33,270 nucleotides of DNA from positions 1 through 33,270 of the IMG/VR virus record IMGVR_UViG_3300045146_000117; one strand, written 5' to 3'. The stretch is from a virus. The stretch's first letter is position 1; the number at the start of each line of letters is the position of its first letter. A model generated the notes under the pieces. The model was given only the letters and a program-made list of their open reading frames with translations, ran no database searches and was not told the DNA's origin. Positions 1 through 33,270 of this stretch are shown here, one piece after another. Made by a program: the position numbers and the translations under genes.

Positions 1-627
1 AGGTTGTACATCGTCAACCACGGGTTGTACATCGTCAACTGTATTAACAGACACTGGTTCAACAATCTGTTTCACATCATCTATAACATCACGCACTTCT
101 TCTTTAACTGGTTCACCGAATATGTCACCAGTCTCGTCTTTCTTAACATCATCTTTACCACCACTCATAAACGCGGCGACACTCGCCTTATCTATGGCGA
201 ACTTCAACATTATCAAAGATATAACAGGTAGCGGAAGACCTATACAAGTAGCGAGTATAATCTTAACCTCCGTGGTAGTGAAATAACCCATAGTCATCTC
301 TATAACGTTATTCAACCACGTTGGATCAGATACGAGCATGTAGTTCATATAGCTGAACCCTGAATAAATGTTACCTATGACCTGCAATATGAACAACATA
401 CAGAATATGAAATACAGCCACCCCTTGTTAACATGCTTCAACACACTACCACCAGTAGCCGCGAAAGAAATAACTGAACTCACCTCGAACGTTATGGCAA
501 CAGCGAACGACATGCCAATAATGTTACCCAGACGCACGAAATCTATGATGTGTATAGTCGAAAGCACCGATGATACGAACGGTACCAACAGCAGCAAGTA
601 AAAGAATATCTTGTCCGTCCTGCTCAT
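1..627 (-). CDS. multi-pass membrane protein, C-terminus cut by window edge
   Basis: An open frame of exactly 209 codons starts with ATG at 627 and runs without a stop off the left edge, so the C-terminus is missing. The protein starts MSRTDKIFFYLLLLVPFV. It has about four hydrophobic segments (residues about 6-24, 35-60, 68-90 and 125-150), followed by a charged tail rich in Lys/Asp/Glu that ends in a tandem VDDVQP repeat. Its ATG overlaps the stop of the upstream coiled-coil gene by one base (TAATG), so the two are probably translationally coupled. I do not recognise the family. A holin-like or other inner-membrane phage role is possible from position and shape, but this is inference only. 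Confidence 0.75.
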   Translation of the reverse strand, partial: MSRTDKIFFYLLLLVPFVSSVLSTIHIIDFVRLGNIIGMSFAVAITFEVSSVISFAATGGSVLKHVNKGWLYFIFCMLFILQVIGNIYSGFSYMNYMLVSDPTWLNNVIEMTMGYFTTTEVKIILATCIGLPLPVISLIMLKFAIDKASVAAFMSGGKDDVKKDETGDIFGEPVKEEVRDVIDDVKQIVEPVSVNTVDDVQPVVDDVQP

Positions 628-941
628 TACTTCACGTCGTTTTGTTTAGTTACCGCCTCTACCTTTATGTTTATCGGCGTGTTCTTACGCTCGTTATCTT
701 TCTTCAACATGGCGTTCTGTATCATCAATTCGGTGTTACGTTGTAAATCGTTGAATTTACCGTCGATATGCTTACCAAGCTCAACGGTATTATTATTGCC
801 AGAACTATCCAACCTCGCAAGCTTCACTTCCAACTCTTTCAATCTCTTAGATTGCGAACTGTTAGAACACGTGTTAGTCAAGAAAGAGAACAGCGATACA
901 CCAAGTATTACGTACAGTAACTTCATCACATCAAATTTCAT
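627..941 (-). CDS. small membrane-anchored coiled-coil protein
   Basis: 104 residues. An N-terminal hydrophobic segment (about residues 7-23, LLYVILGVSLFSFL) is followed by a charged heptad-rich stretch (RLKELEVKLARL and onward) and a polar tail. An N-in or signal-anchor protein with an extracytoplasmic coiled coil fits a spanin-like or tail-chaperone-like protein, but no motif settles it. A second ATG at residue 6 (MKLLYV) is an alternative start. An ATAAATA-type motif lies about 40 nt upstream, just behind a terminator hairpin, so this gene and the following membrane gene probably form their own late unit. Confidence 0.7.
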   Translation of the reverse strand: MKFDVMKLLYVILGVSLFSFLTNTCSNSSQSKRLKELEVKLARLDSSGNNNTVELGKHIDGKFNDLQRNTELMIQNAMLKKDNERKNTPINIKVEAVTKQNDVK

Positions 942-980
942 ACATACATTTTTTTTTAAAGAGTAACCAACCAGTATTAT

Positions 981-990
981 TATTTATACA
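981..990 (-). promoter_or_regulatory. T4-late-like promoter motif (TGTATAAATA)
   Basis: On the minus strand this reads TGTATAAATA and is followed by AATAAT. It lies between the terminator hairpin at 993-1023 and the ATG at 941. TATAAATA is the known T4 late promoter core. Near copies occur at 11863-11872, 14251-14260 and 22272-22281, each 17-40 nt before a minus-strand gene. Promoter function is inferred from this repeated placement. Confidence 0.45.
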
Positions 991-992
991 AG

Positions 993-1023
993 GAAACAAC
1001 CGGTCGGTTGAACCGGTTGTTTC
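993..1023 (-). terminator. intrinsic terminator hairpin after RNA ligase gene
   Basis: A perfect 12-bp inverted repeat (GAAACAACCGGT / ACCGGTTGTTTC, 7-nt loop) lies 20 nt beyond the stop of the RNA ligase gene. A clear U-tract is missing on the minus strand, so termination may be partial. The position between genes and the stem strength support the call. Confidence 0.6.
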
Positions 1024-1042
1024 AAATCACATTTTTTTTTCA

Positions 1043-2122
1043 CTAGTCGTTTTTCAACAAGAAGTCAGGGTTTATAACCTTGAAACTGATGTCCTCTTCG
1101 TAATTCCTAACGACAATTCCCTCACGAATAACACCTTTCCTGTACACACTCTCACCTTTAGAGTACACGATCATCTCCTCGACCGTCGGCGGCAACTTGA
1201 AATCCATAGACAAGATCGGAACGTGATTAACACCGAACATCTCGCACATGCCACGCGCAACATTCGTCGGCATCTTCTCACCATCAGCTATTATGTTGAA
1301 CACGTTGAATTCCATGCCGTCAAGCATGTACTTGTTGCCTTGTATATTCTGCCCGACAATCTCACCCTGTATAACGACGACATCAACATCCATCTCGTTA
1401 GCTATACATTTCAACATCTTCTTGATGTTGTACTTCTTGTACATAGACCAGTACTCTGACTTATACGAACGTGGCAACCTACAACTCTTAGAACAAACAC
1501 CGATATCAAAATTATCAAATACCCCCAAACGTCTAGGCATTCTATCTGCAAAAAATGTCGCAGATTTACCATCTAGTTTTTCAGTAACATGGAAAACAAC
1601 ACCGTTGCATTTCTGCAACACATCTGGTATATTTTGCAAACGCTCGATGTCAGTTTTCAACATGAAACTAGGCAGCGCAGTGCTGACCTTCTTATAAGGC
1701 AAGAACGTATACACAACACTGTCTATGAACCGCAGAAACTTATTCTTTCTAACACCAGAAACAATAGATTCATCATCTTCACCTTCAGGATAATATTTAG
1801 TAATACCAATTATAGACGTAACGTCATCACCAATCTCGTACTTGCCAGCAGGTAGTATCGACAACGGGAAACAAATACCCTGACTCACCTTACCGCGCAT
1901 CTTTACCGTCTTGACTATGAATTTATGCGCCCGCATGAACTCAAACTCCGGTTTATCAGGCAGGATACTGTCAATCTCGACGTAAACGCATTTATCACCA
2001 TCATTGAACTCGTCTTTCTTGACAACAAGACTCCAACCTTTGATATTACACGATTGAATTCTATCGGAACCAAATATATCCCTCACATTCCTAACCTCTT
2101 GAATAGTAGCTAACTGCCTCAT
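1043..2122 (-). CDS. ATP-dependent RNA ligase, DRB0094/Rnl5-like
   Basis: 359 residues. The C-terminal two thirds is a nucleotidyltransferase domain. The adenylation motif EKLDGKS is at 181-187 with nucleophile Lys182. A GEIVG motif lies at 253-257, motif IV EGIVVR at 334-339 and a motif V-like FKVINPDFLL at 347-356. The N-terminal about 170 residues (MRQLATIQEVRNVRDI...) form the OB-like domain placed before the ligase domain in the DRB0094 family of RNA ligases. Such enzymes seal 3'-OH/5'-phosphate RNA ends; in phages they are thought to repair tRNAs or other RNAs cut by host nucleases. The gene sits at the end of the terminase cluster, with an AT-rich leader (2123-2147) and a terminator behind it. 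All catalytic residues appear intact. Confidence 0.9.
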   Translation of the reverse strand: MRQLATIQEVRNVRDIFGSDRIQSCNIKGWSLVVKKDEFNDGDKCVYVEIDSILPDKPEFEFMRAHKFIVKTVKMRGKVSQGICFPLSILPAGKYEIGDDVTSIIGITKYYPEGEDDESIVSGVRKNKFLRFIDSVVYTFLPYKKVSTALPSFMLKTDIERLQNIPDVLQKCNGVVFHVTEKLDGKSATFFADRMPRRLGVFDNFDIGVCSKSCRLPRSYKSEYWSMYKKYNIKKMLKCIANEMDVDVVVIQGEIVGQNIQGNKYMLDGMEFNVFNIIADGEKMPTNVARGMCEMFGVNHVPILSMDFKLPPTVEEMIVYSKGESVYRKGVIREGIVVRNYEEDISFKVINPDFLLKND

Positions 2123-2147
2123 ATATTAAAAAAAATAAAAAAAATTA

Positions 2148-2738
2148 TTAAATACATAAAACACCGAACAACGATACCAAACATATAATGTAAGCGAATA
2201 TATAAATAAGATTCCCCCTGTTGATATACTTCGCGTTGAAGATAACAGACACGAGGTACGCGTAATAATCAGTGTTCTGTAATCTCTCGACCTTGAACTT
2301 AAACAAGCCGTACAAGCCTATATCCGCCATGTGGTTCTCGACTTTAAGCAACTCGTTAGACAAGACAAACTTTTCCGTCTGTTGCATATCCTTCTCGGGC
2401 AACATAAGAGTCTCGGCTGGCATGTTCACGACATAATACATCTCGTTGCTCGAATTGTTCATCTTCAACCTCGACAATACACCATTTTCAGACGCGTGCT
2501 TTATCTTCCGACCGAAATAAAACATATTGGACAATTCAAGCACGACATTATACACCGTGTCGATCCAGTACGTGGGCGAAACATACTTGAACACGCCCAT
2601 CCTAGAATGTATCTTATCCCATGACATGGGTTCTTTACTAATATCCACACCTTTTGGTGGAACAACGGCACGTGGCTCTGCTTTCTTGCCAATATTGCCT
2701 ATAAACGAACTCTCACTGTCTATAACCACACCTTCCAT
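2148..2738 (-). CDS. tail-anchored protein of unknown function
   Basis: 196 residues. Mostly soluble with alternating charged and aromatic stretches, then one strongly hydrophobic C-terminal helix (about 175-196, LIYIFAYIICLVSLFGVL) with only one or two residues after it, the shape of a tail-anchored membrane protein. No enzymatic motif is seen. It lies between TerL and the RNA ligase and has its own TATATTTG promoter-like box 26 nt upstream, so it may be expressed apart from the terminase genes. Function unknown. Confidence 0.75.
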   Translation of the reverse strand: MEGVVIDSESSFIGNIGKKAEPRAVVPPKGVDISKEPMSWDKIHSRMGVFKYVSPTYWIDTVYNVVLELSNMFYFGRKIKHASENGVLSRLKMNNSSNEMYYVVNMPAETLMLPEKDMQQTEKFVLSNELLKVENHMADIGLYGLFKFKVERLQNTDYYAYLVSVIFNAKYINRGNLIYIFAYIICLVSLFGVLCI

Positions 2739-2763
2739 CGAACAACGTTATTTTTTAACACGA

Positions 2764-2771
2764 CAAATATA
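2764..2771 (-). promoter_or_regulatory. Bacteroidota-type -7 box (TATATTTG)
   Basis: The minus strand reads AGTATATTTGTCG. TATATTTG fits the Bacteroidota -7 consensus TAnnTTTG and lies 26-33 nt before the ATG at 2738. The same octamer precedes the genes at 19052 (minus) and 22366 (plus), here also within AG-TATATTTG-(T/C)G. A good -33 TTTG is not obvious, so a phage-specific sigma or activator could be involved. Confidence 0.5.
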
Positions 2772-2797
2772 CTAAAAAAATTATACCAACACGATTA

Positions 2798-4738
2798 TCA
2801 ATAAAAATTAACTATATCATTTATATCGAAACCACCCCTATCCCCGAGCCTGTCCCTGTTGTACTCAATGACGTCTACCTCCAGCGTTTTTATGTAATCA
2901 TCGTCCTTGATGACCACGGTCTCGTACAGCTCGCCGCAAATCTCAGTGTACTGCGGCGACTCGAAGAAGGCGGAAGCGTGTATGCAAGACATCGCCAAGT
3001 CATCGTGCCCGTTCTGGCACCTGTACGTCGTCCTCTCTGGGTTAGAACCGAAGTTCGACAACTCCATGAACGTCTGGTTACACGTCGGCACTATCCTGTC
3101 GACAGACGCGAGGTACTGGAACTTCTCGCAGTAATGCACCTTCTTCTTCCTCGAGGATAAATCGACACCCGGTTCGTACTGCGTCGACGATTCGTTTGGC
3201 AAGCTGTACACCAGCATGCCTGTCCAGAAATGCTCGTGCCTCTCCAACCTGTCCCTCACGAGGACACCCTGGTTGTTAAGCTCGAGCACTATCCTGACGT
3301 ACTCGGGGTTGAACAACTCGAAAGCCATGTTGCACACCACGTTGCTGAAAGTATCCACGTTTATGCTGTTGCACCTGAACTTGCCGACCTGAACGAGCGT
3401 GAATATATCGAGGTAATCGTTTATGTTATCCCTGTTGTACACGAGGAACTTCTTCGGCAAGTACGACACCTTGAATATGTTCAGCACGTGGTAATCCTTA
3501 CCGACACCCTTGGCGGTATCAATCGTGAACACGAAGTAATCCTTGCACTTCTTCAAGTCCGGCGAATCAACGGGGAACGAGTTCTTCAAGAACGACTTGT
3601 GCCACGAGGCGAAACAAGACATGTCGTCGGTCTTGCTCACCTTCTCCCGGTTCTCGTAGTACGTCCTGAACATGTGCAAGCAAGGCACATCCCTAACCGA
3701 GAAATCAGAACGTATCTCGCTGAACTTCTTTATCTCAGACGAGTTCAACAACAGGTTATCACCCTTGAAGAACTGCAACCCGAACTCCTGGTTGAAATCC
3801 TCTATCGAACCCATGTCGGCGATAGTGGACTGCTTCCAAGCCTCGTCCCTGCCCGGAACCTGCCACCAGTCGACACGCATCGGATTGAACGAACTCTTAC
3901 CCTCTACGGCATCCTTCCACAGCTCGTAGAACTTGTTCATGCCGTTAGGCGTTGACGTCACCACTATCTTGCTGTTTGGCGTACCGGAAATGGTCGGGTA
4001 AACCGAACGGAAGAAGAAGTTGGCGAACGAGGCGTTGATGTGTGCGAACTCATCGAGAAACAACAGGTTTATAGATAACCCGATCGCTGCCTTCTTCGTA
4101 GTCGCCCTGCCAATTATCCGGCAACCGTTCTCGAACTTCATCGACTGCACGTTGTTGATTGAAATCCCCGGCTTCATGAAGAACGGCAGGTTGTCCAATA
4201 TGTTCTTCAACTTGTCTATGATCTCCTTTGTCGTCTCGGCTATATCACCGAGGATAAGGACGTTCTTCTCCTTGTTGAAGATAATGTACCACAGGATGTA
4301 AATGGAGGTAGTAGTCGTCTTGCCGCACTGCCGTGAAGCCAGCACTATGTTGTTCCTGTGCGAGTTTATACCCTCTATCAAACCCAGCTGGTAATCCCTT
4401 AACTTAACCTCTTTATACCCGTCCTCCGTGAACATCTTGCAGTACTTGCCGGCGAAGTACAACGGGTCAGCAGCGCACTTACGCAACTCGTCCATCTCGT
4501 GCTTCGTGTACGAGAAGTTTATCCTCGGCTTGCGCAGCTTGGTGTTGTTCCCCAAGAACGGGCTGCACGATATCTTGTTCAAGTCAACGAGTCCATCCTG
4601 ATAATCGCGTATTATCTTGTCAATCTTCTCCGTCGACCATATGGTGCTATCGACTGCCTCATCACCACCAACGCTAGAACTAACCTCCGACAAGTTGATG
4701 CTGGTGAAACTACCACCCTTAGACAAATAATCCTTCAA
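2798..4738 (-). CDS. terminase large subunit (TerL), T4 gp17-like
   Basis: 646 residues. The N-terminal ATPase domain has Walker A SRQCGKTT at 135-142, Walker B LLFLDE at 225-230 and the coupling motif TSTPNG at 261-266. The C-terminal RNase H-like nuclease has the expected acidic residues: Asp407 in FTIDTAKG, Glu486 in VLELNNQG and Asp579/Asp580 in GHDDLAMS. The protein pumps DNA into proheads and cuts concatemers. Length and motif order match T4-type terminases of contractile-tailed phages. It follows the probable small subunit by 19 nt. Confidence 0.95.
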   Translation of the reverse strand: MKDYLSKGGSFTSINLSEVSSSVGGDEAVDSTIWSTEKIDKIIRDYQDGLVDLNKISCSPFLGNNTKLRKPRINFSYTKHEMDELRKCAADPLYFAGKYCKMFTEDGYKEVKLRDYQLGLIEGINSHRNNIVLASRQCGKTTTTSIYILWYIIFNKEKNVLILGDIAETTKEIIDKLKNILDNLPFFMKPGISINNVQSMKFENGCRIIGRATTKKAAIGLSINLLFLDEFAHINASFANFFFRSVYPTISGTPNSKIVVTSTPNGMNKFYELWKDAVEGKSSFNPMRVDWWQVPGRDEAWKQSTIADMGSIEDFNQEFGLQFFKGDNLLLNSSEIKKFSEIRSDFSVRDVPCLHMFRTYYENREKVSKTDDMSCFASWHKSFLKNSFPVDSPDLKKCKDYFVFTIDTAKGVGKDYHVLNIFKVSYLPKKFLVYNRDNINDYLDIFTLVQVGKFRCNSINVDTFSNVVCNMAFELFNPEYVRIVLELNNQGVLVRDRLERHEHFWTGMLVYSLPNESSTQYEPGVDLSSRKKKVHYCEKFQYLASVDRIVPTCNQTFMELSNFGSNPERTTYRCQNGHDDLAMSCIHASAFFESPQYTEICGELYETVVIKDDDYIKTLEVDVIEYNRDRLGDRGGFDINDIVNFY

Positions 4739-4757
4739 ACCAAAATGATTTTTAAAA

Positions 4758-5579
4758 CTAGATCATGTCTAGCAAGTCACCGTACATGTTGCTGGAGCCG
4801 TCATCCTCTATGATGGTGGGATCAACATCGACGGTCTCGAGCAACACTGACTTGTTGTTCGGGTCGATGTACGACTTGACATCATCGTACTTCTTCATGT
4901 ACTCTACCCTACCGCCCTTAGCCTCCTCATAAGTCACAGGCGAGTTGTTCTTAATCTCCTCCACGAGCTTGGTCACATCGGCGGTGACGTAGAAATCGGA
5001 ATCAGACTCTATGTACACCTGACCGCCACCGCCGCCACTCGGCTTGTTCATGTTGTACACGGAAACCTCGCTCTTTGACTTCTTGTAAGATTCCTCCAAG
5101 AACAGCAGGTAATTCGCCTGGTTGCGTATCAGCTCCGAGAACTGACCGTTTATCGTGGTGTACGCCTCTATCATTCTGGGCTGCACGTTGCCTGAATTTA
5201 TCTGGTCAACGACTGTGTTTAGAACCTCCTTGGTCTGCTTCAACTGCAAGAATATGCTGGACAAACCGAGACCGTCTATAGCCTTCCTGCGCTCTAGGTA
5301 ATCGGGTTTGTCTATGACACCCATATCGAGGTAGAAGTCGTACATCGACTCTATGACACCGCGAGCTTGCGCCTTGAACTTAACGTCGAGCGCGTTCATC
5401 TCCTTCCTCTTGCGTTCGGATATGATGCTCTGCTGCTGTGCTACCAACGCTTCTTCCTTCTGTGCCAGCACCCCGGCATCGTCAGCGTGTTTAACATGCG
5501 GTGATGTGGGAGACAAGCCGCCCATGAGCGCGGCTAGTTCATCCTTCAACTTCTTGTCCTTGTTATCGGTCGTTGCCAA
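4758..5579 (-). CDS. probable terminase small subunit
   Basis: 273 residues, directly upstream of TerL. The N-terminal half is basic and helical (SIISERKRKEMNALDVKFKAQ). The middle is strongly helical (about 100-170), followed by a GGGGG linker (about 184-188) and an acidic C-terminus ending in DDGSSNMYGDLLDMI. A helical oligomerising core and an acidic tail next to TerL fit T4 gp16-type small terminases, which bind DNA and stimulate TerL. No helix-turn-helix is evident, so the assignment is mainly by position and shape. Confidence 0.6.
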   Translation of the reverse strand: MATTDNKDKKLKDELAALMGGLSPTSPHVKHADDAGVLAQKEEALVAQQQSIISERKRKEMNALDVKFKAQARGVIESMYDFYLDMGVIDKPDYLERRKAIDGLGLSSIFLQLKQTKEVLNTVVDQINSGNVQPRMIEAYTTINGQFSELIRNQANYLLFLEESYKKSKSEVSVYNMNKPSGGGGGQVYIESDSDFYVTADVTKLVEEIKNNSPVTYEEAKGGRVEYMKKYDDVKSYIDPNNKSVLLETVDVDPTIIEDDGSSNMYGDLLDMI

Positions 5580-5592
5580 TGTTGTGCGTTGT

Positions 5593-6048
5593 TTATATGG
5601 TTATCAAACCAAGCGAATCCATTGATGAAACGAGGTTAGGTTCTATGTTGGCGTCTATGAACTCCGATATAGTCATCATCTTCAATGCGGATGAATCGAA
5701 GTACTCCTTGTTTATGTCTATGACAGATAAACACACGCCGATTCGCGCGTTGTCCAACGCTACAAGTTCAACCATCAACGCGTCCCTGTCGGTGAACATT
5801 ATATCGTTAAGGTTATTCGGCTCCTGAACACGTACACCATCCCTCTCGACACCAAGGTACGAACCATCGCTCGTCGTCATAGCGAACTTGTTGATGATGG
5901 CGAGCCTATCCTCGTTGTACGCGTCTATATAAGACTTAACTATCTTGGCGTTCTTGGCTATAGACATCGAGAACGGCACTTTCTTACCCGAGAACGACGA
6001 TATGACAGCATCGAGCTCAACAAGGTGTAAATTCTTCAAATCTGGCAT
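5593..6048 (-). CDS. phage protein of unknown function (DUF1617-like appearance)
   Basis: 151 residues from the internal ATG at 6048 (MPDLKNLHLVELDAVISSFSG). The open frame extends upstream to 6108, but that part would overlap the preceding gene and reads poorly, so the shorter start is chosen. The N-terminal region, two helices with ...PFSMSIAKNAKIVKSYIDA..., resembles small phage proteins of the DUF1617 type, a weak match by eye. Probably co-transcribed with the terminase genes (13 nt to the next ATG). Confidence 0.65.
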   Translation of the reverse strand: MPDLKNLHLVELDAVISSFSGKKVPFSMSIAKNAKIVKSYIDAYNEDRLAIINKFAMTTSDGSYLGVERDGVRVQEPNNLNDIMFTDRDALMVELVALDNARIGVCLSVIDINKEYFDSSALKMMTISEFIDANIEPNLVSSMDSLGLITI

Positions 6049-6076
6049 CAACAATAATATTTTCAAGTGTAACGCG

Positions 6077-6916
6077 CTACACGGGGACAACATTATCCAC
6101 AGGTGCATTAAAATACTTGAACATCGAGTACCTGCTAGTGAACATTATAGTCTCCGGTAATACCCTGCCGGGGTTGTTCGCGTTCCACTGCGACCGCAAG
6201 GTTTCTATAATCTCGGCATCCCCGGCATCGAACGAGTTGAAGTCGATGGGGCATAACTGCACGAACGAGTCGACGACCTCTATACCGTTTATCTGCACCG
6301 TGGAACACGTGTAGTTGAACACGTCGGAATAACATATCTTCTTCACCGTGTAACCACTGTTGGAAAGGAACCCTGCCATCTCCGTGGGGATGACTATGAC
6401 CGGGTTATCCTCGAACTGCACACCATTGATATAATTCTCGCAAGTGTAGTCCGTCCACGACGAATCACACGGCGTCGTGTACGTCCTACCGTCATCGCAC
6501 TTTATAAACGCCGTGCTGTTGTTCCAGTCGTAATAAACCGAAACTATATCTATAACCCTCGACAACCACGTGTTGTATTCACCTTCACTGTAAAAAGACT
6601 TGTAAACCTGCACATTAGACGGTACACTGTTGAACACGTAATACAACACGCCGTGCCTATCCTCGACTGTGTAAGCAACCTGCGGGTCAACATTACCGTC
6701 GAACACGCTCACGTAAACGACCGGCGTTGGTACAGGCGTGGGTCGCATGTTGATGACCTCGTCGATGGTGGACGACGGGTTGCTCGTGTAATACGCCACC
6801 TGCTCATCCGACAACACGTACACACCATCGCCCGTATAAGTGGTGACGATCTTGTGCGACGATAACGCGGATTCATCCATGGTGTGTACCGTCCAGTATA
6901 ATATTATGTGCTTCAT
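6077..6916 (-). CDS. hypothetical virion-associated protein
   Basis: 279 residues, rich in Tyr, Val, Ser and Asp, with a Pro-Thr linker (RPTPVPTPVVYVSV, about 57-70) separating a short N-terminal part from a beta-rich remainder. No enzymatic motif or membrane segment is seen. It lies directly downstream of the giant fibre gene (28-nt gap). That suggests a fibre-associated or tail-associated protein or a fibre chaperone, but this is inference. An alternative start is MDESALS at residue 13. Confidence 0.65.
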   Translation of the reverse strand: MKHIILYWTVHTMDESALSSHKIVTTYTGDGVYVLSDEQVAYYTSNPSSTIDEVINMRPTPVPTPVVYVSVFDGNVDPQVAYTVEDRHGVLYYVFNSVPSNVQVYKSFYSEGEYNTWLSRVIDIVSVYYDWNNSTAFIKCDDGRTYTTPCDSSWTDYTCENYINGVQFEDNPVIVIPTEMAGFLSNSGYTVKKICYSDVFNYTCSTVQINGIEVVDSFVQLCPIDFNSFDAGDAEIIETLRSQWNANNPGRVLPETIMFTSRYSMFKYFNAPVDNVVPV

Positions 6917-6943
6917 ATCATGGTATTTTTAAACACGAGGCAA

Positions 6944-9900
6944 TTACGCCGTTTTGTTGTAGAAGAATTCCTGCATCACTATCCTTATGCTGTCGCTGAA
7001 GAACGCGTAGTGCAACTCGGCGGTGTACCCGGGTTGGAGTATGATTGATTCCACCGTGTAATAATAGTTTTTAGTCGGGCTATACCTGTTAGAAGGCAAA
7101 GAAATAGTCTTGTTTGCCGCATTGTTGTTCGTTATTATCATCACGCGTTCGCCGTAATCAGGAACAGTACCACTATATGAAGGAGTTATTGACGTTGCTA
7201 CATAAGTAGAATCTATAGACACCTTGGTAGTGTAGTAATTTAAATCCAACGGCGGGGATCCAGTTGTAAGGGTAACAGTAGTTATAGAATCACTTATATT
7301 CGTTGTTGATGTTTTATACCAACTAGTACCATCTGATATAACATCTATAGTATGACCAGGACAAAGTACATAATTGCTTAGTCCTGATATAGTCACATAT
7401 TTACTACCCGTATTAAAAAATCTGTATTCACGCCTAGCAACACCCGATGCTGTTGGTAAAGTAACCGTTATATCAGATGTTGCATTATTGAATATGATAG
7501 TATGGTGTGAATTATCAGAACTTAAATCCAAATTGGCATTGTCACTTTTAACCGAAACACCCATGCCAACAGAACCATTGACATCAAGTGTTGATTTTGG
7601 ATCAGCAGTACCAGAACTTACAACACCAAGTCTACTACTGGTATATTTCAACGACGATGACGACGAAAACCCATTATTGGTACCAGACGCATATTGTATT
7701 TCACCAGTAGTGCCATTAGATTTGTATCTATCAGCATATGTTTCCATCTGATTTTTATTCACTGCATCTGTAGCATTTGTTCCGGGATCAAGTGCTGTTA
7801 TTTTATTCGATGCAGCAGTACCATTAGCCAATATGTCGCTTAACGAGTATGAGTGGTCACTAGGTAAGTATGTGTGGATATGACCGATAGGCGAGTATGC
7901 GTGGGTATGGTCGATAGGCGAGTATGCGTGGGTATGGTCACTAGATGAGAATATTTCTTTACGTAACCATCTACCATCACCAGTAACATCTGTTGGTTTA
8001 ATGGTCGTTTTAGTACTACTAGAATCATCAGCAACAGCAGATGAAGAATCATAAGCATACGAAGCAACCTGTCCGGTATTATAGTCATACACGAATGATG
8101 TGTCACCATTATTATGTGTTGTTAATGCTTGCAAATTAGCAATAGTATCAACCCAGTAAACCCCGCTACCAGAACCGCCACTACCACTACCAGAACCACT
8201 ACCAGAACCAACTTGCACGAACTCTATATCACCACTCGTAACATCATCTATAGTCGGAACAACACCACCGACGTTCTTTATGAACCAAGCGGTATTAGCA
8301 TTAGCAGTCCCGTTACCAACCATAACTATGAACCTCTTGCCATGGTTCATGACATCTCGTTTACTAAAATCAAGAGCATCGACGAACTCATCGGCACGCA
8401 ATAATACAAACTTTGAAGATGGTGAACCTGGTGATAAAACAACATATACCCCATTTTGCTTCTTATCTGTTTGCCCATTGATAAGCAACTTGTGCGAATT
8501 TGAAACCGAGATACCATCCAAAGTAAGCTCCCCGTTAGCATTAGCCGTTATCTTCTTATAATTAGACGAATATGCACATGCAGGAAGGGCTGTAGTAGCT
8601 GCTAAATCAACTTCAATTATATCATCGTAGCGGTAAGACCTTTCAACTCTCTTGACTGACGACCTAGCTATGTACGGTGCTGGTGTTATTAGAATATCAG
8701 GTTTGTTGCCACCAAATACTAAGATGTCACCATCTACGTATAATGAATCCAAACAATAATCATCAGACCTAGTATATACATTTCTCCACGTTAAACCCAT
8801 ATCTTTAGATATGGAAACATGTGTGTTTGGAGTTACACCACCACCACAAGCTATAATTATACCATTACCCGCATATTTCAAAGAATATATATATACCCCA
8901 GAAGTAGAGAAAATACCAGATGATGTAGCTATTAAATTAAATTTGGTATAATCCCCACCACTAGACCTGTATACACTACCGTTAGTTAAACCAACAACAC
9001 ATATCCCACCACCACAATAATTCACACTTGATACACCAACACCGAAATTATATAACTCGGTGGAAGAAAGAGTACCACCGGATAATAATTCAATATCAAC
9101 AGATAATAATTTATTACCAACACAAACTAATAAACTAGAACCACCAGCGTATGCCATATAAGCAACAACACCAACACCGAACATATCAATACCCTGGTTA
9201 CTCCATGTACCACCATCATCACTAGAATACAATATAGTTGATGTTGATGTTGTCTCGCGCCTAATAGCGGCAACCACTACACCACCACCGATATCAAGAA
9301 TGAATGAACAATCGGTAAAAGGAGGTAATGTTACTTCACCCCACGTTAACCCACCATTAATTGACCTGAATATTTTACCGTTAGTATCATTTGAAAATTG
9401 ATATGTCCCACACAATAAAACACTATTAGTAGTACATACCATTGCTCTACCCAACAAATTATATTCACCTGTTAAATCAGATTCATATAATTTACATATG
9501 TAATTAAAATTCTTACCGGAATCTATCGACCTGAATATAGAAACATTCGTACCGTTGTATGTTGATACGACAACAACACCGTTGCCAAGGTAACACGCTT
9601 TGGAAAATGAGCAAAACCCACTATTGGTGTTAAAAACCGATGGACTCCATTTAACACCAATGTCCGAAATAATACCAGAATCCAACCCGCTGTTGAAAAG
9701 GGATTCTACCTGCCCGTTGACCTTGTATTTACCATCAGCGCCGAATAGGTCTAACACATTACCCTTGCGACCAATGTACTTGTAGAATGTTATCGTTAAC
9801 GTGTTATAAACAGTTACACCAGGTAGTCTGTCAAAAGTTACTATACCTGCATCACCATCAACAACATTATTACCAATGCTTGGAGTGATGGGAGAACCAT

Positions 9901-10240
9901 CGGCAGTCAGCGTATGTATGTATGAATTACCAAACCGCTCATAGTCTATCATGTCCTTTAGAGTACCCATAGGATCTATCCAGCTATAACCACCAGAACC
10001 ATCTACTTTAAACAACTCCACGTTTTCATGATATGATACTACACCCGATAATCCTTTATCGGAAAGAGTCGGTGCAGTACTTGGTATCTCAGATGATTGT
10101 ATCCACACTTGCTTCGAGAGAACCCTCGGGAATGTAGTGTAATTCTCCTCGTAAGTCGGTGAGTTAAGGTTAGTCTGTGACTTACCTTTCAACACCTTAT
10201 ATAGTAAATCAGCCTGTCTCGCCGTCGATATATTAGCCAT
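6944..10240 (-). CDS. giant tail fibre / receptor-binding protein with Asp-box beta-propeller
   Basis: 1098 residues. Residues about 190-530 carry four Asp-box motifs (SIDSGKNF 238-245, SINGGLTW 293-300, SSDDGGTW 339-346, SKDMGLTW 478-485), typical of BNR/sialidase-type propellers that bind or cleave glycans. A GSGSG linker (about 678-693) leads to a virion-type module with WVDTIANLQAL, then a short run of HTHAYSP repeats (about 765-796) as found in trimeric phage fibres, and a beta-rich C-terminus (about 830-1098). No sialidase catalytic triad is obvious, so binding rather than cleavage is likely. The part between about 7200 and 9700 is visibly more AT-rich than the gene ends, suggesting module exchange. 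Confidence 0.85.
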   Translation of the reverse strand: MANISTARQADLLYKVLKGKSQTNLNSPTYEENYTTFPRVLSKQVWIQSSEIPSTAPTLSDKGLSGVVSYHENVELFKVDGSGGYSWIDPMGTLKDMIDYERFGNSYIHTLTADGSPITPSIGNNVVDGDAGIVTFDRLPGVTVYNTLTITFYKYIGRKGNVLDLFGADGKYKVNGQVESLFNSGLDSGIISDIGVKWSPSVFNTNSGFCSFSKACYLGNGVVVVSTYNGTNVSIFRSIDSGKNFNYICKLYESDLTGEYNLLGRAMVCTTNSVLLCGTYQFSNDTNGKIFRSINGGLTWGEVTLPPFTDCSFILDIGGGVVVAAIRRETTSTSTILYSSDDGGTWSNQGIDMFGVGVVAYMAYAGGSSLLVCVGNKLLSVDIELLSGGTLSSTELYNFGVGVSSVNYCGGGICVVGLTNGSVYRSSGGDYTKFNLIATSSGIFSTSGVYIYSLKYAGNGIIIACGGGVTPNTHVSISKDMGLTWRNVYTRSDDYCLDSLYVDGDILVFGGNKPDILITPAPYIARSSVKRVERSYRYDDIIEVDLAATTALPACAYSSNYKKITANANGELTLDGISVSNSHKLLINGQTDKKQNGVYVVLSPGSPSSKFVLLRADEFVDALDFSKRDVMNHGKRFIVMVGNGTANANTAWFIKNVGGVVPTIDDVTSGDIEFVQVGSGSGSGSGSGGSGSGVYWVDTIANLQALTTHNNGDTSFVYDYNTGQVASYAYDSSSAVADDSSSTKTTIKPTDVTGDGRWLRKEIFSSSDHTHAYSPIDHTHAYSPIGHIHTYLPSDHSYSLSDILANGTAASNKITALDPGTNATDAVNKNQMETYADRYKSNGTTGEIQYASGTNNGFSSSSSLKYTSSRLGVVSSGTADPKSTLDVNGSVGMGVSVKSDNANLDLSSDNSHHTIIFNNATSDITVTLPTASGVARREYRFFNTGSKYVTISGLSNYVLCPGHTIDVISDGTSWYKTSTTNISDSITTVTLTTGSPPLDLNYYTTKVSIDSTYVATSITPSYSGTVPDYGERVMIITNNNAANKTISLPSNRYSPTKNYYYTVESIILQPGYTAELHYAFFSDSIRIVMQEFFYNKTA
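7848..7945 (-). repeat. tandem HTHAYSP-coding repeats in fibre gene
   Basis: Three to four imperfect copies of a 27-30 nt unit encode DHTHAYSPI / DHTHAYSPI / GHIHTYLPS / DHSYSLSDI. His-x-His turns of this kind are common in trimeric phage fibres, where they can bind metal ions along the axis. Two copies (about 7893-7919 and 7920-7946) are nearly identical at the DNA level, so unit number may vary. Confidence 0.75.
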
Positions 10241-10260
10241 TCAAAATAAAATATTTTTTA

Positions 10261-11826
10261 TTAATCATTAAACCTATCTATGGTTATAGTTTGACTGAAA
10301 GTTTTGGGACTATTGTACGGTAAAGATATATAAACATATAACGTGCCTGTCCTAAGTAGTGTACCAAGAGTACAGCATTTACTAATAGCAGTGCTATTAC
10401 CAGATACCATACATGCGGCACCATTCGATACTGGATTACCCGACGAAAAAGCGGCATTGGCATCGAGCCACCCCGTAACACCATCAATCTTAATGTAAAT
10501 TGATACATAGGATGTCACAGCGGAACCATTAGCCGTCCAAGCACCGGTACCAGTATTTCCACCACTTAATGTTATGTAGAATCCCTTGCAAGCTACAGTA
10601 GATGGATATTTATACATGATACCACGCGTTCCAGTACACGTGGAATAATTTGGGCTACCACCATATGACGAGTAATCAACATGTGGATACAAATATTCAC
10701 CACCACATAGCTGCAATTCATTAACATAATTACCCGTAAGCAAACTCTCAATGTTGTCATAAACACCACCGTAACCCGAAGGATAACCATCAGTAGTTAT
10801 AGAACCAACAGTCACCCTATTCGGACCAGTAGATACCCCATCCACCCTTACATTCGGAACGGTTTGAACACTGGATGGAGTCGATACACCTTTTGAATTA
10901 TACGTCTGTATCGAGTACTTCATACTTTCAAAATACTTGGATGCACCAACTGCTAACCCAACATCAGTGAATGTCAAAGAAGCACCATTTGTAGGAACAG
11001 TTGATGGGTTTTGTGATGGATTAGTCGTAGACCAATTAAGTAATGACGATATAATACCTACTTGTGTAGCGTTATAATGTGTTCTAACAGCGTTAGAAAC
11101 AGTATAAGTAACCTGTATTACCTGACCACTGACTAAAGTTTTAACACCAGATATATAAGATGTCATCTCTGGTGGTGTAGCGGAAATATCAGAGATGGAA
11201 GTAGCTTGTGGATCATCAACCCAATATTCCAACGCCTGTGTTTCACCAGTACCCGAATGTACCATTTTTGCATTATATCCACCAACAGCTTGTTCTTGCC
11301 CCACTGTCGGTGTTATATTAGCCAGCAACTGCTTGTATATACCAGCACCCGGAAGACCTAAATACGGGTCGCTATCTTCGGTTATATTCAACCAGCCATT
11401 AGAACTAACATCACTATAAGTTGATAAATCCTTAGTTCCTTTATTCACATACGAATATGATCCACCAAAATTCTTAACAAAACACGTAAGAGTACCGGAA
11501 TCACCATCCATAAATTTATGGAACGTTTGTAATTTTGGCGTTGTATAATCGGTACATAAATCAAGAGTAATAGCACCCATTGACGCGCGTCTGGCGTTAT
11601 ATGAAACAGATGGACTAGCAATAACCAAATAAGTTTGGCTCAAATCAACAGGTGGTTTTGGTGCTATCTTGAACATCATGTCCCATATAGGCTGCAAAGA
11701 TTTTGGCGATGTCGCTTTATTATCAACAGTAGACTTATCCTTTACATCAGCCTCAACAGCATATGATATGGCAGAACCTTTCTGCCTCTGACCTTGATCC
11801 GTTATCTTCAACCCACCAGTTGCCAT
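10261..11826 (-). CDS. large tail fibre / adhesin protein
   Basis: 521 residues, starting MATGGLKITDQGQRQKGSAI, with a short helical N-terminus and then almost entirely Ser/Thr/Gly/Tyr-rich beta sequence. No membrane segment or catalytic motif is seen. Placement between two other fibre genes and the beta-rich composition support a fibre or adhesin subunit. Its N-terminal region (...VDNKATSPKSLQPIWDMMFK) resembles the baseplate-attachment segments of modular phage fibres. Third codon positions are more AT-rich than in the baseplate genes. It has its own ATAAATA motif and lies behind a terminator. Confidence 0.7.
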   Translation of the reverse strand: MATGGLKITDQGQRQKGSAISYAVEADVKDKSTVDNKATSPKSLQPIWDMMFKIAPKPPVDLSQTYLVIASPSVSYNARRASMGAITLDLCTDYTTPKLQTFHKFMDGDSGTLTCFVKNFGGSYSYVNKGTKDLSTYSDVSSNGWLNITEDSDPYLGLPGAGIYKQLLANITPTVGQEQAVGGYNAKMVHSGTGETQALEYWVDDPQATSISDISATPPEMTSYISGVKTLVSGQVIQVTYTVSNAVRTHYNATQVGIISSLLNWSTTNPSQNPSTVPTNGASLTFTDVGLAVGASKYFESMKYSIQTYNSKGVSTPSSVQTVPNVRVDGVSTGPNRVTVGSITTDGYPSGYGGVYDNIESLLTGNYVNELQLCGGEYLYPHVDYSSYGGSPNYSTCTGTRGIMYKYPSTVACKGFYITLSGGNTGTGAWTANGSAVTSYVSIYIKIDGVTGWLDANAAFSSGNPVSNGAACMVSGNSTAISKCCTLGTLLRTGTLYVYISLPYNSPKTFSQTITIDRFND

Positions 11827-11862
11827 ATACGATTTTATTTTAACCCACGTATGGTTCTACTT

Positions 11863-11872
11863 GTATTTATTC
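11863..11872 (-). promoter_or_regulatory. T4-late-like promoter motif (GAATAAATAC)
   Basis: The minus strand reads TTTGAATAAATACAAG about 37 nt before the ATG at 11826 and directly behind the terminator at 11897-11926. It matches the AATAAATA core seen at the other three candidate late promoters. Confidence 0.4.
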
Positions 11873-11896
11873 AAACATAATACACAGATAATAAAA

Positions 11897-11926
11897 ACCC
11901 GGTCGTGTTGAAATACACGCCCGGGT
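11897..11926 (-). terminator. intrinsic terminator after 759-residue fibre gene
   Basis: A 12-bp stem with one mismatch (ACCCGGGCGTGT / ACACGACCGGGT on the minus strand, 6-nt loop) is followed on the minus strand by TTTTTATTAT. GC-rich stem, U-tract and location 25 nt after the stop at 11952 make this a good intrinsic terminator. Confidence 0.8.
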
Positions 11927-11951
11927 CAAAACACAACCTCGATAACTAAAT

Positions 11952-14231
11952 TTATTCTAAAAGGAGTTCTATGCTGTCCATCAACTCGACGTTCATCTTG
12001 AACGCCCTGTCGACACCAGTACCCGTTATATTTATGACATACCCAAGGTTCTGTATCATCGGCTTCTTGCCAGCTATTATAGTCACGACACCATTTATAT
12101 CAGTTTGAGTATAATCATCAAGATCAATAGGCACGTAAGAGACCTTACCTTCAACACCGAGGAACACAGAGTGCCCAAGGTTTAAATCGGTATCATCAGC
12201 ATCAATATCCGCATCAACATCGAAATCGACATCGGTGAGAACTATCTTGTCGTTGGTACCAGAATAATATACCTTCGAGTTGCTACCGTCAGATGAATCA
12301 AGCAGCACGTACCCGTGCGCCACATGCCCCAGGGACGCGTCAGCCCTCCTGACATTTACCTCGCCATTATTAGTGTATATATTCACGAAATCACCAGCCT
12401 CCAGACCGTTAGTATCACCAACAACGAATATACCGAAAGGTAATATGTTCTGGTCTATTTGCTGTGTCGCCTCATTCGTTGGTGTCAGGTACTCAAACGA
12501 TACCTTGTGTTGCGTTTTTAACAAGTTAAACCCGGTCTTGGATGTGTTCCAGAACAGCTTATCACCGAGGATAACATCGTTGAAGAACTTTGATGTCACG
12601 CCGTTATCGCCGCTGAAATAACACGGTAGATTCTTATCACCGTTACCGACAGGTATGTACGCGCCGTTCACGAACACCATTATCGCGCTACCCTTCCTGG
12701 GTGTATCGGATAAGCTTAACCCGGTATTACCGTTATCACCAGTAACATTGAACTTAGGGGTCATGTACTTGTCATTCACGGCAAGCAGCATGTAATTGGA
12801 CAACGTGGTTGATAGCAGCTCACCGTTATAGTAATACAACTCTATGTACCTAGGGACAGTAGCCGTCGACGAATCAACCTGGTACAATATACCCGCGTTG
12901 TACTGGAACAACCACCCGTTCGTCGCACTAGCAGCTATCCCAACACCCGCTGCATCGTACACCTTCACCTTGTACCCAGAACCGAACGCGGGGGATATGC
13001 AGTTGAATATATTACCACCGGCAACGACGGAGTTCTGCAATACTATATCTATAGCCGAGTAATCAGGTAGCGGTGTTGTCCATTTAGCTTGGAAAGCGTG
13101 GTGTTTAACCTCCACGCTATTCTCTACATAACCAGTGCCAGCGATAGGAACGAGGTCAGCCTTTATCTTTATAGCGAGTTGCTTGCGACCGCTCGGCGTG
13201 GTCGATATGGTGGCATTGGTCGGTATATCATCGACGAACACCGAGCCAGCCGACACGTTCAACTTCACTGATGTGGTCTCGTCATAATAAGCCCTACCCT
13301 TCTTAGTGTGGGCAACACCCATGATGTGCTTCAACGGCAAGATACCACCATCGTAAATCTGCTTCAGCGTTATGTTGAACCTGTCCACGGCAGTACCCAC
13401 GGTGGTAGCCGTGGTGAAATCAGTGTACAACCCGTTTGTGTACGGTATCGTGTCAGAATTCTCATCAGGACCAAGCGATACGGATTTAGACTCCTTTACC
13501 CACGTCGTAGTAGAACCGCTGACGTTAGCCATGTATATAGCACCACCTTCACCCTTAACGACGACGTGGCTACCGTCATCCGCGTCGAAGTACGACCAAC
13601 CATTGTCGATATATTGCACCAGCCTGTCAGAGTACTGGCGCATTGGATTATTAGCATCGGTTATGTGGGCAACAAGATATATATCGCCATCTACCGGGCT
13701 GTTAGGCAACGCTGTTATCCTAGACTCAACGACACCAGACCAAGCAGGCGCCAACGTTGGCGAACTAGTCGGGCCACCCGGGGAATAACCGGAATCACGC
13801 GTCAGGGATACCCAGCCGACATCGGGGACACAACCCCAGAAATCAAGACCCGAATTTGAATTGACCCTGCCGAAAGCAATCTCACCAGCCTTGGCTCTAA
13901 GGGGTAAAGCCTTCTCCATCAACCGCAGCAACGATGTATCGACGGAATCATCCGCTGTTATCTTCTTGGAGTACACGTACCCGTTGGCACTTACCTCGAA
14001 CATCTTGGAACCGTTGTTAACTATGCTAATCAACGACGATACGGATAAAGTACCCGTCGATAGCGAACCCGCCGACAAAGAGTTGCTCGCCTCAGAGTAA
14101 TTCAAGTCGGTAAGGAACTTGTACAAAGATTCCGATAACCTCTTGAAGTTATCGTTCGAAACGCTCGTTATCGACTGGATGGAGTTGCTGTTTATGTACT
14201 TGACACCCCTTATGCTATCTACGATACCCAT
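11952..14231 (-). CDS. large structural protein, fibre-like
   Basis: 759 residues. The N-terminus (MGIVDSIRGVKYINSNSIQS) is helical and probably the virion attachment part. Residues about 165-235 contain a module (RITALPNSPVDGDIYLV ... WSYFDADDGSHV) like those seen in phage fibres around DGD(I/R)YLV. The rest is beta-rich with low-complexity Ser/Thr/Asp. An acidic stretch near the C-terminus (VDFDVDADIDADDTDLN) could bind metal. It ends in a helical MNVELMDSIELLLE. No enzyme motif is recognised. It is flanked by a late-promoter-like motif upstream and a terminator downstream, so it is a monocistronic unit. Confidence 0.7.
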   Translation of the reverse strand: MGIVDSIRGVKYINSNSIQSITSVSNDNFKRLSESLYKFLTDLNYSEASNSLSAGSLSTGTLSVSSLISIVNNGSKMFEVSANGYVYSKKITADDSVDTSLLRLMEKALPLRAKAGEIAFGRVNSNSGLDFWGCVPDVGWVSLTRDSGYSPGGPTSSPTLAPAWSGVVESRITALPNSPVDGDIYLVAHITDANNPMRQYSDRLVQYIDNGWSYFDADDGSHVVVKGEGGAIYMANVSGSTTTWVKESKSVSLGPDENSDTIPYTNGLYTDFTTATTVGTAVDRFNITLKQIYDGGILPLKHIMGVAHTKKGRAYYDETTSVKLNVSAGSVFVDDIPTNATISTTPSGRKQLAIKIKADLVPIAGTGYVENSVEVKHHAFQAKWTTPLPDYSAIDIVLQNSVVAGGNIFNCISPAFGSGYKVKVYDAAGVGIAASATNGWLFQYNAGILYQVDSSTATVPRYIELYYYNGELLSTTLSNYMLLAVNDKYMTPKFNVTGDNGNTGLSLSDTPRKGSAIMVFVNGAYIPVGNGDKNLPCYFSGDNGVTSKFFNDVILGDKLFWNTSKTGFNLLKTQHKVSFEYLTPTNEATQQIDQNILPFGIFVVGDTNGLEAGDFVNIYTNNGEVNVRRADASLGHVAHGYVLLDSSDGSNSKVYYSGTNDKIVLTDVDFDVDADIDADDTDLNLGHSVFLGVEGKVSYVPIDLDDYTQTDINGVVTIIAGKKPMIQNLGYVINITGTGVDRAFKMNVELMDSIELLLE

Positions 14232-14250
14232 CTAAAAAACATCAATTTAT

Positions 14251-14260
14251 GTTATTTATA
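14251..14260 (-). promoter_or_regulatory. T4-late-like promoter motif (TATAAATAAC)
   Basis: The best copy of the motif: the minus strand reads CTGTATAAATAACATAAATTG, with the core 20 nt before the ATG at 14231, inside the short gap after the ligase-like gene. It contains the exact T4 late core TATAAATA. Confidence 0.5.
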
Positions 14261-14276
14261 CAGAATTAATATACCA

Positions 14277-15686
14277 TCACTTGTACTTTACGTAAACACC
14301 CCACCCGTCACCACGAATGACGGACGGCCTCTTATCAATAACCCTTGTTTCCCACCCATCGTCTATCTCGTGTGGGTCAGTTTTATTACCCACCATCAAC
14401 TTGACGATCGACTCGTTATCCAGCATATCCATCGAATCGGGTAAAACCCTCTTGTCAAGAGGCTTCTTGTGCCTATCCCTGAGAAGGTAGTTCCTGTTGC
14501 CCGATATGACTTCGACCACGTCGACCTCGTCTATGTTATCGTACAACAACTGCGTCGCCGTGTAATCGTAACCGCAGTTCTCCACGAACAACAGCTGCTG
14601 CCTGGTGCATATAGGCAGCATCAACGCCTCATCAACGACCGACTGCATGTTTTTTATATCACCTATATCCTTCATCTTCAACACGGACATCCTCGTTGGT
14701 CTATACTCCTGGTACGCCGACTTCAACATCTCGAACCTCTCGCTGTACAACCTGGATGAAAACCCAGCGTTGTACTCGTCCAAGGTAATCATATCGAAAG
14801 CCACGAGGTGGTAATGCTTGTGGTTGTTGTCTATAACCATCCGTATGTTCCTGTAGTACATGTATACTTCGGACCAGTGCACCGGGTCATCAACCCCGCT
14901 CTCTTTGTTCGTGCAATCAACATCCAGCACGGTCAGGACGCACTGCAAGACAACGTTCCTTACGCGTAAATCTGTTATCCACCTCGTTATCATCGGCAAG
15001 TACACGAATTCCCTACCCTTCTTGTTCATTATGTGCACCTCGTTCATATTATCGTACACGACGTACACTATCTCGCCGGCGGGGCACGGCGCGGCATACC
15101 AGGAACCGCTGCTACCGACATTGTACACGTGGGAAACATGCACCTGGTGCCTGAACTTCATCATAGGTATGATACTTTCACCGAAGACGGAGCGTATCTG
15201 GTCGGAATCAAGCCCGATGCGCATAGTCTTGTCGATTATACCTATCAACACGCTCAAGAACCTGGGACGCCTTATGAGGAAGTTGCCGCCTATATTGAGC
15301 AACTTCAATATGGAGCTATCGCTAGTCCTGCAATACTCCATGTACTCGTACACGTCACCTATTATAACGTTGTGCGTCTGGAACTTGAATATGAACGGGT
15401 TCCGTATTATGGCGCACCCGCTACTATGCGAGAACTTATGCGGGTCGAACACGAACGATATAGCCTTCTCCACCTCGCGCATTCCGATGTATTTACTCAA
15501 CATCTCCAACCTACCTTCTGTGCTGTTGCACCTGTTCATATCCCTGAAGAAACAAGCCAGTATCTCCAGTTCAACATCATCCTTATACATCGGCATAAGC
15601 CCCCTGAAACCACGAGGTGGTCTTAGAGACCTATCCCTTTTCTGTATACCCTCGAACGGTTTTATATCCCTGTAATCTAAAATCAC
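14277..15686 (-). CDS. DNA-ligase-fold protein lacking catalytic residues
   Basis: 469 residues whose order of signatures follows ATP-dependent DNA ligases of the T4 type. The helical N-domain has FFRDMNRCNSTEGRLEMLSKY (46-66), VFDPHKF (79-85) and RIGLDSDQIRSVFGESIIP (156-174), the last like the GvxxxxxnKvfpgLIP segment of ligases. The adenylation site WxAExKxDGxR aligns with WYAAPCPAGEI (196-206), so the nucleophilic Lys is Cys201 and the Asp is Ala203. The LDGELxxLD position aligns with LQCVLTVLD (247-255), so the catalytic Glu is lost. FDMITLDEY (297-305) matches the downstream FD motif. I infer an inactive homologue reused as a binding or structural protein. The alignments are by eye. It follows the primase gene by 26 nt. 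Confidence 0.6.
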   Translation of the reverse strand: MILDYRDIKPFEGIQKRDRSLRPPRGFRGLMPMYKDDVELEILACFFRDMNRCNSTEGRLEMLSKYIGMREVEKAISFVFDPHKFSHSSGCAIIRNPFIFKFQTHNVIIGDVYEYMEYCRTSDSSILKLLNIGGNFLIRRPRFLSVLIGIIDKTMRIGLDSDQIRSVFGESIIPMMKFRHQVHVSHVYNVGSSGSWYAAPCPAGEIVYVVYDNMNEVHIMNKKGREFVYLPMITRWITDLRVRNVVLQCVLTVLDVDCTNKESGVDDPVHWSEVYMYYRNIRMVIDNNHKHYHLVAFDMITLDEYNAGFSSRLYSERFEMLKSAYQEYRPTRMSVLKMKDIGDIKNMQSVVDEALMLPICTRQQLLFVENCGYDYTATQLLYDNIDEVDVVEVISGNRNYLLRDRHKKPLDKRVLPDSMDMLDNESIVKLMVGNKTDPHEIDDGWETRVIDKRPSVIRGDGWGVYVKYK

Positions 15687-15712
15687 GCCGCAATATATTT
15701 TTTAACATCAAA

Positions 15713-16858
15713 TCACAGGAAGAACACGTCGTACTCGTTATCCGACACGTACTTGAAAAGGAAGTCGTTGAACGAGTCATACGTTAGCGCGCCACCGGAC
15801 CTAGCGTGCATGAAAACGAACAGCTCGTTGACATCGTGAACCTTGTTCAAATCGACGATATCGCCGACACTCTTGCAGTACGTCTTCTTCACGACATCGA
15901 TAAGCAGAGTCCACATCAAGAACCCGCTCTTGCCTATCGTCTTCATCGTGCCGTTATAACCACCATCGTCCTTGTCGAAAAGCGTGTTGTGTTTGACACC
16001 CTTCATCTGCTTCTGGACTATCGACAACTTGGACACGCCCTGCAACGCGTAGCAATTCCTGACGAACAACGAGTCGAACTGACCCTCGGTAACATTTACA
16101 TCGACCGACATATCGACGTTGAGGATATTGAAGTAAGAACTCATGTTGTCTAAAAAGGCAACATCATCACTAGATAAAGCCGAGCCGTCGTATATCTTCA
16201 GTAGCTCGGAGAACGGCTTTATGTAGTACTGCTTCTTGCTTATATCCCTCGTCGCGTACGACAACACCTTCCCACTCAAATCATCCACGTTCATTATGAA
16301 TATAGACGTGTCCAAAGCATCCGAATACACCCTCTTGTTTATACCGGGTATGGAGTAAGCACACCTGCGGTCAAGGTAAGCACGCACCTTCGATGCTTGA
16401 GGTATGGACATTATATCAACCAAGCCTAGAACCCACGCGACGTGTTCCACCGACGGCATCATGCTCAAGTAACCCATGTCGTCGAAGTAATCGTACATCG
16501 TGTTATCCTTCGTGATAACAAGCGACGAGTACCGCGACGGCGACGATAGCTCATCCCTCTGTATCTCCGACAAGTCTATATCGGTTATATCTATGTCGTA
16601 CTCGGTCGCGAAATCGAATATGAACTTCTCAAGCGGTATCGACTTGAAGCAACCGTCGTTGAAGCACTTGTACCACTTCTTGGATACGTACAAGTTACCG
16701 CGTGGCATCTTGTTCACGGTGTACGTGTCACCGCAATACGGGCAGTGGAACCTTAACCCCCTAGAAGTCGTCTCAACCACGTGCTTGAACGATTCACCGC
16801 TGAACCTATTCACGACAACCTCCCTTACGAAACCATCCAAATAAGACACATCACCCAT
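15713..16858 (-). CDS. DNA primase (zinc finger plus TOPRIM-like)
   Basis: 381 residues. The N-terminal zinc-binding motif has Cys39-x2-Cys42 and Cys65-x4-Cys70 around RGNLYVSKKWYKC, as in CHC2-type phage primases. A TOPRIM-like core follows: TEGQFDSLF (257-265) with the invariant Glu258, ALQGVSK (271-277), and LFDKDDGG (293-300) for the DxD motif. Such proteins make RNA primers for lagging-strand synthesis; fusion of finger and TOPRIM resembles DnaG or T7 gp4 N-termini. No helicase domain is present. It sits in the same unit as the ligase-like gene, the only other replication-type homologue here. Confidence 0.75.
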   Translation of the reverse strand: MGDVSYLDGFVREVVVNRFSGESFKHVVETTSRGLRFHCPYCGDTYTVNKMPRGNLYVSKKWYKCFNDGCFKSIPLEKFIFDFATEYDIDITDIDLSEIQRDELSSPSRYSSLVITKDNTMYDYFDDMGYLSMMPSVEHVAWVLGLVDIMSIPQASKVRAYLDRRCAYSIPGINKRVYSDALDTSIFIMNVDDLSGKVLSYATRDISKKQYYIKPFSELLKIYDGSALSSDDVAFLDNMSSYFNILNVDMSVDVNVTEGQFDSLFVRNCYALQGVSKLSIVQKQMKGVKHNTLFDKDDGGYNGTMKTIGKSGFLMWTLLIDVVKKTYCKSVGDIVDLNKVHDVNELFVFMHARSGGALTYDSFNDFLFKYVSDNEYDVFFL

Positions 16859-16887
16859 AGTGGATAAAATTAATCAGCACGGCAAAA

Positions 16888-17427
16888 TCAAGCGTCACCT
16901 TCCTTGAACAACGCCGACATCATGTCGAACAAGACGCTGTACAACGCATCCTCGCTGGTACACGCAGCACGGATTATGTTGACGTGCGATGATATAACAC
17001 TCGCCACAACACACGCCTGGTCGGCCGTTATGGTCATCTTGCCCAAGTTCTCGGAAATAACATAATCAATGTCTATACCAAGGTACGACTTGAGTTTATC
17101 TTTCGTGTACATAGAGAAGTTACTAACCGTCTTCCTCTCGACAGTGTTGTACGCGACCGTGAACACGTTGTACGATACATCAACACTGGAGTTACTACCT
17201 ATCATGTAATTAGGGATAACATACGTCTTCACGACATTTGAACCGCTACCACCAGACCTGAACTCAATAACACCGTTGTGTATATCGAACAACTCGATGC
17301 CACCGCTAGTCCCGGATTCACTGGTTTGTGATTTTACTTCATCCTGTACCGAACTGGCATCAACGTTAACGCTACCAGCACCACCGAGAGAATCGAGAAT
17401 CTCGAGAACCCTATCCTTATGCTTCAT
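16888..17427 (-). CDS. hypothetical phage protein
   Basis: 179 residues. A low-complexity Ser/Gly/Val N-terminus (10-65) precedes a mixed alpha/beta region with DIHNGVIEFRSGG and a helical C-terminus (TADQACVVASVISSHVNIIRA). No signal peptide, membrane segment or known motif is seen. It overlaps the upstream repeat-protein gene by 11 nt and is followed by the primase, so it is probably translated in the same operon. Function unknown. Confidence 0.65.
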   Translation of the reverse strand: MKHKDRVLEILDSLGGAGSVNVDASSVQDEVKSQTSESGTSGGIELFDIHNGVIEFRSGGSGSNVVKTYVIPNYMIGSNSSVDVSYNVFTVAYNTVERKTVSNFSMYTKDKLKSYLGIDIDYVISENLGKMTITADQACVVASVISSHVNIIRAACTSEDALYSVLFDMMSALFKEGDA

Positions 17428-18316
17428 CCTTCGTGAAATTTAAATTAACAAGCTTAGACACAACATCAATCAACTTAGCATTCTGCTCTATAAGCAGGTC
17501 TATCCTGGTATCAACAATACCACTATCCGTAACTTTTACACATGGTGTCGTGTTCTTCACGTGTGTGTTATTCGCGGGTGTGTTATTCGCAGGTGTGTTA
17601 TTCGCAGGTGTGTTATTCGCAGGTATACTCTGCTTAACAACAGGCTTACACACCTGCTGCACGGTAGTATCACCTTTAACAACATTGCTCGTACAAGAGA
17701 ACAAATCATCGAAGCTGACCCAAGTACCATCAGAAGTATACGTCGATTCAACATCCCTCGGTATGGTACCATCACCACAACACACGATGTAGTAGTTAAG
17801 GGCATCTATATCTGATATACTCTTACTAGCACAAATACCCTTCAGCTCAGTGTATGACATGTATGGCGTGGAAATAACATCAGGCTTGACACTTGCCGTT
17901 TTGACAACATTATTTACCTTTTCAGGCAAAACATATTTCTTATCGAGGAAATCATCCCACGACACCCAATCGGAAGCATATACATGGTTTGGGTTACACG
18001 GTATATTACAAGCACCACGCTTAATCAATTTAGCGCGAAACATACGGTAATCTACCTCGCTACAGACATTATTAGCCTTACACAAGGATTTACATTCAGG
18101 ATAAGTTAATAACACTTTCGACGGTGCATTCTTATCCAGGAAATCACCCCACGACACCCAATCAGAAGCATACGTCCTATTAGGAGTGTACGGCATACTA
18201 ACAACATCACCACGTTCGATTAACTTGCTACGGAGCGTGTAATAATCACGCCCACACCTAACGTTATTATCTTTACACAAGGATTTACATTCAGAATAAG
18301 TTAACAGTCTACTCAT
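17417..18316 (-). CDS. protein with three phage-integrase-type repeats (INT_rpt-like)
   Basis: 299 residues from ATG at 18316; the longer frame to 18418 would overlap the upstream gene. Three repeats are visible at about 5-62, 68-126 and 152-206, each with the pattern T-Y-x-E-C/L-K ... P-x-x-P-N-x-x-Y-x-S-D-W-V-S-W-x-D-F-L. This resembles the INT_rpt unit (IPxxPxxxYxxxGWxxWxDWLG) found beside integrase domains and in viral proteins of unknown role. No tyrosine recombinase catalytic residues are present. Then comes a TPANN tandem linker (231-250) and a C-terminal helix (RIDLLIEQNAKLIDVVSKL) that may oligomerise. The repeats may bind DNA, by analogy only. Confidence 0.7.
   Translation of the reverse strand: MSRLLTYSECKSLCKDNNVRCGRDYYTLRSKLIERGDVVSMPYTPNRTYASDWVSWGDFLDKNAPSKVLLTYPECKSLCKANNVCSEVDYRMFRAKLIKRGACNIPCNPNHVYASDWVSWDDFLDKKYVLPEKVNNVVKTASVKPDVISTPYMSYTELKGICASKSISDIDALNYYIVCCGDGTIPRDVESTYTSDGTWVSFDDLFSCTSNVVKGDTTVQQVCKPVVKQSIPANNTPANNTPANNTPANNTHVKNTTPCVKVTDSGIVDTRIDLLIEQNAKLIDVVSKLVNLNFTKDEA
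17563..17624 (-). repeat. 15-bp tandem repeat encoding TPANN
   Basis: Four near-identical 15-bp units (plus strand GTGTGTTATTCGCAG) encode (TPANN)4 in the linker of the INT_rpt-like protein. In-frame unit length means copy-number change would alter linker length without a frameshift. Confidence 0.9.
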
Positions 18317-18335
18317 ATACATTACTTTAATCACA

Positions 18336-18599
18336 TCACTTGAAGTTAGAAAAAGGATTGGAACTGCCGTCGCCGAACCAGTCTGTGAAATCGCTAAGCA
18401 CATCATCGTGCACACCACAAGAACACACGACTATATCCTTGTAATCGCTGTACTTCGACTTCAGATAATCAACGAGCTTAACCTTGGCGTGCAACTCGCC
18501 CATGCAGTTGGACACTATCATCTCCTTGCATTTAAGCACACCGCTGTGTAAGTACAAATCATACTTTATGTTGTACTTTTCCTTACCGAAACTAGACAT
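18336..18599 (-). CDS. small hypothetical phage protein
   Basis: 87 residues, MSSFGKEKYNIKYDLYL..., with a cysteine cluster (VVCSCGVHDD, about 57-66) and a C-terminus ending in NPFSNFK. Nothing recognisable. Spacing of 18-20 nt to both neighbours and phage-like codon use support it as a real gene of the same operon. Confidence 0.65.
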   Translation of the reverse strand: MSSFGKEKYNIKYDLYLHSGVLKCKEMIVSNCMGELHAKVKLVDYLKSKYSDYKDIVVCSCGVHDDVLSDFTDWFGDGSSNPFSNFK

Positions 18600-18617
18600 A
18601 TCAAATGGGGTTGAGGG

Positions 18618-19052
18618 TTACACATCCCTGTTTACATAACTAGAAGAATCGACATCAATCTCCATGCGTGCCTTCGACACTATGTACTCGTTGATTATCG
18701 ACGTGGTGGAATTAATCATGTACATGTCTTTATGCATGAAGCACTCGTACTCGTCATGACCACCGTCGTATGACACGACCACCTTGTACTGGTTGTCCTT
18801 GTCGAACCTGTCGTTGAAAAGCAAGCAATCGGCGTTACCCGATTCCAAACCATCCTTGAACGGACCGTTCATCTTTATCCATGATAGCAAGTCGTCGCGT
18901 TCCTTCCACGACATGCTGTGGAAAAACTTGTTTATTACCTTATGCCATAACATCGACCTTGCGATTGGAGTAGGTGGGATACACGCCTCCACGAGGAAGC
19001 TCAACTCGAAGAAATCAACATCAAACGAATCTTTTTTGACCATATTGTTCAT
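18618..19052 (-). CDS. hypothetical phage protein
   Basis: 144 residues. The centre has ELSFLVEACIPPTPIARSMLWHKVINKF (about 16-43), a pattern I associate with conserved small proteins of large phages but cannot name. The rest is charged and soluble. It is the first gene after the TATATTTG box at 19069-19076, so it probably heads the unit running through the repeat protein to the primase. Confidence 0.65.
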   Translation of the reverse strand: MNNMVKKDSFDVDFFELSFLVEACIPPTPIARSMLWHKVINKFFHSMSWKERDDLLSWIKMNGPFKDGLESGNADCLLFNDRFDKDNQYKVVVSYDGGHDEYECFMHKDMYMINSTTSIINEYIVSKARMEIDVDSSSYVNRDV

Positions 19053-19068
19053 CTATTAGTTTACAACG

Positions 19069-19076
19069 CAAATATA
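19069..19076 (-). promoter_or_regulatory. Bacteroidota-type -7 box (TATATTTG)
   Basis: The minus strand reads TTTTTTAGTATATTTGCGTTG, 17-24 nt before the ATG at 19052. The same AG-TATATTTG core occurs at 2764-2771 and 22325-22332. It lies in the 80-nt gap that separates the tail genes from the 18.6-15.7 kb unit. Confidence 0.5.
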
Positions 19077-19131
19077 CTAAAAAACATACATACGTTGTAC
19101 ACAAACACGACAATTATTATGGTATATTAAA

Positions 19132-19716
19132 TCAAACCGTCTCGTACAAGTTGATCATCTTGTCAAACACGTTCTCCATGTCCCAGTCGTTGTAGAAGAA
19201 CGACACGGTGAACTTGTTGAACTGGCTGTCCACGGACGAGTAGTCGAGGCTAACGTCACCCTGCCCGGACATCACGACCTTCTTGAAAGAAACGGTCGTC
19301 ATCAGGTAACCCTCGTTGTTCAACAAGCCGAGGTAGAACGGGCTGTAGTACTGCGCCTTGTTTTCGTGGTCGAGGTATTCTATGGCGTTATCCCTGAACA
19401 ACATGTAGTTGGAGAAACCCTCGGACATCTTGAACGTCAGCGTCATCTTCTTCTCGATGGTGTCCTTCACCGGCGCAGAACCCTTGTACCTCTGCTCCGC
19501 ACCCCTGTAACGCACCTGGTCGGAACCGTTTATCTGCCACCCCGGGAGAGATATGGACTGCAACGTTGACAACACGTAATCGTCTATGCTATCGTAAGGT
19601 AACATGAGGCTCGTGTAGAACGATGCGTACTGCTTCTTTATCTTGTCAGACCAGAAATCAGGCGGGAAGTAAAAAACGAACTGGCAGTTCTTGCTACTTA
19701 ATATCATATCTGGCAT
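19132..19716 (-). CDS. tail tube-like / tube-initiator protein
   Basis: 194 residues from ATG at 19716 (MPDMILSSKNCQFVFYFPP); an ATG at 19707 is also possible, and the frame stays open to 19752. The segment LQSISLPGWQINGSDQVRYRG, then KMTLTFKMSEGFSNYMLFRDN and a C-terminal FTVSFFYNDWD, has the layout of gp19-fold tube and baseplate tube-cap proteins of contractile tails (SIPG loop, long beta hairpins). It overlaps the end of the gp15-like gene by 23 nt. Assignment is from fold pattern by eye, so a related baseplate hub subunit is possible. Confidence 0.55.
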   Translation of the reverse strand: MPDMILSSKNCQFVFYFPPDFWSDKIKKQYASFYTSLMLPYDSIDDYVLSTLQSISLPGWQINGSDQVRYRGAEQRYKGSAPVKDTIEKKMTLTFKMSEGFSNYMLFRDNAIEYLDHENKAQYYSPFYLGLLNNEGYLMTTVSFKKVVMSGQGDVSLDYSSVDSQFNKFTVSFFYNDWDMENVFDKMINLYETV

Positions 19717-20488
19717 TGTATTTTTCCATATCCGCCACCTCCACAACACCAACAGTTGTGTTTATGTAGTGCCTGAAATTGCGGATGATATCACCCCTGA
19801 ACAAAGCGGTTGACTTGTCGAACACGGGGTAATTGCACGTGAGGACTATCGATGTCTTCACCTTCTCGGACTGGTCATCGGCACGCGCGAACTCTATCTT
19901 CTTCTCCGGCGTGTAATCGTTGTCAAGCATCAACTCGGACCGTATCCTCGTGCCCCTGAAATCGAAATGGACGACCGAGTTCTTGAAAACACAATCAAGC
20001 AACGCCTGCACGACCTGGAACGACTGTATGCTGGTGTCCGTCCTGAACTCGAGGTTGAACTTTATGTCCATCGGCAACGTGAACAACATAGCGGAATACC
20101 CCTTCTTGACCGGGAAACCATTCTTGTCCTTCTCCTCTACCACGTAATTACCACGCACGAACCTGTTTGTCATAGCGGAAGTGTTGACCGATATGTTCGA
20201 CACGGTCAGGATACCGTAAGGCTCCATGTCGAAATCGCCGTTCACGAAGTTAACCTCACTACACCTACCCTTGTACTGCGTGAAGTAATCGCGCATGAAC
20301 TGCGAGTCCTGCGCCTTGTTCATGAACACCGGCACGGGGTACTCGACCTCGCTACCACCTATGACCTGCACGACCTTTATGTTCGAATGCAAGTAATGCA
20401 TCACCGCTATCGACGCGTTCCTGAAGAACACGTTATCGGTATTCGTGAGCGGGCTCTGTATGTTGTTACTGCTGTACTCTGCTTCCAC
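19694..20488 (-). CDS. tail sheath stabiliser / tail completion protein, gp15-like
   Basis: 264 residues. FFRNASIAVMHYLHSNIKVVQV (about 21-42), then EYPVPVFMNKAQDSQFMRDYF, a middle GYSAMLFTLPMDIKFNLEFRTD and a C-terminal region with SIVLTCNYPVFD, follow the layout of T4 gp15. In that family an N-terminal helix is followed by a vPi.ya..e.f block and two beta regions. gp15 caps the tube and sheath and joins tail to head. Neighbourhood with a tube-like gene supports this. The assignment is moderate. Confidence 0.5.
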   Translation of the reverse strand: MEAEYSSNNIQSPLTNTDNVFFRNASIAVMHYLHSNIKVVQVIGGSEVEYPVPVFMNKAQDSQFMRDYFTQYKGRCSEVNFVNGDFDMEPYGILTVSNISVNTSAMTNRFVRGNYVVEEKDKNGFPVKKGYSAMLFTLPMDIKFNLEFRTDTSIQSFQVVQALLDCVFKNSVVHFDFRGTRIRSELMLDNDYTPEKKIEFARADDQSEKVKTSIVLTCNYPVFDKSTALFRGDIIRNFRHYINTTVGVVEVADMEKYNARYDIK

Positions 20489-20491
20489 GTC

Positions 20492-22255
20492 CTAGTATTT
20501 TTTCATGACGAACGGCGTGCCGACCATGGGCCTGCAATTGTCTATCACCCTTAAAGACGATTCATCCCTGTGGAACAACTGCGACACCACGAACTCGTGC
20601 GAGTCGACATCCACGACCTTGTTGAACACCCTGACGTTCGACACGCACGCGTTGGACTTGGGCAACGCCAACTTGGACTTGCTGTTGAACGTTATGGTGG
20701 ACTTATCGACAACGTTAACTACGGTAGATGCAAACGTCGATATAGACGACACGTTGTTGATATCCACGACATCACCCACAAGAAAATAAACGTGTATGCC
20801 CACTTGCCCATACGTTGGGGATACGCTGACTATAACAGGATACCACACGCTATGCATCATATCCGTCAAGTCAAGCGTGTACTGGGTACCGTTGCACGAC
20901 ACTGTAAGCGTACCCGTCCTGTACCTCGAACTGTAATCGAGAGATATGTAGAACAAATTATCCGTGCCGTCGGTCACGAACAAGGGTATCACACCGTTAG
21001 AAGACACGTTCAGCTTGAAGTTAAACGCCACTGTTATGTCGTTACCGTGCGACACGGTTAGAGCATCCTTGTACACGACACCTAGCAAAGCGGCACCGGA
21101 CAAGTTGTAGAAGTAGTTTATGAACCTCGTGTAGTTGAAGTTTAACGCCACCTCGCCGAACGTCACGCCCGGGTCAACGAAGCCCCTTGCCTCGTCTGAC
21201 ACGGCGGATACAGTCGAGTACTGCTGCTGCATCAGTGCAGATAACTCCTGCACCTTGGCTTCCTTGCCTATCTGCCCGTCGCTCGTCAGGACTATATTAT
21301 CAAGGAACTTGGTCTCTGCACCAGGTATGTAGTTTATGTTAGGCCTGAACTTGACGAGGTTCAGCTTCCAGAAAGTGGGCATCATCATGAAACCGTGAGA
21401 CATCGACACGTCCATCACCTCGTACAGCCTGTTAAGCATAGGGAGGTACACTATATCCTTCTTCCTGGGCTCCTTGCCCGTGCCGAACATCATCTCGAAG
21501 TAACCTCGGTCGACGTGTACCTCTATCGGCCCGACGTAATCCATGTCCTGACCGGTGTACCTGAAATCGGTTTGCGGCATCTCGTTGTTGTTCAGAACCA
21601 CCTTCATGCACTTTCGCTGCATGATGTTGAACAACGTGTACTCTCGGAACACGTAATCTGTACCGGAAGGGTCGGGCGAAGACTGGAAGTAAAGCACCTG
21701 CACGCCAGCCATCTCGTTCACGGACATCGACATCGACCTGTACAAGTCGAACATGTTGCCGGTGTCGTACATGTTGAACGACGGCTTCCTATCTATGACA
21801 ACCTTGGGGCAAACCTCGCTCGTGCACCTGACCTGCGCGTTTATAGCCGACAGCTTAATCGGCGCCTGCTTCTGGGCAACAGATAGCAGCATCGTGACCG
21901 ACGCTATAACCACCGGCGTGGTGAGCATATCGGAAGTGCCATCGTCGTACATGTACTTGAAAGAGAAGTACAGTTCACCCATCCCGGCAAGGGGTATGGT
22001 GGACACGACGCTCGGTTCACCCTCGTTGAACACGTTGAACGCGTACCACATTGACCAACCTGCACCGTCGGTAGAATACCTGAAATATTTCTTTATATTG
22101 GCGGCAGGATTGCCATTATCCAGTATATCATCGGTCAACGACAGCACCGAAACAACATCCTGCACGGGCTCGACAGTCGAGTACACCCTGAAATTACCCG
22201 AACCGGACAACACACCGTCATCACCTATGTTCAAGTTGATGGAAAGCCTTGACAA
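20492..22255 (-). CDS. baseplate structural protein with C-terminal lectin-like domain
   Basis: 587 residues. The first 150 residues are beta-rich. The middle (about 150-330) contains KKDIVYLPMLNRLYEVMDVSMSHGF..., a baseplate-like segment. Residues about 385-587 resemble a concanavalin/laminin-G fold, with paired strands and the ending VSNVRVFNKVVDVDSHE ... VIDNCRPMVG seen in glycan-binding domains of Bacteroidota phage virion proteins. It is the first gene of the minus-strand tail operon and is preceded by a late-promoter-like motif. The virion role is well supported by context; the exact subunit is not. Confidence 0.65.
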   Translation of the reverse strand: MSRLSINLNIGDDGVLSGSGNFRVYSTVEPVQDVVSVLSLTDDILDNGNPAANIKKYFRYSTDGAGWSMWYAFNVFNEGEPSVVSTIPLAGMGELYFSFKYMYDDGTSDMLTTPVVIASVTMLLSVAQKQAPIKLSAINAQVRCTSEVCPKVVIDRKPSFNMYDTGNMFDLYRSMSMSVNEMAGVQVLYFQSSPDPSGTDYVFREYTLFNIMQRKCMKVVLNNNEMPQTDFRYTGQDMDYVGPIEVHVDRGYFEMMFGTGKEPRKKDIVYLPMLNRLYEVMDVSMSHGFMMMPTFWKLNLVKFRPNINYIPGAETKFLDNIVLTSDGQIGKEAKVQELSALMQQQYSTVSAVSDEARGFVDPGVTFGEVALNFNYTRFINYFYNLSGAALLGVVYKDALTVSHGNDITVAFNFKLNVSSNGVIPLFVTDGTDNLFYISLDYSSRYRTGTLTVSCNGTQYTLDLTDMMHSVWYPVIVSVSPTYGQVGIHVYFLVGDVVDINNVSSISTFASTVVNVVDKSTITFNSKSKLALPKSNACVSNVRVFNKVVDVDSHEFVVSQLFHRDESSLRVIDNCRPMVGTPFVMKKY

Positions 22256-22271
22256 ACGCGCAGGATTTATT

Positions 22272-22281
22272 GTTATTTATC
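22272..22281 (-). promoter_or_regulatory. T4-late-like promoter motif (GATAAATAAC)
   Basis: The minus strand reads AGTTTGATAAATAACAATAAA, 17 nt before the ATG at 22255, heading the tail operon. It shares ATAAATAAC with the site at 14251-14260. It lies 44 nt from a plus-strand TATATTTG box, making this a divergent control region. Confidence 0.45.
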
Positions 22282-22324
22282 AAACTTTTTAACACAACGT
22301 ATACCACCAAAAGATAAATAAGAG

Positions 22325-22332
22325 TATATTTG
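22325..22332 (+). promoter_or_regulatory. Bacteroidota-type -7 box (TATATTTG) of the plus-strand unit
   Basis: AGAG-TATATTTG-TGCTAAAT lies 34-41 nt before the ATG at 22366. The octamer matches TAnnTTTG. A leader with AAAGGAAT precedes the start codon, a fair ribosome-binding sequence. Confidence 0.5.
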
Positions 22333-22365
22333 TGCTAAATTCTGTTTAAACAAAAATAAAGGAAT

Positions 22366-23160
22366 ATGATGAAGGCAAATAAGGTGTTCGTACACAAGAC
22401 ACAGGTTAACCCCGAGTGGTTCACCAACAAGGACAACGAGAAGCTATACGATGTCGAGAGGCAGGAATACGTCATGAAACACCACGGCAAGAAAATAGAG
22501 AAACTCGTGTCAGACAAGGATTACGACGTGATGATGGAGATAATGTTCCACATACTAAACACCAACACACTTATAACCAACAACGTGTACTACAACACCA
22601 AGCACCACACGATAAATAACAAGGGGATGAAAACAATCCTCAAAGACATAAAGGATAACCCGGAACACGCATTCAAACACATAGCCAACAACTTTAAATG
22701 CTACATGTGCGATAAGATGAACAACATGGTCGAGCACATAGACAAGGACATGCGCAGCATAAACATATACACCAAGAACAACAGCATCCATGCGCAGGAA
22801 ACGATATACATCATAATTGATAGCGGTAACGACGACATAACCATATACAAGTACGTCGACGACAACGACACATCATACGGGTCAATACTTGAAGAACTAG
22901 CAACCATAAACCCATCTAAAACAGACCACATGAAATCAATCCACGAAGTGAACAACAACTTGGATGAAAAGATGACGGAAACCAACACGATAGGTATGTC
23001 GTTCACCAGGAGGTTCAACAAGGAGAAAGCAGCCAAGTTGATGAGGGCAATAATAATGACAAACAAATGGTTTAACGACGGGAACAGCATAATATTCAAC
23101 ATCCACGAAACCATATTCAAGAACAAAACACACGAGGAAATAGAATACACGTTCAACTAA
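22366..23160 (+). CDS. hypothetical phage protein
   Basis: 264 residues, Asn/Lys/His-rich and soluble, starting MMKANKVFVHKTQVNPEWF. The first 45 residues contain KLYDVERQEYVMKHHGKKIEKL, then a helical region, a central beta segment (ETIYIIIDSGNDDITIYKYV, about 145-164) and a C-terminal helix with RRFNKEKAAKLMRAIIMTNKWF. No known motif is recognised. It is the only long gene on the plus strand in the phage region, with its own promoter box and a strong terminator, so it may belong to a different temporal class from the late genes. Confidence 0.75.
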   Translation: MMKANKVFVHKTQVNPEWFTNKDNEKLYDVERQEYVMKHHGKKIEKLVSDKDYDVMMEIMFHILNTNTLITNNVYYNTKHHTINNKGMKTILKDIKDNPEHAFKHIANNFKCYMCDKMNNMVEHIDKDMRSINIYTKNNSIHAQETIYIIIDSGNDDITIYKYVDDNDTSYGSILEELATINPSKTDHMKSIHEVNNNLDEKMTETNTIGMSFTRRFNKEKAAKLMRAIIMTNKWFNDGNSIIFNIHETIFKNKTHEEIEYTFN

Positions 23161-23163
23161 AAC

Positions 23164-23194
23164 AAAAGGCGGTTAAATATCTTAACCGCCTTTT
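23164..23194 (+). terminator. intrinsic terminator, 13-bp perfect stem
   Basis: AAAAGGCGGTTAA and TTAACCGCCTTTT form a perfect hairpin with a 5-nt loop, three nucleotides after the stop of the 264-residue gene. T-tracts on both strands mean it could also stop transcription arriving from the right. Confidence 0.9.
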
Positions 23195-23223
23195 AATTTT
23201 AAAATAACATAAACCAAAAGTAC

Positions 23224-23325
23224 ATGCGGGAAAGAGGTTTGAGTGAGTACACTAACAAGCTCGTAAGGCAGTATATCATCAAGGGTGGCGATTTTGACTT
23301 GTACGACGACAACTTCATCAAATGA
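23224..23325 (+). CDS. 33-residue small ORF with phage-like codon use
   Basis: ATG at 23224 to TGA at 23325 encodes MRERGLSEYTNKLVRQYIIK followed by GGDFDLYDDNFIK. Codon choice (AAG CTC GTA AGG, TAC GAC GAC) is that of the phage genes and unlike the AT-rich DNA that begins right after it. No ribosome-binding sequence is obvious. An ATG overlaps its stop (ATGA) and opens a frame that soon loses coding character, so the phage operon may be interrupted here. Confidence 0.4.
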   Translation: MRERGLSEYTNKLVRQYIIKGGDFDLYDDNFIK

Positions 23326-23488
23326 GTGCAATTCAAGATAAACATGATGCCAAGGGAAAAAATAAATTTCAATTCACCTTTGGAAGTGTTCTTTTGTTCA
23401 CTAAACTGATTTGTCGCATTTGCCCGTTTAATCTACGTGTCACAATACGTACTTTTTTATCTCTATTTTCTTTCGAAGATACTTTAAA
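23326..23488. other. AT-rich junction between phage DNA and cassette region
   Basis: No gene can be supported. A plus-strand frame from ATG 23322 begins plausibly (MSAIQDKHDAKGKNKFQFTFG) but becomes a Phe/Leu-rich read-through of AT-rich DNA, so it could be the truncated start of a phage gene. Base composition changes sharply at this point. No attC-like box or target-site duplication is visible at the junction. Confidence 0.4.
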
Positions 23489-23522
23489 TTTGTGTTTTTT
23501 TGAAGTTTTGCTTTTATATTTG
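23489..23522 (+). promoter_or_regulatory. Bacteroidota-type promoter of DNA methyltransferase gene
   Basis: A TTTG at 23489-23492 and TATATTTG at 23515-23522 are separated by 22 nt, within the range usual for Bacteroidota -33/-7 pairs. The ATG at 23543 lies 20 nt beyond the -7 box, giving a very short leader. Confidence 0.55.
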
Positions 23523-23542
23523 CACACTATAATTAACGAACA

Positions 23543-24544
23543 ATGAATATTTATAAATCAACTGACGGAAGAGTCGAAATATATAATGGTGATTTTCTTT
23601 ATGTTTCAAAAACATGGGAGAAACCAACAGTTATCATATCTGATGGTCCTTATGGAATAGGGGGGTTTCCTGGAGACCCTAAGTCTCCCGATGATTTGGG
23701 TGAGATATATGAACCTTTTATTAAAATATGGACAGAAAAGGCTACACCAATAACAACACTTTGGTTTTGGAATACTGAACTAGGCTGGGCAAATGTACAT
23801 CCATTCTTTATAAAAAATGGATGGGAGTTCGTTAATTGTCATGTTTGGAATAAAGGACTAGGACATGTAGCTGGAAATGCAAACACAAAAACATTAAGAA
23901 AGTTTCCAGTTGTTTCTGAGGTTTGTGTTCAATACGTCAAAAAACCAATATTTGAAGTTGCTGGTTTAAAACTAACAATGCAGGAGTGGCTAAGAAATGA
24001 ATGGAAACGAACTGGACTACCATTATCAAAAACAAACGAGGCATGTGGTGTTGTAAATGCAGCAACCAGGAAATATTTTACCAATTGTCATCTTTGGTAT
24101 TTTCCACCTACTGATGCTTTTGAAAAACTCTCTGAATATGCAAATCAAAATGGTAGAGACAGCGGGAAACCATATTTTTCAATAGATGGTGAAAATCCAC
24201 TTACAAAATTACAATGGGAAAATATGAGGTCAAAATTTAAATGTTCTTTTGGTGTTACCAATGTTTGGGATTTGCCACCTTTAAATGGAAATGAAAGATT
24301 AAAAAATGGAGCTAAAGCATTGCATTTGAATCAAAAACCATTAAAATTTATGGATTTAATAATAAATGCAACTTCTGATGAAAATGACATAATATGGGAG
24401 CCTTTTGGAGGTTTATGCTCGGCAACAATCGCAGCATACCGTCTTAATCGGAAAAGTTTTGCATCAGAAATCGATTCAGGTGTTTTCGATTTAGCTGTTA
24501 ATAGATTCAAAAAAATTGAAGCTCAACCTACATTAGGACTTTAA
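23543..24544 (+). CDS. DNA methyltransferase (N4-cytosine/N6-adenine, beta-type order)
   Basis: 333 residues. The catalytic motif IV is DGPY (34-37, a variant of D/N/S-P-P-Y/W) near the N-terminus. HLNQKPL (261-267) and the SAM-binding motif I EPFGGLCSATIA (286-297) are near the C-terminus, followed by SEID (308-311). Motif IV before motif I is the beta-class order. The enzyme would transfer a methyl group from SAM to an exocyclic amino group of A or C. Gly replacing the first Pro of DPPY is unusual but known. No restriction partner is evident. It lies on the opposite strand to the cassettes and has its own promoter, so it is not an ordinary member of the array. Its end overlaps a minus-strand ORF by 17 nt. 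Confidence 0.85.
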   Translation: MNIYKSTDGRVEIYNGDFLYVSKTWEKPTVIISDGPYGIGGFPGDPKSPDDLGEIYEPFIKIWTEKATPITTLWFWNTELGWANVHPFFIKNGWEFVNCHVWNKGLGHVAGNANTKTLRKFPVVSEVCVQYVKKPIFEVAGLKLTMQEWLRNEWKRTGLPLSKTNEACGVVNAATRKYFTNCHLWYFPPTDAFEKLSEYANQNGRDSGKPYFSIDGENPLTKLQWENMRSKFKCSFGVTNVWDLPPLNGNERLKNGAKALHLNQKPLKFMDLIINATSDENDIIWEPFGGLCSATIAAYRLNRKSFASEIDSGVFDLAVNRFKKIEAQPTLGL

Positions 24545-24695
24545 TTAAGTCAATTGTGTCTGTTTCAGAGTTACTAATTAACTTTGACCAATCTTTAAGA
24601 GTATGTCCGTATAAAGTTTGATTAAGTGCGCTAGTCTTGAAAATTTCAAAGTCAGAATGAGCGGTTCTATCTATTTTTGCGAAATTTGTGTCCAT
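24528..24695 (-). CDS. 55-residue hypothetical ORF of terminal cassette
   Basis: ATG at 24695 to TAG at 24528 encodes MDTNFAKIDRTAHSDFEIFK and so on to DTIDLIKVLM. The sequence looks protein-like but no family is recognised. It belongs to the last unit of the array in transcription order, which has an R' box at its start (24802-24808) but no recognisable R'' end. The ORF runs into the 3' end of the opposing methyltransferase gene, so the cassette may be truncated there. Confidence 0.35.
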   Translation of the reverse strand: MDTNFAKIDRTAHSDFEIFKTSALNQTLYGHTLKDWSKLISNSETDTIDLIKVLM

Positions 24696-24762
24696 GCACA
24701 CCAGTAATTATTAAAATATTTTTACCTATATTATTTTTACCAATAATTTCTGTTTTTTTCAT
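24667..24762 (-). CDS. 31-residue ORF at start of terminal cassette
   Basis: ATG at 24762, preceded by a good AGGAG (TAGGAGTATATG), encodes MKKTEIIGKNNIGKNILIIT then GVHGHKFRKNR. It overlaps the 55-residue ORF in another frame. The two may be one gene broken by a frameshift, since the ribosome-binding sequence belongs to this ORF while the longer coding-like stretch is in the other frame. Function unknown. Confidence 0.3.
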   Translation of the reverse strand: MKKTEIIGKNNIGKNILIITGVHGHKFRKNR

Positions 24763-24801
24763 ATACTCCTATTTTATTTTGTGAATAATAATCTGTACTG
24801 T

Positions 24802-24894
24802 GCCTAACACGCAATATAAAACAGTTACCGTCAAGCTATTACTAAATTTGAAACGTCTTACAAGGCAACCGTTTCATATTGCCGACCGTTAACC
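24802..24894 (-). repeat. attC-like site 1 (complete)
   Basis: On the minus strand: R'' GGTTAAC (24894-24888), then GGTCGGC, L'' AATATGAAACGGTTGCC, a loop, L' GGTAACTGTTTTATATT, spacer GCGT, R' GTTAGGC (24808-24802). L'' and L' pair over about 17 nt with three mismatches. It ends the cassette holding the 24902-25168 gene. Confidence 0.75.
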
Positions 24895-24901
24895 GTAAAA
24901 T

Positions 24902-25168
24902 TCAAGAACGCCAAGTGATGTACATTGCTTCTAATTTATCTCCGAGTAGTGGCGAACCATAGTTTTCAAACTTCATTTTAATCGAAGGTGATACTTCTAA
25001 TCCATTTGGGCATTGTATTTTTACTGGAAGTTCCCGTTTATCTTCTGAAATTTGCAAGGCTTCTAAAATGAAGTCATTCAAAGTTTTTTCTTCGTCAAAA
25101 GAACTACGGCTAACATCGTATAAAAAAACATTGCCAGCTTCATCTGTTAATTGAACTTTGTATTTCAT
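24902..25168 (-). CDS. small hypothetical cassette protein
   Basis: 88 residues from MKYKVQLTDEAGNVFLYDVS (ATG 25168); an in-frame ATG at 25195 gives nine more residues (MLNLKIKLD). It is soluble and mixed alpha/beta, with an acidic centre (SSFDEEKTLNDFILEALQI). No family is recognised. The stop lies 7 nt before the R'' box of attC-like site 1. Upstream there is only a half attC-like site, so the gene sits between an R''-L'' half and a complete site. Confidence 0.6.
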   Translation of the reverse strand: MKYKVQLTDEAGNVFLYDVSRSSFDEEKTLNDFILEALQISEDKRELPVKIQCPNGLEVSPSIKMKFENYGSPLLGDKLEAMYITWRS

Positions 25169-25209
25169 ATCAAGTTTTATTTTTAAGTTTAACATTTATG
25201 TTTCAAAAT

Positions 25210-25245
25210 GGCAACGTTTTTTATACGCAGCAGTTAGGCACAATA
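25210..25245 (-). repeat. half attC-like site 2 (R''-L'' only)
   Basis: The minus strand reads TATTGTGCCTAAC (R''), TGC, then TGCGTATAAAAAACGTTGCC (L''). No L'-R' follows before the next gene. R'' is complementary to the cassette start at 25891-25900 (GTTTAGGCAC). L'' resembles the L'' of site 1. Confidence 0.55.
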
Positions 25246-25866
25246 CTAAGAAGTCCACTGCGTAGCCATGGCTTTCGCAATTCCTTCAAAAGTTTTCGAC
25301 CTTAATTTCGCTCTTTCTTCTTTTGGCAATTTGAAAGCATCCGCGTACCATGTCGGCATACTTTTACCGCTTGCAAATTGTGTCCTTTTAGGAGGTTCAA
25401 CTATGTTTGTTGGTATAAGTTTTGGTAATCCTTTCAACCATAAGCAAGTTTTTTTCTCGAATGGGTCGCCAAATTCATAAGGGTTTATTATTTGGTCAGG
25501 CTTTCTCCATTCGGTACTCATTATCCCTACCGGGTTTTCTATTGCAATCTTATCACAATCAGCATTTGCAAACATCATAAAAAAACCAATTGCAAATTCA
25601 CGGTCTTTGTATCTTTGTATTGCTTGTTCGCCATATCTTTCAATATTAAACCACCTATTCCCGGTTACAGTTAAATATGTGCAAGGTGGAAAAGCAATTA
25701 TCATATCCCACTTTTGTTGCAATAATTCGGTTACATCTTGTTGTAAATGCCATTCGGGATGCCCTCCACTTTCAGGCAATAAATCACAACTAAATGCCTC
25801 GTGTCCAAGTTTACGTAATTCCTTACAAACTGTTTGGCTTTCTTCACACGCTAATAATATTCTCAT
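25246..25866 (-). CDS. C5-cytosine DNA methyltransferase-like protein, phage type
   Basis: 206 residues from ATG 25866 (MRILLACEESQTVCKELRKLG); the frame is open to 26025, but that part runs through an attC-like site. The start LLACEESQTV...LGHEAFSCDLLPESGGHPEWH is a SAM-binding Rossmann entry. AFPPCTYL (58-65) is motif IV with the catalytic Cys62, and IAIENPVG (108-114) is motif VI with Glu110. This compact form is widespread in phages and is shorter than usual C5 methyltransferases (over 300 residues), lacking a large target-recognition domain. Activity is possible but unproven; a role in modifying phage DNA against restriction is an inference. The stop is 6 nt before the R'' of half-site 2. 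Confidence 0.8.
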   Translation of the reverse strand: MRILLACEESQTVCKELRKLGHEAFSCDLLPESGGHPEWHLQQDVTELLQQKWDMIIAFPPCTYLTVTGNRWFNIERYGEQAIQRYKDREFAIGFFMMFANADCDKIAIENPVGIMSTEWRKPDQIINPYEFGDPFEKKTCLWLKGLPKLIPTNIVEPPKRTQFASGKSMPTWYADAFKLPKEERAKLRSKTFEGIAKAMATQWTS

Positions 25867-25892
25867 AATTAATTTTTTAAATAAATTACTGT

Positions 25893-25981
25893 GCCTAAAC
25901 CGTGTATAAGCAATGGCACATAAACGATATCGGTAATTTGAATGTGTACAAGTGCCACTGCTCATACACTCAATGTTAGCC
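25893..25981 (-). repeat. attC-like site 3 (complete)
   Basis: On the minus strand: R'' GGCTAAC (25981-25975), ATTGA, L'' GTGTATGAGCAGTGGCAC, a loop, L' GTGCCATTGCTTATACAC, R' GTTTAGGC (25900-25893). L'' and L' pair over 18 nt with few mismatches. Confidence 0.8.
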
Positions 25982-25987
25982 GCCAGT

Positions 25988-26413
25988 TTAAGACAGCACA
26001 CCAGTAACCGTGAGTATTTCTTCAACTTTTACCCAATCAACAAATGGCTTGTCTGAAATCTCAGGATTATAAAGCAAAGGGCATCCCAATGCAGCGTCAT
26101 CGATATACAATTGTCCGTATGCCTTTGGGCTTTTCGTCCAAGTTGTTTGCGATGGATTTATGTTTATACCATAAAGTTTAATGTTGTTTTTTTTAAACCA
26201 ATTAACAGCATCGGTTAAGTAGTTACCAGCTTGCCCATGTATTCTGTAATCACTACTTGAAACTTCTTCAATATCGCTTCGCATCGTAAACAATATTAAA
26301 TTATGTCCAGCATCAATCAGTTTATTTAAAACTGGTATAGCACCAATGTCTTTACCTACTTTCGGAAATTCGTGAGTTACACAAGTCCCGTCAAAATCTA
26401 TACATATTTCCAT
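25988..26413 (-). CDS. HAD-superfamily phosphatase-like protein
   Basis: 141 residues. Motif I is DFDGT (7-11: MEICIDFDGTCV) with nucleophile Asp7 and Asp9. NLILFTMRS (38-46) is motif II with Thr43. LYIDDAALGCPLL (102-114) is a motif IV-like DD. These are the catalytic residues of HAD phosphohydrolases. Small proteins of this shape occur in many phages and are often annotated as nucleotidase or HAD hydrolase; the substrate cannot be read from sequence. The start ATG is 32 nt downstream of the stem of site 4, and the stop is 7 nt from the R'' of site 3, a compact cassette. Confidence 0.8.
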   Translation of the reverse strand: MEICIDFDGTCVTHEFPKVGKDIGAIPVLNKLIDAGHNLILFTMRSDIEEVSSSDYRIHGQAGNYLTDAVNWFKKNNIKLYGININPSQTTWTKSPKAYGQLYIDDAALGCPLLYNPEISDKPFVDWVKVEEILTVTGVLS

Positions 26414-26444
26414 ATTATTGAATATTAATTATTATAAATAAAAA

Positions 26445-26556
26445 ACGAACGGGGCTAGTGCAAGCTTTAACAGTTTTCGCTCTATTCGGCTGTTCAGGTT
26501 CGATGGGAAGCCACCGCCTCGAATCCCCGTTCGTTTCATATACAAAACGTTAGCTG
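26445..26556 (-). repeat. attC-like site 4, GC-rich stem, R' degenerate
   Basis: On the minus strand: R'' CAGCTAAC (26556-26549), GTTTTG, TATATGAA, then stem arm ACGAACGGGG (26534-26525) pairing perfectly with CCCCGTTCGT (26454-26445). The 70-nt loop is GC-richer than its surroundings and holds further small inverted repeats. No GTTRRRC box follows the left arm (CGTTTTTTATTTATAAT), so R' is lost. R'' is complementary to the cassette start at 27405-27418 in 12 of 14 positions. Confidence 0.6.
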
Positions 26557-26561
26557 TAATA

Positions 26562-27323
26562 CTACATTCCATCTCCGAATGAAGTTATTATATTAAATTC
26601 TTTTTCTTTTCTTTTTTCTTCCACCCTCTTTTTTGAAGATGAAAAATATTCTAATTCTTTTTCAATTCCAATGAAATTTCTATTGGTATTAATACATGCA
26701 ATTCCAGTTGAACAACTCCCCATTGTATTATCTAATACCAAGTCATTTTCATCAGTATATGTTTTAATAAGGTATTCTAACAAGTCAACTGGTTTTTCAG
26801 AACTATGTAATCTGCTGTAATTATCAACACATTTAAACTCTAAAATATTTGTTGGAAACCTTGTTGTTTTTCCACCTTCATAATCTCTTGTATTAGTTCC
26901 GTGATATGCTTTCCCATTGCTACAACCTTTTGCACTATTCGTTGGTATATGTCCATCTGTTATTTGTGGATAGTATCTACCTTTTTTGAAAATACATATT
27001 TCTTCAATCTTTCTAATTGGCATCCTTTTAGCATGAAAGAAATTAGTTCCTTGATTTTTCAACCAATACCAACAATAACTGAAATCCTTTTCATTGCTTG
27101 ATATTATCTTGGTTGTAAATGGTTGTGATGCAAATAAAGCAATCGTTCCATTTTTCTTTATTATTCGGTTGTATTGCTTCCAAAGTTCAACTATGTCAAT
27201 ATGTTTATCCCAATTTGGAGCAGTCATCCCATAAGGTAAATCACAACAAATAAAGTCAATACTTTTATCATGTATTAATATCATTTGTTCTATTGTATCA
27301 CCGTGTCTTAAATCTATTATCAT
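26562..27323 (-). CDS. DNA methyltransferase (N4/N6, beta-type order)
   Basis: 253 residues. Motif IV is DLPYG (28-32, D-x-P-Y form) in FICCDLPYGMTAPNWDK. HSSEKPVDLLEYLI (173-186) precedes motif I VLDNTMGSCSTGIA (196-209), and FIGIEKELEYF follows. This is the usual phage beta-class N4-cytosine or N6-adenine methyltransferase. Leu replaces the first Pro of DPPY, a common variant. Length is normal for a stand-alone phage enzyme, and no restriction endonuclease accompanies it. The start lies about 90 nt after the R' of site 5 and the stop 6 nt before the R'' of site 4. Confidence 0.88.
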   Translation of the reverse strand: MIIDLRHGDTIEQMILIHDKSIDFICCDLPYGMTAPNWDKHIDIVELWKQYNRIIKKNGTIALFASQPFTTKIISSNEKDFSYCWYWLKNQGTNFFHAKRMPIRKIEEICIFKKGRYYPQITDGHIPTNSAKGCSNGKAYHGTNTRDYEGGKTTRFPTNILEFKCVDNYSRLHSSEKPVDLLEYLIKTYTDENDLVLDNTMGSCSTGIACINTNRNFIGIEKELEYFSSSKKRVEEKRKEKEFNIITSFGDGM

Positions 27324-27412
27324 AATTTTTTAACATTTTCCCACTACTCTAAAAAGAAAAGAAAAAGGTTCAGTTCTTCGATTGAGCATTTGTGGTTTAA
27401 ATCCGTACTACT

Positions 27413-27502
27413 GCTAACATCGTGTATGAAATATAGCCAATTAAGGTTATGATTTATATAAAGTGTTGTGCATGGCTACGTTTCATACACCCAACCGTTA
27501 GC
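27413..27502 (-). repeat. attC-like site 5 (complete)
   Basis: On the minus strand: R'' GCTAAC (27502-27497), GGTTGGG, L'' TGTATGAAACGTAGCCA, a loop, L' TGGCTATATTTCATACA, CGAT, R' GTTAGC (27418-27413). L'' and L' pair over 17 nt with two mismatches. The site is clearly related to site 14: both share AAACGTAGCCAT and CCTTAATTGGCTAT. Confidence 0.85.
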
Positions 27503-27653
27503 GGTAATGCTCTCCGAACACCCTACTAACTGTAATATCATAATATTTAGATTCTTTTTCTATTCCGATGAATTCACGATTGAGATTTTTAGAAGCAACC
27601 ATTGAAGCCCCTGCACCCATTGTAAAATCTAAAACAGTCATTCCTTCATACAT
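27498..27653 (-). pseudogene. C-terminal fragment of a DNA methyltransferase in a cassette
   Basis: 51 codons, MYEGMTVLDFTMGAGASMVA and onward, ending EHYR with a TAA that lies inside the R'' box of site 5. VLDFTMGAGASMVA is the SAM-binding motif I and NREFIGIEKESKYYDI is the block that follows it in beta-class methyltransferases. All upstream parts (DPPY and HxxxKP regions) are missing. The fragment begins exactly at the L'' arm of half-site 6, as if recombination or deletion at that arm removed the 5' part of the gene. It cannot be an active enzyme. It resembles but is not a copy of the methyltransferase at 26562-27323. Confidence 0.75.
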
Positions 27654-27670
27654 AGCTGCAAACCGTTAGC
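27640..27670 (-). repeat. half attC-like site 6 (R''-L'' only)
   Basis: On the minus strand: GCAGCTAAC (R'', 27670-27665), GGTT, then TGCAGCTATGTATGAAGGAATG, which passes directly into the methyltransferase fragment. No L'-R' is found. Confidence 0.5.
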
Positions 27671-27672
27671 TG

Positions 27673-27900
27673 CTATTTAAAACCAACTACCTTATATTTA
27701 GTTGTGTCAATTTGATGTAATCTATACGCATTTGTTGGCATAGAGATTAATCCTTCGTCTGACAATTCATAATAATTCCCATTTTTATCTCTTACTATTT
27801 CACCGTTTCTTGGATGTGAACAAGAAGAAAATAAACAGCAGCTAACAAGCAATATAAAAAATGCCTTAGTTAGTGCTAAAATTGAAGTTTTTGTTTTCAT
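27673..27900 (-). CDS. small lipoprotein
   Basis: 75 residues. MKTKTSILALTKAFFILLVS is a basic N-terminus with a hydrophobic core, followed by CCLFSSCSHPRNGE. LFSSC fits a lipobox with the modified Cys at about residue 27. The mature part is about 48 residues (EIVRDKNGNYYELSDEGLIS...), a short beta-rich domain like those of small phage or host lipoproteins. No family is named. The stop TAG lies 2 nt from the R'' of half-site 6. Upstream, 27901-27980 keeps an open frame in phase (TFEQILSEAIKDSYDKIKD) but without a start, perhaps a remnant. Confidence 0.7.
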   Translation of the reverse strand: MKTKTSILALTKAFFILLVSCCLFSSCSHPRNGEIVRDKNGNYYELSDEGLISMPTNAYRLHQIDTTKYKVVGFK

Positions 27901-27982
27901 ATTTACATTTGTTTTAAGTGGTGGGTCTAAATTGTCTTTTATCTTATCATAAGAATCCTTAATTGCTTCTGAAAGTATTTGT

Positions 27983-28273
27983 TCAAAAGTTTTTTTTACG
28001 ATTTATAACAACGGATATATGAAATAAAAAATTAATAGATTCTATAAACTTTATAATTTCTACCTCTGATTTACATTCTCGTTGAACAACACAAAATTCA
28101 CCTCTTACAACCTTACAAGTTTGGGTTTCTATATTGTAATAAAGTATTGGTAATTTACATAGGTTTCCGCAAATTTCAGTATCTTCCTCACCTAAAACCC
28201 AAACTTGTTTACCAGAGAATATATCAAATATCTCATTAAATCCTAAATCCGTTAAATTTTGTGTTGTTATCAT
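27983..28273 (-). CDS. hypothetical protein encoded inside an attC-like inverted repeat
   Basis: 96 residues from ATG 28273 (MITTQNLTDLGFNEIFDIFSG); the frame is open to 28363, but that extension crosses the repeat arm. The protein is soluble with KQVWVLGEEDTEICGNLCKL and a repeated beta pattern. No family is recognised. The gene lies between the two arms of a perfect 13-bp inverted repeat (28011-28023 and 28298-28310). Its last codons (FHISVVINRKKNF) are formed by the L' arm and the R' box, so DNA element and C-terminus overlap. The start is 25 nt inside the right arm. Confidence 0.6.
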   Translation of the reverse strand: MITTQNLTDLGFNEIFDIFSGKQVWVLGEEDTEICGNLCKLPILYYNIETQTCKVVRGEFCVVQRECKSEVEIIKFIESINFLFHISVVINRKKNF

Positions 28274-28323
28274 CTTTCTAAATATTAATTTTTTACATTC
28301 ATATATCCGTAAACCGTTATACG
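28003..28323 (-). repeat. attC-like site 7 with a gene in its loop
   Basis: On the minus strand: R'' GCGTATAAC (28323-28316 region), GGTTT, L'' ACGGATATATGAA (28310-28298), the 96-residue gene, L' TTCATATATCCGT (28023-28011), R' GTTATAA (28009-28003). The arms are perfectly complementary over 13 bp, and the two boxes are complementary to each other at TATAAC/GTTATA. Loop length is about 275 nt, against roughly 30-100 nt in the other sites. Confidence 0.6.
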
Positions 28324-28551
28324 CAATTAAACTTATCCCAGCCAGACTGCAATTCACAAACATCTTTAATGCTTACCAAACCGCCTTTGTCCTCTATAAG
28401 CTCAACCAAATCAATAATCTTACCAATTGTTTTTTTATCAAATGATATTCCAACCATTCTAAGTGCTAAATCTAAATTAGTCACTGTTACATTGTCAATA
28501 GGTCTTTTATTTTCGTGAATATTACCTTCTTTCAGTGCTTAGACTTGGCAT
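28317..28551 (-). pseudogene. frameshifted small cassette gene
   Basis: ATG at 28551 opens MPSL and then a short frame that stops. With one base removed near 28537-28542 (CTAAGC) it continues as ALKEGNIHENKRPIDNVTVT, then NLDLALRMVGISFDKK, IEDKGGLVSIKDVCELQSG and WDKFNCV, giving 77 residues. The TAA stop lies inside the R'' box of site 7 (GTATAAC), as expected for a cassette gene. The pattern is soluble alpha/beta and looks fully coding. No family is recognised. It may be a decayed gene or a single-base sequencing error. Confidence 0.6.
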
Positions 28552-28579
28552 TACTACTTGTTCTTTATATTAGGCAACA

Positions 28580-28608
28580 AAAGGTACGCATATAAGTAAG
28601 TTATACCC
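28580..28608 (-). repeat. half attC-like site 8 (24-nt repeat shared with site 10)
   Basis: The minus strand reads GGGTATAAC (R'') then TTACTTATATGCGTACCTTT. Positions 28580-28603 are identical to 29916-29939 over 24 nt. A variant, TTACTTATACGCTTACC, occurs in site 11. No matching L'-R' follows. Confidence 0.6.
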
Positions 28609-28611
28609 CAT

Positions 28612-29139
28612 TTAAGAAAGCACCTCAAAAGCGAATTGTGTTGACAGAATATTACTACAAAGGAATATACTTTTAAACGGTACTCCTTTTAGCATTTCTT
28701 CTCCTTTTATATAATCAATACGCTTATCAAAAACCATTATTTCAAATCGGTTGTTTTTTAATAGTTCATACCTTTTTTTGCTATCAAATAAACCAGCTTC
28801 GTTTATAAGCATTGCAAAAGGTTTTCTAAGTAAAAACAACCTTTCTAAAATTGATTCTCTTAAACTATACGGAGGATTGCTTACAATATAATCGTAATTT
28901 CGTGGTTCATACTTAAAAAAGTCTTGTCCAGTTTCAATGTGGCTAAATATTACATTGTTTCCTCGTTCTTGGAATAGTTTCACAAAATTACTTTCTTGTT
29001 TGTCAAACGGACACCATATAGTTTTATCGGTTGGAATATATTTCAGTAATGGTTTTATTGCATATTCCTTTGTGTAATATTCGTCTGCTTTGTTTTGTTT
29101 AAATTGATCATAAAATAAATTAAAAACGGGGCATAACAC
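28612..29139 (-). CDS. DNA N6-adenine methyltransferase-like protein (NPPY type)
   Basis: 175 residues if started at the GTG at 29139. No ATG is found in the frame near the expected start, while the open frame continues to 29235 through site 9. ADEYYTKEYAIKPLLKYIP (18-36) and IWCPFDKQESNFVKLF (41-56) are followed by YDYIVSNPPYSLRE (82-95), the NPPY catalytic motif of N6 methyltransferases. KPFAMLINEAGLF and FDKRIDYI continue the fold. This compact family is common in phages and is sometimes mis-annotated as a nucleotidyltransferase. The proposed GTG overlaps the R' box of site 9, so the upstream cassette end supplies the start. The stop is 4 nt from R'' of half-site 8. Confidence 0.7.
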   Translation of the reverse strand: MLCPVFNLFYDQFKQNKADEYYTKEYAIKPLLKYIPTDKTIWCPFDKQESNFVKLFQERGNNVIFSHIETGQDFFKYEPRNYDYIVSNPPYSLRESILERLFLLRKPFAMLINEAGLFDSKKRYELLKNNRFEIMVFDKRIDYIKGEEMLKGVPFKSIFLCSNILSTQFAFEVLS

Positions 29140-29220
29140 GGTGTATATGCCATGCCTGATAGTTTTAGCCGTGATTGAAAGTTTATCGTTTGGCACGGCA
29201 CATACACCAAACGTTAGCAC
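29131..29220 (-). repeat. attC-like site 9 (complete)
   Basis: On the minus strand: R'' GTGCTAAC (29220-29213), GTTT, L'' GGTGTATGTGCCGTGCC, a loop, L' GGCATGGCATATACACC, GT, R' GTTATGC (29137-29131). Arms pair over 17 nt with two mismatches. Confidence 0.85.
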
Positions 29221-29225
29221 CAATA

Positions 29226-29873
29226 CTACGAACACGGTAATTCCAAATGTCCGCTATTGTAATCATACAACAATTCAACACAATCTAAGTTTTTACTCAA
29301 AATTGGTTGGCAATTACATAACGTTCCTTTTTCATAACCATTCGTAAAATCAAAGTTTCTAACATAATCACTTTTTAACATAACATCCTTTTTTGTTGAT
29401 ATCCATTGTTGAAAATATATTATATCTTCATCGTTATTTAGTGGTATAATCAATTTACCATTTTCATTATACTTACCAAAATATGTTTTGTTATTTATTT
29501 TTATTTCCATTTTAAACCGCACTGGTGCTAAATCTAAATCGGTGCGGTCTTCGTTCCAGATTCGTTTCTCGGTTAGATTGCCATATTCGTCGAATCGTTC
29601 GACTAGGAAGGTTTCGGTGTGGGAGGCGTTCCATTCGAAGCGAGTTTTCAAGCTCCATTCCTCGTGGTATGATTCTACCAAATCTGTTTCAGTTTGGTCA
29701 GAGTTCCACTCGTAGCGAGTTTTCAATCTACCGTTCGGGTAATACGTTTCAATGGTAGATGTTTTTGTGCGAGAGGCGTTCCACTCGTAGCGGAAATACA
29801 GCTTCCCGTTCGGGTGGTATGTTTCAATTAAATACTCTACTCCGTTTGCGTTTTTCTCGTATTTGTTTTTCAT
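29226..29873 (-). CDS. MORN-like / YwqK-like repeat protein
   Basis: 215 residues from ATG 29873 (MKNKYEKNANGVEYLIETYH); the frame extends to 29927 without a better start. Residues about 17-115 hold four copies of a unit of about 24 residues with the core YxPNGxLxxRYEWN: YHPNGKLYFRYEWN, YYPNGRLKTRYEWN, YHEEWSLKTRFEWN and FDEYGNLTEKRIWN. This matches MORN-type beta-hairpin repeats, as in proteins annotated as YwqK-family antitoxins. The C-terminal half (FKMEIKINNKTYFGKYNENGK...) is distinct and ends NSGHLELPCS. No signal peptide or toxin motif is seen. Its DNA has near-repeats matching the protein units. The stop is 6 nt before the R'' of site 9. Confidence 0.7.
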   Translation of the reverse strand: MKNKYEKNANGVEYLIETYHPNGKLYFRYEWNASRTKTSTIETYYPNGRLKTRYEWNSDQTETDLVESYHEEWSLKTRFEWNASHTETFLVERFDEYGNLTEKRIWNEDRTDLDLAPVRFKMEIKINNKTYFGKYNENGKLIIPLNNDEDIIYFQQWISTKKDVMLKSDYVRNFDFTNGYEKGTLCNCQPILSKNLDCVELLYDYNSGHLELPCS

Positions 29874-29915
29874 TTTCGTGTGTAAAAATTGGTGAGTGTT
29901 AGTTAGTTGCTGTAG

Positions 29916-29944
29916 AAAGGTACGCATATAAGTAAGTTAGCACA
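29916..29944 (-). repeat. half attC-like site 10 (24-nt repeat shared with site 8)
   Basis: The minus strand reads GTGTGCTAAC (R'', 29944-29935) then TTACTTATATGCGTACCTTT. The R'' pairs over 10 bp with GTTAGCACAC at the start of the same cassette (30150-30141). L'-R' is absent before the MORN-like gene. Confidence 0.6.
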
Positions 29945-29947
29945 CAT

Positions 29948-30133
29948 TTAACGATTGACCCACCAACGCCATAGCGAAGGAAAACAATCATATATAAGTG
30001 AACTAATTTTATATTTAATTACATTTTGCCAACTACCAGTATTACACATATTGCAATTTTCATCATGTGTGGCGTGTTTGCTACATATCGAAAACCATAT
30101 TTCTTTTTTTAATCCTTTGCCTCGTGTTCTCAT
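29948..30133 (-). CDS. 61-residue Cys/His-containing cassette protein
   Basis: MRTRGKGLKKEIWFSICSKH followed by ATHDENCNMCNTGSWQ and a C-terminal ISSLIYDCFPSLWRWWVNR. The CxxH...CxxC spacing (Cys17, His20, Cys27, Cys30) could form a small zinc site. The ATG lies 11 nt after the R' of site 11 and the stop lies 3 nt before the R'' of half-site 10, so the gene fills its cassette exactly. This context is the main support. Function unknown. Confidence 0.55.
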   Translation of the reverse strand: MRTRGKGLKKEIWFSICSKHATHDENCNMCNTGSWQNVIKYKISSLIYDCFPSLWRWWVNR

Positions 30134-30144
30134 AATAAACGTGT

Positions 30145-30279
30145 GCTAACATGGTGTATAAGCCCTGCCAATTAAAGCCGTTGTAATTTGATAGTTCTGA
30201 ACAGGTACGGCACATACCGCAAAAACGTCTGTAGTATATGCGTACATTTGGTAAGCGTATAAGTAAGTTATCGGCAACC
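30145..30279 (-). repeat. attC-like site 11 (composite)
   Basis: On the minus strand: R'' GCCGATAAC, then TTACTTATACGCTTACC and AAAT and GTACGCATATAC (a short hairpin), then CTACAGACGTTTTTGCGG and a second L'' GGTATGTGCCGTACC, a loop, L' GGCAGGGCTTATACACC, AT, R' GTTAGC (30150-30145). The second part is a site-9 type. The first is the half-site type of sites 8 and 10. CTACAGAC may be a decayed R'' box. Confidence 0.65.
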
Positions 30280-30699
30280 TTAGTCCATACCATCAATATC
30301 GTCCTGTGAAATTTCAAGGCAGTTTATTTTATCTATGCAATTTTCAAGAAAAACTTGAATAAAAGGTTGGTTTCGTCTTGGCATAATTCCACGAACAAAA
30401 GTATGTCCATCTTTTGATAAATGTTTCCAAACTGGAATATTCCACATATCGTATTTCCATCCAGAACTTTCAAATGTATCGTAAATATTAGGTTTCAACT
30501 TAGTATATTCACCAAGTCTATTAAAACCTCTTGGCATACCTAAAAATATTTTACCGATTGATGAAATCATAGTTCCAGCATAGTGTTCACCACAACCAAT
30601 GCCACCATTTTCGTTTTGTTTAAAACATGAAATATCACCTCCATTCATACATCCAGAACATTGATATTTTTCAATTGCTAGTTTAAATTTTGTTTCCAT
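30280..30699 (-). CDS. phage-type Cys-rich hypothetical protein
   Basis: 139 residues. The N-terminus METKFKLAIEKYQCSGCMNG continues GDISCFKQNENGGIGCGEHYAGT. Cys14, Cys17, Cys25 and Cys36 with His39 suggest a metal-binding knuckle. The remainder (MPRGFNRLGEYTKLKPNIYDTF...) is mixed. I recall similar YQCSGCxNG proteins as conserved hypotheticals in phages of Bacteroidota and Firmicutes, without known function. The stop TAA is immediately followed by the R'' of site 11. The start lies about 42 nt after the R' of site 12. Confidence 0.7.
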   Translation of the reverse strand: METKFKLAIEKYQCSGCMNGGDISCFKQNENGGIGCGEHYAGTMISSIGKIFLGMPRGFNRLGEYTKLKPNIYDTFESSGWKYDMWNIPVWKHLSKDGHTFVRGIMPRRNQPFIQVFLENCIDKINCLEISQDDIDGMD

Positions 30700-30740
30700 T
30701 GTATTATTTTTATGTTTAAAATTCGATTAATAAAAGGCAG

Positions 30741-30836
30741 CCGATAACACGCAATATAAAAAATTGGCTATCAGCATTTGTGGTAACTTGAAAGGTCGGA
30801 GTAAGCCAATTTTTTATATACCCGACCGTTAAATGC
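30741..30836 (-). repeat. attC-like site 12 (complete)
   Basis: On the minus strand: R'' GCATTTAAC (30836-30828), GGTCGGG, L'' TATATAAAAAATTGGC, a loop, L' GCCAATTTTTTATATT, GCGT, R' GTTATCGG (30748-30741). Arms are perfectly complementary over at least 15 bp. Confidence 0.85.
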
Positions 30837-30877
30837 AATTATAAAGACCTATGCACTTCGAGCCGTTGTACCTTAAT

Positions 30878-31162
30878 TTAATCAAATTCTATACTAAACC
30901 ATCTTGAAAAAACTTCTACCCTTGCCGATTCAAATTCGTTTTTCTAAATCAGCAATATTCCCGATGATCGTGTACTCATCCATCTCGTCTGTAGAGTCGT
31001 ACAATACACCATCTTTTATTTGAGCATAAAAAAAGTCTACTATCGTACACTCAGAAGATTGACCATAATAGGCACAAATAGCTTCTTTGTTGGAACCTAA
31101 TGTATTTATTGAATCGCTAATTGCATTTTTTTTGCGTACTGTTTGAAGTTTATTGTTTTCAT
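30878..31162 (-). pseudogene. cassette gene interrupted by two homopolymer frameshifts
   Basis: ATG at 31162 opens MKTINFKQYAKK. At the A8 tract (31126-31133) one extra A restores the frame into NAISDSINTLGSNKEAICAY, YGQSSECTIVDFFYAQIKDG and VLYDSTDEMDEYTIIGNIAD. At an A5 tract (30939-30943) one A fewer restores it into LENEFESARVEVFSRWFSIE FD and stop TAA at 30878. The reconstructed product is about 94 residues. Both shifts are in homopolymers and compensate each other, which favours sequencing error or early decay; programmed slippage is conceivable at the first but not the second. Function unknown. Confidence 0.6.
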
Positions 31163-31284
31163 GTTTCTGCTCTTTACCGTGTTGAGCGGAGGGCTGAATT
31201 GGTTAATTATCATATTGCAATATTACGATGCAAAAACAACAAAAGCAATAGCTATTATATTTTTTTGCAAAATATTTCTAAGAT

Positions 31285-31296
31285 GTTTTAGGCAAC
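31285..31296 (-). repeat. degenerate R''-like box after small membrane gene
   Basis: The minus strand reads GTTGCCTAAAAC, resembling the GTTACCTAAC expected from the R' at the start of the same cassette (31473-31479) with one inserted and one changed base. No stem follows, so any attC here has decayed. Confidence 0.3.
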
Positions 31297-31298
31297 AT

Positions 31299-31457
31299 TT
31301 AAGAATCGTAATTCGAAAAGATAATACGATTAAATGCTGTCGTGAAGTTTTTAAATGGTGAATCAGCTCCAAGAATCCACAACAATGTTAAAAAAGGCAA
31401 TGATATTAAAAAATAGATTGCCGATAAAATTAAAGCTACATACATTAATGGTTTCAT
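31299..31457 (-). CDS. small membrane protein
   Basis: 52 residues from MKPLMYVALILSAIYFLISL (ATG 31457), continuing PFLTLLWILGADSPFKNFTT. One long or two short hydrophobic helices (about 4-29), then a polar tail. An in-frame ATG at 31481 lies inside the R' box and is less likely. It is the first gene after the R' of site 13. The 136 nt that separate it from the next gene contain a palindromic ATATTGCAATAT but no complete attC-like site. Function unknown. Confidence 0.5.
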   Translation of the reverse strand: MKPLMYVALILSAIYFLISLPFLTLLWILGADSPFKNFTTAFNRIIFSNYDS

Positions 31458-31472
31458 AAAATTATAAACGTT

Positions 31473-31605
31473 ACCTAACACACGGTAGCAGTAATACGGG
31501 TGTTAGTTGTTATTAAGATATACTGCATTCTATTTAGTTATGTGTCGGTGGATATTGTATCGGTACTTATTCCCGTACTCATGCTACAGCAAACCGTTAG
31601 CGGTA
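31473..31605 (-). repeat. attC-like site 13 (complete, long loop)
   Basis: On the minus strand: R'' TACCGCTAAC (31605-31596), GGTTTGC, L'' TGTAGCATGAGTACGGG, a loop of about 75 nt, L' CCCGTATTACTGCTAC, CGTGT, R' GTTAGGT (31479-31473). Arms pair with a few mismatches. R'' pairs perfectly over 10 bp with GTTAGCGGTA at the start of the same cassette (31948-31939). Confidence 0.8.
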
Positions 31606-31608
31606 AGT

Positions 31609-31908
31609 TTAAGAAACCTCACTGCTTTCATCTTGGTTGTTGTTTTGGTGTTCATTATTAATATCTCCCAATCTTTTCCATTCAAGCTCCCATTCTGATA
31701 AAGTCATTCCATTAATTGAAATATGATTAACTCTATCTCTACCATCACCGTCCCAATCAATTTTGATAGTTCTGCTACAACCCATCTCACCTAAACTTTT
31801 CAATTCTTTTAATAAGTTAAGTAATGAGTTAATTGAACCATCTGAGCAAGTAAATGATATTACATTTTGAGAATCAATTTTTGGTGTTTTAAATTTGTTT
31901 TTTTCCAT
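31609..31908 (-). CDS. hypothetical phage-type cassette protein
   Basis: 99 residues, MEKNKFKTPKIDSQNVISFT..., with GCSRTIKIDWDGDGRDRVNH (about 43-62) followed by ISINGMTLSEWE. The acidic DWDGDGRD loop could bind a metal, but no family is named. The C-terminus is Asn/Gln/Ser-rich. The stop is 3 nt from the R'' extension of site 13, and the start lies about 33 nt after the R' of site 14. The cassette carries the best 10-bp terminal complementarity in the array. Confidence 0.65.
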   Translation of the reverse strand: MEKNKFKTPKIDSQNVISFTCSDGSINSLLNLLKELKSLGEMGCSRTIKIDWDGDGRDRVNHISINGMTLSEWELEWKRLGDINNEHQNNNQDESSEVS

Positions 31909-31940
31909 TTTATATTTTTAAAAGTTATTACAAAAACCTA

Positions 31941-32035
31941 CCGCTAACAACGTGTATAAAACATAGCCAATTAAGGTTTGTGCTTTATATCAAGTGCAGT
32001 ATATGGCTACGTTTCTTAGCCTCGAACGTTAGCAA
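31941..32035 (-). repeat. attC-like site 14 (complete)
   Basis: On the minus strand: R'' TTTGCTAAC (32035-32028 region), GTTCGAG, L'' GCTAAGAAACGTAGCCA, a loop, L' TGGCTATGTTTTATACAC, GTT, R' GTTAGCGG (31948-31941). Closely related to site 5 in loop and arms. R'' matches GTTAGCAAAC at the start of its cassette (32553-32544). Confidence 0.8.
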
Positions 32036-32040
32036 ACATA

Positions 32041-32535
32041 TCACCCAAACGTGATAACACCGTCAGGATATTCTAACCAGAATTGTTCTAATATTTCAAA
32101 AGTATCTTCATATATATGAATTTCATCTTTATATTTTTCAATATATTCTAAAGTTTCTTTTAATGAAAATAATTTATCAGTTGGATAATTATATTTTCTA
32201 AATACATCGTGATAATCTGTTTCAATATATAAAATGCCGTTAATGTTAATAGTTAATTTTGATGTTATATCACTATTATATCTATTATATAAAGCATTAT
32301 AACATAAATCTTTTTCGACAAATTTAATTTGGCGTTCTAAAATAGATTTATATTTAATGCCGTATTCAGCAGTCCATTCAGGATATGCTTCTAATAAATC
32401 AGCATCAATATCACCAATTATCATTCTATCATAAAAATCAATATTCTTTTTTAAATGTTTTAATACATTTTCTTTAACCTCATTATATGTTGGTTGAGGT
32501 GCTATTTTTTTATAAAACCATGTATGACATCCCAT
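32041..32535 (-). CDS. hypothetical phage-type protein (MGCHTWFY family)
   Basis: 164 residues from ATG 32535 (MGCHTWFYKKIAPQPTYNEV); the frame extends 12 codons upstream across the R' box, so the internal start is chosen. The N-terminal GCHTWFY is a signature I recall from small conserved proteins in Bacteroidota phages and plasmids. The rest is charged and helical (ENVLKHLKKNIDFYDRMIIG), ending in EQFWLEYPDGVITFG. Function unknown. The stop is 4 nt before the R'' of site 14. The start is 8 nt after R', a tightly fitted cassette. Confidence 0.7.
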   Translation of the reverse strand: MGCHTWFYKKIAPQPTYNEVKENVLKHLKKNIDFYDRMIIGDIDADLLEAYPEWTAEYGIKYKSILERQIKFVEKDLCYNALYNRYNSDITSKLTININGILYIETDYHDVFRKYNYPTDKLFSLKETLEYIEKYKDEIHIYEDTFEILEQFWLEYPDGVITFG

Positions 32536-32543
32536 AAAAATAC

Positions 32544-32553
32544 GTTTGCTAAC
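32544..32553 (-). repeat. R' box of a degenerate attC-like site
   Basis: The minus strand reads GTTAGCAAAC, the start of the cassette ended by site 14 and complementary to that site's R'' (GTTTGCTAAC) over 10 bp. The upstream side (CTTTAAAGGTTTTT) may be a remaining L' arm; no R''-L'' is visible next to the preceding gene remnant. Confidence 0.5.
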
Positions 32554-32574
32554 AAAAACCTTTAAAAACACTAT

Positions 32575-32727
32575 TTAATTCACCATTTTGGTAATAAAAG
32601 CCACTCTGCTAAGATTATTTTTCTTCTTTATCCAACCTTGTAGATGATAGATGATATAGCACCCGACTTTATTAATTTCTAAAAATCGGTCATTAATTCC
32701 ATAAATTCCTTACTTCCAGGTTTTCAT
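32575..32727 (-). pseudogene. small cassette gene with in-frame stop at codon 6
   Basis: ATG at 32727 reads MKTWK, then TAA at 32712-32710, and continues in the same frame as GIYGINDRFLEINKVGCYII, then YHLQGWIKKKNNLSRVAF and ITKMVN with a final TAA. The single internal stop interrupts an otherwise coding-like 50-residue frame, so the gene is probably inactivated by a point mutation (for example CAA or GAA to TAA). A promoter box lies directly upstream, making this the first gene of the array. Confidence 0.45.
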
Positions 32728-32753
32728 GTTAATAAGTATTAAGTTTACGAGTG

Positions 32754-32761
32754 CAAATTTA
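32754..32761 (-). promoter_or_regulatory. Bacteroidota-type promoter at head of cassette array
   Basis: The minus strand reads TGTATAAATTTGCACTCG. TAAATTTG fits TAnnTTTG, and a TTTTTGTTG with its TTG about 20 nt upstream fits the -33 element. It lies 27 nt before the first array ATG (32727) and points into the array, the place where an integron cassette promoter would be expected, although it lies inside the first cassette. Confidence 0.5.
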
Positions 32762-32844
32762 TACAATATGTATAGTATATGCAACAAAAATCGTATTTAT
32801 TTTTAAAATATTTTTTTCTTTTAGTTTATAATCAAACAAATACG

Positions 32845-32976
32845 GCTTATAACAACAAATATAAAATAAAGCGCTTTAATGGTTGGTAAGCTGTGTACCT
32901 CGCATTGTTATTTGGTGTCGGTAGATACTTTGCACCACGAACTCCGCTTCATTTCATATTTGTAGCAGCTAGGCGC
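32845..32976 (-). repeat. attC-like site 15, outermost site
   Basis: On the minus strand: GCGCCTAGC (R''-like, 32976-32968), TGCTAC, L'' AAATATGAAATGAAGCG, a loop of about 70 nt, L' CGCTTTATTTTATATTT, GTT, R' GTTATAAGC (32853-32845). The arms pair over 17 nt with about two mismatches. R'' has AGC in place of AAC, so this box has diverged. No gene is visible in the cassette it would terminate, which would lie to the right. Confidence 0.7.
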
Positions 32977-33036
32977 AAGAATAAGGGATGGTCTCAACAT
33001 TTCAGCATGAAAATTTGTTTTTTTTGCGATTAAACT

Positions 33037-33066
33037 TTTGTATATTTAGATTTGTTTGTATATTTG
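33037..33066 (+). promoter_or_regulatory. Bacteroidota-type promoter of DUF5678-like gene
   Basis: TTTG at 33037-33040, an 18-nt spacer and TATATTTG at 33059-33066 form a good -33/-7 pair. The coding-like frame starts only about 10 nt beyond, so the mRNA would be nearly leaderless. Confidence 0.65.
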
Positions 33067-33076
33067 CGTACTAAAA

Positions 33077-33270
33077 TTTAAGATAGCGTTAGACAAAGAA
33101 TTCCAATATTATTTGACCAATAGAGACGAGTTAATTAAAAAATATCTCGGCAAATATATTATTATCAAGGATGAAACCGTTGTTGGCGTTTATGATACCG
33201 AGATAGAAGCATATACAAATGGTATGAATAAATTTAGTCTTGGTACATTTCTTATCCAACAATGCTTACC
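33077..33270 (+). CDS. DUF5678-like protein, 3' end cut by window edge
   Basis: The frame reads FKIALDKEFQYYLTNRDELI, then KKYLGKYIIIKDETVVGVYD, TEIEAYTNGMNKF and SLGTFLIQQCL to the window edge. The pattern of a helix with REL(I/L)KKYxGKY(I/V)xIK, then VVGVYDxxxEAY and LGTFLIQ is characteristic of DUF5678, a family of about 65-75 residues, so little is missing. No ATG is found: the expected start position reads TTT or ATA instead. Either a non-AUG start is used or the start has mutated. It diverges from the array and is not a cassette gene by orientation. Confidence 0.7.

Follow-up and report, generated by a model that had tools for sequence, protein, structure and literature searches.

Methyltransferase genes in an integrase-less, integron-type cassette array, most likely phage-carried, and box-bounded cassette turnover in related Flavobacterium phages

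Textbook integrons have cassette genes that read in the direction opposite to one running toward the attI end. Like the sedentary chromosomal integrons of bacteria, the arrays described here consist of attC-bounded cassettes that vary at the attI end and are stable at the far end, but they have no adjoining integrase and their genes read toward the attI-like end. Arrays of attC sites without an integrase (CALINs) have already been reported in phages, methyltransferase cassettes included. The main text of Qi et al. (2023; PMC9892861) describes them in virulent phages such as Polaribacter phage P12002L, proposes counter-restriction as a role for their methyltransferases, and reports that phage attC sites were recombined by IntI1 in an assay; that text names no Flavobacterium phages. 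P12002L has, by eye, the same box layout as our arrays, its short sites being missed by our strict scan. Compared with the CALINs presented there, the arrays treated here are longer, richer in methyltransferases, and provided with an attI-like conserved end, and they display box-bounded gain, loss, and relocation among close isolates together with an association with the isolation host. Orphan phage methyltransferases, such as those of the lactococcal 936-type phages cited in PMC9892861, are likewise solitary and without an endonuclease, whereas here they sit in attC-bounded cassettes that are exchanged one at a time. The closest likeness is to the Lillamyvirus, Muminvirus, and Hattifnattvirus phages of Flavobacterium (Nilsson et al. 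2020, PMC7077304), whose array box layout and gene direction are identical to those of our locus and whose published description mentions neither integrons, attC sites, nor cassettes ("integron" has 0 occurrences). What is new is the presence of such related, integron-type arrays in 34 Baltic Flavobacterium phage isolates, with box-bounded turnover among the 17 that were compared.

The window that we analyzed is a stretch of 33,270 nucleotides from IMG/VR virus record IMGVR_UViG_3300045146_000117. We assign a probability of roughly 0.7 to the reading that its methyltransferase genes are cassettes in a CALIN, an integrase-less array of integron type with a phage as its most likely carrier, and that they are moved in trans and serve escape from host restriction. 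Between 24.8 and 33.0 kb, hairpins resembling integron attC sites lie between the minus-strand genes (Table 1); they share one orientation and are imperfect inverted repeats whose outer boxes are conserved.

Table 1. Features of the window, with boxes given as left / right
Feature	Position	Strand	Evidence
RNA ligase	1043-2122		
Terminase large subunit	2798-4738		PHROG 5989, E 8e-53
Head-closure-like match	20492-22255		
N6/N4 DNA methyltransferase, motif DGPY	23543-24544	+	Pfam N6_N4_Mtase PF01555 E 7e-15, PHROG 67
attC-like site, GCCTAAC / GTTAACC	24802-24894	+	fold, strict scan
Small cassette ORF, start overlapping next attC-like site	24902-25195	-	no family match
attC-like site, GGCTAAC / GTTAGGC	25108-25239	+	fold, strict scan
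Compact C5-like methyltransferase, 206 aa, PPC and ENP	25246-25866	-	PHROG 757 "DNA methyltransferase" E 3e-69
attC-like site, GCCTAA(A)C / GTTAGCC	25893-25981	+	fold, relaxed scan
Cassette gene, PHROG 1238	25988-26413	-	E 2e-33
Degenerate attC-like site, right box GTTAGCT at 26549-26555	26432-26555	+	strict scan
N6/N4 methyltransferase, motifs DLPY and DNTMGSCSTG	26562-27323	-	N6_N4_Mtase PF01555 E 2e-25, PHROG 67 E 1e-63
attC-like site, TGCTAAC / GTTAGCG	27412-27503	+	fold, strict scan
C-terminal N6_N4_Mtase remnant, 51 aa	27498-27653	-	Pfam E 2e-8; box GTTAGCT next at 27665-27671
Small protein, lipoprotein-like leader	27673-27900	-	sequence; no family match
Long inverted repeat, attC-like boxes TTATAAC / GTTATAC, small gene inside	28003-28324	+	fold
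Orphan right box GTTATAC; start of homology with contig L127	28600-28606	+	homology edge
NPPY-type (EcoRI-like) methyltransferase core	28612-29106	-	PF13651 EcoRI_methylase E 2e-7, PHROG 799 E 2e-34
attC-like site, GCATAAC / GTTAGCA	29131-29219	+	fold, strict scan
MORN_2-like repeat protein cassette	29226-29927	-	weak, sub-threshold Pfam match (E 5e-4)
attC-like site, CGATAAC / GTTAAAT	30742-30834	+	fold, strict scan
attC-like site, ACCTAAC / GTTAGCG	31473-31602	+	boxes and arms
attC-like site, CGCTAAC / GTTAGCA	31942-32034	+	fold, relaxed scan, sequence
attC-like site, TTATAAC / GCTAGGC	32847-32974	+	fold, strict scan

Because the attC stems differ in sequence, RNAalifold found no common structure in the attC alignment, and we therefore relied on our own box-plus-arm scan with shuffles in place of a covariance model; its relaxed form was dropped, since its count was no better than that of shuffles (mean, 22.7), and the strict form was used instead. 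In 23.3-33.3 kb the strict scan called 8 sites, where shuffled sequence gave 0.49 on average (maximum, 3; 200 shuffles), and it called none on the opposite strand and none in 1-23.3 kb; three Flavobacterium phage arrays gave 10 to 12 sites each against about 0.5 in shuffles. The site at 25893 was missed because of an extra A in its box, and that at 31473 was passed over for a site overlapping it at 31404-31543, which is probably false. The right box of one site exactly matches the left box of the next in 27 of 33 cases in the Flavobacterium phages (13% at random) and in 21 of 49 in other viral contigs (2% at random). The automatic count for the window was 0 of 6, which is not above random, and two exact pairs were recognized by eye; the left box of the site at 31942 is the exact complement of the preceding right box. 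Being symmetrical, this complementarity speaks for cassettes but not for a direction, and we rejected it as evidence of array polarity, which rests on breakpoints instead.

The first-pass annotation had described five methyltransferase genes or fragments at 23.5 to 29.1 kb as a cassette store with no restriction endonuclease partner. All five are where it placed them, as four methyltransferase-like genes and one remnant; the phrase "cassette store" proved literally right, the genes sitting in an integron-type array; and Pfam and PADLOC recognized no endonuclease among the 14 ORFs of the region that were scanned. The DGPY-type gene lies on the opposite strand, to the left of and outside the minus-strand cassette array, and no attC box was found at its left side. 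The C5-like enzyme has no match in Pfam, and its PPC and ENP motifs are kept in about 80 relatives. The remnant, the one dead gene of the five, resembles the C terminus of a methyltransferase of 335 aa, of which another viral contig (L010, 551-1558) has an intact copy. The NPPY-type gene is 91% identical to gp17 of phage morran9-1; its ORF is readable up to 29235, through an attC, and its start is uncertain since the ATG of the morran9-1 relative is absent. Ratios of dN/dS against relatives of 0.06 to 0.09 indicate that the genes at 26562, 25246 (for which dS is near saturation), and 28612 are kept by selection.

The contig combines a terminase with structural genes, as a tailed phage would, and its phage genes are unrelated to those of the Lillamyvirus, Muminvirus, and Hattifnattvirus phages. 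GC content falls sharply from about 0.42 to about 0.33 near 23.3 kb; no contig besides the window's own was found to cross the phage/array junction; the junction 24-mer and the 587-aa protein beside the junction, used as queries, recovered no sister contig; and the near-identical fragments (L004 to L006) are each below 5 kb. Together with the bacterial-looking lipoprotein-like and MORN-like cassettes, these features make it conceivable, though on balance unlikely, that the array is bacterial chromosome, either a host CALIN beside a prophage or an assembly chimera, in which case the methyltransferases would be host cassettes and not phage cargo. Such an origin sits poorly with the methyltransferase family at 26562, for which one pattern-based scan of 84,980 bacterial and archaeal genomes gave no relative above 47%, whereas relatives at 92% and 91% were found in viral contigs. 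In L010, moreover, this methyltransferase adjoins lysozyme- and tail-like genes, as read from ORFs, and so does an attC-like site; attC-like arrays of this type are present in complete phages. A phage of Bacteroidota is the most likely carrier of the array.

Cultured phages that have cassettes in common with the window show turnover of methyltransferase cassettes, which the first-pass annotation had proposed to look for in sister genomes, and their block boundaries lie at recombination boxes. For two cassettes of the window, the best DNA matches among annotated phages are in the three Flavobacterium phage genera. In these relatives, cassettes are gained, lost, and relocated with box-bounded cuts at G|TTRRRY, and the arrays vary at the attI end but are stable at the far end. 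All 17 arrays compared share an attI-like end, ATTTTTTATCATGTAATATTGTAG|TTA, followed by various cassettes, and three far-end cassettes are present in 17/17. Single-cassette differences among close relatives occur at the attI-like site (methyltransferase M21 is present in snusmum6-1 and absent in snusmum9-1); one cassette of mumin9-1 is absent from mumin6-3, with the overlap AACGTTA; and between lillamy9-6 and lillamy9-7 a 444-bp block was relocated whole to the conserved attI-like site, with overlaps GTTATAA/CGTTAT. In these 17 arrays, right-box cuts coincide with 152 of 283 shared-block starts (4.3 expected) and 136 of 317 ends (4.8 expected), about 30-fold above expectation. In the window itself, the only trace of possible cassette movement is homology edges at boxes, for example, in the right-box region of the degenerate site, where homology with L010 and L003 begins.

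The tyrosine recombinase family PF00589 is absent from the window, which is a fragment, and from four complete phages; serine recombinases and Y1 transposases were not found in the same four, and the IntI model TIGR02249 has no match in 17 records. Two tyrosine recombinases, each in a related contig, were weighed as candidates for the missing integrase: that of G018 is far from the array and does not match TIGR02249, and in L016, which has the other, no attC-like site was found around the methyltransferase. The lack of a recombinase in the complete phages searched, the near-identity of some attC cores between cassettes, and the breakpoints that fall inside attC arms or at left boxes are all compatible with real hairpins and with cassettes shifted by recombination between repeats of the ordinary homologous or replicative kind, with no integrase. 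We consider this the least probable of the alternatives, given that recombining sites share just 5 to 7 bp around GTTA in clean events (12 in one case) and that site-specific cutting is indicated both by the move to the conserved attI-like site and by boundaries being concentrated 30-fold at one box. It is slightly less improbable, and still doubtful, that the arrays are run by a phage-encoded recombinase outside the searched families, which would make them self-contained phage integrons, with an attI of their own and gene polarity reversed, used mainly to exchange counter-restriction methyltransferases between phages. In the mechanism that we favor, a cassette would be one gene plus one attC hairpin, and an integrase acting in trans, from the host or a co-infecting element, would cut the right box at G|TTA, excise single cassettes, and reinsert them preferentially at the attI-like end. 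The same mobility would apply to the window contig, and the methyltransferases would modify phage DNA, permitting escape from changing host restriction systems.

Counter-restriction by methyltransferase cassettes is well supported in the Flavobacterium relatives. All 14 LMO6 isolates have an M15 or M21 methyltransferase cassette, compared with 9 of 20 LMO9 isolates, an association that is not phylogenetically independent; a prophage of LMO6 encodes a type II restriction-modification pair. Phages morran9-1 and lillamy9-1, which have neither cassette, behave as restricted on LMO6 in published plating data, and host-dependent plating is reset by one passage (PMC7077304). In relative L015, a type II endonuclease/methyltransferase pair lies beside the array, the endonuclease having its own partner methyltransferase. 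For the window, the counter-restriction role proposed in the first-pass annotation gains from solitary methyltransferases under purifying selection and from the host association and plating of relatives (PMC7077304), and loses from the one dead gene and the one uncertain start; the window's methyltransferases probably act in this way. The store as a whole does not serve counter-restriction solely, since lipoprotein-like, MORN-like, and unknown cassettes share it with the methyltransferases. These many other cassettes would also suit a different role for the methyltransferases, in gene regulation, packaging, or protection from the phage's own nucleases, which we regard as improbable in view of the M15/M21 association with the growth host, the plating behavior, and the diverse methyltransferase types that occupy one slot.

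Slow mosaic exchange is the usual explanation for how lytic phages keep pace with diverse bacterial restriction. Integron cassettes appear to let a single recombination step add or remove a methyltransferase in phages, and the cultured Flavobacterium phages with their hosts LMO6 and LMO9 offer one system in which to examine cassette turnover and the restriction phenotype and to look for the missing recombinase.

The window is a complete IMG/VR virus record of 33,270 nt, labelled a linear fragment, and carries minus-strand phage genes from 1 to 22.3 kb, whose products include the terminase large subunit, an RNA ligase, and primase-like and head-closure-like proteins; GC content is about 0.38 to 0.52 in this phage half versus about 0.3 from 23.3 kb onward. 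The five methyltransferase-type genes that the first-pass annotation placed between 23.5 and 29.1 kb are real, one of them being a 51-aa remnant, and, as it claimed, no restriction endonuclease partner was recognised among the ORFs scanned in the methyltransferase region. What it overlooked is the attC-type framework around these genes. Between 24.8 and 33.0 kb, imperfect hairpins, mostly 90 to 135 nt long, lie between minus-strand genes, and their outer boxes (NNNTAAC ... CGTTANN) are arranged as in integron attC sites. Strict scanning of 23.3 to 33.3 kb gave 8 sites against 0.49 per shuffle (maximum 3 in 200 shuffles), with 0 on the opposite strand and 0 in the phage half. One of them (31404-31543) overlaps, and probably hides, a better site at 31473-31602. 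No tyrosine recombinase was found in the whole record, and by published usage the array is a CALIN, an integron cassette array without an integrase.

Methyltransferase-type genes of the window and attC-like sites additional to the strict scan
Feature	Position	Strand	Basis
Methyltransferase 1	23543-24544	+	
Methyltransferase 2	26562-27323	-	
Methyltransferase 3, compact C5-like	25246-25866	-	
Methyltransferase 4, EcoRI-like	28612-29106	-	
Methyltransferase 5, remnant	27498-27653	-	
attC-like site	25893-25981		fold + relaxed scan
attC-like site	31942-32034		fold + relaxed scan

At 25108-25239 (ORF 24902-25195) and at 28003-28324, an attC-like hairpin overlaps a small cassette gene's coding sequence or encloses it. 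Ahead of three right boxes (28580-28606, 29918-29944 and 30240-30275) stands a repeat like GGTACGCATATAAGTAAGTTA(T/G), lacking a clear matching left arm; these may be what is left of another kind of attC.

Genes 2 to 4 have dN/dS values of 0.06 to 0.09 against their relatives and are therefore maintained. In L010, another viral contig, an intact 335-aa relative of the remnant immediately precedes a 92%-identical copy of gene 2, with an attC-like site between the two. Across 80 viral contigs that hold a relative of the compact C5-like gene, attC-like patterns number 54 in the window's orientation versus 7 in the opposite one and 2.2 in shuffles, with at least two sites at 14 loci. The gene 2 family (15 loci) gave 8 versus 0, the sites coming from three loci, and one pattern-based scan of bacterial genomes found no bacterial relative above 47%. 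The EcoRI-like family, with 2 sites in total over 27 loci, is therefore mostly outside arrays. The 178-kb viral contig L015 has a type II endonuclease/methyltransferase pair (2840-5286) adjoining an attC array, and also holds a 91%-identical relative of a window methyltransferase.

The joining of phage and array in the window rests on a single assembly: near-identical sister fragments cover the terminase end only, and junction searches found no other contig spanning the phage/array junction. Carriage by the phage is likely, not certain, because arrays are present in complete phages and in L010. At 23224-23345 the GC-rich phage part closes in a short open frame running straight into AT-rich DNA, a possible place of insertion or assembly joint. 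Beyond the right-hand end of the final attC begins a plus-strand ORF (33029-33268) that runs off the contig; sequence resembling a Bacteroidota promoter stands before it.

Two window cassettes have their best annotated-phage DNA matches in Flavobacterium phages from the Baltic Sea, a group of which we counted 34 isolates (described in PMC7077304). Their arrays, located between about 2.0 and 9 kb, hold 10 to 12 strict attC-like sites each (three arrays counted) versus about 0.5 in shuffles. We compared the cassettes of 17 such arrays. All 17 start after the identical sequence ATTTTTTATCATGTAATATTGTAG|TTA, an attI-like end, and then differ; the cassettes adjoining it are variable, and three at the far end are common to all 17. 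Clustering by sequence gave 35 cassette types, 14 with a methyltransferase, a count in which some types may be pieces of single genes split by segmentation. Cassette-start box and left attC box match exactly in 27/33 pairs in these phages (random 13%), and in 21/49 in other viral contigs (random 2%); for the window by itself the automatic count (0/6) is uninformative, two pairs matching by eye.

Closely related isolates differ by whole cassettes. Between lillamy9-6 and lillamy9-7 a 444-bp block is shifted from 5637-6080 to 2037-2480, at the attI-like site, with overlaps of 5 to 7 bp at GTTAT; mumin6-3 is without one cassette of mumin9-1 (overlap AACGTTA); and a single cassette at the attI-like site sets snork6-1 apart from snork6-2. 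The same holds for snusmum6-1 and snusmum9-1, with a second difference further along; in this pair the cassette at the attI-like site carries a methyltransferase, which is the turnover in related genomes that the first-pass annotation had proposed to look for. These clean gains, losses and relocations are the expected behaviour of integron cassettes. Shared-block boundaries fall at the right-box cut for 152/283 starts and 136/317 ends (expected 4.3 and 4.8; 17 arrays), counts that come from related phages and are not independent events. The breakpoints locate the cut at the box on the gene's 3' side, and the genes therefore read towards the attI-like end; in textbook integrons they run in the opposite direction. 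A smaller excess of block starts in these Flavobacterium phage arrays (L002 and others) lies at left attC boxes (30/283; expected 4.2), as if attC cores were exchanged independently. The mymlan6-1 methyltransferase gp07 (2835-3623) is a mosaic, its middle 92% identical to a mumin enzyme and its ends 72% and 58%; against the window enzyme its C-terminal part reaches 68% and its middle 42%. Such a sequence pattern is as would be expected if specificity segments were swapped.

PF00589, PF00239 and PF01797 had no match in four complete phages, nor had TIGR02249 in three of the four; we therefore infer an integrase acting in trans, which would move the cassettes. The kind of element is already known: Qi et al. 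2023 (PMC9892861) described phage CALINs that contain methyltransferase cassettes and reported that IntI1 recombines attC sites of phages. Three things appear to be new, one published supplement aside: the precision with which cassettes turn over at the boxes in cultured, closely related phages, the presence of an attI-like end, and the association with isolation host.

That association concerns two methyltransferase cassettes, M15 and M21, whose enzymes are 44% identical. One or the other is carried by 14/14 isolates from host LMO6 versus 9/20 from LMO9 (Fisher p 0.0007, which takes no account of relatedness and enters near-identical isolates separately). Some LMO9 phages plate 1,000 to 10,000 times worse on LMO6, plating of morran9-1 and lillamy9-1 was equalised after growth on LMO6, and the affected phages are without one specific methyltransferase (Nilsson et al., PMC7077304). 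In our comparison morran9-1 and lillamy9-1 both lack M15 and M21, and we infer that the missing enzyme is M15. LMO6 is reported to carry the prophage laban6-1, and LMO9 to be sensitive to it (PMC7077304). In laban6-1 (MN812211, 10219-12581) a type II methyltransferase (PADLOC E 2e-91) adjoins a type II endonuclease (E 1e-84), a pair that is a candidate for the predicted restrictor on LMO6. The suggestion of a counter-restriction cassette store is partly supported: for the window itself this use of the methyltransferases is predicted from sequence, and the turnover and host association seen in the window's relatives strengthen it.
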